Assembly (NCBI RefSeq): GCF_002252705.1
Contig: NZ_NQLA01000010.1
Coordinates: 1 to 64,000 of the forward strand
Source of the DNA: Vulcanococcus limneticus LL
GTDB taxonomy: Bacteria > Cyanobacteriota > Cyanobacteriia > PCC-6307 > Cyanobiaceae
Direction of reading: 5' to 3'
Length of the DNA stretch: 64,000 bases
A program made the translations under genes and the position numbers. How positions within the stretch are numbered: position 1 is the stretch's first letter; every line of letters begins with the position of its first letter. The notes beneath the pieces are model-generated. The model ran no database searches. It was not told the DNA's origin and worked only from the letters and a program-made list of their open reading frames with translations. Of the stretch, positions 1 through 64,000 are shown piece by piece.

Positions 1-10
1 CCGCACCTCC

Positions 11-31
11 GGAATGACAGCTCGTCATTCC
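11..31. repeat. Short perfect inverted repeat beside the broken end of brxC
   Basis: Arms ggaatgac (11-18) and gtcattcc (24-31) pair perfectly around a 5-nt loop. No T-tract follows on either strand, so it does not look like a standard terminator. It lies about 20 bp beyond the point where the brxC frame stops making sense, so it could be part of an inserted element end. This is inference only, because the left side is outside the window. Confidence 0.5.
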
Positions 32-49
32 ACCTTGTTCAACCTCTGA

Positions 50-520
50 TCAGGGCATTCGGGCCTCGGGATTTACACCACGCGAAGGGACGCGGCCGAA
101 ATGGACTCCATGCTCCGCCAGGGCCTCCTGAAGGGTCTCCAGCACAAACTGCCGGAGCGACATCGAGGAGTTAATCTCTGCGCGGATAACGACAAAATGT
201 CCCGCAATCTTCTCGGCTGCCTTGGCAACAGCAGGGTTTGTCAGCTTCTCTGCCAGTTCCGCCTTCTCAGCCACAGCGGAGATCACCGCTAACTGGTGAG
301 ACTTGCCTGTGCCGTAGTTGCCGACAACCAGAAGCCCCTTGTTATCCGCAGGCTCCTGGAATTGAAGTTGCTGGAAGATCACGCTTTCCAGCTGCTCACC
401 CATGCGATCCGAGATCACAAAGGTCTGCACCAGCCTGAGGGCTTGGTCGTCGCGTTCAGCTTCGTTGAGCTGAACAACCGTTTCAATCGGATCAAACTGA
501 ATCAGGTCTGAATATTTCAT
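50..520 (-). pseudogene. brxC: BrxC N-terminal fragment (type 3 BREX P-loop ATPase, broken)
   Basis: BrxC is the large P-loop ATPase of BREX phage-defence systems, normally well over 1000 residues. Only about 156 residues remain. The start is the ATG at 520, since an AGGAG sits about 7 nt upstream inside the end of brxF. The fragment opens MKYSDLIQFDPIETVVQL and has a Walker A, GNYGTGKS, at residues 67-74. The last dozen residues look foreign, and stops occur in all three frames between about 45 and 85, so this is truncation rather than one frameshift. It directly follows brxF on the same strand, which is the gene order of BREX type 3. Any remaining genes (pglX, brxH, pglZ, brxA) would lie left of the window. 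Family call from memory of brxF/brxC sequences. Confidence 0.65.
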
Positions 521-524
521 GTCT

Positions 525-1013
525 TCACGCTCCTGCCAGGCCGTGACCATCGGCGGTCACAATCTGCACGTCTTTGACGTCGAGGCGCCGATATTCTGGG
601 TGGTCGGGCGACCCGTAGATGAGCTTGCCTGCGGTGACCTCCCCTTGCCAGGCTGCGATCACCGTGCGGTTCCGCGAAGCACGCTGGAGCGCCATCATTG
701 GCTCTTGCTGCAAGGCAGGGTGGAAGAGCAAGCCAATGTTGTCCAACATGCTCACTGTCTGATTGCCTTGCTCTTCGATTAAGTCCCTGACGATGTCTGC
801 GGTTCGAAGTCGTCTTTGCTTGCTAGTGAGATCCAGCAGCCGCTCGGAAAGAACTTTGTTGAGGTTCAACAAGCTCCAGCCCTTGGCTACTTGGAGCTCG
901 TTGAAAGCACTGGTTTTTCCACTGCCAGGGGGACCAGCCACCAAGACCAGGCGATAAAAGCTCTTCGATGCCAGCTCAGCTTGCTCAGCGATGCCGCGTG
1001 CCAGGTCTCTCAT
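525..1013 (-). CDS. brxF: BrxF-like P-loop protein, type 3 BREX defence system
   Basis: A 162-residue protein with a Walker A, GPPGSGKT, at residues 27-34 and a hydrophobic strand ending in Asp (VSMLDNI, residues 87-93) as a likely Walker B. Length, motif placement and a following brxC match BrxF, a small ATPase found only in BREX type 3 operons. The frame is intact from an ATG at 1013, and it ends 4 nt before the brxC start, so the two were co-transcribed and probably translationally coupled. With brxC broken and no other BREX gene in the window, it is probably an orphan, although the operon could resume to the left. Alternative: a generic small AAA-like ATPase of another defence system. Confidence 0.7.
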   Translation of the reverse strand: MRDLARGIAEQAELASKSFYRLVLVAGPPGSGKTSAFNELQVAKGWSLLNLNKVLSERLLDLTSKQRRLRTADIVRDLIEEQGNQTVSMLDNIGLLFHPALQQEPMMALQRASRNRTVIAAWQGEVTAGKLIYGSPDHPEYRRLDVKDVQIVTADGHGLAGA

Positions 1014-1263
1014 GGGCAGGGTGGTACAGCCGATCTAGCCGGGACTCGTAATGAGCGGCCGTTGCTGTAGGCCGCAGCACCCAGTCTGCCGCCAGGGCAG
1101 CCCAGGCGCAGCCAGTCTTCTCCTGCTCCTACCCGCCAATGCCGAACCTATGCAGCCTGTGCATTGTTTTGGCCTACGGGCCATGCAACCGCAGCGCCTC
1201 CTCGTATTCCGCCCCGATCCCCAGGCCTGAGTCCTCATCAGGCATCAGTCGCTTCATGCCCAC

Positions 1264-1800
1264 GTGGATCAGACAGGCCAGGGCCAGGTCGCTCCAGCTG
1301 CCCGTCAGGGTCTTGAGGCTGCGGGAGCCCTCGATGGCACCAGCTACCTCACCCGCCATTCCTTTCAGCAGATAGGCGAACGCCAGCCCACCGTGGAGGA
1401 CCTGAGCCATCCGGCCTGGCAGTGGGACGAGCAGGCGGTGCAGAGCACCAACCAGCGGATGGAGGGCCTGGCCATCAACGCCTTGCTGGTGCAGCTCTAC
1501 CAGCCGGAACTGCTGACCACCGGCCCGGCTGCCAGGGTGCCCAGCGGCAAGGGCTTCTCGGCTGGTAGTGCGGACGACACCGGCGCCGTCACGCCCCAGG
1601 GCCCGGTGTGGATCGGCAAGGACTTACGGCTCGACCGCACCCCCAGGGCCCCATCAGAAGGGAGCGCGGCTGGCACCAGTAGCAGCGCCTCCCGTCGGCC
1701 CCACTGGCGCAGCGGCCACTGGCACACCGTGCTGCATGGCGAGAAGCGAAAATGCCGGCGGATGCAGTGGTTCCAGCCGGTGTACGTGGGGCTGAGCTGA
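1264..1800 (+). CDS. Unrecognised mobile-element protein with an HWRxGHW tail
   Basis: An open frame of 178 codons from a GTG at 1264. The frame is open back to 1231, so the start is unsure. I do not recognise the family. The middle part (ALLVQLYQPELL) looks like a real helix. The C-terminal 34 residues contain PHWRSGHWHTVLHGEKR followed by QWFQPVYVG. I recall a similar His/Trp/Arg-rich tail on proteins of phages, plasmids and cyanobacterial islands, of unknown role. A competing minus-strand frame at 1174-1410 overlaps the 5' part, so that part may not be coding. The gene may be a decayed remnant of a longer one. Confidence 0.45.
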   Translation: MDQTGQGQVAPAARQGLEAAGALDGTSYLTRHSFQQIGERQPTVEDLSHPAWQWDEQAVQSTNQRMEGLAINALLVQLYQPELLTTGPAARVPSGKGFSAGSADDTGAVTPQGPVWIGKDLRLDRTPRAPSEGSAAGTSSSASRRPHWRSGHWHTVLHGEKRKCRRMQWFQPVYVGLS

Positions 1801-1842
1801 GCACATCGACCCGGACACGACCCACACCCCCGAAGAAGAAAA

Positions 1843-1863
1843 CCCGGCGGGGATGCCGCCGGG
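1843..1863 (-). terminator. Rho-independent terminator of the minus-strand gene at 1872-2084
   Basis: The stem CCCGGCGG (1843-1850) pairs with CCGCCGGG (1856-1863) around a 5-nt loop. On the minus strand the hairpin is followed by a T-rich run (complement of 1832-1842, aagaagaaaa). It lies 8 bp past the stop of the minus-strand gene, which supports that gene being real. Confidence 0.7.
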
Positions 1864-1871
1864 CATCCACC

Positions 1872-2084
1872 TCAGAGCACCTGGACCCTGGCCTGAGGCC
1901 CGAGCACCTGCTGCTGATTGGAGGCCAGGATCAGCGCCTCCTCGCGGGGCACGTAGTGCGGCTCGGCCGATATGTGCCCCTCGCGATCGAGGAAGAGCAC
2001 CCTGAGGAGCTGGCCAGCGGCATCAAGCAGATGTACCGAGACGATGCGGATCGGGCAGGTGCGGCTGAGAGGAGCGGCGGCCAT
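1872..2084 (-). CDS. Small hypothetical protein
   Basis: About 70 residues from the ATG at 2084; a GTG at 2105 would add seven. I do not recognise it. The sequence is hydrophobic and strand-like in the middle (VSVHLLDAAGQLLRVLFLD) and ends acidic/polar, with no signal peptide and no clear motif. A good intrinsic terminator directly downstream supports its being expressed. It converges with the preceding plus-strand gene and lies inside the island. Confidence 0.5.
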   Translation of the reverse strand: MAAAPLSRTCPIRIVSVHLLDAAGQLLRVLFLDREGHISAEPHYVPREEALILASNQQQVLGPQARVQVL

Positions 2085-2105
2085 GGCTGTGCTGGCGAAC
2101 GACAC

Positions 2106-2952
2106 CGCCGTTCAGCCCCGGCGCCGCCTGTGCCACGCAAGGGGCGCGGAGCGCAGCGCAGCGACTCGCGTCAGCCCTTGCGCGGCGCGCAAGCCGGGGC
2201 AGGCCGGGTGGCGTGATCGCCAGCGCCATGGACCCACAACCCATCAAATCGATAGCCGCTGACGCAAGACCAGTCAGGTGTGCCGTACTGCGCCTAAACG
2301 GACGAACAATGCAGCCAACGCATAAAAATGACGGCCCAGAGAGACAGATTCAGACTTCACCGCAGCTAAGTAGACACATCTTGGATTGGCACACTGTCTA
2401 GGTATTGGTCTGGCGAGATTTTTTCAAGACCCATTGCGCCGCAAGGGATCTCAAGAATTCGGGATATTTTGGGTTATACGAGCCCGTAGTGCGCAGCCGG
2501 AAGAACTCGTGCACAGGACATTCACAACGCGCGAGTCTAAGCACCAAGGCCAAATTTTCGCAACATTTCACAACATCAGGCGCTTTGCCACCATCCCTGG
2601 TGGTACCTCCGCCTTGCACACCCCATCGGTGCTGCCAAACTGATTGGACCCCCGACAGGGACTGGCTCGGCTCGGTCTTCCGGGCAGGGAGCCCTGGGTC
2701 TTTCCAAAAGGAAAGGCTCAGGGGCTACTACCTCCCTGAGCCTCCCCTTGAAGGGTGCTCCTTCGTCAAGAGCTGCCTCATGGTGACTCATCAGAAGCCG
2801 GACGGCGAGTCCGGCGTACACAACTTCTCAATGGCTCATGGAGCCTTGACAGTTCCTGCATCGAGCCGCTCGATGCGTTCATTGGCTTGTTTAGAGGGTA
2901 GCCACTGCTCATCCTGCCAGCGCTCGGTCACTCCGGCAAGGAGGTGGCGGTG
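2106..2952. other. 847-bp stretch without a convincing gene, partly lower in GC
   Basis: From about 2230 to 2640 the base composition is visibly less GC-rich than the flanks, with several TTTT and AAAA runs, and no frame on either strand reads like protein over any length. A C/G-rich near-palindrome (cttgcgc ... gcgcaag) lies around 2180-2200. Tandem hairpins lie at 2700-2743. It may hold the promoter of the gene at 2953, remnants of older insertions, or a non-coding RNA. Confidence 0.5.
2700..2743. repeat. Two tandem perfect hairpins
   Basis: The first is ctttcc (2700-2705), loop aaaa, ggaaag (2710-2715). The second is AGGCTCAGGG (2714-2723), a 10-nt loop, CCCTGAGCCT (2734-2743), a perfect 10-bp stem sharing two bases with the first. 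A weaker cttgaagg/ccttcgtcaag pairing follows at about 2747-2771. No T-tract follows, so it does not look like a plain terminator. It lies about 210 bp upstream of the next gene. Confidence 0.55.
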
Positions 2953-3489
2953 ATGCCTGAGCCCCAGCCGACCCGCTGTTACCTGTACAAAGTCGAGGCT
3001 TACGGCGTCTCCGCTACGGGTGATCCCTATGCCGACGTTTTGCTGATCCATCCACAAGGCGGAACCTGCAAGGCCAAGGCCTTCAGCAGTTGCTTCGGCG
3101 ACCTCGATCAACTCCCTGCCTTCGTGGGGTCTGAGGTGAGCCTGCAGGTGACGCCCTCGGGTCTACAGCTCAGGCCCTTGGCAGAACAGGCCATGCCTGG
3201 GCTTGAGGGCTCAGTCGATCCGGCGCCTGACCAAGGCCTGACGGCGGATCGCTCGATCTGGAACTCCGATTGCGCGTTCTTTCCCCCCGAGGCAGACCCT
3301 TCCGAGCCGCCCCCCACCCCAGGCAGCTCCACAATCCCAACCGTGCAGGAAGTTGCCGCGACTGTGGCCCGCCTGGCCAGGGACTTTGAGCTGCCCACCG
3401 TCATGTGGGTCCACCTGCCGATTCGGCATGAGCGCTCCTCGGATCAGCAGCGTTGCCCCCAGGGGCACCACGTGCCCCCTGAGGCCTGA
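2953..3489 (+). CDS. Hypothetical island protein
   Basis: 178 residues from the ATG at 2953, chosen because AAGGAGG (2938-2944) lies 8 nt upstream; an in-frame GTG at 2944 overlaps that ribosome site and is unlikely. I do not recognise the family. The N-terminal 80 residues look like a beta-rich domain (CYLYKVEAYGV, YADVLLIHPQGG). A Pro/Ser-rich linker (about residues 100-125) and a short helical tail follow. No signal peptide or membrane segment. It converges on the Rad52-like gene, 29 nt away. Confidence 0.6.
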   Translation: MPEPQPTRCYLYKVEAYGVSATGDPYADVLLIHPQGGTCKAKAFSSCFGDLDQLPAFVGSEVSLQVTPSGLQLRPLAEQAMPGLEGSVDPAPDQGLTADRSIWNSDCAFFPPEADPSEPPPTPGSSTIPTVQEVAATVARLARDFELPTVMWVHLPIRHERSSDQQRCPQGHHVPPEA

Positions 3490-3518
3490 TGACCTGATGC
3501 AACCGCGCCGACTGCGGA

Positions 3519-4310
3519 CTACGCCGCCATCTGCTGCTGCACCAGGTAGGCCTCAATCCAGTCGTGGTGCCGCTTCTGCAGGATCCGATCGGCGATGGAA
3601 GTGGCATCTTCCGGTACCTGAAACCGCTTGCGGAAGGCTTTGGTGAAGCCCTCCAGCACCGGCCGGGGCAGACCGCGCAAGGTGGCGAGGATCTGGCGGG
3701 TGGTGGCCGAGTCGAGGGGCGTGAGGCCGGGATCGTTGTTGGCGCTTGGGGTGGTGGGCGAGGGGCGGCGATGGATGGATCGCGTGCCGTTGCTGGCGCT
3801 GGCAGGCAGGGGAGCGCTGCTGTTCCCTGTCGCCTGGGTGACCTCGCGTTGCTGCTTGTCGTAGAGGGCCAGGCCGAAGGGGTTCCCGAAGGTCATCAGC
3901 GCCCGCTTCATGGCATCGGTTTCGGCTTCCTTAAGTGCCGATTCGTGGGCCTGTCCCAGATCGGCGTCGATGCCGTGGCCGGCGCCGCAGCCCTCGCGGA
4001 TCAACTGGGCACCGCTGCCCTCACCCACGGTGATGCGCACCCGGGCGGTGTAGGTGACTCCCCAGCCGGGGCGTTGGTCTCGGCTCGTGCCTCTGGCACC
4101 GATGGTTCGTTCGCTTTGGTTGACGCAGCGGAGGGCGACGGTTTCGCGCTGCCAGCCGTCAAAGCCAAAGATCCTGTTCGCTTCCGCGATCACCTGCCAG
4201 CCCTCCAGATAGCTGACGGAGCTGCGGCCCTGCTCTCGCTGGCGCACCTTGGCGCGATCCAGCGGGGCGGAGAGGGCAGTGATCTGCTCGGGGGAAAAGG
4301 TGCAGGTCAT
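3519..4310 (-). CDS. Rad52/Rad22-type single-strand annealing protein
   Basis: 263 residues. The N-terminal half carries the Rad52 fold pattern: SYLEGWQVIAEANRIFGFDG, then TYTARVRITV, a GCGAGHG turn, and the conserved helix AHESALKEAETDAMKRAL followed by FGNPFGLALYDK. Such proteins coat single-stranded DNA and anneal complementary strands. In bacteria they occur mostly in phages and integrative elements. The Ser/Pro-rich middle (about residues 155-195) and helical C-terminus probably form a linker and partner-binding region. The Gp157-like gene upstream on the same strand supports a phage-type replication/recombination module. No partner exonuclease or SSB gene is visible nearby. Confidence 0.85.
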   Translation of the reverse strand: MTCTFSPEQITALSAPLDRAKVRQREQGRSSVSYLEGWQVIAEANRIFGFDGWQRETVALRCVNQSERTIGARGTSRDQRPGWGVTYTARVRITVGEGSGAQLIREGCGAGHGIDADLGQAHESALKEAETDAMKRALMTFGNPFGLALYDKQQREVTQATGNSSAPLPASASNGTRSIHRRPSPTTPSANNDPGLTPLDSATTRQILATLRGLPRPVLEGFTKAFRKRFQVPEDATSIADRILQKRHHDWIEAYLVQQQMAA

Positions 4311-4360
4311 GGCGACGAGGGGTGAGGTGGGGAAGTGTGTGGTGAATGCAGATGAGGCGA

Positions 4361-4600
4361 TCAGCTGGTCGCACCGTGAGGTGCGCTTGGCAGCGCAGCG
4401 GCTTCTGGGTCGAGGGGTTCGATCAGCACCCAGCAGGGCGGTTCACTGCAGTGGATGTGCTGGGGCGACGGGCGGCGGCTGTTCTTGCGGAGGATCGGCA
4501 GCACCCAGCTGCACAGCCGGGTCGACCAGATGTGCCCCCTGGGCCGGGTGCTGGTGGGGCTGTTGGTGGCGGTGGTACTGGCGTAGCTGGTGAGATCCAT
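4361..4600 (-). CDS. Small hypothetical protein in the recombination module
   Basis: 79 residues from an ATG at 4600, between the Gp157-like and Rad52-like genes and on their strand. The second half (HIHCSEPPCWVLIEPLDPEA) reads like genuine protein, with two Cys and a hydrophobic strand. The first 40 residues are Thr/Ser/Arg-rich and uncertain. I do not recognise it. It may be a small phage-type accessory protein or a chance frame. Confidence 0.4.
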   Translation of the reverse strand: MDLTSYASTTATNSPTSTRPRGHIWSTRLCSWVLPILRKNSRRPSPQHIHCSEPPCWVLIEPLDPEAAALPSAPHGATS

Positions 4601-4701
4601 GGCTCTGGTGATGGGGTGATCGGTGGCTGTGTGGGCTCTGGGGGGAGTGACGTGGGCCCGCTCCTGCAACAGGCCCGTGTGAAAGGGGGCCCTTGCCCCC
4701 C

Positions 4702-5325
4702 TCAGTGGATGCGCCAGCTGCGGCGGGAGAGGAGCTGGGCGCCTTCGATGTGGCGGCCGGCCTTGAGCGCTTCTTTGATGGCGGCCTTGTCGGGCTTGGT
4801 GGTGGTGGTGACGGCGAGCCACTCGGAATCGAGGGCCTCCTCGTCGTCGATCACGACAGCCGAGGATTTGCGGCTGCTGAGCTCGTGATTGGGGAACGAG
4901 AACCGTGTGGCCGCTGGCTGCAGCTGGGTGAGGACAAAGATCAGCGACTCCTCCAGGGCATCGGCCCGGCCGGCATCAGAGCGGGCCAGATCGGCGAGGC
5001 GCTTGGCCTGCTGCTGGCGGTAGGCGGCCTGACCGCGGAGGTGCTCGATCACCCAGCAGGTGGCATCGGCCTTGGCGGAGAGGGCCGCCTTGTTGCCCTC
5101 TTCTGCCAGCAGGGCGGCCTCAAGCTCGGCGAGGGCCAGGGCGCGCAGCTCGGGGTCATCCGTTTCCAGCTGCTCGGCCAGCTGGCCGATGGCGGTGGTG
5201 AGCTCCTGGGACTCGATGCCGAGCTGCCAGAGCGATCCGGAGCGCTGGAGGGAAAAGGCAGGACCAGAGGTATCCGGGGCCGAAGCAGGGGCGGCAACGG
5301 TGGGGATGGGAGTGAGAACGGCCAT
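4702..5325 (-). CDS. Siphovirus Gp157-like protein
   Basis: 207 residues from the ATG at 5325; an upstream in-frame TTG at 5376 is less likely. The middle is a long acidic helix rich in Ala, Glu and Leu (residues about 40-120), followed by the family-like end: RFSFPNHELSSRKSSAVVID, EWL, a TTTTKPDKAAIKEALKAG segment and IEGAQLL. This C-terminal pattern is what I know from the siphovirus Gp157 family, phage early proteins often encoded beside recombination genes and of poorly defined role. It fits the Rad52-like gene downstream. Confidence 0.75.
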   Translation of the reverse strand: MAVLTPIPTVAAPASAPDTSGPAFSLQRSGSLWQLGIESQELTTAIGQLAEQLETDDPELRALALAELEAALLAEEGNKAALSAKADATCWVIEHLRGQAAYRQQQAKRLADLARSDAGRADALEESLIFVLTQLQPAATRFSFPNHELSSRKSSAVVIDDEEALDSEWLAVTTTTKPDKAAIKEALKAGRHIEGAQLLSRRSWRIH

Positions 5326-5393
5326 GACGGTGAGAGGAGGAACAGGAAATGGAGAGGAGGCGCGACAGAACGCCAAAGGCTTGTGGTGACTGA

Positions 5394-5891
5394 TCAGGAG
5401 CGGGGAATACCAGCCGGAACGGCCCAGAGCCCGGCCGACGTGCTGACCTCGGCCACCGAGATCGGCACCGGCGAACGGGAAGCCATCCGGCGGGCCTGCT
5501 GCACGAGCGAGGCGGTGCCAACGCCACCGGGGAACGCCACCACCAGCACCGAGGCGATCGAGACCGGGGAGGTGTGGGCCACGGCCTGGGCAATGGCCTG
5601 CTCGAGCAACTCCCGATTACGGATTGGCCCAGCCGCCCGGCCATGCCGCTCCCACCGAGCTGGCATCACCACGGAGGACCAGCCCAGCTGATGGGCAGCG
5701 CGGCCAATGGAGGCATCGGCCCCACGGGCACCGCCATGGAGCAGCAGATGCACCAGCCGGCCGCCGCTGCGGGCCAGCAGCTCAGCAGCCACACGCTGAT
5801 GAGGCCAAGCCAGATCCCGGCCGCCCCCGGCGGCGATCACCAGAGAGCGGGCCGGGGCAATCTCCGGCCGCGATTGAATACATAAAGCCAT
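5394..5891 (-). CDS. DUF2493/YspA-like SLOG-superfamily protein
   Basis: 165 residues from the ATG at 5891 (a longer frame to 5930 exists). Motifs run in the expected order: AAGGGRD near the N-terminus, LLHGGARGADASIGRAA in the middle, PARWERHGRAAGPIRNRELL, then VLVVAFPGGVGTASLVQQA. These are the Rossmann-like nucleotide-binding features of the DUF2493 (YspA) branch of the SLOG superfamily, proteins proposed to bind nucleotide-derived ligands, common on phages, plasmids and islands. Ligand and role here are unknown. It is the first gene of the minus-strand phage-like cluster. Confidence 0.8.
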   Translation of the reverse strand: MALCIQSRPEIAPARSLVIAAGGGRDLAWPHQRVAAELLARSGGRLVHLLLHGGARGADASIGRAAHQLGWSSVVMPARWERHGRAAGPIRNRELLEQAIAQAVAHTSPVSIASVLVVAFPGGVGTASLVQQARRMASRSPVPISVAEVSTSAGLWAVPAGIPRS

Positions 5892-6674
5892 GGATTCAGT
5901 TGCCAGAAGGACAACTGATCGGGGCATCACAACTGCTCAGCGATACGCAGGGGTGATGGCGAGACCAGGGGACGAGGTTGCCGCCGGCGATGGGCTCAGG
6001 GCCTTTGGCGCAGCCCTTATTCTACCAGTACAAACGCACTCTCTGGCGGGCAGAGCGACTGCAGGGCAATGGATCTGCCCAAAGCAAAGGCATTCGCTGG
6101 CGGCCTTGGAAACTGATCAGCAAGACCGCCAAATTCAGCCCTGTATGCCCAGCTGGCCGCGCAGCCGCGCGAGGAGGCCTGGGGCCCACCTCTGCCCCCA
6201 TTGATGCGGGCGAATGCCCGGCCACCGCAGCCGCGGGAAACGAGCCCTGCCCACCACCTCACCACCGGCCTCGGAGCGGAGGGCGGCGGCGGCTGGCCGA
6301 TGCACGCCACGGCGCAGCCGTGGCACGCTGAAGGACGGCCGTCGCCGACCGGACACACTGCTGAAACCGCGGGGCCAGACGTTGGATAACTCAGCCCGCC
6401 AATCTCTCGGGTGCGCTGGATTCAACTTTCAGATCTTGCTTATACCTCGCGGTCTTGGCGAAGGATTGCCAAGGGCAGAGGAATACTTGGCTTGCGTAAA
6501 GAGAACGCCCTTCACAGAGCAGCCCTCGCCCCTTCGCCTTACGTCCGCCGGCTCCAACTCGCGCCTTCTCACAACAGGGGAGAAGGCCAAAACCTTCTCA
6601 CAGACCTTCTCACATCCAAGCCTGAGGGCACATGAGACCCAAGAGAGCGCAACCAGTTCCGCTAATCAACCGAG
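5892..6674. other. Terminal 783 bp of the island without a convincing gene
   Basis: Open frames exist on both strands but all are Pro/Arg/Ala-rich shadows with no recognisable pattern. The stretch probably contains the promoter of the DUF2493 gene and, towards 6560-6615, the short direct repeats listed separately. No integrase gene is present, so the recombinase must be at the other island end or lost. Confidence 0.5.
6564..6615 (+). repeat. Three direct copies of CCTTCTCACA near the att site
   Basis: Copies lie at 6564-6573, 6593-6602 and 6605-6614. The last two form a 12-bp tandem repeat (accttctcacag at 6592-6603, then accttctcacat). They lie 60-110 bp before the tRNA fragment. Repeats at this distance from a tRNA attachment site are typical of integrase arm-binding sites. 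The function is inferred; only the repeats are seen. Confidence 0.6.
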
Positions 6675-6720
6675 AAGCTTCCCAAGCTGAACGTCGCCGG
6701 TTCGAGCCCGGTCACCCGCT
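6675..6720 (+). other. 3' fragment of a tRNA-Gly(CCC) gene, island attachment site
   Basis: The 46 nt contain an anticodon loop TTCCCAA with the 3' half of the stem (GCTGA), a variable region, a T-arm GCCGGTTCGAGCCCGG and an acceptor 3' strand CACCCGCT. The matching 5' half (GCGGGTG, D-arm) is absent: bases before the anticodon loop do not pair with the stem. So the gene is split at the anticodon, the usual crossover place for tyrosine recombinases. With mobile genes on the left and ordinary genes on the right, this is the displaced original 3' end; a complete tRNA-Gly should stand at the other end of the island. Confidence 0.8.
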
Positions 6721-6902
6721 TTCAGTCCAGACCTGAAGGAATTCCCTGAAAGCCTTCCACGGAGTGGCGTTAGCGATGACACGAGCGCTCCTGCCACTCT
6801 CGCTGACCCCAAACCCTTGCCCTGACCGACCGGAGTGGGAGGTCTGAGGCAGGATTCGTCTCCTTGGTGGGTGTGACGGGAGGTCGCGGCAGCAGAGCCG
6901 CT

Positions 6903-7184
6903 TCAGGCCCTCGTCTTAATCACCTGCAGCACTTGGGGGCCAATGCTTCCAGCCCGACGCTCGCAGTCCAGGGCCAGGAGAATGTGGCGCGCCGATTCCT
7001 CTATCGCGCCGCGGGCCGCAGCCTGCTTGGCCTCGGCCTCATGGGCTGCCGCCTGATGGGTCAGGTCGTGGCGTTGCTGTCCAGCGAGAGGACGGGGGGC
7101 AGCCAAGGGGTGCTGCCCCAAGCGGGGATGGTGTGCAACCACAGCTGATGGAGCAGCTGCTGGTGATGGAATCGTCTCCGGCAT
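6903..7184 (-). CDS. Hypothetical helical protein
   Basis: 93 residues. The first 40 are Pro/His/Ala-rich and uncertain. The second half is a convincing amphipathic helix (AEAKQAAARGAIEESARHIL, then LDCERRAGSIGPQVLQVI). I do not recognise the family. A later start is possible. It is the first gene right of the attachment site, so it probably belongs to the host chromosome. Confidence 0.5.
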   Translation of the reverse strand: MPETIPSPAAAPSAVVAHHPRLGQHPLAAPRPLAGQQRHDLTHQAAAHEAEAKQAAARGAIEESARHILLALDCERRAGSIGPQVLQVIKTRA

Positions 7185-7283
7185 CAGCGGATCCGTAAAT
7201 CCAACGATCGTTGATTGGAATGTAACGCACCAGCAAGATGCGAGGTGTGGTGCACCCAGCGCATCACGAAATCCACACCCATT

Positions 7284-7520
7284 TCAGGTGCCAGGTTCTT
7301 CGCGGTTGCCGCCGAGGGCTGCGATCTGGGCCCTCAGCTGCTCGGAGCGCTGCTGATCGCCACGGGTCACAGCCACCGCCAGGGCGAATTCCAGCTTCTC
7401 CAGCTGGTGATCGCCCTCAGCGAAGGAGCGGCAGGCGGGCGTGGGGCGCGCGGCACCCGGCTGGGACGGGTGCTGGGCGGGGCGCTGATTCACGAAGCTG
7501 GAGCTGTTGAAGCTGGCCAT
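7284..7520 (-). CDS. Small hypothetical protein
   Basis: 78 residues from the ATG at 7520, with a purine-rich stretch upstream. The N-terminus is Ser/Pro-rich (MASFNSSSF). The C-terminal half is a helix pair (HQLEKLEFALAVAVTRGDQQ, then SEQLRAQIAALGG). No membrane segment. It lies 38 nt downstream of the coiled-coil gene on the same strand and is probably co-transcribed. Family not recognised. Confidence 0.6.
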   Translation of the reverse strand: MASFNSSSFVNQRPAQHPSQPGAARPTPACRSFAEGDHQLEKLEFALAVAVTRGDQQRSEQLRAQIAALGGNREEPGT

Positions 7521-7558
7521 GGTTCGCTTTCTTCCCATTGTGGCACCGCCCACCAGGG

Positions 7559-7870
7559 TCAGGCGGCCAGGGGCGTGGCGTCGTCCGCATCCACGGATCG
7601 AAGTGGAGCCCCATCAAGCTCCAGGCCCGCCGCCGAGGGCTCCGAATCGGCCAGCAGGGCCCGGCAATCCGCCAGCAGCAGCTCCACCGACTCCAGGGAG
7701 CGCAGCTCGGCCGGATCGGGCTCCACCGGCGCCGCCACGGCCTCCAGCTGCAGCTGCAGCACAGCCAAGCGCTGTTCGAGCTTCACCAGCCGCTGGGACA
7801 GGGCCGCCACAGTCTGGGCCAGATCCTCGGTGGTGCGGGTGATGCGGAACGAAACCGATTCGGGACTCAT
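7559..7870 (-). CDS. Coiled-coil hypothetical protein
   Basis: 103 residues from the ATG at 7870, starting MSPESVSFRITRTTEDL. Residues 10-60 form a strong heptad pattern (LAQTVAALSQRLVKLEQRLA) typical of a coiled coil. The rest is acidic with Leu-rich helices. No catalytic motif. Probably a two-gene unit with the small protein downstream. It diverges from the AbrB-like gene, with 93 bp between starts. Confidence 0.65.
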   Translation of the reverse strand: MSPESVSFRITRTTEDLAQTVAALSQRLVKLEQRLAVLQLQLEAVAAPVEPDPAELRSLESVELLLADCRALLADSEPSAAGLELDGAPLRSVDADDATPLAA

Positions 7871-7963
7871 CGGATCAAAGCGGTAGCGCCGATCACACCA
7901 CAGAACCGTCAGCGACTCAAGCCTTCTCCCAGACTGGACAGCTTCCTCCCCGTCTGGCCCCGG

Positions 7964-8482
7964 ATGCACCCCCCGCTGAATTTGCTGGTGTATCTGCTGG
8001 CTGGCCTGGCCGGCGGGCTGCTGGCCCTGCGCACCGGCATCCCCGCCGCACCGCTGGCGGGAGCCCTGCTCGGGGCCGGCCTGGTGAGCATGAGCGGCCG
8101 GCTTGAGACGGCCCAGTGGCCCCTGGGCACGCGCACCCTGCTGGAGATCGGCATCGGCACCGTGATCGGCACTGGCCTGACCAGCACCGCCGTGGCGGAG
8201 CTGCGGCAGTTGTGGCGGCCGGCCCTGCTGATCACCGTGACCCTGGTGGCCACGGGTCTGGTGGTGGGCCTGTGGTGCAGCCGCCTATTGGGCATCGATC
8301 CGGTGGTGGCCCTGCTGGGCGCCGCCCCGGGGGGCATCAGCGGCATGAGCCTGGTGGGGGCCGAGTTCGGCGTGGGAGCGGCGGTCGCGACCCTGCACGC
8401 GGTGCGGCTGATCACCGTGCTGCTGGTGTTGCCGCTCATGGTGCGACTGGTGCTGTCGCTGCAGGGGTCCCAGTCGGGTTAA
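7964..8482 (+). CDS. Half-length AbrB-type (PF05145) membrane protein
   Basis: 172 residues, almost all in hydrophobic segments, starting MHPPLNLLVYLLAGLAGG from the ATG at 7964. The conserved stretches IGIGTVIGTGLTSTAVAELR and LLGAAPGGISGMSLVGAEFG match the AbrB-type membrane family, which is unrelated to the AbrB DNA-binding regulator. Family members are usually a tandem duplication of about 340 residues; this has one unit, so it must dimerise or pair with another half. Substrate is not known; a putative permease or ammonia-monooxygenase-related label is common in databases. Confidence 0.75.
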   Translation: MHPPLNLLVYLLAGLAGGLLALRTGIPAAPLAGALLGAGLVSMSGRLETAQWPLGTRTLLEIGIGTVIGTGLTSTAVAELRQLWRPALLITVTLVATGLVVGLWCSRLLGIDPVVALLGAAPGGISGMSLVGAEFGVGAAVATLHAVRLITVLLVLPLMVRLVLSLQGSQSG

Positions 8483-8561
8483 CCGGCCCTGGACAGGCCC
8501 AGCGCCCTGGATACGGTGGGCCCCTTCCCTCACCCCCGCCGGCTCCCGAGCCGCCGCCCCC

Positions 8562-9017
8562 ATGGCCCACCCCGCCATCCGCCGCGCCCTCGCCGCGCTG
8601 CTGCCCGCTGGCCTTGGCGCCGTGGCCACGGCCCTGCCGCTGCTGCCGGCGGCCGCCGACACACCCGCTGACACACCCGCCGGCAAAGGTGCCCAGGTGT
8701 ATTGCTTCATGCGCGGCGCCGGCAACAACCACGAAGTGAGCTGGACTGCCGCCTATTCCCTGATCAAGCGCCAGAGCGCCAGCCTGTTCAAGACGTCGCC
8801 GGAACATGCCGCGGTGATGATCACCGAGGCGGTGGTCCAGAACCCTGGCACCTTCCCAGACTGCGGCCGCTACCTGGGCAGCCTGTTCGAGCGGGCTGCC
8901 ACCCCGCCTGAGGCCGCGGCCAGTCCCGCCGCCGGCAGCACTCCCTCGACCCAGGGCAGCGGCCCCACGCGCATTCCCACCAGCGGCGTCACCCGCAACG
9001 ATCGCTACAACTACTGA
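8562..9017 (+). CDS. Secreted picocyanobacterial protein (DUF6554-like)
   Basis: 151 residues with an N-terminal signal peptide (RRALAALLPAGLGAVATALP, cleavage near residue 32). The core GAQVYCFMRGAGNNHEVSWT ... IKRQSASLFKTSPEHAAVMI ... NPGTFPDCGRYLG is a pattern I recall from a conserved Synechococcus/Prochlorococcus family, tentatively DUF6554. Two Cys may form a disulfide. The tail after residue 115 is Pro/Ser/Thr-rich and disordered. Exported, role unknown. The lipoprotein gene follows after one base. Confidence 0.7.
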   Translation: MAHPAIRRALAALLPAGLGAVATALPLLPAAADTPADTPAGKGAQVYCFMRGAGNNHEVSWTAAYSLIKRQSASLFKTSPEHAAVMITEAVVQNPGTFPDCGRYLGSLFERAATPPEAAASPAAGSTPSTQGSGPTRIPTSGVTRNDRYNY

Positions 9018-9018
9018 G

Positions 9019-9426
9019 TTGGCATCCCAATCCCCGCGAGCCCAGCGACGGCCAGACCGCCAGCGCCCCCTGGCCCTGATGGTGCTGGGCACTGCCCTGG
9101 GGGGCCTGCTCGGCGGATGCGCGGCACCACCGCCACCGCAGGAGCAGGTCAAGGGCCCGGCGCGGGATGACTGTCTGCGGGAGGTGCGCCTCGACGCTCT
9201 CCAGACCGCCTTGGAGCGCTGCGATGCCGTGGTGGCCGCCTATCCCCGCGACCCCCAGCCGCGCAACGAGCGTGCCCTGCTGCAGTCCCTGGCGGGCAAC
9301 CGGGTGGCCGCCTGCAGCGACAGCAGCGCCGCCGAGGTCCTGCTGCGCCAGGCCACGCCTGGACGCCGCGGCGACCCCCAGCTGGTGGAGGAGATCCGCA
9401 TCCGCGCCGCCGGCTGCCGCGGCTGA
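9019..9426 (+). CDS. Putative lipoprotein
   Basis: 135 residues from a TTG at 9019, one base after the previous stop. This start gives an Arg-rich n-region, a hydrophobic core (LALMVLGTALGGLLGG) and a lipobox LGGC, so Cys34 would be lipidated; an ATG at 9079 would leave almost no n-region. The mature part resembles TPR-like helices (ALQTALERCDAVVAAYPRDP, then NERALLQSLAG) with four further Cys. It was probably co-transcribed with the upstream secreted protein. Function unknown. Confidence 0.65.
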   Translation: MASQSPRAQRRPDRQRPLALMVLGTALGGLLGGCAAPPPPQEQVKGPARDDCLREVRLDALQTALERCDAVVAAYPRDPQPRNERALLQSLAGNRVAACSDSSAAEVLLRQATPGRRGDPQLVEEIRIRAAGCRG

Positions 9427-9469
9427 GACCAGGCCGTTGCGATTGGGGGCTCACCCCAGGTCACCCTGC

Positions 9470-11047
9470 TCACCATTCGGCGAGCAGCCGCCGCACCATC
9501 TGCGGGAACGACTGGCGGCGCAGGGCACTGGAGTGGCGCCCCAGCAGCACCTCGATGCGCTCGGCCTTGCTGGCGATCAGGTCGTCCACCAGCTGGTCGG
9601 CGACGCCAAGCTGCAGCCAGTGGCACTGCAGCGGACCGCCCATGCCGATGCGATGGCAGCGGTCCTCCGCCTGCTCCGCGTCGCCGGGGGTCCAGGGGCG
9701 CTCCAGCAGCACCACGTGGCGCGCCCGGTGCAGGGTGAGGCCCAGCCCTCCCACGCCGAAGGTGCTGATCAGCAGCGGATCGGCGCCGGCCTGGAAGCGC
9801 TCGACCCTCGCCTGGCGCTCGGCCGGACGCACCCGGCCCGTCAGCAGCTCGCCGCCCAGCCGGGCCTGCAACAGCTCGGCGGCGGCCACGAATCCGCTGA
9901 ACACCAGCACCGGCTCGCCCCGCCCCAGCAGTTCCCGCACCAGGCGGGTGGCGGCGGGAAGCTTGTATTCGGCGGCGATCTGGCGCAGGGCCGTGAACAC
10001 GGCCAGGGCCTCGGCATCGCGCCGCACCAGGCCGGCGGCAGCGCGGCGGCGGTAGTCGTCCACCGCCAGATCGAGCCGGTGCTGGAAGCCCTGGCCCTCG
10101 CCGGCACTGAGGATCACGGGGTGGTGGAGCCGCTGCTTGGGCGGCAGGTCCAGGCAATCGGCCTTGCGGCGGTGCAGAAGCAGCGGTCGGGTGAGCCGCT
10201 GCAACTCCTTCAGGCCAGTGGCCCCCAGGGCCTGCCAGTGGCGCCGGCCACCGGGGCCCTCGCGCCAGTGGCCCTGGCAGTAGCGCTCCTCGTAGGCACG
10301 CTGGTCGGCGGCAAGGGGATGGCCGATGGCGGCCAGCAGGGGGAACAGCTGCACGGGGCGACCGTTCTTCATCGGCGTGCCGGTGAGCAGCCAGCAGGCC
10401 CGCAGGCGCGGATGGCGGGCCAGCCGCAGGAAGGCCCGGGTGCGGGTGGCGCCCAGGTTCTGGGCGTAGTGGGCCTCATCGGCGATCAGCACGGTGCCGG
10501 CGGGGGGCAGCTCGGCCGGCAGGCGGGCCCAGCTGAACAGCTCGATGGCCAGCTCCAGGGCCGCCGCCTCCTGGCGCCAGTGGGCGTGGAGCCCGGCGGG
10601 GGCCACCACCGCGATGCGGCCGCCACTGGCCCGGGCCAGGGTGCGGGCCGCCACCAGGGCGGTGAGCGTCTTGCCCAGGCCCATGGCGTCGGCCAGCAGC
10701 GCCCCGCGGCGGGCCAGCAGCCAGCGCACCGCCGAGCGCTGGTGGGCAAACAGGTGGCGGCCATCGGGCAGGGGCGCCTGGAGATCGGCCTCGGCCACCA
10801 GCTGCCGGTGCGGCGGCAGGGGCGGCAACGGCTGGCGCAGCCAGGCCAGCCACTGGGCCAGCTCCGGATCGATCGGAAAGCGGGAAGCGAAGCGCCGTTC
10901 CAGCTCGTGGGCAGCCTCCAGGGGAAAATCCCAGCAACGCTGGCGGGAGCGCCAATGGCCCCGGGGCCGCACGGCCTGCAGCTGCGCCTGGGTCACGGCG
11001 TCGAAGGGGGTGACCACCTCAATGGAGCCAGAGGCGCCCAGCCGCAT
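9470..11047 (-). CDS. SNF2-family helicase with HARP-like N-terminus (SMARCAL1-like)
   Basis: 525 residues from the ATG at 11047; an upstream open extension looks like noise. Residues 1-55 (GSIEVVTPFD, then RSRQRCWDFPLEAAHELERR) resemble the HARP-like module of SMARCAL1-type annealing helicases. Helicase motifs follow in order: I DAMGLGKT, II DEAH, III LTGTPMKNG, then the C-terminal lobe with STFGVGGLGLTL and VI QAEDRCHRIG. ATP-driven DNA translocation or strand annealing is expected. The HNH nuclease gene stands divergently next door, 241 bp away. Confidence 0.85.
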   Translation of the reverse strand: MRLGASGSIEVVTPFDAVTQAQLQAVRPRGHWRSRQRCWDFPLEAAHELERRFASRFPIDPELAQWLAWLRQPLPPLPPHRQLVAEADLQAPLPDGRHLFAHQRSAVRWLLARRGALLADAMGLGKTLTALVAARTLARASGGRIAVVAPAGLHAHWRQEAAALELAIELFSWARLPAELPPAGTVLIADEAHYAQNLGATRTRAFLRLARHPRLRACWLLTGTPMKNGRPVQLFPLLAAIGHPLAADQRAYEERYCQGHWREGPGGRRHWQALGATGLKELQRLTRPLLLHRRKADCLDLPPKQRLHHPVILSAGEGQGFQHRLDLAVDDYRRRAAAGLVRRDAEALAVFTALRQIAAEYKLPAATRLVRELLGRGEPVLVFSGFVAAAELLQARLGGELLTGRVRPAERQARVERFQAGADPLLISTFGVGGLGLTLHRARHVVLLERPWTPGDAEQAEDRCHRIGMGGPLQCHWLQLGVADQLVDDLIASKAERIEVLLGRHSSALRRQSFPQMVRRLLAEW

Positions 11048-11288
11048 CAGGCAGCGGGCGGGAGCGGCAGGCCTGGACGGGCTGAGAGGGCGGGCCAAAC
11101 GGGGAACACGACGCCGGAGGAGCTCGCCGGCGGGCCAGTCGCTGGACGCGCCGCCAGCCAATTTAAGGCCCACAGCTGCAAAGACAAGTCAGCCTGAACG
11201 TCCTGGTCCCTATCGGTCAGAACGGCATCCTTCGACACATTGACAAGACAGCGACTCCAGGCAGACTCCCCGCAACCGAGTTGATCGG

Positions 11289-11735
11289 ATGCACGCCAGG
11301 GATGCGGTTTTCCTTGAGGATCTGTGCCCCAAACTTCGTGTTCGCCGCTGGAGACAATCTCTCCACACATTTACGGATCAAAGCTGCATCTACTGCGGCA
11401 ATCCATCCGAATCAATTGACCATGTGCTGCCGCGCAGCCGCGGCGGCCTGAGCGTCACCGAGAACTGCGTGCCGGCCTGCCTGGCCTGCAACGGTCGCAA
11501 GAGTGACACCGACGCCTTCGACTGGTATCGGCGCCAGCGCTTCTACGATCCCCGCCGCGCCATGGCGATCCGGGCCTGGATCGACGGGGATCTGCGGCTG
11601 GCCCTGCGGTTGCTGCAGTGGGCCAGCCCCCAGGCCAGCCCAACGCCGGGCCGCCCCAGCGCCAACCAGGGGCGAACCGCCAACCGGAAAACCAGGGACG
11701 GCGGCGACCCTGGCTGGGCGTTCCAGGCCGCCTGA
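11289..11735 (+). CDS. HNH endonuclease-family protein
   Basis: 148 residues. CIYCG (Cys pair) and CLACN (Cys pair) flank the HNH core SIDHVLPRSRGGLSVTENCV, so both the zinc site and the catalytic DH-N-type residues are present, followed by NGRKSDTDAFDWYRR. The C-terminal 40 residues are Pro/Arg/Asn-rich. Such stand-alone HNH proteins are widespread in cyanobacteria; target unknown. A TTGACA at 11240-11245 could be a -35 element, but I see no good -10. Confidence 0.85.
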   Translation: MHARDAVFLEDLCPKLRVRRWRQSLHTFTDQSCIYCGNPSESIDHVLPRSRGGLSVTENCVPACLACNGRKSDTDAFDWYRRQRFYDPRRAMAIRAWIDGDLRLALRLLQWASPQASPTPGRPSANQGRTANRKTRDGGDPGWAFQAA

Positions 11736-11740
11736 GCGCC

Positions 11741-12001
11741 CTACCAGACGCGACAGGCGGCCAGGCCATTGTGGCGCTGGCAGATGGCAGCTTGGGCCGA
11801 GGGCTGCTCCGGCGCCAACAGGGCCGCCGCCGCCAACAGGGCCGCCACCAGCCAGGCCAGGGGCCAGACACCGGCCCTGGCCCGAGGGCCGGCACGCCGG
11901 GTGCACCAGCGCCGACCCGCCAGGGATCCAGCGCTGGGGACCGGGCCGCGGATGGGGCCGCGCAGCGGAGCGAGGGGAGTAGAGAGACAGGACGCGGCCA
12001 T
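11741..12001 (-). CDS. Small membrane-anchored or secreted protein
   Basis: Up to 86 residues. The C-terminal half is the believable part: one hydrophobic segment (PLAWLVAALLAAAALLAP) followed by QPSAQAAICQRHNGLAACRVW, which looks like a signal-anchor plus a short exported tail with two Cys. The 40 residues before it are Arg/Pro-rich and may be upstream of the true, unclear start. It converges on the HNH gene with 5 nt between stops. Confidence 0.45.
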   Translation of the reverse strand: MAASCLSTPLAPLRGPIRGPVPSAGSLAGRRWCTRRAGPRARAGVWPLAWLVAALLAAAALLAPEQPSAQAAICQRHNGLAACRVW

Positions 12002-12106
12002 CGATCGGGATCGCGGTGTGATACATCTGTACTCATGGCTTCCTGGGCTGTCAACCCGGCGACCGGCGCGCCTGCGGCGATGAACCCCTCAACAACCTCG
12101 GCGACG

Positions 12107-13087
12107 ATGGGTCAGGCGCTGCCGGCGGGCGCCTCGGTGCTGGTGCTCGGGGGTGGCTACACAGGCCAGCGCTTCGCCGCCGCCGTGGGGTCGCTCGGGG
12201 CCAGCGTGACCCTCACCCACCGGGGCCCGGAACCGCCGGAAGCGGACGCCCCAGGCCGGCGCTGGCTGCGCTTTGATCCGGCCGCCGGGGCCATGCCCAC
12301 GGCCGAACAGCTGGCGGGCACCAGCCATGTGCTGGTGACGATCCCACCCGATGGCGAAGGGCGGGACCCCGCCCTGGACGCCCTCGGCCCAGTGCTGCGG
12401 CAGCTGCCCCTGCAGTGGCTGGGGTACCTCTCCACCACCGGCGTCTACGGCGATCTTCAGGGAGCCTGGGCCGACGAGGGCACACCGCCCAACCCGGGTC
12501 TGGGGCGCAGCCGGGCCCGCCTGGCCTGCGAGCAGGCCTGGCTGGGCAGCGGCCTGCCGGTGCAGAGCTTCCGGCTGCCTGCCATCTACGGCCCGGGCCG
12601 CTGCCCCTTCCAGAATCTGCTGACGGGCAAGGGGCGGCTGGTGCACAAGCCGGGCCAGGTCTTCTGTCGCATCCACGTGGACGACATCGTCGGGGCGCTG
12701 CTGCACTGCCTGGCCCTGCCGCCCCAGCACCGCCCCGCGGTGGTCAACGTGAGCGACGACGTCCCCTGCCCCTCCAGCGAGACCCTCGGCTATGGCGCCC
12801 ACCTGCTGGGCTGCCCGCTGCCGCCGGCGCAGCGCTATGCGGACGTGGTCGCCAGCATGGGCCCGATGGCCCTGAGCTTCTGGTCCGAGAACCGGCGAGT
12901 CAGCAACCGGCTGCTCTGCCAGGGGCTGGGCTATCGGCTGCGCTATCCCAGCTACCGGGAGGGCTTCCAGGCCTCCCTGGCGGAGGAGCGGCAGACGGCC
13001 TCTGCCCAGGCCAACGCGCCGTCGTCGACCGCTGGCCGGCCAGCCGCCGGGCCCGGGTCTGCTCAGGGCCCGGCGGCGCCGGCCTGA
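12107..13087 (+). CDS. Atypical SDR / NAD-dependent epimerase-like protein (YeeZ-like)
   Basis: 326 residues from the ATG at 12107; ATGs at 12080 and 12035 are in frame, and I chose the one closest to the conserved fold. VLVLGGGYTGQRFA is the Rossmann GxxGxxG loop. STTGVYGD carries the Ser and Tyr of the SDR region, but the usual YxxxK lysine is not in place, as in atypical SDRs of the YeeZ group. RLPAIYGPGR and FCRIHVDDIVGALLHCL continue the pattern. Binds NAD(P) or has lost catalysis; substrate unknown. The Ala/Pro-rich last 30 residues are disordered. Confidence 0.8.
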   Translation: MGQALPAGASVLVLGGGYTGQRFAAAVGSLGASVTLTHRGPEPPEADAPGRRWLRFDPAAGAMPTAEQLAGTSHVLVTIPPDGEGRDPALDALGPVLRQLPLQWLGYLSTTGVYGDLQGAWADEGTPPNPGLGRSRARLACEQAWLGSGLPVQSFRLPAIYGPGRCPFQNLLTGKGRLVHKPGQVFCRIHVDDIVGALLHCLALPPQHRPAVVNVSDDVPCPSSETLGYGAHLLGCPLPPAQRYADVVASMGPMALSFWSENRRVSNRLLCQGLGYRLRYPSYREGFQASLAEERQTASAQANAPSSTAGRPAAGPGSAQGPAAPA

Positions 13088-13242
13088 CTGCGGTCCGCCG
13101 GGCCGGTGGACCGGCCTGGATCCGGCACGAAGGGCACGCCGGCATCGTGGAGCAGACGGTCCCAGTGCAGCTCCACCCAGCCGTTGCGCACCCCGCTCAC
13201 CAGGGCGAACAGCAAGCCACCGAGAAGCAACCAGCGCACCAT
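13063..13242 (-). CDS. Small conserved membrane protein beside pdxA
   Basis: 59 residues from the ATG at 13242: MVRWLLLGGLLFALVSGVRN is one transmembrane segment, followed by GWVELHWDRLLHDAGVPF and a Pro/Gly-rich tail. I recall similar tiny proteins next to pdxA in picocyanobacteria. Its start codon and the pdxA start codon sit on the two strands of one CCATGG. Its 3' end overlaps the end of the SDR gene by 25 bp. Function unknown. Confidence 0.6.
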   Translation of the reverse strand: MVRWLLLGGLLFALVSGVRNGWVELHWDRLLHDAGVPFVPDPGRSTGPADRSQAGAAGP

Positions 13243-14287
13243 GGATCCATCACCGACCAGCCCAGACGCTAGGCAAGGGCGCATCGCCCTCAGCTTGGGG
13301 GATCCCGCCGGGATCGGCGCGGAGGTGACCCTCAAGGCCCTGGCGGCCCTGGCCCGCAGAGAAGGGCCCGAGAGCTGGACCGGCTCGAAGGGCCCGCTGC
13401 TGGTGGGGTGCCGTCGCTGGCTGGAGGACACCTACCGCAGCCTGCGGGCAGGGGGCGAGGAGCCCCTGCTGGACCCGGCGGAGCTGGAGCTCCTTGATCT
13501 GCCGCTGGGGGAGCCAGTGCCGCCGGGGGCAGGCGGTGCCGCCAGCGGAGCGGCCAGCTTCGCCTGGCTGACAGCCGCCACAGAGCTGGTGCAGCAGGGC
13601 CATTGCCGCTCCCTGGTGACCGCGCCGATCGCCAAGCACGCATGGCATGCCGCTGGCCACGTCTATCCCGGCCAGACGGAACGCCTGGCGGAGCTGGCCG
13701 GTGTGGCAGAGGCCTCGATGCTGTTCACGGCCCGCTCCCCCAACGGCGGCTGGCGGCTGAACACCCTGCTGGCCACCACCCACATCCCCCTGGCCGCCGT
13801 GCCCGCCGCGCTCACTCCGGAGCGGGTGGAGGCCAAGCTGGCCGTGCTCCTGACCTTCTGCCAACGCTTCCGACCGCAGCCGCGCCTGGCTGTGGCAGGG
13901 CTCAATCCCCACGCCGGCGAGGCGGGCCAGCTGGGCCGGGAGGAGCAGGATTGGCTGATCCCACTGCTGCAGCGCTGGCGGTCACGGCACCCTGAGGCGG
14001 AGCTGCTGGGCCCCCTGCCACCCGATACCTGCTGGCTGGAGGCGGGGGCGGCCTGGGGGGGCAGAAGCGGGAAGGCTGCCGCCGATGGCTATCTGGCGCT
14101 CTACCACGACCAGGGACTGATCCCGGTGAAGCTGCTGGCCTTCGATCAAGCGGTCAACACCAGCCTGGGGTTGCCGTTCCTGCGCACCTCCCCGGACCAC
14201 GGCACGGGCTTCGCCATCGCCGGCCACGGCATCGCCCGTGGGGCGAGCATGGCAGCGGCCCTGGAGACTGCCCGGGAGCTGGGCTGA
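13241..14287 (+). CDS. pdxA: 4-hydroxythreonine-4-phosphate dehydrogenase
   Basis: PdxA oxidises 4-phosphohydroxy-L-threonine in the DXP-dependent pyridoxal phosphate pathway. At 348 residues it has family length. Visible motifs: SLGDPAGIGAEVTLKAL, TAPIAKHAW, YPGQTERLAEL, ATTHIPLAAVPAAL, GLNPHAGEAGQLGREEQDW, then LYHDQGLIPVKLLAFDQAVN and RTSPDHGTGFAIAG. The metal-binding His residues are in the TTH, YHDQG and PDHGTG stretches. Start at the ATG 13241 is shared with the opposite-strand small gene; no other good start is nearby. It converges on accB. Confidence 0.95.
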   Translation: MDPSPTSPDARQGRIALSLGDPAGIGAEVTLKALAALARREGPESWTGSKGPLLVGCRRWLEDTYRSLRAGGEEPLLDPAELELLDLPLGEPVPPGAGGAASGAASFAWLTAATELVQQGHCRSLVTAPIAKHAWHAAGHVYPGQTERLAELAGVAEASMLFTARSPNGGWRLNTLLATTHIPLAAVPAALTPERVEAKLAVLLTFCQRFRPQPRLAVAGLNPHAGEAGQLGREEQDWLIPLLQRWRSRHPEAELLGPLPPDTCWLEAGAAWGGRSGKAAADGYLALYHDQGLIPVKLLAFDQAVNTSLGLPFLRTSPDHGTGFAIAGHGIARGASMAAALETARELG

Positions 14288-14308
14288 GCCCAGGATCGCC
14301 AGATGGGA

Positions 14309-14776
14309 TCAGCCGGGCTTGACCCGCATCAACGCCTGGCCAAATTCCACGGGGGTGCCGTTCTCCACCAGGATCTCGACCACTTCGCCGCTCACCTCGC
14401 TCTCGAGCTCGTTCATCAGCTTCATCGCCTCCAGGATGCAGACGGTCTGGCCGACGGCGATGCGGGCTCCCAACTCCACGAAGGAGGGCTCGCCCGGGGC
14501 CGGGGACCGATAGAAGGTGGCCACCATCGGCGCCGTGATCTCCACCAGATCGCCGCGGACAGCAGGAGCTGTGGGGGGCGCAGGCGAGGGGGTGGAGGGC
14601 AGCACAGGAGCGGCCACGGCGGGAGCGGCGGCCTGCATCACCACCTGGGGCTGGGCCGCCGGCAGGTTGCGACGCAGTTCCAGGCGGAAGTCATCGCCCT
14701 CAAGCTTGAGCTCCTGGATGTCGCTCTCACCCAGCAGGGTGATCAGCTCGCGAAGCTGGTTGTGATCGAGCTGCAT
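14309..14776 (-). CDS. accB: Biotin carboxyl carrier protein of acetyl-CoA carboxylase
   Basis: 155 residues. The N-terminal helix pair (LRELITLLGESDIQELKLEG) leads to an Ala/Pro linker (residues 40-72), then the biotinyl domain with the ILEAMKLMNE motif; Lys119 is the biotinylation site. MVATFYRSPAPGEPSFVELG is the typical start of the domain, including the thumb region of AccB. Carries CO2 between AccC and AccAD in fatty acid synthesis. It follows efp by 5 nt on the same strand, so the two form an operon. Confidence 0.95.
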   Translation of the reverse strand: MQLDHNQLRELITLLGESDIQELKLEGDDFRLELRRNLPAAQPQVVMQAAAPAVAAPVLPSTPSPAPPTAPAVRGDLVEITAPMVATFYRSPAPGEPSFVELGARIAVGQTVCILEAMKLMNELESEVSGEVVEILVENGTPVEFGQALMRVKPG

Positions 14777-14781
14777 GGCAA

Positions 14782-15342
14782 TCAGTTCTCGCGGCCGAGG
14801 TAACTATCGGTGCGGGTGTCGATCTTGATCTTCTCGCCGATCGACAGGAACAGGGGCACCATCACCTGGGCACCGGTCTCAACGATGGCGGGTTTGGTGC
14901 CGCCGGTGGCGGTGTCACCCTTGACGCCGGGATCCGTCTGGGTGATCTCGAGCACCACGGAGTTGGGCAGTTCCACCTCGAGGGGCTTGCCGTTCCAGTA
15001 GACGACGCTCACCTCCATCCCTTCCTTGAGGTACTTGCGCTGGTCGCCGATCTGCTTGGCGGTGAGGCGCGTCTCCTCGTAGGAGGCCATGTCCATGAAC
15101 ACGTAGTCGTCGCCCTCCATGTAGGTGTGCTGGAGGGTGGCCTTGTCGAGCTGGGCCTGGGGCACGGTCTCACCGGCCCGGAAGGTCTTCTCCACGACGT
15201 TGCCGCTCTGCACCGCCTTCAGCTTGGTGCGCACGAACGCCGATCCCTTGCCGGGCTTCACATGCAGGAATTCCACGACACGCCAGACCTGGCCGTCCAG
15301 CTCGATCGTGGTGCCGGTACGAAAATCGTTGCTCGAGATCAT
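14782..15342 (-). CDS. efp: Translation elongation factor P
   Basis: 186 residues, the standard length. The N-terminal KOW-like domain shows [19 protein letters not shown], with Lys32 at the tip that reaches the peptidyl-transferase centre. The two OB-fold domains follow ([25 protein letters not shown], and the C-terminal signature region [20 protein letters not shown]). Relieves ribosome stalling at polyproline. No modification enzyme (EpmA/EpmB) is encoded nearby. First gene of the efp-accB unit. Confidence 0.95.
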
Positions 15343-15561
15343 TCCGGCAGAACGGGATCGCCGGATTGTACGGCTGTGCCAGAGTCCAGACAGAGACAGG
15401 GGCTGGCCATGGATCCCAGGCAGGCGGCGGCGGAATCCAGTACAGCCCGGGCGCTGTCGGGACCTCTCCACGCGGCGCGGGGAGCGGTCCCGACAGTGTC
15501 TGCAGCCACCGACATGGTGCCTTGGTGGACAGCGGGTCTTCGCGCCCTTACCCCCTGGGGA

Positions 15562-16641
15562 ATGGGGCTGCGGCGGCTCGCCCTGGGCAGCGCGCTGCTG
15601 ACCTGCCTCGTGCTGGGCCAGCTGCTGGCGGCCCCGCTGGCCCTGGCCGCCCTGCCCCCCGGCAACGCCGTGACCGATCCGGCCGCGATCCTGCGGGATG
15701 CCCTGCCGATCCAGGCCAGGGATCTGCAGGAGCTGCAGCACCGGCTGGAGAGCACCAGCGGCGACCTGCGGGCCAAGCGCTGGACGGCCCTGGCCGGCAC
15801 GGTGCGCCGCAGCCAGACTCTGCTGACCAGCCGCCGCGAATCGATTCTCAATGATCTGCCTGTACGGGCCAGGGCTGAAGGCGAACAGCTGCTGGACCAG
15901 CTGCAGACCCAGCTCCAGTCACTGGCCAGCTCGAGCGAGGCGGCCGATCGCGAGACCTTCCTGGCCGATCGCCGCAGCGCCCTGACCACCGTGGGCGACC
16001 TGGAGGCTCTGCTGGTGGGGGCCTTCCCCTTCGAGATTCCGGCCGACTTCGCGGCCCTGCCGCGGCTGCTGGGGCGCGCCACCGTAGAGATCGAGACCAG
16101 CAAGGGCACCCTCACCGCCGTAGTCGACGGCTACAACGCGCCCCTGACCGCCGGCGCCTTCGTGGATCTGGTGCAGAAGGGCTTCTACGACAAGCTGCCC
16201 TTCACCCGCGCCGAGGACTTCTACGTGCTCCAGACCGGCGATCCGGCCGGTCCAGTCGATGGCTACATCGATCCCGCCACCAAGGCCGAGCGCACGGTGC
16301 CCCTGGAGATCCGGGTGCCCGGCCAGGATGCCCCCTACTACAACCACACCTTCGAGGAACTGGGCCTGTTCAAGGCCACACCGGTGCTGCCCTTCGCCAC
16401 CCTGGGCACCCTCGGCTGGGCCCACTCCGATGCAGCCCTGGACGACGGCTCCTCCCAGTTCTTCTTCTTCCTTTACGAAGCCGAGCTCACCCCCGCCGGC
16501 CTGAACCTGGTGGATGGTCGCTACGCCGCCTTCGGCTACGTGGTGGAAGGCTTCGACGTACTGGAGGAGCTGGGTGTGGACGACAGGATCCTGCGTGCCC
16601 GGGTGGTGGACGGCGCCGAGAACTTCCAGGCCCACGCCTAG
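15562..16641 (+). CDS. Cyclophilin-type peptidyl-prolyl isomerase, TLP40-like, exported
   Basis: 359 residues from the ATG at 15562, chosen because it gives a standard signal peptide ([20 protein letters not shown], cleavage near LALA). An all-helical N-terminal domain (residues about 35-165, Gln/Leu/Arg-rich) precedes a cyclophilin domain beginning [19 protein letters not shown] and including [20 protein letters not shown] and [19 protein letters not shown]. This layout matches TLP40/AnaCyp40 of the thylakoid lumen. Several catalytic-site residues of classical cyclophilins (Arg of FHR, Trp) are altered, so isomerase activity may be weak. thiL follows on the same strand. Confidence 0.85.
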
Positions 16642-16665
16642 GGCCAGAGACCGATCGTGCAGCCC

Positions 16666-17727
16666 ATGGAGCGTCCCTTGGAGCAGCCCGTGGAGCGCCT
16701 GGCGGACCTGGGCGAATGGGAGCTGCTGCGCCGGCTGGCCCGCTACGCCCCACCCGGCCAGTTCGATGACGACGCGGCCCTGATCCCCGATGGGCAGGAC
16801 CCTGCCCAGGCGGGCGAGGCCGGACGGCGGCAGGCCGATCTGGTGGTCAACACCGACGTGCTGGTGGAGGGCATCCACTTCAGCGACGCCACCATGGGCC
16901 CCGCCGATCTGGGCTGGCGCGCCAGTGCCGCCAACCTCTCGGACCTGGCGGCCATGGGCTGCCGCCAGGTGGTGGGCCTGACGGTGGGGCTGGTGGCACC
17001 GGCCCAGACGCCCTGGCCGTGGGTGGCCGGGGTGTACGACGGACTGCACCAGAGCCTGGAGCACTACGGCGGCACCCTGCTGGGCGGTGACTGCAGCGGC
17101 GGAAGCCAGCGGCTGCTGGCGGTGACGGCCCTGGGGCGGCTGGGCCGCGGCCCGATCCGGCGCCGCGATGGGCGGGCCGGCGACTGGCTGGTGAGCACCG
17201 GGCCCCATGGCCTCAGCCGGCTGGGCCTGGCCCTGCTGCTGGGGGAGCTGGATCCGGCCACTGCCGGACTGGACGGGGTGCTTTGCCAGCAGGCGATCAC
17301 GGCCCACCGCCGCCCCCGGCCCCGCTTCGACGCCGTGGCCAGCCTGGAGGCCTGCCAGCCGGCCAGCAGTCCCTGGCGGGTGGGCGGCACCGACAGCAGC
17401 GATGGCCTGGCGGCCGCCGTGGTGGCCATCGCCCGGGCCAGCGGCTGCCGAGCCCGGCTGGAGCGGCAGGCCCTGCCCCTGACACCCGCACTGGCGGCCC
17501 TCACCAGCGGCGAAGCCTGGTGCCTGGGGGGCGGTGAGGACTTCGAGCTGGTGCTGGCCATTGCCCCTGACTGGGCCGAAGCCCTGCTGGCGGCCCTACC
17601 CGGGGCCGGGCGGATCGGCGAACTGGCTGCGGAACCCGCCGCGCCCGGCGAGCCCTGGCTGACCTGGAGTGACAGCGACGCGCCCCTACCGGAGGGCGTC
17701 GCGGGCTTCTCTCACTTCAGACCTTGA
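16666..17727 (+). CDS. thiL: Thiamine-monophosphate kinase
   Basis: 353 residues from the ATG at 16666 (a GTG at 16657 is possible). Makes thiamine diphosphate from thiamine monophosphate. Motifs: ADLGEWELLRRL at the N-terminus, FDDDAAL, LVVNTDVLVEGIHFS with the metal-binding Asp, NLSDLAAMG, GGDCSGG, a TDSSDGLAAAVVAIA segment and LGGGEDFELVLAI near the C-terminus. Follows the cyclophilin gene by 24 nt, so they are likely co-transcribed. Confidence 0.93.
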   Translation: MERPLEQPVERLADLGEWELLRRLARYAPPGQFDDDAALIPDGQDPAQAGEAGRRQADLVVNTDVLVEGIHFSDATMGPADLGWRASAANLSDLAAMGCRQVVGLTVGLVAPAQTPWPWVAGVYDGLHQSLEHYGGTLLGGDCSGGSQRLLAVTALGRLGRGPIRRRDGRAGDWLVSTGPHGLSRLGLALLLGELDPATAGLDGVLCQQAITAHRRPRPRFDAVASLEACQPASSPWRVGGTDSSDGLAAAVVAIARASGCRARLERQALPLTPALAALTSGEAWCLGGGEDFELVLAIAPDWAEALLAALPGAGRIGELAAEPAAPGEPWLTWSDSDAPLPEGVAGFSHFRP

Positions 17728-17745
17728 ACAGGCGGCCATGACAAA

Positions 17746-17763
17746 GCCGCCCCGAAGGGCGGC
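17746..17763 (-). terminator. Probable terminator of gap2, shared with thiL
   Basis: GCCGCCC (17746-17752) pairs with GGGCGGC (17757-17763) around a cgaa tetraloop. On the minus strand it is followed by TTTGTC, a weak T-tract. It lies between the convergent ends of thiL and gap2 and may serve both. Confidence 0.65.
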
Positions 17764-17822
17764 CCAGGGTTGCGGATCGGGAGGCTCGACGGCTCAGCGG
17801 ACTGAGTCGGAAGCCGTCAGGC

Positions 17823-18845
17823 TCACTTCCAGTTGCGGGCGACCACTTCGGCCAGGTCCACGACGCGCTGGCTGTAGCCCCACTCGTTGTCGTACCAGGC
17901 GATCACCTTCACCATGTTGTCGCCCATCACCAGGGTGAGGTCGGAATCGATGATGGTGGATTGATCGGTGCCGGCGTGGTCGGAGGAGACCAGGGGCAGG
18001 TCGGAGTACTTGATGATGCCCTTCATGGCGCCCTCGGAGGCGGCCTTGAGGGTGGCGTTCACCTCCTCGCGGCTGGTGGAGCGGCCCACCTCCAGCACCA
18101 GATCGACCACCGACACGTTGGGGGTGGGAACGCGCAGGGCGATGCCGTTGAGCTTGCCCTTCATCGGCGGGTACACCAGGGCCACGGCCTTGGCGGCGCC
18201 GGTGCTGGTGGGGACGATGTTGATCGCGGCGGCACGGGCGCGGCGCAGGTCCCGGTGGGAAGCGTCGAGAATGCGCTGGTCGCCCGTGTAGCTGTGGGTG
18301 GTGGTCATCGTGCCCTTGACGATGCCGAAGGCCTGATCCAGCACCTTCACGATCGGCGCCAGGCAGTTGGTGGTGCAGCTGGCGTTGCTGACGATGTCGA
18401 ACTCCTCGTGGCGGTAGTCGCCATCGTTCACGCCCACCACGAAAGTGCCGATGCCGTCGCCCTTGCCGGGGGCCGTGATCAGCACTTTCTTGGCACCGGC
18501 CTGGATGTGCTTGCCGGCCCCTTCCTTGTCGATGAAGACGCCGGTGGCTTCGATCACCAGGTCCACACCCCACTCCTTCCAGGGCAGGTTGAGGGGGTTG
18601 CGATCCGAGAAGCACTTGATCGTTTTGCCGTTGACGATGATCGCGTCGTCGGTGGCGGACACCTCGGCGTCGCGGATCCGGCCCAGCATCGAGTCGTACT
18701 GGAGCAGGTGCGCGTTGGTGCGGGGATCGGACGTGTCGTTGAGACCCACCAGCTCGATGCCGGTGTTGGCCCCGCGGCTCAGCCAGCAGCGCGCAAAGTT
18801 GCGACCGATCCGGCCGAATCCATTGATCGCAACGCGCAGGGTCAT
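17823..18845 (-). CDS. gap2: Glyceraldehyde-3-phosphate dehydrogenase, plant-type Gap2
   Basis: 340 residues from the ATG at 18845 (the frame runs further up but [17 protein letters not shown] is the usual start). Rossmann loop GFGRIGRNF, catalytic Cys157 in [12 protein letters not shown], substrate stretches [20 protein letters not shown] and [12 protein letters not shown], and [15 protein letters not shown] at the end. The close match to chloroplast GapA/GapB and the [17 protein letters not shown] segment mark it as the photosynthetic, NADPH-capable Gap2 of the Calvin cycle and gluconeogenesis. It diverges from murC over a 188-bp promoter region. Confidence 0.95.
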
Positions 18846-18891
18846 TGGCGGTAAGCGGGAAAAGCCGCTAGCAAGGGAGATTTGGCTGCCG

Positions 18892-18897
18892 ATCATA
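18892..18897 (-). promoter_or_regulatory. Candidate -10 element of gap2
   Basis: TATGAT on the minus strand, 47-52 bp upstream of the gap2 ATG, differs by one base from TATAAT. No matching TTGACA -35 stands 17 bp upstream, where the sequence is G-rich. The placement predicts a leader of about 40 nt. Confidence 0.4.
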
Positions 18898-19033
18898 CAG
18901 AAATAGGCCGGACCCCCCCTGGGCCCAAGGCCGGCCTGACGGCGCGAGCCGTATCGGACGGTCTCAGGGGGGACCCCGCCGAGGCGACAAGCAGGACGTC
19001 CGGGATTAGCGTCGGCCCGACACGGAGACGCCC

Positions 19034-20476
19034 TTGGCCCTGACGCTCGATCGCCACCAGCCCCTCCACTTCATTGGAGTTGGTGGCATCGGCATGTCGG
19101 CCATTGCCGGGATTCTGGCGGATCGGGGCTTTGCGGTGACGGGCTCCGATCCCCGCGACAACGCCGTGCTGCAGGACCTGCGCGGCCGCGGCGTGCGGGT
19201 GTTCCGCGAGCAGAGCGCCGGCACGATCGCCGCCATCCGGAGCGGCACCTCCAAGCCACCCCTGGTGGTGGTGAGCTCCGCCGTGCCCGAGAGCAACGCG
19301 GAGCTGGTGGAGGCCCGGCGCGTGGGCCTGGAGGTCTGCCACCGCTCCGATGTGCTCGGCGCCCTGATCGCCGCCCAGCCGTCGATCGCCGTGGCCGGTA
19401 GCCACGGGAAGACCACGACCAGCACGCTGGTGGCCAGCCTGCTGCACACCACCGACCAGGACCCCACCGCCGTGATCGGCGGGATCGTGCCGGCCTTCGC
19501 CAGCAACGGCCGAAGCGGCCAGGGCTCCCTGCTGGTGGCCGAGGCCGACGAGTCGGATGGCTCGCTGGTGAAGTTCACCGCCTCCCTCGGGGTGATCACC
19601 AACCTGGAGCTGGACCACACCGACCACTACCCCGACCTGGAGTCCCTGATCGCCACCCTGCAGCGTTTCGCCCGCGGCTGCGGGCACGTGCTCGCCAACC
19701 GCGACTGTCCGATCCTGCGGGACCGCTTCCAGGCCGACAGCTGGTGGTCCACCAGCAGCGTGGAGGGCACGGCCTTCGCCGCCATCCCGCTGCAGCTCCA
19801 CGGCGACAGCACCCAGGCCCGTTTCTACGAGAACGGCGAGCCGGTGGGCGAATTCAGCCTGCCGCTGCCGGGCCTGCACAACCTCAGCAACGCCACCGCG
19901 GCCCTGGCCGCCTGCCGGCTGCAGGGCCTGTCGTTCGCGGAGCTGCGCCAGGCGATCGAATCCCTGCAGGCCCCGGGTCGCCGCTTCGACTACCGCGGCA
20001 GCTGGCACGGCAGGCTGGTGGTGGATGACTACGCCCATCACCCCAGTGAGGTGGACGCCACCCTGGCCATGGCCCGGCTGATGGTGAGCAGTGGCCGCAG
20101 CCCGTTACCGACCTGCCCCCGGCGGGTCCTGGCGGTGTTTCAGCCCCACCGCTACAGCCGCACGGCCGAGTTCCTCGGCCCCTTCGCCCAGGCCCTCAGC
20201 CAGGCCGATGCCGTGCTGCTGGCCCCGCTCTACGCGGCCGGCGAAGCCCCGATCGCGGGCATCTCCAGTGCCGCCATGGCGACCGAGATCCGCCGGCTGC
20301 GGCCCGAGCTGACCGTGGCCGTGAGCGCCAGCCTCGACGATCTGGCGGTGGCCGTGGCTGAGCACAGCCTGGAGGGGGATCTGGTGCTGGCCATGGGCGC
20401 CGGCGACGTGAACGGCCTCTGGAGCCGGCTGGAAGCCCTGGAAAGCCGGGATCTGCCACTGCCGCTGGCGGCCTGA
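19034..20476 (+). CDS. murC: UDP-N-acetylmuramate--L-alanine ligase
   Basis: 480 residues starting at a TTG (19034), since no ATG precedes [17 protein letters not shown], the N-terminal UDP-binding loop. The ATP loop is [19 protein letters not shown]. Further Mur-ligase signatures: [22 protein letters not shown], and [16 protein letters not shown] with the conserved His, then [13 protein letters not shown]. Adds L-Ala to UDP-MurNAc in the cytoplasm, the first peptide step of peptidoglycan synthesis. murB follows 3 nt later. Confidence 0.95.
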
Positions 20477-20479
20477 ACC

Positions 20480-21400
20480 ATGGCGGCACAGGCGGGACCC
20501 CAGGGGTTGCGCAGGTCGGTGGGCCTGGCGGACTACACCACCTGGAAAGTGGGCGGTCCGGCCGACTGGTTCGCCGAACCGGACAGCGTGGAGCAGCTGC
20601 AGCAACTGGTGGCCTGGGCGCGGTGCGAGGGACTGGAGCTGCGGGTGATCGGGGCCGGTTCCAACCTGCTGGTGAGCGACGCCGGGCTGGCGGGCCTCAC
20701 CCTCTGCCAACGCCGCCTGCAGGGCAGCCAGCTCGACAGCACCAGCGGCCTGGTGGAGGCCCTGGCGGGGGAGCCTCTCCCCACCCTGGCCCGGCGGGCG
20801 GCTCGTGCGGGTCTGGCGGGGCTGGAGTGGTCGGTGGGGATCCCGGGCACCGTCGGCGGTGCCGTGGTGATGAATGCCGGCGCCCAGGGCGGCTGCACCG
20901 CCGAGTGGCTGGTGGATGTGACGGTGCTGGACCCCCTGCGGGGTGGCGAGCCCGTCGTGCTCAGCGCCGCCGAGCTGGACTTCGACTACCGCCACAGCCG
21001 CCTGCAGCACGAGCCTCTGCTGGTGCTCTCGGCCCGCTTCCAGCTGCAGAGCGGCCACGATCCAGCGGCCGTGGGCCAGCGCACCAGCGCCAACCTGCAC
21101 AGCCGCACCAGCAGCCAGCCCTACCAGCAACCCAGCTGCGGCAGTGTGTTTCGCAATCCCGAGCCCCGGAAGGCGGGCCAGCTGATCGAGGGGCTGGGCC
21201 TCAAGGGGCTACGTGTGGGCGGCGCCCAGGTGTCGCCGATCCACGCCAACTTCATCGTCAACGCCGGCGGCGCCAGTGCCGCCGAAATCGACCAGCTCAT
21301 CGCCCTGGTGCAGCATCGGGTGGCGGAGGCCCACGGCATCGCCCTGCACACCGAGGTGAAACGGCTGGGGCGCTTCGGGGACCTGGCCCCGCCCGCTTAG
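20480..21400 (+). CDS. murB: UDP-N-acetylenolpyruvoylglucosamine reductase
   Basis: 306 residues. FAD-binding motifs: [55 protein letters not shown] and GAQGG. The catalytic loop is [10 protein letters not shown], and [20 protein letters not shown] with HTEVKRLG completes the C-terminal domain. The enzyme reduces the enolpyruvyl ether to UDP-MurNAc with NADPH. murC and murB are 3 nt apart and ybaB follows 29 nt later, one transcription unit. Confidence 0.95.
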
Positions 21401-21429
21401 CCTGCCGCCAACCCTCTCGCCTCTCCCCG

Positions 21430-21771
21430 ATGGCTGGCTTCGGACTTCCCAACTTCGGTCAGCTCACCGAGGCGTTCCGCAAGGCCCAGCAGATCCAGCA
21501 GGACGCCGCCAAGCTCCAGGACGAGCTCGACGCCATGGAACTGGAGGGCCAGAGCAGCTGCGGCCGCGCCAGCGTCTGGCTGTCGGGCAACCAGCAGCCC
21601 CTGAAGGTGCGAATCGCGCCGGAGCTGGCCGCCGAGGGTGCCGCCGCCACCGAGGCCGCCACCCTGGAGGCCCTCAAGGCCGCCTACGACACCTCCACCG
21701 CCACCATGAAGGAACGCATGGAGGAACTGACCGGCGGCCTCAACCTCAACCTGCCCGGCATCGGCGGCTGA
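21430..21771 (+). CDS. ybaB: YbaB/EbfC-family nucleoid-associated protein
   Basis: 113 residues from the ATG at 21430. Typical layout: Gln/Lys-rich N-terminal helix ([20 protein letters not shown]), a central three-strand sheet ([20 protein letters not shown]) and a C-terminal helix ending in [13 protein letters not shown]. The family forms tweezer-shaped dimers that bind DNA. It ends the murC-murB-ybaB unit and converges on rsgA. Confidence 0.9.
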
Positions 21772-21816
21772 GGGCGCGGCTCCGGACGCTTCCGGTGGCG
21801 CTCTGACCGATCAAGC

Positions 21817-22881
21817 TCACTCCGGCTCCGGATCTCCCTGGCGCAGGCGTTTGCGGGAGGGCTGGCGCAGGCGCTGATCCAGCCGGGGCTCGCGGCGGCT
21901 GCCCCGCTGCTTGAGGCCCGGCTCCGCCGGCCGCTCCCGCGCCGCTGCGGCCTGCTCCAGGCAGGCGACCAGGCACTGCCGATAGAGGGAGTAGCGGTCC
22001 CAGTCGACCCCAATGGCGCAGCCGGGATCGCCGCGGTGCAGGCAATTCTTGAAGCGGCAGACCCCCCGCTCCAGCCGCTGGCGGATCTCCGGGAACAGGC
22101 CGGCCAGCGCGACGGGATCATCCGGCAGATCCGGCCGGTTGAAGCCGGGGGTGTCGGCCAGCAGGGCCCCCGGCGCCAGGGGAAACAGCTCCACGTGGCG
22201 GGTGGTGTGGCGGCCGCGCTGCAGCCGCCCCGAGACGCTGCCCACCCGCAACGCCAGATCGGGGATCAGGGCGTTGAGCAGGCTGCTCTTTCCCACCCCG
22301 GAGGGCCCGCACAGCACGGCGATCCCGGGGGTCTGGAGTCGCTGGCGCAGGGGCTCGAGGCCCTCCCCCCGCAGCGACGAGACCAGCAGCGGTGGGTAGC
22401 CCCAGCCGCTGAGCCGGGCACGCCACTGCTCCGCCTGGTCTGTGGAGAGCAGATCGGCCTTGGTGAGCACCAGCTCGACCGCCACGCCACTGCGCTCAGC
22501 CGTCAGCAGGAAACGGGTGAGCTGCAGGGGATCGGGCTCCGGCTGGGCCAGCGCCATCACCACCACCACCCGGCTGCAGTTGGCCACGGCGGGCCGCTCC
22601 AGCAGACTGGAGCGCGGCACCAGCTCGGCCACCGCGCCCCGGGCCGCGGCCCAGTCGATCCCCTCCACCCGCACCCGATCGCCCACGCAGATCTGCTGGC
22701 CGGTCTTGGCGAGGCGGGTACGGCGCACGCACAGCAACTGGTCCAGCCCACCGGGAGCCGGCTGCTCCAGCTGCACCCGGCAGAAGTTGGCCTCCAGGGC
22801 CACCACCAGGCCCATGGCCTGGCTGGGCAGATCAGGAGCCGGGCCGGGAGCGGAAGGCGGAGCGAGGAACTCAGCCGCCAT
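21817..22881 (-). CDS. rsgA: Ribosome small-subunit-dependent GTPase A
   Basis: 354 residues. Circularly permuted GTPase: the G4 motif LTKADLL precedes G1 GPSGVGKSSLLNAL and G3 DTPGF. An N-terminal OB-fold (residues about 20-75) and a C-terminal zinc site (CRFKNCLHRGDPGC) complete the RsgA/YjeQ layout. Acts in late 30S maturation. The basic Arg/Pro-rich tail after about residue 310 is longer than usual. Its start overlaps the end of the tusA-like gene by 11 nt. Confidence 0.93.
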   Translation of the reverse strand: MAAEFLAPPSAPGPAPDLPSQAMGLVVALEANFCRVQLEQPAPGGLDQLLCVRRTRLAKTGQQICVGDRVRVEGIDWAAARGAVAELVPRSSLLERPAVANCSRVVVVMALAQPEPDPLQLTRFLLTAERSGVAVELVLTKADLLSTDQAEQWRARLSGWGYPPLLVSSLRGEGLEPLRQRLQTPGIAVLCGPSGVGKSSLLNALIPDLALRVGSVSGRLQRGRHTTRHVELFPLAPGALLADTPGFNRPDLPDDPVALAGLFPEIRQRLERGVCRFKNCLHRGDPGCAIGVDWDRYSLYRQCLVACLEQAAAARERPAEPGLKQRGSRREPRLDQRLRQPSRKRLRQGDPEPE

Positions 22882-23140
22882 GGCGGCGGATCAACAAGCG
22901 CACCGCGCTTTCATCGAAGGGCTCGCACTCCACCTGGTGTCCGTCGCCCCGCAGCCCCTCGCTCACCATCTGCTCGGGTTCGCCACGATCCAGATCCAGC
23001 TGTAGCCATTGACCCGGCTCCAGTTTCTCCAGGGCCAGGCGCGCGCGGATGAAGTTGACCGGGCAGGGGGTACCACGCAGGTCCAGACCGACGGCGGGAA
23101 TGGGAGTGGGAGCCGGCTCAGGCGGGGTCACGGCGCTCAA
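22871..23140 (-). CDS. TusA/SirA-family sulfur-carrier-like protein
   Basis: 89 residues with the TusA core: [20 protein letters not shown], then [17 protein letters not shown]. The family Cys is present (CPVN), but the usual CPxP motif has Asn in place of the second Pro. Family members pass persulfide sulfur for tRNA thiolation or cofactor synthesis; this chromosomal copy between dnaJ and rsgA is typical of picocyanobacteria and its partner is unknown. It overlaps dnaJ by 4 nt and rsgA by 11 nt, so translation is probably coupled. Confidence 0.85.
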
Positions 23141-24267
23141 TCCCGGTGGCCGAACAGGCCACCGAACAGGCCGCTCTTGTGGGGGTGCTTGTGGCCCCTG
23201 GCGGTGTGGTGACCAGCCAGCTGCTCCAGCAGCTCACGCTCCTCGGCGTTGAGCTTGGTGGGCAACTGCACCTTCACGGCGATCTGGTGGTTGCCGCGGG
23301 CCACGGGGTTGCCCAGCTTGGGCACGCCCTTGCCCGCGAGGGTGAGGGTGGCACCGGGCTGGGTACCGGCCGGGATCTCCAGCTTCTCCGGCCCATCCAC
23401 GGTCTCCACCTCAATGGTGTCCCCGAGAATCGCCTGCAGGTAGTTCACCGTCACCTCCGAGTGGATGGTGGTGCCATCACGCCGCAGGCTGGGGTGGGGC
23501 TGCACCGACAGGAAGACGTAGAGATCGCCGGCCGGACCGCCCCGCTGGCCGGCATTGCCCTCGCCCGCCACCCGCAGCCGCGTGCCGGAATCGACGCCCG
23601 CTGGGATGTTGAGCCGCAGCTTCTTGCGCACCTGCTGCAGACCCTGGCCGCCGCAGGCACCGCAGGGATCGGCGATCACCTGGCCGGTGCCCTCGCAGCT
23701 GGGGCAGGCCGCCACCTGGGTGAAGCTGCCGAAGGGGGTGCGGGTGGCGCGGCGCACCTGGCCGGCGCCACCGCAGGTGCCGCAGGTGGTGGGGCCGCTG
23801 CCGGCCTTGGAGCCGGACCCACTGCAGGTGTTGCAGGTCTCCAGGTGGCGCACCTGCACCTCCTTCTCCTGGCCGAAAATCGCCTCGCTGAAGCTGATGG
23901 TCAGATCAAGGCGCAAATCGTCGCCCTGGCGGGGGCCGCGGCGGCGGGCACCACCGCCGGCTCCGGCCGCCCCGCCGAAGCCGCTGAAGAACGTCTCGAA
24001 CAGGTCGGCGAAGCCGCCCATGTCGCCCATGTCGGGCATGCCTCCGCCCCCCCCGAGGCCGGCCTCGCCGAACTGGTCGTAGCGGGCGCGGGTCTGGGGA
24101 TCGCTGAGCACCTCATAGGCGCGGCCGATCTCCTTGAACCGGTCCTCGGCGCCGGGATCCTTGTTGATGTCCGGGTGGTACTGGCGCGCCAGGCGGCGAT
24201 AGGCCCGCTTGAGGGTGTCGGCGTCAGCGTCGCGGCTGACCCCCAGCAGGTCGTAGTAATCGGCCAT
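23137..24267 (-). CDS. dnaJ: Chaperone protein DnaJ (type A)
   Basis: 376 residues with all type A parts: J-domain residues 1-70 with YHPDINKD (HPD triad), a Gly/Phe region (about 75-115), four zinc motifs [24 protein letters not shown] and CGACGGQG, then the C-terminal substrate-binding domains ending in an octapeptide-like FGGLFGHRD. Stimulates DnaK ATPase and holds unfolded proteins. grpE ends 3 nt upstream; the chain grpE-dnaJ-tusA-rsgA is tightly packed. No dnaK gene is in the window. Confidence 0.95.
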
Positions 24268-24270
24268 GGA

Positions 24271-25044
24271 TCAATCCCCTGCCTGGGCGTCGCCCTGGTC
24301 GGCAGCGGCGGCCGGAGCGCCCCCCGCCTGGCCGGGGCCGGGCCCCATCGACACCTTGACGAGGGCATGGCGCAGCACCCGGTCATTGAGGCGGTAGCCA
24401 CGTTGGAGCTCAGTAATCACCACGTCCTCGGGGTGCTCGTCGCTGGGCTCGCGCAGCACGGCCTCGTGGAAGTTCGGGTCGAAGGGCTCGCCCTCCACCC
24501 GCATCGGCGCGACCCCGAGCTGCTTGAACACGTCCACCAGCTGCTTGTAGAGACCCTGATAACTGCCGTGCAGGCTCTGGGCCTCCTCGTGCTGGGGATT
24601 GAGCTGCTGGCGAGCGCGTTCGAAGTTGTCCACCACAGGCAGGATCTCGCTGAGGGTGGAGCAGGCGATCTGGGTACGCAGGTCGTCCTGGTCGCGGCTC
24701 TGGCGCTTGCGGAAGTTGTCGAAGTCAGCGGCGATGCGCATGTACTGGCCCCGCAGGCTCTCGTTCTCGGCCTTGAGGCTCTCGAGTTCTGCCTCCAACT
24801 GGCGCAGGCGATCACCGGCAGGCTCGCCGCTCGCAGCCGACTCGGAAGCCGCATCAGCGGTGGGGGAGGGGTGCTCGCCCGCCGCCGCGTCGAACTGCGT
24901 TGGCGTGGCGGCCCCAGCAGCGGAGTCCGGCGGCACAGCACCCGACGGAGTCGAGACCGCAGGCGTGGAGGCCGCAGGCGTGGAGGCCGCAGGCGTGGAG
25001 GCAGTGGCGGAATCCTGGGGGAAGGAGCTGACGTCACCGCTCAT
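24271..25044 (-). CDS. grpE: Nucleotide exchange factor GrpE
   Basis: 257 residues, longer than many GrpE proteins because of a disordered Ala/Ser/Thr/Pro N-terminus of about 75 residues, part of which is a threefold STPAA repeat. The rest is standard: a long coiled coil ([20 protein letters not shown]), [28 protein letters not shown] and the beta-domain with [13 protein letters not shown] and [13 protein letters not shown]. Releases ADP from DnaK and acts as a thermosensor. First gene of the chaperone unit; diverges from pilB. Confidence 0.95.
24961..25005 (-). repeat. Three copies of a 15-bp unit inside grpE
   Basis: The unit aggcgtggaggccgc occurs at 24961-24975 and 24976-24990, with a third, slightly altered copy at 24991-25005. 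It encodes STPAA-type repeats in the disordered GrpE N-terminus. In-frame slippage would change the linker length without breaking the gene. Confidence 0.8.
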
Positions 25045-25200
25045 TGCTGACTGAACCGGAGAACTGATCTAGACATGTTGGAGTCCAGGGGTTCCCCCCC
25101 ACAAGCGGCGGAAGCCCGCACCTCCCACGGGAGCTCCCGAGGAGCTGTTTGAGGACCCGGCTTCCCCACCCACCAAGGTCCCCACTCCTCGGCTGCCGCC

Positions 25201-27114
25201 ATGACCCTCACCCCCGCCCGGCCGGTCCCAAACGCCACCAGCCCCGCCCAGCAGCGGCTGGAGGTGGAACTGCTGCTGGGGGAGCGGGTGCTGCCCTCCC
25301 TCGACCTCAGCCAGGCCGGCATCAGCCGCTGGGCCTGGGCCCAGACCCTGCCGCAGGAGCGCTGCCGGGAGCTGGGCTGTCTGCCCGTGCGCCAGGAGGG
25401 CGGCACCCTGGTGGTGGCCGTGCCGACCCACTGGGGGCTGGAGCAGCGGGGCCAGCTGGGCGAGCTAGCGGCCGCGGCGGGGGTCACGATCGACATGCGC
25501 CTGGCGCTGAAGGCCGACATCGACGCCGTCCTGGCCCGCGAGAGTGGAGACCGCCCAGCTGGTGCAGGCTCCGCCGCAGCTCCAGCGGCATCGACGGCGG
25601 CGCCTGCGCAACCGCCAGGCAGCCCCGCAGCCACCCCAGGAACCGCTTCTCCCGCACCTGTTGCCTCTCCACCCCAGCGCAAACCAGGCAAGCCACCGAA
25701 GCGGCTCTCACTGCTGGATGACATCAACCTCACCGGGACTCTCCAGGAGGCACCGCCCGATGAGGCGAGTGGAGAGGACCTCGATGCGAGTATCAGTGCC
25801 TCAAATTCCTCGCCGATCGTGAGCTTGGTGGACAAGATCCTGGTGCAGGCCCTGAGCACCGGCACCAGTGACATCCACGTGGAGCCCCAAGAGGACGGCC
25901 TGATCATCCGGTTCCGCCAGGATGGCGTGCTGGAGCAACTGGAAAAACTGCCCAAGAACATCATCCCGGCTGTGACCTCCAGGCTCAAGATCATGGCGGA
26001 CCTGGACATCGCCGAGCGCCGACTTCCCCAGGACGGCCGCATCCGCCGCCTGTTCCGGGGCCGCACCTTTGACCTGCGGGTCAGCACACTGCCGACCCGC
26101 TATGGCGAGAAGGTGTGCATGCGTCTGCTAGACAGCGGCGCTACCAAACTCGGCCTGGACAAACTGATCACCGATGTCCATTCCCTCGAGATCGTGCGGG
26201 ACATGGGCTCGAAGCCCTTCGGCATGATCCTGGTGACGGGCCCCACCGGCTCAGGTAAATCCACCACCCTCTACTCCCTGCTAGCGGAGCGCAACGATCC
26301 CAGCATCAACATCTCCACGGTTGAAGATCCGATCGAATACACGCTCAAGGGCATCTCCCAGACCCAGGTGAACCGGGAGAAGGGCTACGACTTTGCCCTG
26401 GCCCTGCGGGCCTTCATGCGGCAGGACCCCGACGTGCTGCTGGTGGGGGAAACCCGCGACCTGGAAACGGCGAAGACTGCCATCGAAGCGGCCCTCACCG
26501 GCCACCTGGTGCTCACGACCCTGCACTGCAACGACGCCCCCAGCGCCATCGCCCGCCTGGCGGAGATGGGGGTAGAGCCATTCATGGTAAGCGCCTCACT
26601 GATGGGCATCATCTCCCAGCGTCTGGTGCGACGGGTCTGCCCCAGTTGTCGGGTGTCGTATCACCCTTCTGAGCAGGAATTGGGCCGCTTCGGGCTGTTC
26701 GCCAGCAACGAACAGAACATCAACTTCTTCAAGGCCAAACGGTCCCTCAACAACCAAGACGACGTCTGCCCCACCTGTCTGGGGCTGGGCTACAAGGGCC
26801 GGGTCGGCGTCTATGAGGTGCTACGCGTCAATGAGGTGCTGGCCACCGCCATCTCCCAGATGGCCACCACCGACCGGATCCGCAAACTGGCGCTGGAATC
26901 GGGAATGAAGACGCTGCTGGGCTACGGGCTCGATCTGGTTCGCCAGGGGTACACGACCCTGGAGGAAATCGAGCGGATGATCCTCACCGACTCAGGCCTG
27001 GAATCGGAACGACGCGCCAAGGCCCTGCACACGATCACCTGCAAGGGCTGTGGGGCGGGAATGCGCGACGAATGGCTGGAGTGCCCCTACTGCCTGACGC
27101 CTCGAGGCATGTAG
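25201..27114 (+). CDS. pilB: Type IV pilus extension ATPase PilB (GspE family)
   Basis: 637 residues. N-terminal MshEN/N1-like domain (residues about 10-120), Ala/Pro linker (120-165), then the ATPase: GTSDIHVEPQEDGLIIRFRQ, Walker A LVTGPTGSGKSTTL, Asp box TVEDPIEY, Walker B DPDVLLVGETRDLETA and His box GHLVLTTLHCNDA. The zinc tetracysteine (CPSC ... CPTC) of PilB/GspE is present. An additional C-terminal zinc ribbon (CKGCGAG ... CPYC) occupies the last 25 residues. Powers pilus assembly for motility or DNA uptake. pilT and pilC follow on the same strand. Confidence 0.95.
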   Translation: MTLTPARPVPNATSPAQQRLEVELLLGERVLPSLDLSQAGISRWAWAQTLPQERCRELGCLPVRQEGGTLVVAVPTHWGLEQRGQLGELAAAAGVTIDMRLALKADIDAVLARESGDRPAGAGSAAAPAASTAAPAQPPGSPAATPGTASPAPVASPPQRKPGKPPKRLSLLDDINLTGTLQEAPPDEASGEDLDASISASNSSPIVSLVDKILVQALSTGTSDIHVEPQEDGLIIRFRQDGVLEQLEKLPKNIIPAVTSRLKIMADLDIAERRLPQDGRIRRLFRGRTFDLRVSTLPTRYGEKVCMRLLDSGATKLGLDKLITDVHSLEIVRDMGSKPFGMILVTGPTGSGKSTTLYSLLAERNDPSINISTVEDPIEYTLKGISQTQVNREKGYDFALALRAFMRQDPDVLLVGETRDLETAKTAIEAALTGHLVLTTLHCNDAPSAIARLAEMGVEPFMVSASLMGIISQRLVRRVCPSCRVSYHPSEQELGRFGLFASNEQNINFFKAKRSLNNQDDVCPTCLGLGYKGRVGVYEVLRVNEVLATAISQMATTDRIRKLALESGMKTLLGYGLDLVRQGYTTLEEIERMILTDSGLESERRAKALHTITCKGCGAGMRDEWLECPYCLTPRGM

Positions 27115-27249
27115 AGGAGAGTGCCGCAGATGGCGCAGCCAAAAGATCGCACAGCCGAGAGAAAGCCATTCCGAGCGCGCCTTCGGTCTTGCTGGGGCTG
27201 CAGCTAGGCAACAGAATAGATCCCATTGACTTCTCCAGCCCCTCCCCCC

Positions 27250-28332
27250 ATGGAACTCCTGATCGAAGACCTGATGGAGGAGCTGGTCAAGCGCGGGGGC
27301 AGTGATCTTCACCTGGCGGCCGGTCAGCCGCCCTATGGGCGCTTCAGCGGCAGCCTCACGCCCATGCGCGAGGCCCCCCTGAACGAGGAGACCTGCAACC
27401 GGTTGATCTTCTCGATGATCAACAATTCCCAGCGCAAACAACTCGAGCAGAACTGGGAACTGGATTGCGCCTATGGCCTGAAGGGCGTCTCTCGCTTCCG
27501 GGTCAATGTCTATCGCCAGCGCGGGACCTATGCGGCCTGTCTGCGGGCCCTGGGCAGCAACATTCCCAGCCTGCAGGCCCTAGAGCTGCCACAGGTGGTG
27601 GAGGAAACCAGTCGCCGTCCCCGGGGCCTGGTGCTGGTGACCGGGCCGACCGGCTCGGGTAAGACCACGACCCTTGCCGCCCTGCTGAATCACATCAACC
27701 AAACCAGGGCTGAGCATATCCTCACGATTGAGGATCCGATTGAATTCACCTACAGGAATGACAAGAGTCTGGTTCACCAGCGCCAGCTCAACGACGACAC
27801 CAAGAGCTTCGGTGCCGCCCTGCGGGCGGCCCTGCGGGAGGACCCCGACGTGATCCTGGTGGGGGAGATGCGCGACCTGGAAACCATTCAACTGGCGATC
27901 ACCGCCGCCGAAACCGGCCACCTTGTGTTCGGCACCCTGCACACCAGCTCCGCCGCCCAGACGGTGGATCGCATGGTGGACGTGTTTCCCCCCCAACAGC
28001 AGACCCAGATCCGGGTGCAGCTCAGCAGCAGCCTGGTGGCCGTGTTCTCCCAGACCCTCTGCAAACGGCTGGATCCCGCTCCCGGACAGTTCGGCCGGGT
28101 GATGGCCCAGGAGATCATGATCAACAACCCGGCCATCGCCAACCTGATCCGGGAGGGCAAGACAGCCCAGCTCTACTCCCAGATCCAGACCGGCGGCCAG
28201 ATGGGCATGCAGACCCTGGAAAAAGCCCTGGCCGATCTGGTGTTCAAGGGCGAGATCAGCAGCAAGGAAGCCATGGCCAAGGCCAGCAAACCGGAGGAAC
28301 TGGGACGCCTGCTGCAAGGTCAGGGGGGTTAA
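27250..28332 (+). CDS. pilT: Type IV pilus retraction ATPase PilT
   Basis: 360 residues from the ATG at 27250 (a TTG at 27226 is in frame). N-terminal PAS-like domain with GGSDLHLAAGQPPYGRFSG, then Walker A VTGPTGSGKTTTLAALL, Asp box TIEDPIEF, Walker B EDPDVILVGEMRDLETI and His box GHLVFGTLHTSSAAQTVDRM. The C-terminal retraction motif reads AIANLIREGK (AIRNLIRE with Arg to Ala, as I recall in cyanobacterial PilT1). Depolymerises pili. Between pilB and pilC in one operon. Confidence 0.95.
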   Translation: MELLIEDLMEELVKRGGSDLHLAAGQPPYGRFSGSLTPMREAPLNEETCNRLIFSMINNSQRKQLEQNWELDCAYGLKGVSRFRVNVYRQRGTYAACLRALGSNIPSLQALELPQVVEETSRRPRGLVLVTGPTGSGKTTTLAALLNHINQTRAEHILTIEDPIEFTYRNDKSLVHQRQLNDDTKSFGAALRAALREDPDVILVGEMRDLETIQLAITAAETGHLVFGTLHTSSAAQTVDRMVDVFPPQQQTQIRVQLSSSLVAVFSQTLCKRLDPAPGQFGRVMAQEIMINNPAIANLIREGKTAQLYSQIQTGGQMGMQTLEKALADLVFKGEISSKEAMAKASKPEELGRLLQGQGG

Positions 28333-28434
28333 GCCCAGCGCTGCGGAGCTCAAGCCCAAGGCCTTCGCGATCCCGCCACCCATCTCTCTACGCATCTCGC
28401 CACGAATTCCGCTACTCCTGCCGCCGAGCACCCG

Positions 28435-29700
28435 ATGCCCACCTTCACCGCTACCTACACAGCCAGGGGTGGCCAGCTCCGGGAATTGAGGGTTTCCGCC
28501 GCGGACGTGGCCAGTGCCAAGCGGGATCTGCGACGTCGGGGGATCGTGCCGGTGTCCTTGGTGGCCAGTGAGGCTAAATCCAGGACTCCTGGGGCCACCG
28601 GCAGCACTGCGGGCAAGAAATCCTCGCTGCTGTCCATGGATCTGGGCAGCTTCTTTGAAGCGAAGCCTGGGGTGAAGGAGAAGGCGATCTTCGCCAACAA
28701 GATGGCGGCGCTGGTGGATGCGGGGGTCCCAATCGTGCGGGGCCTCGATCTGATGGCCAAGCAACAGCGGCTGCCCATGTTCAAGCGGGCCCTTACGGCC
28801 ATCAGCGCCGAGGTGAACCAAGGTGGCAGCCTGGGTTCGGCCATGCGGCGCTGGCCCAAGGTCTTCGATCGCCTGAGCATCGCGATGGTGGAGGCCGGGG
28901 AGACCGGCGGGGTGCTCGACGAAACCCTGCACCGTCTAGCCATCTTGATGGAGGAGGTCGCCAAGCTGCAGAGCCAGATCAAGGGTGCCATGGGCTACCC
29001 CATCGCCATCCTGGTGATCGCCGTCAGTGTCTTTCTCGGAATGACGATCTTCATCATTCCCCAGTTTGCAGCGATCTTCAAAAGCCTCAATGCGGAGCTG
29101 CCTGTATTCACCCAGTTGCTGGTGGATCTGAGCAGCCTGCTGCGATCGTCATTCTCGATCTTTCTTGTCGCCGGCATCTTTGCAATCGGCTGGTTGTTTG
29201 TGGGTTACTACTCCACTCCCCAGGGCAAGCTCACCGTGGATCGCAACCTGCTGAAGATTCCGCTGTTCGGAGATCTGCTGCAGAAGAGTGCCACCGCCCA
29301 GTTCTGCCGGATCTATAGCGCCCTAAGCCGGGCCGGTGTCCCCATTCTGCTGGCGCTCGATATCGTCAAAGAAACTTCAGGCAATGCCGCCATTCAACTG
29401 GCTATCGAACAGGCCCGCACGGAAGTGCAGGAAGGGATCAACCTGAGCCGGGCCCTGTCTACCAAACAGGTGTTTCCCGATATGGCCCTGAGCATGCTCA
29501 CCATCGGTGAAGAAACCGGGGAAATGGACAAGATGCTCTCCAAAGTTGCCGACTTCTATGAGGACGAAGTGTCGGTGACAGTGAAGAATCTCACCTCCAT
29601 GCTGGAGCCGGCCATGATCGTGCTGGTGGGCGGCATGGTGGGGGCACTGCTCGTGGCGATGTATCTGCCCATGTTCAGTGTCTTCGACAAGATCCGCTGA
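28435..29700 (+). CDS. pilC: Type IV pilus inner-membrane platform protein PilC
   Basis: 421 residues. Two GspF domains: the first with FANKMAALVDAGVPIVRGLD and VEAGETGGVLDETLHRLA, the second with FCRIYSALSRAGVPILLALD and LTIGEETGEMDKMLSKVADF. Three membrane segments: about residues 183-203, 240-260 and 390-412. Couples PilB and PilT to the pilin pool. Third gene of pilB-pilT-pilC, 102 nt after pilT. No prepilin gene is nearby. Converges on the flavoprotein gene. Confidence 0.95.
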   Translation: MPTFTATYTARGGQLRELRVSAADVASAKRDLRRRGIVPVSLVASEAKSRTPGATGSTAGKKSSLLSMDLGSFFEAKPGVKEKAIFANKMAALVDAGVPIVRGLDLMAKQQRLPMFKRALTAISAEVNQGGSLGSAMRRWPKVFDRLSIAMVEAGETGGVLDETLHRLAILMEEVAKLQSQIKGAMGYPIAILVIAVSVFLGMTIFIIPQFAAIFKSLNAELPVFTQLLVDLSSLLRSSFSIFLVAGIFAIGWLFVGYYSTPQGKLTVDRNLLKIPLFGDLLQKSATAQFCRIYSALSRAGVPILLALDIVKETSGNAAIQLAIEQARTEVQEGINLSRALSTKQVFPDMALSMLTIGEETGEMDKMLSKVADFYEDEVSVTVKNLTSMLEPAMIVLVGGMVGALLVAMYLPMFSVFDKIR

Positions 29701-29730
29701 CCAGGACCGGCTGGCAGCAAGCGGAGGCCA

Positions 29731-31164
29731 TCATCCAGCCAAACAGCCCTGCATCGCGCCCTGCCCCGCCAGCCAGCCGGAACTCCAGCAGTGCTGGAAG
29801 TTGAAGCCTCCGGTCACCCCGTCCACATCCAGTAATTCCCCCACCAGATAGAGACCGGGCACCAGCCGACTCTCCATGCTGGCGAGATTCACCTCGCCCA
29901 GGCTCACGCCTCCGGCGGTGACAAACTCCTCGCCGATCGGTCCCTTGCCAGCGACCGGATAGCGGCTGGCCCGCAGGGCCTGGATCAGCCCCTGCTGCTG
30001 GACCCGGGTGAGATCGGCCCAGCGGCGCTCCGGCTCCACGCCCTGATCCGCCAGCAGATGGAGCCAGAGGCGCCGGCTCAGGGCGCCCCAGGGCCGCGCG
30101 CTGGTGAGCTGGCGGCGAGCCTGCTCGCGCCGGCAGCCGGCGAACAACTCCTCCAGATCGGCCTGGGAGCGGCCACCGCTCCAATCAACCCGCAGCTCGG
30201 CGCGGTAGCCGGCCCGGTGCAGGGCCCGGGCCGCAAAAGCCGTGAGCCGCAGGGTGGCCGGCCCGCTCAGGCCCCAATGGGTGATGAGCACCGGCCCCTG
30301 CTGGCGGAAACGCCCGTCAGGCAGCTCCAGCTCCAGCTGCACCGGATCCATCACCACGCCAGCGAGCTCCAGCAGGAGATTGGGGTGGAACTTGAGGGTG
30401 AACAGCGAGGGAACGGGCGGCACCAGGCTGTGGCCCAGGGAGGTAGCAAGCCGACGGCCGCTGGGGTGGCTGCCGGTGGCCAGCACCAAGGCGCGGGTCT
30501 GGGCGGGGCTGGTAGGGGAGGGCGCCGGCTGGCGGGACGCCAGCTCCGCACGCTCGCCTGGCCCAGGATCACCAGCCCGTGGAAGCACACCGGCGCCGGC
30601 CTGACCGCTGGAGCCGCGGGCCTGCATCTGGAGCAGGAAACCCCCAGCGGGGAGAGCCTCGGCGGATTGGAGGGCCGTGTGGGTGCGTAGCACCACCCCC
30701 GCGCGCGTCGCGGCCTGACGCAAGGTCTGGATCACGGAACTGGAGCGGTTGCTACGGGGAAACATCCGACCATCCGCCTCCTCCACCAGGTCCAGGCCGT
30801 GGGCATCAAACCAGGCCACCGCATCGCCGCAGGCGAAGCGGCTGAAGGGGCCGCGCAGGGCCTTGCCACCGCGGGGATAGTGGCCCACCAGGGCGCGGGG
30901 ATCCCAGCAGGCGTGGGTCACGTTGCAGCGGCCGCCGCCGCTGATCAGCACCTTTCCCAGCGGCTCGGCGCTGGACTCCAGCAGCAGCACCCGCTCCAGG
31001 CCGGCCTCGGCGGCGCTGATGGCGGCCATGAAGCCGGCGGGGCCGCCGCCGGCCACCACCAGATCCCAGGCCTCGGTGGGGGCGGAACCGATCGGGGGGT
31101 TGGAGGACCGGCTACTGGGGAGCCCATGGTCGGAGGCCGAGCGGCTGGAGGCGGGGCGGGGCAT
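29731..31164 (-). CDS. HI0933/BaiN-family FAD-dependent oxidoreductase
   Basis: 477 residues; the first 30 are Ser/Pro-rich and the start could be later. FAD loop VVAGGGPAGFMAAISAAEAG, then the family signature GKVLISGGGRCNVTHA, RMFPRSNRSSSVIQTL, LVLATGSHPSGR and ITHWGLSGPATLRL. The C-terminal segment TAGGVSLGEVNLASMESRLV and LYLVGELLDVDGVTGGFNFQ closes the fold. Family members reduce unsaturated substrates; the physiological substrate in cyanobacteria is unknown. Divergent from dusA with 26 bp between starts. Confidence 0.9.
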   Translation of the reverse strand: MPRPASSRSASDHGLPSSRSSNPPIGSAPTEAWDLVVAGGGPAGFMAAISAAEAGLERVLLLESSAEPLGKVLISGGGRCNVTHACWDPRALVGHYPRGGKALRGPFSRFACGDAVAWFDAHGLDLVEEADGRMFPRSNRSSSVIQTLRQAATRAGVVLRTHTALQSAEALPAGGFLLQMQARGSSGQAGAGVLPRAGDPGPGERAELASRQPAPSPTSPAQTRALVLATGSHPSGRRLATSLGHSLVPPVPSLFTLKFHPNLLLELAGVVMDPVQLELELPDGRFRQQGPVLITHWGLSGPATLRLTAFAARALHRAGYRAELRVDWSGGRSQADLEELFAGCRREQARRQLTSARPWGALSRRLWLHLLADQGVEPERRWADLTRVQQQGLIQALRASRYPVAGKGPIGEEFVTAGGVSLGEVNLASMESRLVPGLYLVGELLDVDGVTGGFNFQHCWSSGWLAGQGAMQGCLAG

Positions 31165-31190
31165 GGAGAGTCGGAGGGCACGATGGAGGG

Positions 31191-32345
31191 ATGCAAGAGG
31201 CGCCCCCGCAACACCCCCTGAGCGAGCCTGCCACCGCAGCGGCGGAGGGGCCCCCGGGCCGCGACCCCATCGCCGGGATGAAACCGCAAACCGACCCGGC
31301 CGAAGCCGAACCCTCAGGTGCCCAGCCCATTGCCGCCCACCGCTTCAGCGTGGCGCCGATGATGGATTACACCGATCGGCACTTCCGGGTGCTGTTCCGG
31401 CAGATCAGCCGGCGCAGCCTGCTCTACACCGAGATGGTGGTGGCCCAGGCCCTGCACCATTGCCAGCAGGCTGGAGCGGCCGGCGACGGGCGGGCCCGCC
31501 AGCGACTGGAGCGGCTGATCGGCTTCGATCCCTGCGAGCACCCGATCGCCCTGCAGGTGGGCGGCGACGATCCAGCCCTGCTGGCCGAGGCGGCCCGGAT
31601 CGCCGCCGATCGCGGCTACGACGAGATCAACCTCAACGTGGGCTGCCCCAGCGAGAAGGTGCAGAAGGGGCGCTTCGGCGCCTGCCTGATGGCGGAGCCG
31701 GATCGGGTCGCCCAGTGCGTGGCGGCGATGGCGGCCGCCAGCCCCCTGCCGGTGACGGTGAAGCACCGCATCGGCATCGATGCGCGGGATTCCTTCGAGG
31801 AACTGCTGGCCTTTGTGGACCGGGTGGCCGCCGCCGGCAGCAAGCGCTTCAGCGTGCATGCCCGCAAGGCCTGGCTGGAGGGCCTGGATCCCAAGCAGAA
31901 CCGCACCATCCCGCCCCTGCGCCATGACCTGGTGATGCGCCTTAAGCAGGAACGCCCTGAGCTGACGATCGAACTGAACGGGGGCCTGCAGACCCTGGCC
32001 GACTGCCTGCCACCGCTGCAGCAACTGGACGGAGTGATGGTGGGCCGGGCCGCCTACGACCATCCGCTGCGCTGGGCTGCCGTGGACCGGGAGCTGTTCG
32101 GGGTGGCGCAGCCCCAGCCCGCCACAGCCTCCCAGGTGGTGCGGGGCCTGATCCCCTACGCCGAGCGCTGGTGCTCAGGAGGCGGGCGGCTGTGGTCCAT
32201 CGCCCGGCACCTGGTGCAGGTGGTGGAGGGGGTGAGCGGGGCCCGGCACTGGCGGCGCCAACTGGGCCAGACCGCCGGGGAACGCACGGCCGGCCCCGAG
32301 GTGCTGGAGGCCGCGGCCCGGCAGCTGGAGGAGCACGGGCTCTGA
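31191..32345 (+). CDS. dusA: tRNA-dihydrouridine synthase, DusA type
   Basis: 384 residues from the ATG at 31191; an in-frame ATG at 31278 would remove a poorly conserved Pro/Ala leader. TIM-barrel motifs: FSVAPMMDYTDRHFRVLFRQ, NLNVGCPSEKVQKGRFGACL with the catalytic Cys, VKHRIGID, HARKAWLEGLDPKQNR, LNGGLQTL and DGVMVGRAAYDHP. FMN-dependent reduction of U20/U20a in tRNA. The sequence fits the DusA branch rather than DusB. Confidence 0.92.
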   Translation: MQEAPPQHPLSEPATAAAEGPPGRDPIAGMKPQTDPAEAEPSGAQPIAAHRFSVAPMMDYTDRHFRVLFRQISRRSLLYTEMVVAQALHHCQQAGAAGDGRARQRLERLIGFDPCEHPIALQVGGDDPALLAEAARIAADRGYDEINLNVGCPSEKVQKGRFGACLMAEPDRVAQCVAAMAAASPLPVTVKHRIGIDARDSFEELLAFVDRVAAAGSKRFSVHARKAWLEGLDPKQNRTIPPLRHDLVMRLKQERPELTIELNGGLQTLADCLPPLQQLDGVMVGRAAYDHPLRWAAVDRELFGVAQPQPATASQVVRGLIPYAERWCSGGGRLWSIARHLVQVVEGVSGARHWRRQLGQTAGERTAGPEVLEAAARQLEEHGL

Positions 32346-32398
32346 GCACCCATCAGGTGGGGGGCCTTGCCGGAGAGGGGCCCGGCGTGGCTGAAGGA

Positions 32399-32923
32399 TC
32401 AGTCCTGGGCGCCGCCGTAGGTGTCGCTGCCGCCATCGCTCGCCCCCCAGCTGCTGCCGCCCGCGGTCGTGTCGCCGCTGCTGCGCCGGCGGCGGCTCCG
32501 GCCCTCCCCGAACGCATCGCTGGCGCCGCCATAGCTGCGGTCCTCCCAGCTGCTGGCGCCGGAGCTGCGACCGCCACCGCCACTGCCGCCAGCACCTGCG
32601 TAACCACCGCCGCCGCCGCCGTAACCACCACCGCCACCCGCGCCATAGCCACCGCCACCACTGCGGCGCGGTCCGCCCGCGGAGCGGGGTTCGGCCTTGT
32701 TGATGCGCAGGGGACGGCCCATCAGCTCGGCCCCCTGCAGGGCTTCGATGGCGCGGGCTTCGGTCGCCTCATCGGCCAGCTCCACGAAGGCGAATCCCCG
32801 CTTGCGGCCCGTGTCCCGCTCCAGCGGCAGGGAACAGTTGGCCACGCCGCCGAAGGGGGCGAACAGTTCCACCACATCTTCCTGCTCAGCGCGGAAGGGG
32901 AGGTTTCCAACAAAAATGCTCAC
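32399..32923 (-). CDS. Glycine-rich RRM RNA-binding protein (Rbp type)
   Basis: 174 residues from a GTG at 32923, set by the RRM starting SIFVGNLPFRAEQEDV (RNP2 IFVGNL). RNP1 is KRGFAFVEL. After residue 85 comes a long tail of Gly/Tyr repeats, then Arg/Ser/Gly-rich sequence. Such Rbp proteins in cyanobacteria bind RNA and are often cold-responsive or involved in mRNA localisation. The Gly-rich tail is longer than in most small Rbp proteins I know and could promote self-association. It converges on dusA, 53 bp away. Confidence 0.88.
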   Translation of the reverse strand: MSIFVGNLPFRAEQEDVVELFAPFGGVANCSLPLERDTGRKRGFAFVELADEATEARAIEALQGAELMGRPLRINKAEPRSAGGPRRSGGGGYGAGGGGGYGGGGGGYAGAGGSGGGGRSSGASSWEDRSYGGASDAFGEGRSRRRRSSGDTTAGGSSWGASDGGSDTYGGAQD

Positions 32924-33048
32924 GGGCCGTGGGGGCCGATCAGGCAGGAATCTTCGAACTGAGACTAGACGCGGTTGGGGAGTCCGCGCTGTAAGCGCAC
33001 ACTCCGCAGCGGGGCCACAGGGGCCAGGGGAAACCAACCGCGCGATTC

Positions 33049-34464
33049 TCAGTCCCGCAGACGCGCCTGAGCTCGATCCAGCTGCAGGCGCACCTGCTCA
33101 AAGGCCGTGCCGCCCTCGCTGCGGCGGGCCGCCACCACCTGGCGCGGCTCGATCGCCGCGAAGATGTCGGCCTCGAAGGCGGGGTGCAGCTGCTGCCAGC
33201 GCTCCAGCGGCAGCTGGCGCAGCAGGATCCCCTCCTGCAGACAGCCCTTCACCAGGCCACCCACGAGCTGATAGGCCTCGCGGAACGGCACCCCCTTGGC
33301 CACCAGGTAGTCGGCCACATCGGTGGCGTTGGAGAAATCGCTGGCCACCGCCTGCTCCAGCCGCTCGGGCCGGAACGTGAGCCCCTCCTCGAACAGGATC
33401 GCCATCGCCTCGAGGCAGTCGAGGGTGGTGCGCACGGTGTCGAACAGGGCCTCCTTGTCCTCCTGGAAGTCCTTGTTGTAGGCAAGGGGCAGGCCCTTGA
33501 TCATCACCAGCAGCCCCTGCAGGTGGCCGAACACACGGCCGCACTTGCCGCGCACCAGTTCCGGCACATCGGGGTTCTTCTTCTGGGGCATCAGGCTGCT
33601 GCCGGTGGCGCAGCGGTCGGTGAGGCTCACGAAGCCGAACTCCTCGCTGGCCCAGAGGATCACCTCCTCGCTGAGGCGGCTCAGGTGCACCATCACCAGG
33701 CTGGCGGCGGCGCTGAACTCCACGGCGAAGTCGCGGTCGCTCACCGCATCGAGGCTGTTGGCATACACGTCGTCGAAGCCCAGGGCCGCGGCGGTGTGGC
33801 GCCGATCGATCGGCACCGGCGTGCCAGCCAGGGCGGCGGCCCCCAGGGGGCAGATGTTGACGCGCTTGCGCAGGTCGCGCAGGCGGGCCCGATCACGCTC
33901 GGCCATCTCCACGTAGGCCAGCAGGTGGTGGGCCAGGCCGATCGGCTGGGCCCGCTGCAGGTGGGTGTAACCGGGGATCATCACCTCAGCGTGGGCTTCA
34001 GCCTGGGCCAGCAGGGCTCGCTCAAAGCGCACGATCGCCGCATCGATGGCGTCGATCTGGCCCCGCAACCACAGGCGCAGATCGGTGCCCACCTGGTCGT
34101 TGCGGGAGCGGCCGGTGTGCAGCTTCTTGCCCAGGGGGCCCAGCAGGGCGATCAACCGGCGCTCCACGGCGAAGTGCACGTCCTCGTCCTCAAGGCCGGG
34201 ATTGAACTGTCCGGCGGCCGCCTCGGCGCGCACCTGCTCCAGCCCCGCCACCAGTTGCTCAGCCTCATCGGCCGTGAGCACGCCGGTGCTGGCCAGCATG
34301 CGGGCATGGGCGATCGAGCCGTCCAGATCCTGCTGCAGCAGGGTGATGTCGAAGCCGATCGAGGCGTTGAAGCGCTCGATCGCCGGGTGCAGGCCCTGCT
34401 CAAAGCGATCGCTCCAGCTGCCGGCCTTGCCGCCGGTCACGCCAGACATCTCAGGGGCTGCCAT
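33049..34464 (-). CDS. argH: Argininosuccinate lyase
   Basis: 471 residues. N-terminal [20 protein letters not shown], then the family motifs [52 protein letters not shown] and the fumarase-superfamily signature [19 protein letters not shown] with the mobile catalytic Ser. Cleaves argininosuccinate to arginine and fumarate. Same strand as the rbp gene downstream (125 bp) and the phosphatase gene downstream of ftsY. Confidence 0.96.
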
Positions 34465-34551
34465 CACACCGGATCTGCGCGACCGTTCAGCTTGGCAGGC
34501 GGCTGCGCGACGCCAATCCGCTGCGTGACGCCAATCCGTGGGACAGGCGAC

Positions 34552-36012
34552 TCAGCTGGGCAGGCTGGGCAGCATCACCTCCTCGCGCACCTTGAGCACC
34601 ACCAGCGAAGCGTCGTCCTCCAGGGTGCGATCGGGCCCCACGAAGCGATCGAGCCGGGCGAACAGCTGATCGAGGATGCCCTGGGCACCAATGCCGGAGC
34701 GGCAGGCGGTGTGCAGGGCGCGGATCAGCCGCTCCTCGTCGAAACGCTCGCCGTTGAGGCCCGGCGCCTCGGTGACACCATCGGTGTAGTAGAGCAGCAC
34801 ATCGCCCGGATCGAGCACGACCTGCTCGCAGCCGTACTGGGCCTCGGGCTGCAGGCCGATCAGCAGACCCGGCGCATCCAACCGATCCACCGTGTTGCGC
34901 AGCCGCCGCCAGATCAGCGGCGGGTTGTGGGCGGCGTTGGCATAGCGCAGCAGGCGGGTGCGGGGGTCGAAGTCGGAATAGAAGAGGGTGACGAAGCGGT
35001 GCGAGTGGGAGAGATCCTCCTGGGCCAGCTGGTTGAGGTCGTGCAGGATCCGATCCGGCGGCAGACCGCTCAGCACCTCGGCCCGCAGCATGCCCCGCAG
35101 CAGCGTCATCAGCAGCCCAGCCGGAACCCCCTTGCCCATCACGTCGCCCATCACCAGGGCCCAGCGGCCCTGCTCCCGGCGCCGACCGATCAGCTGGGGC
35201 TTGGTGGGGATGAAGTCGTAGTAGTCGCCGCCCACTTGGAAGGCCGGACGGCAGCGGGCCGCCAGCTCCACCCCCTCGATCACCGGGCAGTGATCCGGCA
35301 GCAGCTGGGCCTGGATCTCGGCGCCGATGCTCATCTGGCGGTCGATGCGCTCGTGACGGCGTGCCTCCTGCTGCAGCAGCTCGTTCTCGATCGCCACGCC
35401 GGTGAGGTCGGCCACCAGCTGCACGTGGCGGCGGTGCACCTCACTCCAGCTGAGGCCACTGGCGGCTCCGAGCACATAGAGGCGGCCGCGCTGGCGGCTG
35501 CGGGCCACCACCGAGGTGCCGAACAGGGGCCGATCGGGCAGCAGGCGCCGGATTTGCTGATCCAGCCGGCCGGCCACCCCCTCCTCGCCGGAGAGCTCCT
35601 GCAGCTCCCGATCACTGAGGCCGGCGATCTGGCGCAGCAACGCCTCGCTACCCTCCACGGGACAGGCATGCAGCTGCTCCCGCCAGAGGCGACCATCGGG
35701 ATGGAACGCCACCAGCACCGCCCCCTCAGCCCCCACCAGCCGGGCCGCCACCAGCGGCACCAGCTCCAGGAAGCGACCCAGATTGGTGAAGCTGCGCAGG
35801 GCAAAACCGAGGGAGGCGAGCAGGTCCTGGTTGCGACGCTGCTCACGGCTGAGACTGTCGACCAGCTGGCGCAGCGAGGCGACGGCACTCAGGGCCTGGC
35901 CGCTGATGGACGCTGGCCCGGCGAGCGGGGGAGGCTCGGGCACCTGATCGGGCACCGCGGCGGGGCTCTGGAGCGGCGAATCAGGCCGCCGTGGGGGCGG
36001 CGTGCTGCTCAC
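34552..36012 (-). CDS. RsbU/SpoIIE-type PP2C phosphatase with GAF domain
   Basis: 486 residues from a GTG at 36012. The frame continues to 36150, but that part is translated palindrome and not protein-like. Order: Pro-rich leader, helix (about 35-65), GAF domain (about 70-235), linker helix RIDRQMSIGAEIQAQLLP, then PP2C with VGGDYYDF, LVMGDVMGKGVPAGLLMTLL, NAAHNPPL, LLYYTDGVTEA and EDDASLVVLKV, holding the metal-binding Asp residues. Dephosphorylates anti-sigma-antagonist-type or other Ser/Thr phosphoproteins in response to a GAF ligand. No partner gene is visible. Confidence 0.88.
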   Translation of the reverse strand: MSSTPPPRRPDSPLQSPAAVPDQVPEPPPLAGPASISGQALSAVASLRQLVDSLSREQRRNQDLLASLGFALRSFTNLGRFLELVPLVAARLVGAEGAVLVAFHPDGRLWREQLHACPVEGSEALLRQIAGLSDRELQELSGEEGVAGRLDQQIRRLLPDRPLFGTSVVARSRQRGRLYVLGAASGLSWSEVHRRHVQLVADLTGVAIENELLQQEARRHERIDRQMSIGAEIQAQLLPDHCPVIEGVELAARCRPAFQVGGDYYDFIPTKPQLIGRRREQGRWALVMGDVMGKGVPAGLLMTLLRGMLRAEVLSGLPPDRILHDLNQLAQEDLSHSHRFVTLFYSDFDPRTRLLRYANAAHNPPLIWRRLRNTVDRLDAPGLLIGLQPEAQYGCEQVVLDPGDVLLYYTDGVTEAPGLNGERFDEERLIRALHTACRSGIGAQGILDQLFARLDRFVGPDRTLEDDASLVVLKVREEVMLPSLPS

Positions 36013-36052
36013 CGAGCGGCCGCGAAGTGCACGCAAAGTAGCAGGAGTTTTT

Positions 36053-36154
36053 GGGCTTGCGGCTGGCCCTGCGGGACGGCGCGGGCCGGGGATGGAGGTT
36101 GGGGGGCTCCAGGAGCCAGGCCCGAATCCGTCCCGCAGGGCCAACCGCAAGCCC
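36053..36154. repeat. Large nested palindrome between ftsY and the phosphatase gene
   Basis: Arm one (36053-36079) and arm two (36128-36154) are 27-bp inverted repeats with a single mismatch (c against t at the eleventh base), around a 48-bp spacer that itself contains GGCTCC-a-GGAGCC. No T-tract follows on either strand (an A-run follows on the minus strand), so it is not a classical intrinsic terminator. It resembles a REP or small mobile palindromic element, or a very stable RNA hairpin. Confidence 0.8.
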
Positions 36155-36235
36155 TAAGCCAAAGGGGGCGGGATTGGATGTGGGAGGAGCGGGGGAACGG
36201 GCAACGGGGCCAGCGGCCCGTTGCCCGCGGCGCGT

Positions 36236-37951
36236 TCAGGAGGCCAGCAGGGCTTCGACGAACTCGAAGCTGTTGAAGGGGCGCAGGTCGCGGATGCCCT
36301 CGCCGGCGCCGATGAAGCGGATCGGCAGGGCGGCCTCGGAGGCCACCGCCAGGGCGACGCCGCCGCGGGCACTGCCGTCGAGTTTGGTGAGCACCACGCC
36401 GGTGAGGCCAGCCGCCTTGGCAAAGGCCATCGCCTGTTTGAGGCCGTTCTGACCCTGGCTGGCATCAAGCACCAGCAACGACTGCACCGCCGCCTCGGGC
36501 GCCAGCTTGTCGACGATGCGCCGCACCTTGGCGAGCTCCTCCATCAGGTTGTGCTTGGTCTGCAGCCGCCCGGCGGTGTCCACCAGCACCAGGTCGGTGC
36601 CCTTCGCCTTGGCGGCTCCGATGGCGTCAAACACCACGGCGGCCGGATCGGCGTTGGCGGAGGGGTTGGAGATTACCGGCACACCGCTGCGCTCACCCCA
36701 GACCTCCACCTGGCGCACGGCGGCGGCGCGGAAGGTATCGGCCGCGGCGATCAGACAGGTGTAGCCGCTGCGGATCGCCAGGTTGGCCAGCTTGCCGAGG
36801 GTGGTGGTCTTGCCGACGCCGTTGACACCCACCAGCAGCCAGACATTCAGACGGCCCCGCTCAGGCGCCAGCAGCGGACTGCCGCTGGCCTGGATCGGAC
36901 CCTCCAGCAGACCCTGCAGCTGCTGCTTGAGGAAGCGGATGCCCTCGGCCGGATCGACCACCTCCTCATTGAGACGCTTGCGCAGGGCTCCCAGCACGTG
37001 GTCGGTGGCCTGGACACCGACGTCGGCGCGCAGCAGCAGGGTTTCGAGGTCGTCGAGGATCTCGGGGGTGAGGGGATCGTCGCCCAGGCTCTCGAGGATC
37101 TGGGTGACGAAGCCGCGCCGGGTCTTCTCCAGGCCGCGGCGAAGCCTGCCCAGCCAGTCGATCTCCTCCAGGGAGATGTCGTCGAGCTGGCGGCCCTGGG
37201 CGGCAAGCACCTCGGCCGACCAGGTGAAGTCGGCATCGAAGGCGCCCAGCTGGGGTTCGGCCTCAACGACAGCCGGAGCCCCGGGGGACACGACCGCAGC
37301 GGTGGGGGGAGCGGGAGCCGGCGGGGGTGCCTCGATCGCCCGCTCCAGCAGCTCGGCCTGGCGCTGCTCGCGCTGGGCCGCAGCCAGCTCCAACAGCGAC
37401 AGACCGCTGGAGGGAGCGGCGGGGACGGGGGTCGAGCCAGTGGCAGGAGCTGGAGAGACCTGGACCGCGTCAGGGGCGGGGGGTTGTGGCGCTGGTGCGG
37501 GGGCAGCGTCGGCCGCCGACACGGAGGGCTCAGACCCGGCTTGGAGAACGGACTCGGAGCGATCAGGAACAGCCGGAGCGGGTTCGCTCAGGAGACCTGC
37601 GGTCGGCGCAGGCGACGCGGGCTCGGGGGCAGGGGCCGGCACCGGTGCGGCGGCAACCTGGGGCCCGGCAGCCTCCTGCTGGCGGGCCGCCTCCTGCTGG
37701 GCCTTGAGGCGGGCATAGGCCTGGCGGGCCCACTCCAGGGCGTCCTGATCGACGCCGGGGCTGCTGGGCTCTGGACTGCTGGGCGAGGGCTCGGGCGCCG
37801 GCGCCGGCTCGGAGGGCTGGTCCGGCTCGGCAGGCGCGGGGGCCAAGCCGGCGGACGCCTCCTCAGCGGCCGGCGGCTGCGCAGCTGGTTCCGGCTGGGG
37901 ATCCGGCTGGCTCTCGGGGGCCAGCTTGCGTTTGAACCAGTCGAACACCAT
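36236..37951 (-). CDS. ftsY: Signal recognition particle receptor FtsY
   Basis: 571 residues. MVFDWFKRKLAP is the amphipathic membrane-binding start. Residues about 15-230 form an acidic Pro/Ala/Glu-rich A-domain, long for FtsY. The NG domain follows: Walker A LLVGVNGVGKTTTLGKLANL, AADTFRAAAVRQVEVW, G3 VLVDTAGRLQTKHNLMEEL, TKLDGSARGGVALA and IRFIGAGEGIRDLRPF. GTPase that docks ribosomes with SRP to the translocon. nusB lies 8 nt upstream on the same strand. Confidence 0.96.
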   Translation of the reverse strand: MVFDWFKRKLAPESQPDPQPEPAAQPPAAEEASAGLAPAPAEPDQPSEPAPAPEPSPSSPEPSSPGVDQDALEWARQAYARLKAQQEAARQQEAAGPQVAAAPVPAPAPEPASPAPTAGLLSEPAPAVPDRSESVLQAGSEPSVSAADAAPAPAPQPPAPDAVQVSPAPATGSTPVPAAPSSGLSLLELAAAQREQRQAELLERAIEAPPPAPAPPTAAVVSPGAPAVVEAEPQLGAFDADFTWSAEVLAAQGRQLDDISLEEIDWLGRLRRGLEKTRRGFVTQILESLGDDPLTPEILDDLETLLLRADVGVQATDHVLGALRKRLNEEVVDPAEGIRFLKQQLQGLLEGPIQASGSPLLAPERGRLNVWLLVGVNGVGKTTTLGKLANLAIRSGYTCLIAAADTFRAAAVRQVEVWGERSGVPVISNPSANADPAAVVFDAIGAAKAKGTDLVLVDTAGRLQTKHNLMEELAKVRRIVDKLAPEAAVQSLLVLDASQGQNGLKQAMAFAKAAGLTGVVLTKLDGSARGGVALAVASEAALPIRFIGAGEGIRDLRPFNSFEFVEALLAS

Positions 37952-37959
37952 GGCGACCC

Positions 37960-38577
37960 TCAGCTGGCGGCGCTGGTGAAGCGGCGCAGGACGCCGTTGA
38001 TCATGCGCCGGCCCTGCTCGTCGCTGTAGCGGTTGGCCAGTTCCACCGCCTCGTTGCAGGCCACCGCCGGCGGGGTCCGGAACTCCTCGATGTCGATGGC
38101 GGCCAGGCGCAGGATGTCGCGGTCGATGCGGGGCAGACGGGTGAGGCGCCAGCCCTCCATCACGCCGTCGAGGCGGGCATCCAGGGCCTCGCGCTGACGG
38201 AGCACGGCGCGGGCACGATCCAGGGCGCCGCGGCGCACCTCGTCCTGGTCGGCGAGCATCAGCAGCCGCGGCAGCTCCAGGCTGGCCGAGAGGCGGTTGA
38301 GGCCCTGCTCGGCATGGGCCAGGCCCTCCTGCAGGTGCTGGCGCACCCGCGGCAGCTGCTCGGCGCCCTCCTCCTGCAGCTCGCTGTCGAGCAGCTGCTG
38401 CTGGGCGGCCTGCAGGTCGGACGCGGCCTGGTCGAGGGCCTCACGCACGTGTTGGCTGAGGGTGGCCTGGGCCTGCTGCAGCAGGGCATCGAGGCCGGTG
38501 TCGGCGGCGGGCTGGCGGTCGCTGATCTGGCCAAGCAGCAGCAGGGCCAGTTCACGGGCGATGGAGCGGCTCTGCAT
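37960..38577 (-). CDS. nusB: Transcription antitermination protein NusB
   Basis: 205 residues. N-terminal SRSIARELALLLLGQI, a long inserted Gln/Glu/Leu-rich helical region (about 30-100) seen in cyanobacterial NusB, then the conserved C-terminal half WRLTRLPRIDRDILRLAAIDI and AVACNEAVELANRYSDEQGRR with a final NGVLRRF. With NusE it binds boxA RNA in rRNA operons. Starts at the last base of the DUF502 stop region (1-nt overlap) and is 8 nt from ftsY: operon DUF502-nusB-ftsY. Confidence 0.94.
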   Translation of the reverse strand: MQSRSIARELALLLLGQISDRQPAADTGLDALLQQAQATLSQHVREALDQAASDLQAAQQQLLDSELQEEGAEQLPRVRQHLQEGLAHAEQGLNRLSASLELPRLLMLADQDEVRRGALDRARAVLRQREALDARLDGVMEGWRLTRLPRIDRDILRLAAIDIEEFRTPPAVACNEAVELANRYSDEQGRRMINGVLRRFTSAAS

Positions 38578-39326
38578 CAGGCCTTGTTGGGGGGAATCGA
38601 GGAATAGGCCGGCGCCCGCAGCTGGGCCAGCAGGCTGGAGAAGCTGCGGCTGGAGGGAGCTTCGCGCTCGTCGGGGTTGACGATGCCGGCGGAGATGATC
38701 GTGCGGAAGGCATCCTCCACCGAGATGTCCAGGTCCCGAACCGACGTCTCGGGCACCACCGCGTACCAGCCGGTGGTGGGGTTGGGCGCCGTGGGGATGA
38801 ACACGCTCAGCATCGGCTGGTCGAAGCCGCCGGCGATGGAGCTGCCCAGGACACCCGTGACGAAACCGAGGGCAAAGAGGCCCTCGCGGGGGTACTCCAC
38901 CAGCACCACCCGGCGGAAGCGGGTGGAGTTGTCGCGCAGCACCGTTTCCAGCAGCTGCTTGAGGGTCTTGTAGACGGACCCGGCCAGGGGGATGCGCTGC
39001 AGCGTGCCCTCGCCGAACTCCAGCAGCCAGCGGCCCACGATGTTGCGGGCCATCAGGCCGATCAGCAGGATCGCCAGCAGCGGCACCAGCAGACCCACCC
39101 CCAGGTTGATCAGCTCCTGGAGGAGCGGATTGAGGGTGTTGAACGGGTTGAACTGCTTGGGAACCGAAGTGAGGAACGCCAGCACGAAGCGGCTCACCGT
39201 GGTGGCCAGCCAGATGGTGGTGGCCAGCGGGATCACCACCAGCAGGCCGGCGATCAGGTCGTTCTTGAGGTCCTGCTGGAGCCGGTCGCCCAGCGGCTGG
39301 TCAGGTCTGGGACTGGATTGCACCAA
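38577..39326 (-). CDS. DUF502-family membrane protein
   Basis: 249 residues. Two membrane segments: IAGLLVVIPLATTIWLATTV (about residues 24-44) and NLGVGLLVPLLAILLIGLMA (about 73-93), then a soluble domain with GSVYKTLKQLLETVL, FRRVVLVEYPREGLFALGFV and VFIPTAPNPTTGWYAVVPE, the typical DUF502 pattern. Plant homologues (COV1) act in membrane trafficking; bacterial role unknown. First gene of the DUF502-nusB-ftsY unit. Confidence 0.92.
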   Translation of the reverse strand: MVQSSPRPDQPLGDRLQQDLKNDLIAGLLVVIPLATTIWLATTVSRFVLAFLTSVPKQFNPFNTLNPLLQELINLGVGLLVPLLAILLIGLMARNIVGRWLLEFGEGTLQRIPLAGSVYKTLKQLLETVLRDNSTRFRRVVLVEYPREGLFALGFVTGVLGSSIAGGFDQPMLSVFIPTAPNPTTGWYAVVPETSVRDLDISVEDAFRTIISAGIVNPDEREAPSSRSFSSLLAQLRAPAYSSIPPNKA

Positions 39327-39407
39327 CGGGGGGCCCGGCTCTCCGGTCTGCAGAAACCACCTCGCAACTTAGCCAGCCGTCGGTGCCGACCCGCGGCGCG
39401 TCCGGAT

Positions 39408-40058
39408 TCAGAGCAGCGCCGCCAGGGTCACCAGGGTGAAGGCGATGGCCAGCACCACGGCGGTGCCGGTGCCACCGATGCGGCGCTGGTTGGTGGCCAG
39501 ATCGCGGGCCCGCTCGGCCTGCTGGATCTGCTGGTCGGCCTGGCCGAGCTGGCGCTCCATGAAGGCGGTGGCTGCCTTCCGCTTCTCCTCTTCGGAGGCA
39601 TTGGGAGGAATCTGGCCGGTCTGCTCACCCTGGGCGATCACCTGCTCCAGCACCTGGGGGTTGCTGAGCTGGGCCCGGGCCATCGCCACCTGGCCCTTCT
39701 GGGCCTGCAGGGCCTGGTCGGCCTTGAGGCTGATGGCGGTGTCACCGCTGATCGAAACCGGAATCGCCGCCAGCAGGGCCAGGGCCAGCACGGCGCCGAT
39801 CACCGCCACCACCCATTTCAGGGGCGTGCGACCGGCCTTGGGCTCGTCGAGGCGGGCGCCGACCAGCACCAGCAGCAGTCCCACCAGCGCCATCGGAGCC
39901 TGGGTCACCAGCCGCTCCACCAGCAGCTGGCGGAAGGCCTCCTCGCCCCAGCCATTGACGGCCAGCACCGCCAGCAGCTGCAGGGCCAGAAGCACCACCA
40001 GGGTGAGGCCCAGCCAGCGCGACAGAGTGCCGAATCGGCCGGTGGGGGCGGTGGTCAC
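39408..40058 (-). CDS. HpsJ-like membrane protein
   Basis: 216 residues from a GTG at 40058; further upstream the frame overlaps queG and is shadow. Three hydrophobic segments (LTLVVLLALQLLAVLAVNGW; MALVGLLLVLVGARL; VVAVIGAVLALALLAAIPV) precede a periplasmic/cytoplasmic helical region rich in Gln/Ala/Glu, and a last hydrophobic segment ends the protein. Layout and loops resemble HpsJ of the cyanobacterial hormogonium polysaccharide locus; no exopolysaccharide genes are nearby, so the actual role is open. Divergent from queG, starts 31 bp apart. Confidence 0.7.
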   Translation of the reverse strand: MTTAPTGRFGTLSRWLGLTLVVLLALQLLAVLAVNGWGEEAFRQLLVERLVTQAPMALVGLLLVLVGARLDEPKAGRTPLKWVVAVIGAVLALALLAAIPVSISGDTAISLKADQALQAQKGQVAMARAQLSNPQVLEQVIAQGEQTGQIPPNASEEEKRKAATAFMERQLGQADQQIQQAERARDLATNQRRIGGTGTAVVLAIAFTLVTLAALL

Positions 40059-40089
40059 AGCAGGATGGCGCAATCGCGCAACTGTACGG

Positions 40090-41073
40090 GTGGCCGCCGG
40101 ACCTGCCCAACTCGCGGAAGCAATCCGGCAAGAGGCGGCGCGGCTGGGCTTCGATCCGGTGGGCATCGCCGCGGTGCCCGGCGGCCCGCGGCTGGCCCTG
40201 CGCACGGCCGCCCTGGAGCGCTGGCTGGCGGCGGGCCACCAGGCCGACATGGCCTGGATGGCGGACCCGCGCCGCCGCCAGGTGGAGCAGCTGCTGCCGG
40301 GGGTGCGCAGCCTGGTGGCCGTGGGCCTCTCCTATTACGTGGCCGCCGAACGGGCGCCGGGCAGCCTGGCGGTGGCCCGCTACGGCTGGGGGCGCGACTA
40401 CCACCGGGTGATCGACGGCCGCCTGCGCCAGCTGGGCCGCTGGCTGGAGCACCAGGTGCCGGGGGTGCGCTGGCGGGCCTGCGTGGACAGCGCCCCGCTG
40501 CTGGACAAGGCCTGGGCGGAGGAGGCGGGCCTGGGTTGGATCGGCAAGCACGGCAACCTGATCCACCGCGAGCGCGGCTCCTGGCTGCTGCTCGGCCACC
40601 TGCTCACCAGCCAGGAGCTGGCGGCCGACGCGCCGGCCACGCCCCACTGCGGCGCCTGCAGCGCCTGCCTGGACGCCTGCCCCACCGGCGCCATCGCCGA
40701 GCCTTTCGTGGTGGATGCCCGCCGCTGCCTGGCCTTCCACACGATCGAGAACCGCGAGCCGGCGCTGCCGCCGGCGATCGCGGCCGCCCTGGGGCCCTGG
40801 GTGGCCGGCTGCGACATCTGCCAGGACGTGTGCCCCTGGAACCAGCAGGCCCTGGCCAGCAGCACCGACCCGGACGTGCAGCCACGGCCCTGGTGGCTGG
40901 ACCTCAGGCCCGAACAGGCGCTGGCCTGGAGCGACGCCGACTGGGACGAGATGCTGCGGGCCTCGGCCCTGCGCCGGATCAAACCCTGGATGTGGCGCCG
41001 CAACATCGCCGCGGCCCAGGGCGCGGCCAGCGCTGGCCCACAGCCCAGGGACGGCCCGGCGGAGGCTCCCTAG
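40090..41073 (+). CDS. queG: Epoxyqueuosine reductase
   Basis: 327 residues from a GTG at 40090. LGFDPVGIAAVPGGP at the N-terminus, MAWMADPRRRQVEQLLPGVR, VDSAPLLDKAWAEEAGLGWI with the catalytic Asp, and two iron-sulfur clusters: CGACSACLDACPTGAI and CDICQDVCPWN. Cobalamin-dependent reduction of epoxyqueuosine to queuosine in tRNA. Slightly short C-terminus without HEAT repeats. The TPR gene follows 26 nt later. Confidence 0.95.
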   Translation: MAAGPAQLAEAIRQEAARLGFDPVGIAAVPGGPRLALRTAALERWLAAGHQADMAWMADPRRRQVEQLLPGVRSLVAVGLSYYVAAERAPGSLAVARYGWGRDYHRVIDGRLRQLGRWLEHQVPGVRWRACVDSAPLLDKAWAEEAGLGWIGKHGNLIHRERGSWLLLGHLLTSQELAADAPATPHCGACSACLDACPTGAIAEPFVVDARRCLAFHTIENREPALPPAIAAALGPWVAGCDICQDVCPWNQQALASSTDPDVQPRPWWLDLRPEQALAWSDADWDEMLRASALRRIKPWMWRRNIAAAQGAASAGPQPRDGPAEAP

Positions 41074-41099
41074 GCTGGGAGCTGGAACGAACGGCCGCG

Positions 41100-41996
41100 A
41101 TGGCACCGCGTTGGTTGAGGTCCCTGGCGGCGGCCCCCCTGGTGATTGGGGCGCTGCTGGCGGTCCCGCGGCCCGCCCAGGCCCTGGTGCCCTACGTGCT
41201 GGTGCCCGGCAACCGGGACCTGGAGGCCGCGGGGCTGGGCATCGCCCAGGCGGCCGCCCGGCTCTTGAGGCTGGGCCAGGCGGAAGATGCCGCCCGGCTG
41301 GCGGCCCTGACCGTGCAGCTGCTGCCCCAGGATCCCCGCGGCTGGGTGCTGCTGGCCGAATCCCAGCTGCGCAGCAACCAGATCCAGAAGGCGGGCGTGG
41401 CGCTGGCCCGGGCCAAGCAGCTGGATCCCAAGAACCCGGGCATCTGGTTTGCCGAGGGCTCCCTGGCCCTGCGGGACGGCAAACCCAAGGAGGCCAGCGG
41501 ACTGATCCGCCAGGGCCTCAAGCTCGACCCGAAGAACGCCAGCGGCTACTTCGACCTCGGCAACGCCCAGATCCTGATGGGCAACCGCACCGCCGCACTG
41601 GAGGCCTTCGAACGGGCAGCCACCCTGCGCAAGGACTTCTGGGAGTCGATCAACAACCAGGCGCTGGTGCTGTTCGAGCAGGGCAAGGAGAGCGAGGCCA
41701 TCCAGCGCTGGCGGCGGGTTCTGGCGATCAAGGCCGATGCGGCCGAGCCCAGGCTGGCCCTGGCCGCCGCCCTCAATGCCAGCAAGTCCGGCAGTCCGGA
41801 GGCGATCGAGCTGGCCAACACCGCCCTGGCGGCGGAGCCCAACTACGTGCTCGATAGCTACCAAAAGGAACAGCTGTGGGGCGATCGGCTGCGCTCGGCC
41901 ACCCGCACCCTGCTGGGCCGCGCCGAACTGAAGACGGCGGTGGAGCGGGCCCAGGCCAACGCCGGGGCCAGCAGCAATGACGACGAGGGCTCCTAG
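41100..41996 (+). CDS. Secreted TPR-repeat protein
   Basis: 298 residues from the ATG at 41100. Signal peptide (LRSLAAAPLVIGALLAVPRP, cleavage after AQA). At least four TPR units between residues 60 and 235, for example GWVLLAESQLRSNQIQKAGV, ASGYFDLGNAQILMGNRTAA and NQALVLFEQGKESEAIQRWR. Probably a scaffold in periplasm, lumen or at the membrane; the conserved position between queG and the gyrA paralogue suggests a housekeeping role. No catalytic domain. Confidence 0.88.
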   Translation: MAPRWLRSLAAAPLVIGALLAVPRPAQALVPYVLVPGNRDLEAAGLGIAQAAARLLRLGQAEDAARLAALTVQLLPQDPRGWVLLAESQLRSNQIQKAGVALARAKQLDPKNPGIWFAEGSLALRDGKPKEASGLIRQGLKLDPKNASGYFDLGNAQILMGNRTAALEAFERAATLRKDFWESINNQALVLFEQGKESEAIQRWRRVLAIKADAAEPRLALAAALNASKSGSPEAIELANTALAAEPNYVLDSYQKEQLWGDRLRSATRTLLGRAELKTAVERAQANAGASSNDDEGS

Positions 41997-42090
41997 CCCA
42001 GCGGACTCGAGCAGCGCCGCCGTCACCGGGTTGGCCTGGACAGGATCTGTAGGCTGAGCGCCACGTTCCGCCCCCAGAGCCCAGCACCGG

Positions 42091-44601
<2,511 letters not shown>

Positions 44602-44652
44602 GGGCGGGCCGCCAGCCTGCGACTCCGACCGCCTGGATCAGAGCCGGGTCAA

Positions 44653-46191
44653 TCAGACCGTGGCGGCAATACCTGCCGGCTCCAGCATCAGCTTGCTGTT
44701 GCGCAGCGATTCCTCCATGGCGATCGGATAGGCACCGTCGAAGCAGGCCGTGCAGAAGTGGCTGGCATTGGCCTGGGCGGCCTCCACCATTCCCTGCTTG
44801 CTCAGGTAGGCCAGCGAATCGACGCCCAGGTGAGCGGCAATCTCCTCAAGGGTGAGCCGGGCAGCGATCAGCTGGTCCTGGGTGTCGGTGTCGATGCCGT
44901 AGAAGCAGGGGTGGGTGACGGGCGGCGAACTGATCCGCATGTGCACCTCGGTGGCACCGGCCTCGCGCAGGGCCGCCACCAGCTTGCGGCTGGTGGTGCC
45001 GCGCACGATTGAATCATCGATCACCACCACCCGCTTGCCGGCCAGCACATCCGGAAGCGGATTGAGCTTCACGCGGATGCCCGCCTCGCGCATGGCCTGG
45101 GTGGGCTGGATGAAGGTACGGCCCACGTAGCGGTTCTTGATCAGGCCATCGCCGAAGGGGATGCCGCTGAGCTGGGAGTAGCCGATGGCCGCCGGGATGC
45201 CGGAATCGGGCACGCCGATCACGATGTCGGCCTCCACGGGGGTTTCGCGGGCCAGGGCCTCACCGATCCGCACCCGGTAGCTGTAGAGCGACTCGCCGAA
45301 GAAGCGGCTGTCTGGCCGGGCGAAGTAGATCATCTCGAACACGCACAACTTGGCGGGTTCGCTGCACCACTGCTCGCGGTGGGGGGTGGGATCGCCCTGG
45401 CGGAAGTGGATGAGTTCGCCGGGGTTCACATCACCGTCGTAGCTGGCGCCGATGATGTCGAGGCCGCAGGTCTCGCTGCTGGCCACCCACTGGGCCTCGG
45501 CCTGCTCGCCCATGTGGCCGAACACCAGGGGCCGGATGCCGTGGCCGTCCCGCAGGGCATAGAGGCCCTCAGGGGTGCCGATCACCAGGCTGAAGGCACC
45601 GCGGCAGCGGCCGGCTGCCTCACGGATCGCGGCATCCCAGTCGAGCCCCCCATTCACGGCGTGCTGCAGCGCGAAGGCGATCAGCTCGGAGTCGGTGGTG
45701 GAGGTGAACTCGGCTTCGGGAGTGTCGGCGGCGATGGCCTCGCGCAGTTCGCCGGCGTTCACCAGGTTGCCGTTGTGGGCCAGGGCAAAGGGGCCCTGGC
45801 GGGTCATCAGCACCACGGGCTGGGCATTGCAGGCGCGGCTGCTGCCGGTGGTGGAATAGCGGTTATGGCCGATGGCCAGGCTGCCGGGCATGCGCTCCAG
45901 CACGTCCTGGTCGAACACCTGACTCACCAGGCCCATGTCCTTGTGAAGGCGCACCTGGCCGTCGTCGAAGACGGCGATCCCCGCCGACTCCTGGCCACGG
46001 TGCTGCAGGGCGTAGAGGCCGAAGTAGGTGAGGTTCGCCACCGGCTGATCCGGCGCCAGAACAGCGAAGACGCCGCAGGCCTCCTCGGGTTTGTCGGGGC
46101 GCTCCGGACTGGCCGTGGGGCTGGCTGCCTTTGCAGCGGACGGGACCTGGGCGGGCTGGTCAGGCTGGTCGATCGGCACGGGCCATCCCAC
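44653..46191 (-). CDS. purF: Amidophosphoribosyltransferase
   Basis: 512 residues from a GTG at 46191, as the frame beyond it is non-coding. The leader ends at EEACGVFAVL, where the Cys becomes the N-terminal nucleophile after propeptide removal. Glutaminase motifs LQHRGQESAGI, HNRYSTTG and HNGNL are followed by the PRTase site VVIDDSIVRGTTSRKLV. Conserved Cys residues (CFYGID, CTACF) suggest a [4Fe-4S] cluster as in the Bacillus type. First committed step of purine synthesis. Downstream of purL by 26 nt. Confidence 0.96.
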   Translation of the reverse strand: MGWPVPIDQPDQPAQVPSAAKAASPTASPERPDKPEEACGVFAVLAPDQPVANLTYFGLYALQHRGQESAGIAVFDDGQVRLHKDMGLVSQVFDQDVLERMPGSLAIGHNRYSTTGSSRACNAQPVVLMTRQGPFALAHNGNLVNAGELREAIAADTPEAEFTSTTDSELIAFALQHAVNGGLDWDAAIREAAGRCRGAFSLVIGTPEGLYALRDGHGIRPLVFGHMGEQAEAQWVASSETCGLDIIGASYDGDVNPGELIHFRQGDPTPHREQWCSEPAKLCVFEMIYFARPDSRFFGESLYSYRVRIGEALARETPVEADIVIGVPDSGIPAAIGYSQLSGIPFGDGLIKNRYVGRTFIQPTQAMREAGIRVKLNPLPDVLAGKRVVVIDDSIVRGTTSRKLVAALREAGATEVHMRISSPPVTHPCFYGIDTDTQDQLIAARLTLEEIAAHLGVDSLAYLSKQGMVEAAQANASHFCTACFDGAYPIAMEESLRNSKLMLEPAGIAATV

Positions 46192-46217
46192 CTTTAGGTT
46201 CGCTTCGTCATTGTGCC

Positions 46218-48641
46218 TCAGTGGGTCGGGGGCACGGCGGCGCCGATGCGGCGGGGAATGGCCTGCTCGAAGGCCTGGCACAGGGGCTCCAGCCCTTCCC
46301 GCAACAGCAGAGAGCCCGCCTGGGTGATCGAGAGTTCCGGGTCGGCTTCCACCACCCCCAGGCACTGGGCCGGCACCGGGCTGCCGGCCGCCGCGGCCTG
46401 ATCCAGGGCCTGCTGCCAGGCGGCGGTCTGGGCCGGCGGGATGCTCACCAGGATGCGGGCGCCACCCTCGGCGAACAGCAGCCGATCCAGGCGCGCCGTG
46501 CTGGCCGGCAGCTCCAGGTGGGCCCCCAGGCCCGAGGCGATGCTGGCCTCGGCCGCGGCGACCGCCAGGCCACCGTCGCTGAGGTCATGGGCGGAGGCCA
46601 CCAGGCCGGTGGCGATGGCCTGGCGCAGGAAGGCCTGCACGGTCTTCTCCAGGGCCAGATCGATCTCCGGCGGACGACCGGTCACAGCGCCATGCAGGCG
46701 CTCCAGGTAGCTGCTGCCGGCCAGGCCCACGCGGGGATCCGATGCATCGGTGGCGGAGGCATGAGCCCCTGCGGGAGCGGAGCCCGTTTCCAGGGGTGTG
46801 CCCAGCAGCCAGATCAGGTCCCCGGCATCACGCCAGGCCAGGCCCCGCACCTGGCTGAGGTCGTGGACCAGGCCCACCATGCCCACCACAGGGGTGGGGT
46901 GGATCGGCTGCAGCGTTCCGTCGGGCAGGCGGGTCTCGTTGTAGAGGGAGACGTTGCCACCGGTGACGGGGGTGTCGAGGGCGCTGCAGGCGGCCGAGAG
47001 GCCGCGGCAGGCCAGGGCCAGCTGCCAGTAGCCGGTGGGGGTTTCGGGCGAGGGGAAGTTGAGGTTGTCGGTGACGGCCAGGGGCTCGGCACCGACACAG
47101 CTGAGGTTGCGGGCGGCCTCCGCCACGGCCGCCATGCTGCCGCGCTCGGGATCGAGGGCCACCCAGCGGTTGGGGCAGTCGACCACCGCCGCCACCCCAC
47201 GGGTCGCGGCCTGCAGGGAACCCTGGCCCAGCTGGGGCCGCAACCGCACCACAGCCGCATCGCCACCGCCGGGGGGGAGCACGGTGTTGGCCTGCACCTG
47301 GTGGTCGTACTGGCGGAACACCCAGCGCTTGGAGGCGATGGTGGGGTCGTCGAGCAGGGCGCGGAGCACCTGGCCCCAACCGAGGTGCTGGCCCGCGAAG
47401 CTGCCGGCCGCCGGCGTGATGCCGGCGGTGCTGGCCTCCGGCAGTTCGGCCTCATGCCAGCGCCAGTGGGCCTGAATCTCGGCCGGGGGCTCGCTGAGCA
47501 GCTCATGCCGGTTGATCGGCGTGTCGTCGGCGAGGGCGCTGGCGGGCACCTCGGCGGCCACGGCACCGTTCTGCAGCACGCGCACCACGTTCTCCTGCAG
47601 CACGCGGCCCACCACCGCCGCCTGGAGGCCCCAGCGGGTGAAGCGCTCCATCAGCGCCTGCTCGCGGCCGGGCTTCACCACAAAGAGCATCCGCTCCTGG
47701 GATTCCGAGAGCAGGAACTCGTAAGGGGTCATGCCGGCCTCGCGGGCGGGCACCTTGTCGAGGTCCAGCTCGATGCCGAGGCCTCCCTTGGCGGCCATCT
47801 CCGAGCAGCTGCAGGTGAGGCCGGCGGCGCCCATGTCCTGGGCGGCCACCACATCGCCACTCTTGAAGGCATCGAGGCAGGCCTCGATCAGCCCCTTCTC
47901 CAGGAAGGGATCACCCACCTGCACGGCGGGACGGTCATCGAGGGAGGCGTCGGTGAGCTCGGCCGAGGCGAAGCTGGCGCCGCCCATGCCGTCGCGGCCG
48001 GTGGTGCTGCCCACATACACCACCGGATTGCCCACACCCTCGGCCCCCGAGCAGACGATCGCCTCGGTCTCCATCAGGCCCAGGGCCATGGCGTTGACCA
48101 GCGGGTTGCCGGAATAGCTGGGGTCGAAGGCCACCTCACCGCCCACGGTGGGTACGCCCACACAGTTGCCGTAGTGGGCGATGCCCGCCACCACCCCCTC
48201 CATCAGGCCCACATTGCGCTCGTCCTCCAGCGGGCCAAAGCGCAGGGCGTTGAGCAGGGCGATCGGCCGGGCGCCCATGGTGAAGATGTCGCGCAGGATG
48301 CCGCCCACGCCCGTGGCCGCCCCCTGGAACGGCTCCACCGCCGAGGGGTGGTTGTGGCTCTCGATCTTGAAGGCCAGCCGCTGGCCCTCGCCCAGGTCCA
48401 CCACGCCGGCGTTCTCGCCAGGGCCCACCAGGATGCGTGGGCCCGTGGTGGGGAAGCCCTGCAGCAATGGCCGGGAGTTGCGGTAGCAGCAGTGCTCCGA
48501 CCACATCACCCCGAACATGCCCAGCTCCGCGCGATTGGGGGCACGGCCGAGGCGGCGGCAGATCTCGTCGTAGTCGGCCTGGCGCAGGTTCTCCTTCTTG
48601 AGGGCCTCAGGAACGGAGTACTCGGGTGGGGCTACGACCAC
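46218..48641 (-). CDS. purL: Phosphoribosylformylglycinamidine synthase, large subunit
   Basis: 807 residues, the length of the small (PurLQS-type) PurL, so separate PurS and PurQ are needed; neither is here. GTG start at 48641. Motifs: [20 protein letters not shown], the ATP/metal segment [55 protein letters not shown], and in the second half [14 protein letters not shown] with [17 protein letters not shown]. purL-purF form one operon. Confidence 0.96.
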
Positions 48642-48741
48642 AGGGAGCTGGGCAGGAGGTCTCCAGTCTCGCCGAGCGACTCACCGGGGCGGGTAGGGCC
48701 TCGGCCCCCGGCGACCGCTCTGCGCGCCTGGGTACAGGCTG

Positions 48742-48767
48742 TCCAGATCTGCAGTCCAGATCTGCAG
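48742..48767. repeat. Exact 13-bp tandem repeat upstream of purL
   Basis: Two exact copies of tccagatctgcag lie head to tail (48742-48754 and 48755-48767), about 100 bp upstream of the purL start and within the 157-bp gap after the PRC-barrel gene. Each unit contains the palindromes AGATCT and CTGCAG. A regulator or polymerase site for the purine operon is possible; function not shown. Confidence 0.7.
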
Positions 48768-48798
48768 TGACCAGGGCCCGGAGGTTCGGGAGCTTCCC

Positions 48799-49773
48799 TC
48801 AGACCCAGGGGTCGTCGTCGGGGGTGGCGGGCGGCGGCCCATCACGGAAGGCGCCGCCGTAGCGGGAGCGGCGGGGTTCAATGCCATCAGGTGGATCGGA
48901 GGAGCGATCCCACGCCTCGACCTCAGGTTCGGGCTCCTCCTGGCCCCAGTCATCGCCATCCCAGGCCTCGGCCGGGGGACCTTCGCGGCGCCACTCCGGC
49001 TCACGCTCGGGGGCCGGCCAGTTCCCCTGTGCATCGCCACCCGATACCGACCGGCGCCGCGGCTCCGGTTCCGGGTCGAACTCCCGCTCCGGCTCGCGTT
49101 CCTCCCAGCCAGGCCCCTGGACGCCCTCATCCCAGGGGGGCTCCTCCAGCCAGCCCTCCAGGCGCTCTTCGAAACGATCGCCCGCCTGCTGGAACTGCTC
49201 CCGCAGCTTGCCGGTCTCCTCCTGCACCTGGTCCCGCCAGCGGCGGGAGCGGCGCAGGAACTGCTGGCGCACACTGGCGCGGGCCAGGGGCAGGTCGTCG
49301 AGACCCTGCAGGGCAGTGATCACCTGGCCGGGCTGCTGATCCACGATGCGATCGGGTGCCAGACGCCAGCGGCTGCTGCCCGGCAGGCGGGGATCACTGC
49401 GGGACACGAGGTAGTGGCGGATCCGGCCGCTGCGCAACTCCACGGCGGCATCGGCCACGCTGCCGAGCACGGCGCCGCCTCGGCCCACCAGGGCCGCCTC
49501 GATCAGGGTCGGCAGGCGCTCCACCGTCATCAGGTCGGTGATCGCGGGCTCGCCCTCCACGAACAGCTCCAGTTCCGCCAGCCCCCGCAACTGGTTGAGC
49601 CGCCAGGCCAGGCGCCTATCGCCAAAGGCCGAGGGCTTGCTGATCCAGCCCAGCAGCCGGTGCACCGGAGGGTGCATCCAGGCGATCACGCCGGCGCCGT
49701 GATCCAGACCCTGGGCGTCGCGCACGTGGCGGCGCAGCAGGTCGCTCAGCAGCAGCTGTTCTGGCAGGGGCAC
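48799..49773 (-). CDS. PRC-barrel-like protein with acidic tail
   Basis: 324 residues. The N-terminal 130 residues hold two beta-rich units, LLLSDLLRRHVRDAQGLDHG and GGAVLGSVADAAVELRSGRI, typical of PRC-barrel domains. A charged helix (QQFLRRSRRWRDQVQEETGK, about 165-205) and a long disordered tail very rich in Glu, Pro, Arg and Trp follow. PRC barrels act in RNA processing or photosynthetic complex assembly; this member, always next to dnaN and purL in my memory of picocyanobacteria, has no assigned role. It starts 4 nt after dnaN. Confidence 0.8.
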   Translation of the reverse strand: MPLPEQLLLSDLLRRHVRDAQGLDHGAGVIAWMHPPVHRLLGWISKPSAFGDRRLAWRLNQLRGLAELELFVEGEPAITDLMTVERLPTLIEAALVGRGGAVLGSVADAAVELRSGRIRHYLVSRSDPRLPGSSRWRLAPDRIVDQQPGQVITALQGLDDLPLARASVRQQFLRRSRRWRDQVQEETGKLREQFQQAGDRFEERLEGWLEEPPWDEGVQGPGWEEREPEREFDPEPEPRRRSVSGGDAQGNWPAPEREPEWRREGPPAEAWDGDDWGQEEPEPEVEAWDRSSDPPDGIEPRRSRYGGAFRDGPPPATPDDDPWV

Positions 49774-49777
49774 CGGC

Positions 49778-50908
49778 TCAGCTGCGGATCTGCACCGGCA
49801 TCACCAGATAGGTGAAGCCGCCGTCGTCCTGGGGGGAGAGCACCACGGGGGTGGTGGGGGCGTTGCAGCGCAGCTCCACCCGCTCGGCGGCGATGGCCTT
49901 GAGGCCCTCGAGCACGTAGCGCACGTTGAAGGCGATCTGGATCGCATCGCCGCTCACCTCGGCGGCCACGGCCTCCGAGCCGCTGCCCACGTCCTGGGCG
50001 TCGGCGCTGATCTGCAGCTGGCCCGCCACCGGATCGCTGGTGATCTTCACCACGTTGTTGTGCTGATCGGCCAGCACCGCCACCCGCTCCAGGGCCGATA
50101 CCAGGGCGCGGCGGTCCACCACCAGCGAGCGGGCGAAGCTCTCCGGAATCAGCTGCCGGTAGTTGGGATAGGTGCCATCGAGGCTGCGGCTGGTGAGCAC
50201 CTGGTCGGCCCAGAGGAACACCACCTGGCCCCGGTCGCAGAACAGGCTCACCGGATCGCCGCCACCGCGGGCCGAGAGCAGCCGCTCCAGCTCCCGCAGC
50301 GAGCGGGCCGGCACCGTCACATCCATCAGGCCCGTGCCGGGGGTGGTGTTCTCGAGGCGCAGCACGGCCAGGCGGTGGCCATCGGTGGCGGCGCACTCCA
50401 GCCCCTGCTCATCGAGGCCCAGATGCACGCCGGTGAGCAGCTGCTTGGCCTCGTCGCTGCTGCTGGCGAACAGGGTGGCCCGCAGGCCCTTGACCAAGAC
50501 CTCGGGATCAAGGCGGATCGGGGTGCCGCTCTGCACCAGGGGCAGCTCGGGGAAGTCGTCGGCGGGCATGCCCCGCATCTGGTAGCTGCCCGACTGGCTG
50601 GTGAGTTCCACCTGCTCGCTGCCCTCCTCGCAGCTGAGGGTGATCGGGCTATCGGCGGAGAGACGCGCCACGATCTCGCCGAACAGCCGGGCCGGCAGGG
50701 TAATGGCGCCACTGCTCTGCACTGAGGCGGGCAGGCTCGTCTGGATGCCGAGGCTCAGGTCAAACCCCGTGAGACTCAGACGGCCGGTGCCGGCATCGGC
50801 GGTGAGCAGCACGTTGGCCAGAACCGGATGGGTGGGGCGGCCCGCCACGGCCCGGCTCACCAGCTGAAGGCTGGCATTGAGTTCGGCCTGGGAGCAGACC
50901 AGCTTCAT
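49778..50908 (-). CDS. dnaN: DNA polymerase III sliding clamp (beta subunit)
   Basis: 376 residues from the ATG at 50908. Three clamp domains are visible: MKLVCSQAELNASLQLVSRA with RPTHPVLANVLL at the start, LPAGSF-like core strands in the middle, FRQLIP-type segment YPNYRQLIPESFARSLVVDR, and the C-terminal TYLVMPVQIRS (the M-P-x-x/R end is standard). Encircles DNA and tethers the polymerase. First gene of a minus-strand series; the long gap upstream holds the origin candidate. Confidence 0.96.
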   Translation of the reverse strand: MKLVCSQAELNASLQLVSRAVAGRPTHPVLANVLLTADAGTGRLSLTGFDLSLGIQTSLPASVQSSGAITLPARLFGEIVARLSADSPITLSCEEGSEQVELTSQSGSYQMRGMPADDFPELPLVQSGTPIRLDPEVLVKGLRATLFASSSDEAKQLLTGVHLGLDEQGLECAATDGHRLAVLRLENTTPGTGLMDVTVPARSLRELERLLSARGGGDPVSLFCDRGQVVFLWADQVLTSRSLDGTYPNYRQLIPESFARSLVVDRRALVSALERVAVLADQHNNVVKITSDPVAGQLQISADAQDVGSGSEAVAAEVSGDAIQIAFNVRYVLEGLKAIAAERVELRCNAPTTPVVLSPQDDGGFTYLVMPVQIRS

Positions 50909-51300
50909 GGCGCGGCATGGGGGCCCTCCACGGTTCCACAAGGCGTCCCGATCCGCAACGGGCCTGGTGGGCCGGATCCCCGCGACCTACTGCCCGACTG
51001 TCCAACGGATTGAAATCTTCCAAGAAAAGAAGACAACCCAGCAGCCGTAGGGACTGCGGAAAACCAGAAGAACGCTCCAAACCCTTTGCTATCACAGGAG
51101 ATTCACTTCCCCCAGGCTGGGGAATCTGGTTTTGAGTTCCGGGAGTGCCCTGCGATTTCCACCGTTTCCCGGCCCTGGGGAAAAGTCGTCCAGGTTTTGC
51201 CGCCACGCAGTCGTCCGCTTCCCCCAAGGCCCTCCGCCGGTTTTCCCCAGCTTGCGGACAGGCGCTTTCTCAACTGGTTGGGGAAAGGCGGGTGGTTGTG
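50909..51300. other. Candidate replication origin beside dnaN
   Basis: The gap between dnaN and thrC (50909-51526) has no convincing gene. A relatively AT-rich patch lies at about 51005-51105. Within 51107-51289 a cluster of TT(T/C)TCCCCA-like motifs occurs on both strands: TTCCCCCAG 51107-51115, CTGGGGAAT 51117-51125, ATTTCCACC 51155-51163, CTGGGGAAAAG 51175-51185, CTTCCCCCAAGG 51218-51229, TTTTCCCCAG 51241-51250 and GTTGGGGAAAGG 51278-51289. GGTTCCACA lies at 50932-50940. These resemble degenerate DnaA boxes (TTTTCCACA). Position next to dnaN fits cyanobacterial oriC. The rest, 51301-51526, shows nothing clear. Confidence 0.5.
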
Positions 51301-51526
51301 GTTGGTTCGTTGCGGATCGGCTCGGTTCAGGGCTGCGCTGGGAGGTGTGCGGTTGAACCGGGCGAGGCTGTGGGCGGTCATTGCGGCACGGGACCCGCTC
51401 TGGGCGCCCATCACAAAGCCCCGCAGTGCCGGGGCACCACGGGGCTGCGGGGGATCGGGGAGGTGCGATCGGTCCGGGAGCTGGACTGGTTCAGGCCTGG
51501 CTCACGACCGCCCTGGTCGGCTCAGT

Positions 51527-52585
51527 TCAGAAGCCCATCACCTGGGCCACGGTGGCCGTGTCGGGATCCAGGCCGGTGTGGAACTTGGAGTCGTTGTGCT
51601 CGATGGCGGTGGTGGGGTCCTTGAGGCCGTTGCCGGTGAGCACGCACACCACCGTGGCGCCGGAGGGCACCTCCTCGCGCCGCTTGATCAGGCCCGCCAC
51701 TGAAGCGGCGCTGGCGGGCTCGCAGAACACCCCCTCGCCGGCGCCCAGCAGCTTGTAGGCCTCGATGATCTCGGCGTCGGTCACGGCCATGAAGCCGCCG
51801 TTGCTCTCGGCGCGGGCCTTGAGGGCATTCTCCTTGTTCACCGGGTTGCCGATGCGGATCGCCGTGGCGATCGTGTCCGGCTGCTCCACGGTGTGGCCCA
51901 GCACCAGGGGCGCGGCGCCGGCGGCCTGGAACCCCATCATCCGCGGCAGCTTGCGGCTGTGGCCGGCGGCCCTGTACTCGTTGAAACCCATCCAGTAGGC
52001 ACTGATGTTGCCGGCGTTGCCCACGGGGATGCACAGCCAGTCGGGAGCTTCGCCCAGGGCATCCACCACCTCGAAGGCGGCCGTCTTCTGGCCCTGCAGA
52101 CGGTAGGGGTTGAGTGAGTTCACCAGGGTGACCGGATACTGATCGGCCACCTCGCGCACGATGGCCAGGGCCCGGTCGAAGTTGCCCTTCACCGCTAGCA
52201 CCTCGGCGCCGTAGAGCAGGGCCTGGGCCAGCTTGCCCTGGGCTACATAGCCATCGGGGATCAGCACGAAGGCACGCATGCCGCCGCGGCGGGCATAGGC
52301 GGCGGCGGCGGCGGATGTATTGCCGGTGCTGGCGCAGATCACCGCTTCGGAGCCGGCCTCCTTGGCCTTGCTGATGGCCATGGTCATGCCCCGGTCCTTG
52401 AAGGAGCCGGTGGGGTTGAGGCCGTCGTATTTGAGATACACCTTCACGCCCTTGCCGATGCGCTCCGCGATCACCGGGGCGGGAATCAGCGGCGTGGCCC
52501 CCTCGCGCAGGGTGATCACCGGCGTTTTTTCCGACACCGGCAACCAGCGCCGGTAGCCCTCGATCAGGCCCGGCCAGTCCTGCAT
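51527..52585 (-). CDS. thrC: Threonine synthase
   Basis: 352 residues from the ATG at 52585 (the frame runs up to 52735 but the extension is Arg/Pro-rich shadow). PLP-binding Lys lies in GLNPTGSFKDRGMTMAISKA. Other motifs: ATPLIPAP, ICASTGNTSAAAAAYARRGG, CIPVGNAGNISAYWMGFNEY, CEPASAASVAGLIKR and CVLTGNGLKDP. Converts O-phosphohomoserine to threonine. A short class-I type without the N-terminal SAM-regulated domain of plants. Confidence 0.95.
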   Translation of the reverse strand: MQDWPGLIEGYRRWLPVSEKTPVITLREGATPLIPAPVIAERIGKGVKVYLKYDGLNPTGSFKDRGMTMAISKAKEAGSEAVICASTGNTSAAAAAYARRGGMRAFVLIPDGYVAQGKLAQALLYGAEVLAVKGNFDRALAIVREVADQYPVTLVNSLNPYRLQGQKTAAFEVVDALGEAPDWLCIPVGNAGNISAYWMGFNEYRAAGHSRKLPRMMGFQAAGAAPLVLGHTVEQPDTIATAIRIGNPVNKENALKARAESNGGFMAVTDAEIIEAYKLLGAGEGVFCEPASAASVAGLIKRREEVPSGATVVCVLTGNGLKDPTTAIEHNDSKFHTGLDPDTATVAQVMGF

Positions 52586-52685
52586 GGAGGGCTTGGGTCC
52601 CAGGCGCCGGCGCAGGGAGGACAGCAGGGGCACGGGCGGCAAGGGGGGGCTGGGCTCGAATCTACGGCCCGGGCCAGAACCCTGT

Positions 52686-53291
52686 TCAGGAGGCGTTTTT
52701 CGCCGGCTTCTGGCCCTCCTCGCCCCGCAGGCCATCCAGGGGAGAGTCCGAGAAGAACTTCACAAGCTCGCTGATTGAACTCGCCTTGCTCATGATCTGG
52801 AGTAACGCCGGGATGCTGATCTCCATCTCATCGTTCGGGTAGGCCTTGAGGAAGCCCACCGCTGTGAGGCTGCCGTTGCCGCTCACCAGGCCGTTGATCA
52901 CGCCGGCCTTGAGGGCGGGCACCCCCGCCGAGCTCGCCTTGAGCGGGTACACGATCGTGGCCACCCGCGCCAGGATCGCCTCGCCGATCCGGGTGCTGAG
53001 CAGCCGGCTGGTGAGCACCAGCGGCAGGGTGAGCGGCTGGTTGAGCAGCTTGGATACCTCCGCCGGCTTCTGCTTGCTGAAGACCATCACATCCGCCAGC
53101 AGGCCACGGGCCTGGCCGGTCTGGGCCAGATGCTCCATGTCCGCCACCGGAATCGAGCGACGGAAGGCGCCACTCACGAACACCAGCTGCTCGGCCGCCA
53201 GGGCAGCGGGGCTTGCACCGATCAACCCCAGTCCAAGGGTGGCGGCGGCGGCGCTGGCGCTGAGGCGGCCCCGCAGGGTGGCGATGGCCAT
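52686..53291 (-). CDS. Secreted DUF1400 protein
   Basis: 201 residues from the ATG at 53291. Signal peptide (ASAAAATLGLGLIGASPAAL, cleavage near AALAAEQ). The body EQLVFVSGAFRRSIPVADME, LLNQPLTLPLVLTSRLLSTR and IGEAILARVATIVYPLK matches DUF1400, which in cyanobacteria occurs alone or ahead of an alpha/beta hydrolase. Here it is alone, so no catalytic triad is expected. Periplasmic role unknown. Between ABC1K and thrC on the same strand. Confidence 0.85.
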   Translation of the reverse strand: MAIATLRGRLSASAAAATLGLGLIGASPAALAAEQLVFVSGAFRRSIPVADMEHLAQTGQARGLLADVMVFSKQKPAEVSKLLNQPLTLPLVLTSRLLSTRIGEAILARVATIVYPLKASSAGVPALKAGVINGLVSGNGSLTAVGFLKAYPNDEMEISIPALLQIMSKASSISELVKFFSDSPLDGLRGEEGQKPAKNAS

Positions 53292-53337
53292 GGGCGAACG
53301 GGGCTTGGGATCGATGCCAGAACTGTAGGCCGGTTGT

Positions 53338-55476
53338 TCAGGAGGCCTGGGCGGTTTGCCGCGCGGCAAGCTCCACCCGCCGGCGGGTCTGGGGGGCCAC
53401 CAGCACATCCCGCAGCAGCCGCACCACACCCCGTTCGGCCAGCCCCCGGGCCACATCCAGGCCCATGCGCCGCAGTTCGGTTTCCTGCAGCAGCCGCGGC
53501 AGCCGCCTGAGCAGCAGCTGGGGCTCGAAGCCCGGCAGCTGGCGCAGGATCTCCACCAGCCGTTGGATTGGCTCCAGCGAGAGCAGTTCGAGCTCGCCGG
53601 CACTGATTGGTTCGCGGCCCCGCAGGCCCGGTGGTAGGAGCCGCTGGGGCAGCCGCTGGCCCACGCGCAGGGCCGTCTGCCAGCCCAGGGCATCGAGCTG
53701 ATCCACCACGGCCTGCACCAGCTGCTGGCGCAGCAGACCCGCCTTGGGGGAGAACAGGAAATCGAGCACCTGATCCAGCAGGCCGTCGAGATCGAGCTGG
53801 CTGCCGCTGGCGGCGCTGCTGATCAGGTTGTCGAGCCGCTGCCAGCGGAAGATCTCGCCGTCGAACAGCATCTCCTTGAGGCTGTTGCGCAGTTCGGGGT
53901 CCGGGTCTTCCATCAGCCGGCGGGCGAAGTAGGGGTAGGCGGCGCCGAGGATCTTGAAGTCGGGATCCACGCTCAGGGCGATGCCCTCCAGGGTCACCAG
54001 CGAGCGGATGATCAGGGCGTAGTAAGGCGGCACCCGGAAGGGGAACCGATACATCACGCCCGAGAGGTCATCGGTCACCGCCTTGAAGTCCATACGGCTG
54101 ACGCCCATCTCCAGGGCCTGGCCGAACACCCCCTCGAAGGCCGGCACGATCGGTTCCAGGTTCACGTCCTCGGCCAGGAAGCCGAGGTTGACGAAGTCGC
54201 GCGAGAGCTTGCTGAAGTTGCGGTTCACAAGGTGCACCACCGCCTGGATCAGGCCGGTGCGGGCCTCGCGGTTCACCTCGCTCATCATCCCGAAGTCGAG
54301 GTAGGCCAGACGGCCATCGGGTAGGGCCAGCAGGTTGCCGGGGTGGGGATCGGCATGGAAGAAGCCGTGCTCCAGCAGTTGCTGCAGGCTGCAGTTCACC
54401 CCCACCGTCACCATGTCGTTGGGGTCGATGCCGAGGGCCCGCACGGCATCCAGGTTGGTGAGCTTCACCCCGTCGATCCACTCCATCGTGAGCACCCGCC
54501 GGCTGGTGGCCTGGTGGTAGATGCGGGGAACGGCGATGCGCGGGTTGTGGGCGTGCAGCGCGGCGAATTTTTCGGCGTTGGCGGCCTCGTTGTAGTAGTC
54601 CATCTCCTCGAACACCCGCTTGCCCAACTCGTCGATCAGGGCCACCAGATCGCTGCGGATCAGGCCAACGTTGCGGTTGAGCCAGGCGGCGAGGTTGCGG
54701 ACGATGTAGAGATCGAGGGTGATCTGCTCGCGCAGGCCAGGCCGCTGCACCTTCACGGCCACCCGCTTGCCGGAGTGGAGCACGCCGCGGTGCACCTGCC
54801 CGAGGGACGCCGCCGAGATCGGCTCGCGCTCCAGTTCGGCGTAGATCGCGTCCACCGGGGCGCCGAGGTCCTCCTCGATGCAGGCCATCGCCAGGGCCGA
54901 ATCGAAGCCGGGCAGCTGGTCTTGGAGCTGGGCCAGCTCTTCCAGCAGCAACGGTGGCACGATGTCCGGCCGGGTGGAGAGGGCCTGGCCGGCCTTGATG
55001 AAGGCGGGGCCGAGCGAGGCCACCAGATCCGCGGCCTCCTTGGCCCGGGCCCGGGCGTGGGTCTTGCTGCCCAGTCGGCCGGTCAGCCAGTCGAAGCCCA
55101 CCCCGAGCAGATAGAGGCCGATGGGCACCAGGGTCTGCCAGAGGCGGCGGATCAGGCGCTGGGGGTGGCCGGCGTAGATGCGGGTGATGGCGGCCGGGTC
55201 GTAGCTGAGCAGACCGGCGGCTTCGATGAAGTCGCTGAGCTCCGCGGCGGCCGCGGCGCTGGCGCGGTGGGCTGGGGTTGCGGGTGCCGCCGCCGCCTGG
55301 CTGGGCGCCGCTGGCTCGGTGTGGGTGACCGGCTCGGCAGGGGAGGCGACCGGCTCGCCGAACACCGCCGCCTGCATCGCCTCGAGGCAGGCCTCGGCGG
55401 CGGTGTGGACGGGCGTGCCGGCGGCCTCGGCGGCGGGAGCCGGCTGGGGAGCGCTGCTGGACTGCGCGCGGGCCAT
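53338..55476 (-). CDS. ABC1/UbiB-family atypical kinase
   Basis: 712 residues. An Ala/Pro-rich leader (1-75), then the ABC1 hallmarks: KxGQ motif LGPAFIKAGQALSTRPDIVP, Ala-rich loop PISAASLGQVHRGVLHSGKR with VKVQRPGL, catalytic loop HADPHPGNLLALPDGR and metal loop LDFGMM. C-terminal helical part (about 500-712) is specific to long cyanobacterial/plastid members. ABC1 kinases control prenylquinone synthesis and thylakoid lipid droplets in phototrophs. Divergent from recN over 100 bp. Confidence 0.93.
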   Translation of the reverse strand: MARAQSSSAPQPAPAAEAAGTPVHTAAEACLEAMQAAVFGEPVASPAEPVTHTEPAAPSQAAAAPATPAHRASAAAAAELSDFIEAAGLLSYDPAAITRIYAGHPQRLIRRLWQTLVPIGLYLLGVGFDWLTGRLGSKTHARARAKEAADLVASLGPAFIKAGQALSTRPDIVPPLLLEELAQLQDQLPGFDSALAMACIEEDLGAPVDAIYAELEREPISAASLGQVHRGVLHSGKRVAVKVQRPGLREQITLDLYIVRNLAAWLNRNVGLIRSDLVALIDELGKRVFEEMDYYNEAANAEKFAALHAHNPRIAVPRIYHQATSRRVLTMEWIDGVKLTNLDAVRALGIDPNDMVTVGVNCSLQQLLEHGFFHADPHPGNLLALPDGRLAYLDFGMMSEVNREARTGLIQAVVHLVNRNFSKLSRDFVNLGFLAEDVNLEPIVPAFEGVFGQALEMGVSRMDFKAVTDDLSGVMYRFPFRVPPYYALIIRSLVTLEGIALSVDPDFKILGAAYPYFARRLMEDPDPELRNSLKEMLFDGEIFRWQRLDNLISSAASGSQLDLDGLLDQVLDFLFSPKAGLLRQQLVQAVVDQLDALGWQTALRVGQRLPQRLLPPGLRGREPISAGELELLSLEPIQRLVEILRQLPGFEPQLLLRRLPRLLQETELRRMGLDVARGLAERGVVRLLRDVLVAPQTRRRVELAARQTAQAS

Positions 55477-55576
55477 GGCGCTGTGCCGGTTGCCCGGACT
55501 GGGTTGATTCCCCTTCTAAACGAAACGCAAAGCCGCTACGGTCGGGGCGAACACCTGTTCCACTCCGGAGGCCGGC

Positions 55577-57265
55577 GTGCTCACGGGTCTGCGCCTCGAG
55601 AACATCGCCCTGATTGAGCGGCTCCAGCTCGACTTCAAGGCCGGGTTCACGGTGCTCACCGGCGAGACCGGAGCCGGCAAGTCGATCCTGCTCGATGCCC
55701 TCGATGCCCTGTTGGGCGGAGCCCAGGGCGCGGCCGGCGGCCGGCTGCTGCGGCCCCGGGCCGAGCGGGCGGTGATCGAGGCCAGCTTCAGCCTCAGCCC
55801 GCCCCTGCGCACCTGGCTGGCGCAGCAGCAGCTCGAGGCCGAGGAGGGGGAGCTGCTGCTCAGCCGCGAGTGGCGCCGCAGCGACGATCGCCTCAGCAGC
55901 CGCAACCGCCTCAATGGGGTCGTGGTGAGCCGCACGCAGATCCAGGAGCTGCGGCCCCTGCTGCTTGATCTCACCGTGCAGGGCCAGACCCAGCAGCTGG
56001 CCCGCCCCGGCCAGCAGCGCCGCTGGCTGGATCGCTTCGCTGGGGAGGAGCTGCAGCGGTCACTGGAGCCCGTGGTCCGCGCCTACCGCGGTTGGAAGCA
56101 GGCCGCCGCCGCCCTGGAGGCGGCCCGGGCCAACTGGCAGCAGCTGCAGCGGGAGCGGGAGCGGCAGGAGCAGCTGCTCGACGACCTGGAAGCGGCCCAG
56201 CTGCAGGACCCCGCCGAGCGCACGCGGCTGCAGCAGGAGCAGGACCGGCTGGCCCATGGCGTGCGCCTGCAGGAGGGGGTGAGCACCCTGCTGGGGCGGC
56301 TGGTGGAGGGGGCCGACCAGGCGCCGTCGGTGCTCGATCACCTGGCGGCCTGCGAGCAGGAGCTGGCCCAGATGGAGCTCTGCGACGGTGGCGTGGTGGA
56401 GCTGCGCAGCCGCTGCAGCGACGGCCTGGCCCAGCTGCAGGATCTCGCCCGCGACCTGGACCGCTATGGCGCCTCGCTGGAGAGCGACCCCGAGAGCCTG
56501 GCGGGGCTGCAGGAGCGGATTGCCCAGCTCAAGGCCCTCGAGCGCCGCCACGACCAGGATCTGGCGGGGCTGATCACCCTTCGCGACCAGCTGCGTGAGC
56601 AGCTGGCCCCCGGTGGGGCCGAGGCCTCGCTGGAGGCCCTGGAGCAGGCGGAGCGCGGCGCCCGGGCGGATCGGGACCAGGCCAATGCGCAGCTCAGCGT
56701 CCGGCGGGCCAGCGCCGCCAGCCAGCTGGAGCAGCAGCTGATGGCGGCCCTGCGGCCGATGGGGCTGGCCAACGTGCGCTTCGCCGTGGCGATCGCGCCG
56801 ACGCCGGCTGGGGAGGAGGGGGCCGATGCGGTGCAGTTCCTGTTCTCCGCGAACCCCGGCCAGCCCCTGGCCCCCCTGGCGGAGGTGGCCTCCGGCGGCG
56901 AGATGAGCCGCTTTCTGCTGGCCCTGAAAACCTGCCTGGCCGCGGCGGATCCGCACGTGACCCTGCTGTTCGATGAGATCGATGCGGGCGTGAGTGGCCG
57001 GGTGAGCGGGGCCATGGCGGAGCTGCTGCAGCGGCTGGCCCAGCGGCGCCAGGTGTTCTGCGTCACCCACCAGCCCCTGGTGGCCGCCGCGGCCGATCAC
57101 CACTACCGGGTGTCCAAGCAGGTCGTGGGCGGCCTCACCCACACGCGGGTGTCCCAGCTGCGGGACACTCAGGCCCGCCAGGCGGAACTGGCGGAACTGG
57201 CGGGTGGCGACTCCGGCGAGGCCCGCAGCTATGCCGCGAGCCTGCTGGAGAAGCGCAGCGCCTGA
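55577..57265 (+). CDS. recN: DNA repair protein RecN
   Basis: 562 residues from a GTG at 55577. SMC-like: Walker A LTGETGAGKSILLDALDALL at the N-terminus, two coiled-coil arms rich in Gln, Arg and Glu (about 160-375), then the ABC signature EVASGGEMSRFLLALK, Walker B TLLFDEIDAGVSG and VFCVTHQPLVAAAADHHYRV. Holds DNA ends during double-strand break repair. Start RLENIALIERLQLDFKAGF is standard. Codirectional with the diguanylate cyclase 91 nt downstream. Confidence 0.95.
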   Translation: MLTGLRLENIALIERLQLDFKAGFTVLTGETGAGKSILLDALDALLGGAQGAAGGRLLRPRAERAVIEASFSLSPPLRTWLAQQQLEAEEGELLLSREWRRSDDRLSSRNRLNGVVVSRTQIQELRPLLLDLTVQGQTQQLARPGQQRRWLDRFAGEELQRSLEPVVRAYRGWKQAAAALEAARANWQQLQRERERQEQLLDDLEAAQLQDPAERTRLQQEQDRLAHGVRLQEGVSTLLGRLVEGADQAPSVLDHLAACEQELAQMELCDGGVVELRSRCSDGLAQLQDLARDLDRYGASLESDPESLAGLQERIAQLKALERRHDQDLAGLITLRDQLREQLAPGGAEASLEALEQAERGARADRDQANAQLSVRRASAASQLEQQLMAALRPMGLANVRFAVAIAPTPAGEEGADAVQFLFSANPGQPLAPLAEVASGGEMSRFLLALKTCLAAADPHVTLLFDEIDAGVSGRVSGAMAELLQRLAQRRQVFCVTHQPLVAAAADHHYRVSKQVVGGLTHTRVSQLRDTQARQAELAELAGGDSGEARSYAASLLEKRSA

Positions 57266-57356
57266 GCATGGCCCTGCACCACAGATGCACGTCCCCGCAG
57301 CCACCACTGTTGCCGCTTGGGCGGCGTCGCTGGGCCCCGGGTCCTACAACTGGCGG

Positions 57357-58964
57357 ATGGCGCCCCTGTCCCGCCAGCTTCCGCTGCGTTTCCTGCTGCT
57401 GCGTTTCGGGGTGCTCGCGGCCGCCAGTGCGGTGGGTCTCACCGCCGCCCTGGCGGTCCTGCTCGGCTCCTTCGAGCGGCAGCGGGCCGCCGTCATTGAG
57501 GTCCAGGCCACGGCAGCGGTGCGGGAGGCCTCCCGCGACCTGCAACGCCTGTTTTTTGAGGTGGTTGGAGATCTGGGGATCATCAGTCGGTTGCCGCCGG
57601 TGCGGACGGCCGTGGATCAGCCCACCGAGGCTCACTGGCGCGCCGCGGGTCAGCTGTTCGGGGGGTTCCTGGTCGAATACGGCCGCTATCGCTCCATCAG
57701 CGTCGTGGACCGGAACGGCGCTCCCGTGGCCTCGTTCCCCAGGGTCGCGGTCAAGAGCCATCGTGCCGCCCCGCTGTCTCCCGCCGCCGGTGAGCAGCAG
57801 CAGCGCCAGCTGGTGGTGTTCCCCCCCATCTGGCAGGGCTCGCGGGCCCTGCTGCCTGTGGCTCGCCCGCTGCTGGATGCCACCGGCAGACCGCGCTTTG
57901 AGCTCTGGGCCGACCTCCAGCTCAACGGCGCGTTTGAGGGGATCGCCAAGATCCTGCAGGTGCCGGAACTGAAGAGCGAGTGGTGGATCCTCGATGCGCG
58001 GGGCCAGGTGATCAGTGCGCCACCCCGGGGAGGTTCTCGCCAACAGCCCTTCAACCTGCTCCAGCGCTTCCCGATGCTGCGCACCCCGCTCGCCGAGGGC
58101 TCGAGCGGCCGGCTGCTGGATTCGCAGGGACTGGTCGTGTATCAGGCGCTCAATCCCCTCCAGCAGGATCTGAACGCCGCTCCCGGCTCCGGTCTCGGTC
58201 GGGGTGTCCGGCCCGTGAGCCTGGACTGGATGCTGGTGATGCGGGTGCCACCCGACCAGCTGCAGCGCGGATCCCTGTTGGCCTCCGCCCAGGGCCAGCT
58301 GCTGATCGGGGGCCTCTACCTGGCGGCTGCTGTGGCCTGCGGACTTCTGGCCTACAGCCAGTTGCAGGCACGACTGCGCCAGGTGGATGCCGATCGCCAT
58401 GCCCAGGAGCTCTGGCGCCTCTCCAGCACCGATTCGCTCACGGGGCTGGTGAACCGGCGGCGTTTCGAGGAGCTGGCCGCCTACGAGATCGCCCGCAGCC
58501 ACCGCACGGGAGCGCCCCTGGCCCTGATGTTGCTGGATCTCGATCACTTCAAGGAGATCAACGACCAGCACGGCCACGACACCGGCGATCTGGTGCTGCG
58601 GTCCTTCGGCGGGGCGGCCCAGGCAGCCCTGCGGGAAATCGACACCATCGCCCGCTGGGGTGGTGAGGAGTTTGTGGTGCTGATGCCCCAAACCGGCCAT
58701 CAGCCTGCGGTGGCGGTGGCCGAGCGGGTGCGGCGGACTGTGGAGGATCTGGCGGTGTTGCCCCGTTCCGCGGAGTCGGAGGCCACCGCACCGGTGCGCA
58801 TCACCGTGTCCATCGGTGTGGTGGCGATGGACGCTGGCGACCTCTCGCTGGAGGCCCTGATCCAGATGGCCGATCACGGCCTCTACGCCGCCAAGGCCTC
58901 CGGCCGGAATTGCGTGGCGGTGCTGCAGGCCCCGGGGCAGAAGCCACAGATCGCCCCGGGCTGA
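57357..58964 (+). CDS. Membrane diguanylate cyclase with CACHE-like sensor
   Basis: 535 residues from the ATG at 57357. Membrane segment one (FGVLAAASAVGLTAALAVLL, about 15-37), an extracytoplasmic sensor (about 40-315) of CACHE-like layout, membrane segment two (LLIGGLYLAAAVACGLLAYS), then a GGDEF domain with DSLTGLVNRRRFEE and active site ARWGGEEFVVLM. REID five residues before GGEEF is a standard inhibitory I-site, so product feedback is expected. Makes cyclic di-GMP. No phosphodiesterase EAL domain. Stands between recN and uvrA. Confidence 0.9.
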   Translation: MAPLSRQLPLRFLLLRFGVLAAASAVGLTAALAVLLGSFERQRAAVIEVQATAAVREASRDLQRLFFEVVGDLGIISRLPPVRTAVDQPTEAHWRAAGQLFGGFLVEYGRYRSISVVDRNGAPVASFPRVAVKSHRAAPLSPAAGEQQQRQLVVFPPIWQGSRALLPVARPLLDATGRPRFELWADLQLNGAFEGIAKILQVPELKSEWWILDARGQVISAPPRGGSRQQPFNLLQRFPMLRTPLAEGSSGRLLDSQGLVVYQALNPLQQDLNAAPGSGLGRGVRPVSLDWMLVMRVPPDQLQRGSLLASAQGQLLIGGLYLAAAVACGLLAYSQLQARLRQVDADRHAQELWRLSSTDSLTGLVNRRRFEELAAYEIARSHRTGAPLALMLLDLDHFKEINDQHGHDTGDLVLRSFGGAAQAALREIDTIARWGGEEFVVLMPQTGHQPAVAVAERVRRTVEDLAVLPRSAESEATAPVRITVSIGVVAMDAGDLSLEALIQMADHGLYAAKASGRNCVAVLQAPGQKPQIAPG

Positions 58965-59072
58965 TCGGGGGCTCCTCGCCCCTGTGCTGGCCCCCAGCCC
59001 CGGCCCGGCGCGGCTCCAACCCCAGGCCCCCCAACCAGCGCCCGTAGAATCCACTGTTCTCGAAGACGCTGG

Positions 59073-62147
<3,075 letters not shown>

Positions 62148-62151
62148 GCCC

Positions 62152-62610
62152 TCAGCCCTGGCCGCAGGCGTCGCTGCCGACGTAGCCCAGGGCCTTGCTG
62201 TGGCTGACCTCGTCGTAGACGGAGAGCAGAGCCGGCGCCCGCCGGCCATCGGCGCAGGCGGCCACCCTGTTCTCGCTGCACACGCTGATCCTGTGGCCCA
62301 GCTGGAAGTTGTCGAAGAAGGTGGTGTCGTTGGCCTCCTGCAGGGCCGTGAGGGTCACCCCGTTGAACAGGGTGACGATCGTCTCGCGGGTGGGCACCGC
62401 CACCGCTGTCTGGAAGAAGGGGGTCTGGGCGGGGGCCATCAGCCGGCCGAAGCGCCGTTCCTTCACCACCCCCTGGAAGCAGCCGGCTCCGCTGGTTCCT
62501 GCACTGCCCTTGGCGGCATTGGCCAGGGCCGGTGTCATGGCCGGGGCGGACAGCTGGCCCAGCAGCAGCGCCGCAGTTCCCAGGCCGAGCAGACGGGTTC
62601 GATGGGTCAT
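62152..62610 (-). CDS. Secreted hypothetical protein
   Basis: 152 residues from the ATG at 62610 (an in-frame start at 62631 exists). Signal peptide (LLGLGTAALLLGQLSAPAMT, cleavage near ALA-NA). The mature part contains several Cys (CFQGVV, VCSENRVAACADG, DACGQG) likely in disulfides, and a middle region TRETIVTLFNGVTLTALQEA. Family not recognised. Exported small Cys-rich protein. Confidence 0.65.
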   Translation of the reverse strand: MTHRTRLLGLGTAALLLGQLSAPAMTPALANAAKGSAGTSGAGCFQGVVKERRFGRLMAPAQTPFFQTAVAVPTRETIVTLFNGVTLTALQEANDTTFFDNFQLGHRISVCSENRVAACADGRRAPALLSVYDEVSHSKALGYVGSDACGQG

Positions 62611-63146
62611 GGTCGAATTGGGCAGGGCCATGCCATGGTGCCCCCGCCAGTGCTACGGGCTAGGCAGGATCAGCCCGGGTGCCCCCCGACGGCCAGGACC
62701 TCACGCTGAACCACCTGGATCAGACCATGCTGTGGCAGGCCTTGGCGATGCGGCTGCTTCCGGCCCCCAGGACCTGGCCTTCTGCGACCTGGTGGAGTGG
62801 ATTCGAGTCCATCTGCGCACCCTTCCGGAAGCGGTTCGGCGGCAGCCCGATGCAGGGGCTCAAGGTGCAGCGGCTGGCGGCGGGTCCGGCAGGCCCTGTT
62901 CCATCCCCAGGCGGAGTGCACGATGGCCTCGATCGCCCGATGCCTTCAGACCTTCTGTGTCAGGGCCGCAGTAGAAAATGGGCAGATCTCTGTCGTGCCT
63001 GTCCCGTCTGCGCGCCGCTGCGCAAAGTCCGCCGGGGAATAGGCGTCAAACAGGGTCCGATGGACTAACTTCGCCCTCCCCATGGCGGCTTGAACGGGCA
63101 GCTTCACAGTTCATGTCCTCATTTCCCTGATCCGTTGACCTGGTCC
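62611..63146. other. 536-bp stretch with possible decayed coding sequence
   Basis: No full gene is evident. On the plus strand, pieces such as HLDQTMLWQALAMRLL (about 62702-62760) and FCDLVEWIRVHLRTLPEAV (about 62780-62840) look protein-like but lie in different frames, which suggests a frameshifted remnant. The last 80 bp before 63147 probably carry the promoter of the gene there. Confidence 0.4.
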
Positions 63147-64000
63147 ATGCGCCCCTCCCCCAAGCGCCGTTCGCCGGCTCGGATCGCTTCGATTAGCGCC
63201 GGTTTGCTCGGCGCCTTGCCGGGTCAGGTCCTGGCGGCCCCTGAGCTTCTGGCCGCGGATCCCCAGGGCCCGGTGGCGGCTGAACCGGCCTCCGCTGAGC
63301 CCAGCCCCAGTGCGCCCGAGCCCTCCCCCTGGGCCGGCAGCGTGGAGCTCTACGGCTTCGCACCGCTGCGCACCACCGGTACCACCACGGTCCGTGGCTT
63401 CAGCACCGACCTCGATCTGGACCTCGGCCAGGTGCTCAGGCCCCTGACGGCGGCGGCTTTCATCCGGGGCAGCGTCGAGTATGGCCGTTTTGGCCTCCTC
63501 ACCGACATCAGCTATGTCTCCGTGAAGGGGGAGGAGGGGACCTTGCTGGACATCAAGACCCGCTCGATCGATGGCCCGCGTGGCCGCCGCAGCCTCACGC
63601 TCGTCCCGGATGGCCAGCGCAGTGTCGACGCCAGTGTCGTCAACATTCAGGGCATCTACGACCTGGCCCTGCGCTACCGCTTCGGGGAGCGCGAAGCGGC
63701 CGTGGCTCGCTCCGGGAGCTTCACCGTCATCCCCTATGCGGGGGTGCGGTTCGTCAACATGCAATACGACCTGGCTCTGCAGAGCGAGGGACCAGACAGA
63801 ACCTTGAGCTTCAAGGGCCCGCGGCTGGAAGGATCCCGCACGCTGAGGGGATGGAGTCTCCAGCCGCAGCAGTCGTTCGGGGGCACGGTGGTCCAACCTC
63901 TGCTGGGAACCCAGGCGATGGTGTTTCTCTCTCCCCGCCTGAGGCTGTTCGGCCGCGCCGACCTCGGCGGCTTCGGCCTGAACAATGCCAATGAGTACTC
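63147..64000 (+). CDS. Secreted beta-barrel-like protein, cut by the window end
   Basis: At least 284 residues from the ATG at 63147; the frame is still open at 64000. Basic start MRPSPKRRSPARIAS and a hydrophobic stretch ending LPGQVLAAPE give a signal peptide. A Pro/Ala-rich linker (about 35-65) is followed by alternating strands typical of an outer-membrane barrel or its repeats: GSVELYGFAPLRTTG, AFIRGSVEYGRFGLLTDISY, YDLALRYRFGEREAA, TVIPYAGVRFVNMQYDLAL and PRLRLFGRADLGGFGL. Probably an outer-membrane protein. The exact family cannot be given from this part. Confidence 0.75.
   Translation, partial: MRPSPKRRSPARIASISAGLLGALPGQVLAAPELLAADPQGPVAAEPASAEPSPSAPEPSPWAGSVELYGFAPLRTTGTTTVRGFSTDLDLDLGQVLRPLTAAAFIRGSVEYGRFGLLTDISYVSVKGEEGTLLDIKTRSIDGPRGRRSLTLVPDGQRSVDASVVNIQGIYDLALRYRFGEREAAVARSGSFTVIPYAGVRFVNMQYDLALQSEGPDRTLSFKGPRLEGSRTLRGWSLQPQQSFGGTVVQPLLGTQAMVFLSPRLRLFGRADLGGFGLNNANEY

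Follow-up and report, generated by a model that had tools for sequence, protein, structure and literature searches.

What does half of a tRNA gene border when it stands by itself in a bacterial chromosome, and what kind of DNA lies behind it? In the 64,000-nucleotide stretch of Vulcanococcus limneticus LL analyzed here (the window; contig C52 of a 3.55-Mb assembly of 160 contigs), a sequence-only reading had noticed the 3′ half of a tRNA-Gly(CCC) without its 5′ half. It had proposed that this fragment marks an island boundary, with an attachment core of up to about 46 bp at positions 6675–6720 and an intact tRNA-Gly at the far end. The 5′ half is indeed missing: ARAGORN called no tRNA in the window. 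Rfam searches of the region returned neither a tRNA nor any other credible match. A 42-nt query (≤3 mismatches) found two copies in the assembly, C52:6679–6720 and C142:525–566, both with 0 mismatches, and the reversed-pattern control found none. When a 22-base piece was searched with 3 mismatches allowed, the window gave one match and 100 shuffles a mean of 0.01 (one shuffle matched). The second copy of the core lies in an intact tRNA-Gly(ccc) at C142:525–596, whose 3′ end is identical over 46 nt, as the reading had anticipated. The exact repeat between C52 and C142 also has the proposed length of 46 bp; its coordinates had been off by one base, and the attR core spans 6676–6721 (+ strand); it begins at tRNA position 28 and ends one T beyond the discriminator base. 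After turning C142 round, the order is tRNA, 524 bp, contig end // C52:1–6675, fragment, chromosome. The 3′ end of the tRNA is therefore present at both borders as an exact, direct 46-bp repeat.

The left flank (on C142) and the right flank (in the window, from position 6897 or a later one) surround one full-length tRNA-Gly in all six island-free relatives from which the site was fetched (G005, G012, G013, G014, G015 and G016). The closest of them, G016, shows 93.7% identity on the left side (10.7 kb) and 91.5% on the right, where its available sequence extends for 1.7 kb. Ordinary chromosome to the right of the island (6897–20000, + strand, the stretch compared) begins within ∼145 bp after the intact tRNA-Gly in G016, and in a more diverged form it also follows the tRNA at the other five sites. 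On the other side of the core, positions 1–6675 gave no match to the six island-free sites among the matches listed (at least 150 bp). This segment is the right end of the inserted element, and it matches in blocks (73–90% identity) the right end of an element in Synechococcus sp. HJ21-Hayes (G006). The exact repeat, the island-free relatives and the integrase beside the intact tRNA (see below) support the proposed boundary, which is sound and ordinary in kind. The interest lies in the element that it bounds, which is recurrent, apparently mobile, head-encoding and equipped with swappable defence cargo.

The ∼175 bp immediately right of the core (6722–6896) are not common to G016 beyond the first three bases. 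Within them, positions 6722–6755, on the chromosome side, resemble the left end of another such element (cf. locus L087), unlike the sequence downstream of the tRNA in the closest island-free relative, and they may be a remnant scar left by a second element that has since been lost. Sequence resembling a degraded element left end was also seen after the tRNA-Gly sites of loci L029 (G022) and L032 (G011).

A bare 45-nt 3′ half was found besides the intact tRNA in 3 of 24 same-genus genomes (G004, G006 and G007), and in each the fragment begins at tRNA position 28, as in the window. The G004 fragment carries two changes, and G007 has two copies. The idea that the displaced fragment preserves the old host tRNA sequence was considered and is not supported, since the two changes of the G004 attR differ from those of island-free G014. 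In HJ21-Hayes both sites lie on one contig, 60,667 bp apart, and delimit a complete element. The metagenome-assembled genome of Vulcanococcus sp. Clear-D1 (G007) holds two 56,093-bp units in tandem, with zero differences between them (G007:C18:84275–196532). Its contig is named in the SPAdes style (NODE), so that the second unit may reflect a circular form; the arrangement may be a genuine tandem insertion or may have arisen when a circular form was assembled. The third complete element, G081, is an IMG/VR contig of 49,900 bp with the same 99 bp at both ends. It contains the joined attP, in the order element right end, core (one change), element left end, integrase. Such a junction is expected either of the circle formed after excision or of a tandem array. 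Both the tandem copies of G007 and the closed contig G081 could come from tandem integration rather than from a free circle.

An integrase was expected next to the intact tRNA, and in relatives it starts 126 bp after it. The integrase scan of the species genomes identified 28 loci, and in 11 of them the gene starts 126 bp past the core end. ARAGORN found upstream an intact tRNA-Gly(CCC) at 12 loci, a tRNA-Arg(TCT) at 10 and no tRNA at 6; one of these six (L084) is the G007 tandem junction, which has the core only. All full-length integrase loci with ≥84% identity have tRNA-Gly, or are the G007 tandem junction. Among the 12 loci with 55–57% identity a tRNA was found in 9, and it was always tRNA-Arg. 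Intermediate loci were L101 (67%, Arg), L102 (78%, Gly, cut by the contig end) and L104 (69%, Gly), and partial matches were L100 (64%, no tRNA), L105 (59%, no tRNA) and L107 (46%, Gly). The protein matches the PHROGs integrase and no Pfam model; we take it to be of the tyrosine type from its C-terminal motif.

At 22 of the 28 loci the 9-mer CCTTCTCAC occurs as a doublet directly ahead of the integrase. The same 9-mer is present in three copies near the right element end in the window, at 6564–6572, 6593–6601 and 6605–6613 (all + strand), and beside the integrase start at the opposite element end. These repeats are predicted to be arm-type sites of the integrase.

The integrase beside the intact tRNA is whole in G006 and G007. 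In V. limneticus LL just its first 99 residues were found, cut by an insertion sequence at an end of C142 that has no partner. When the missing part was sought in the assembly by DNA and protein, residues 1–99 by the tRNA and three other, distant matches were returned. Because the catalytic part of the integrase was not found in the assembly, the element of this strain is probably immobile.

The element is spread over four contigs (C142, C158, C62 and C52) whose pieces total 51,131 bp, gaps excluded, and it is likely ∼51 kb long. C158 (36,912 bp) is colinear with the HJ21-Hayes element except for one ∼330-bp block and internal repeats, with most blocks at 72–91% identity, and C62 (7,020 bp) matches the next stretch of that element at 80–87%. 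We infer the C142–C158 and C158–C62 joins from gene order. C62 is linked to the window by an 8-bp target duplication, which occupies positions 98–105 here. To its left, positions 1–97 belong to the terminus of an insertion sequence, which interrupts the island at the contig break. The identical 97 bp are found at nine contig ends, the end of the window included, and seven of the nine can be matched to an opposite end by a common target of 8–10 bp.

The insertion sequence has split brxC. The N-terminal part (DUF6079/PglY; PF19557 E 2e-55, BrxC E 5e-59) lies at 50–550 (− strand), and C62 continues the gene with the remainder (profile positions 140–1238). The BREX ATPase gene brxF lies at 525–1013 (− strand; PADLOC BrxF E 2e-41). 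The type 3 BREX gene set comprises brxF, brxC, pglXI, the brxHII helicase, pglZ and brxA. Genes for BrxF, BrxC (split), PglX, a helicase, PglZ and BrxA are all present on C52, C62 and C158; for the helicase the top-scoring PADLOC model is one described as BrxHI, ahead of the BrxHII model. Beyond pglX, a partial AAA ATPase gene (L017:6453–6935, on C62) resembles PADLOC HEC-02A, in a stretch without a match in the G006 element. The remaining genes discussed here from the right end of the element are all on the − strand: a Rad52-type single-strand annealing protein, which is part of the backbone (3519–4310; PF04098 E 1.8e-42), a Siphovirus Gp157/Mu Gam-like protein (4702–5376; PF05565 E 5.7e-22, phrog_253 E 1.9e-24) and a YspA-type SLOG protein (5394–5930; PF10686 E 2.1e-7).

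The BREX-3 genes occupy a slot of variable content. They are shared by the V. limneticus LL and HJ21-Hayes elements, whereas the slot of G007 holds HmaB-, HmaC- and PifA-like proteins with a helicase (best match PLD_Helicase, also HmaA), and that of G081 McrBC and type I restriction-modification genes. Two of the large cargo frames in the complete elements encode, respectively, a helicase and a restriction enzyme of type I. The backbone on both sides of the slot is alike.

What the backbone encodes bears on the nature of the element. The HJ21-Hayes element encodes a helicase, a primase, a large terminase, a portal, a scaffold and a major head protein, and homologues of all are present on C158. 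When the four element sequences (own pieces, G006, G007 and G081) were compared with the complete cyanosiphoviruses PSS2 and S-CBS2 (cut-off E 1e-3), they shared with these phages the large terminase, an adjoining sigma-like protein, the portal, the scaffold and the major head protein. PSS2 is also matched by a small gene near the integrase and, weakly, by the integrase itself; a post-head protein weakly matches an S-CBS2 endonuclease. No relative of a tail, tape-measure, connector, small terminase or endolysin protein of the two phages was found in the four sequences at this cut-off; a few short matches on opposite-strand or unannotated frames were set aside. We consider it likely that this element, with its BREX-3 genes and its phage head and packaging genes and no recognizable tail, owes its insertion to its own integrase and is a satellite that forms its own capsid and would borrow its tail from another phage.

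The identity of the terminase, portal, scaffold and major head protein to those of cyanosiphoviruses (26–42%) would also suit a complete temperate cyanophage whose tail genes are too divergent to be recognized. Two further findings point the same way. A LysM backbone protein weakly matches a baseplate-hub family (E 5e-5), and several backbone proteins belong to no named family; these include a 172-aa protein and two, 230 and 353 aa long, that are encoded past the major head protein. The AlphaFold model of the 172-aa protein is poor (pLDDT 41). The 353-aa protein (L077:8909–9970, on C158) has repeats of ∼44 residues; matches to a WD40 propeller were not relied on, and from a low-confidence AlphaFold model (pLDDT 57) it is perhaps a beta-propeller.

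Several results argue against a complete prophage. The comparison was extended to eight element sequences: the own pieces, G006, G007, G081, G082, G087 and stretches from FGCU6 and HJ21-Hayes C12. Three of these are complete (G006, G007 and G081), and the remaining five are partial sequences (fragments, stretches or assembly pieces). The FGCU6 stretch yielded no more than the scaffold and the major head protein. Again no tail, tape-measure, connector, small terminase or endolysin relative of PSS2 or S-CBS2 was detected in the eight sequences. In the positive control the tail proteins of the two phages found each other (tape measure 2e-23, tail 4e-38, gp024 9e-72). PHROGs searches with 48 proteins, a few small backbone proteins being left out, gave a single tail-category match, the weak baseplate hub. 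The tape measures of the comparison phages have 956 and 1,885 aa, and no unnamed open frame of such size exists in the three complete elements: each frame of ≥500 aa is a called, named gene or overlaps such a gene in a different frame. Relatives of the two tail proteins tested are confined to 8 phage records, all from the same phage group, so tail genes of another lineage could be missed. With this narrow reach of the tail family in mind, a tail module is not recognizable in the elements at the sequence level, and we regard the complete prophage as unlikely.

The profile of the major head protein matches 39 of 201 family genomes, this one included, and 35 of 131 good ones; some of the 39 may be fragments or phage-like elements of other kinds. 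A profile built from the tail proteins S-CBS2 gp024 and PSS2 gp079 matches 0 of the 201, a weak contrast with the head profile given the narrow family, the more divergent profile and the lack of any positive genome. A second major head protein gene was found in the own genome (G000:C47:5053–5937), which indicates that this genome probably holds another element. The head module itself may be incomplete. Neither a small terminase subunit nor a head-tail connector nor a head protease was recognized in the elements, and the prohead protease inhibitor family gave a weak match (E 0.001).

A tail-less head module might also be what is left of a prophage that lost its tail, decays and now persists as an island only. 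Such decay would fit the integrase and brxC of V. limneticus LL, both broken by an insertion sequence, and a precedent is on record: previous work described the P-SS2-like islands of Synechococcus RS9917 as relic or degraded prophages (PMC2784084). The head genes, in contrast, are under purifying selection. When the genes of the own element were compared with the others, dN/dS was 0.00–0.16 for the major head protein (7 comparisons), 0.08–0.17 for the terminase (6), 0.08–0.12 for the portal (5) and 0.07–0.28 for the scaffold (7). Constraint is weaker on the proteins that come after the major head protein (up to 0.57). Five comparisons with a stop in the alignment had been dropped (portal 1, helicase 2, primase 1, protein after the portal 1). 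The tail-less gene set recurs, dN/dS of its head genes is low, and it is found as identical tandem units and in a closed-attP contig; the set is thus maintained and appears to move, which makes a decaying remnant a quite improbable explanation.

A cargo transposon of the tycheposon type, with the head genes as incidental cargo, would account for the tRNA site, the integrase at one end and the swapped cargo. Of the 20 named genomes behind the integrase loci, 13 have the major head protein and 7 do not (22 of the 28 loci are covered), and some relatives may lack the head module. Tycheposons have their own type of tyrosine recombinase and hallmark genes. They are reported to be tRNA-associated and 4–200 kb in size (PMC10872708), and PMC11389934 places them among proposed satellite families. 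By these descriptions, the tycheposons of Prochlorococcus and other aquatic bacteria resemble the elements studied here in tRNA integration, integrase and variable cargo; they differ in that the hosts here are Cyanobium, Synechococcus and Vulcanococcus, the sites are tRNA-Gly(CCC) or tRNA-Arg(TCT) and the cargo is anti-phage. In the own element, G006, G007 and G081, it is the defence genes that vary, and the head genes are part of the common backbone, so that head genes carried as mere cargo seem highly improbable.

The satellite that borrows tails has counterparts elsewhere. Capsid-forming phage-inducible chromosomal islands (cf-PICIs) are reported to depend on a helper for tails only (PMC10690885). 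The elements share cf-PICI-type features, namely their own major head protein, portal and large terminase with no tail genes recognized; like the cf-PICIs and the Streptomyces satellites MulchRoom and MiniFlayer, they have their own head and packaging genes. In contrast to these systems, the elements described here are 50–61 kb long and picocyanobacterial, with cyanosiphovirus-related head genes and a large defence slot. They also differ from cf-PICIs in that the small terminase, head-tail connectors and protease were not found.

A further comparison is with the tRNA-bounded islands of RS9917, which are reported to carry a P-SS2-like terminase, integrase, sigma factor and structural genes, some of them with Rad52 (PMC2784084). 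As far as this description allows, those islands and cyanophage P-SS2 have the terminase, integrase, sigma factor and structural genes in common with our elements. The islands are described as relic or degraded, whereas the elements analyzed here have constrained, recurrent head genes and no recognizable tail module. Genomes of Prochlorococcus and marine Synechococcus are reported to contain few prophages or none, and two intact ones are named in freshwater Synechococcus (PMC6157547). An Antarctic relative reportedly has short (≤19 kb) prophage remnants and BREX type 1 genes (PMC9716671). Among the openly licensed publications listed, no such element at tRNA-Gly(CCC) was found in titles and the beginnings of abstracts.

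We infer from these comparisons how a satellite of this kind might operate: (i) the integrase would recombine the 46-bp attP core with the tRNA gene, which would keep the tRNA whole at attL and leave the bare 3′ half at attR; (ii) the scaffold and major head protein of the element would form a head, and its terminase and portal would pack the excised circle into it; (iii) a helper cyanosiphovirus would supply the tail; and (iv) the defence cargo of the slot would guard either the host or the element from attack by other phages.

The recurrence of a head-encoding element without a recognizable tail suggests that some apparently broken prophages may be working satellites in need of a helper tail. 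Since the elements carry whole defence systems as cargo, they could move anti-phage immunity between picocyanobacteria. We offer a wider proposal tentatively, with slightly less than even confidence: that picocyanobacteria, long thought to be nearly free of prophages, carry a widespread family of capsid-forming 50–61-kb satellites of cyanosiphoviruses, in which branches of a single integrase family choose tRNA-Gly(CCC) or tRNA-Arg(TCT) and whose swappable anti-phage cargo (BREX-3, Hma-like plus PifA-like, or McrBC plus type I restriction-modification) would make them carriers of immunity.
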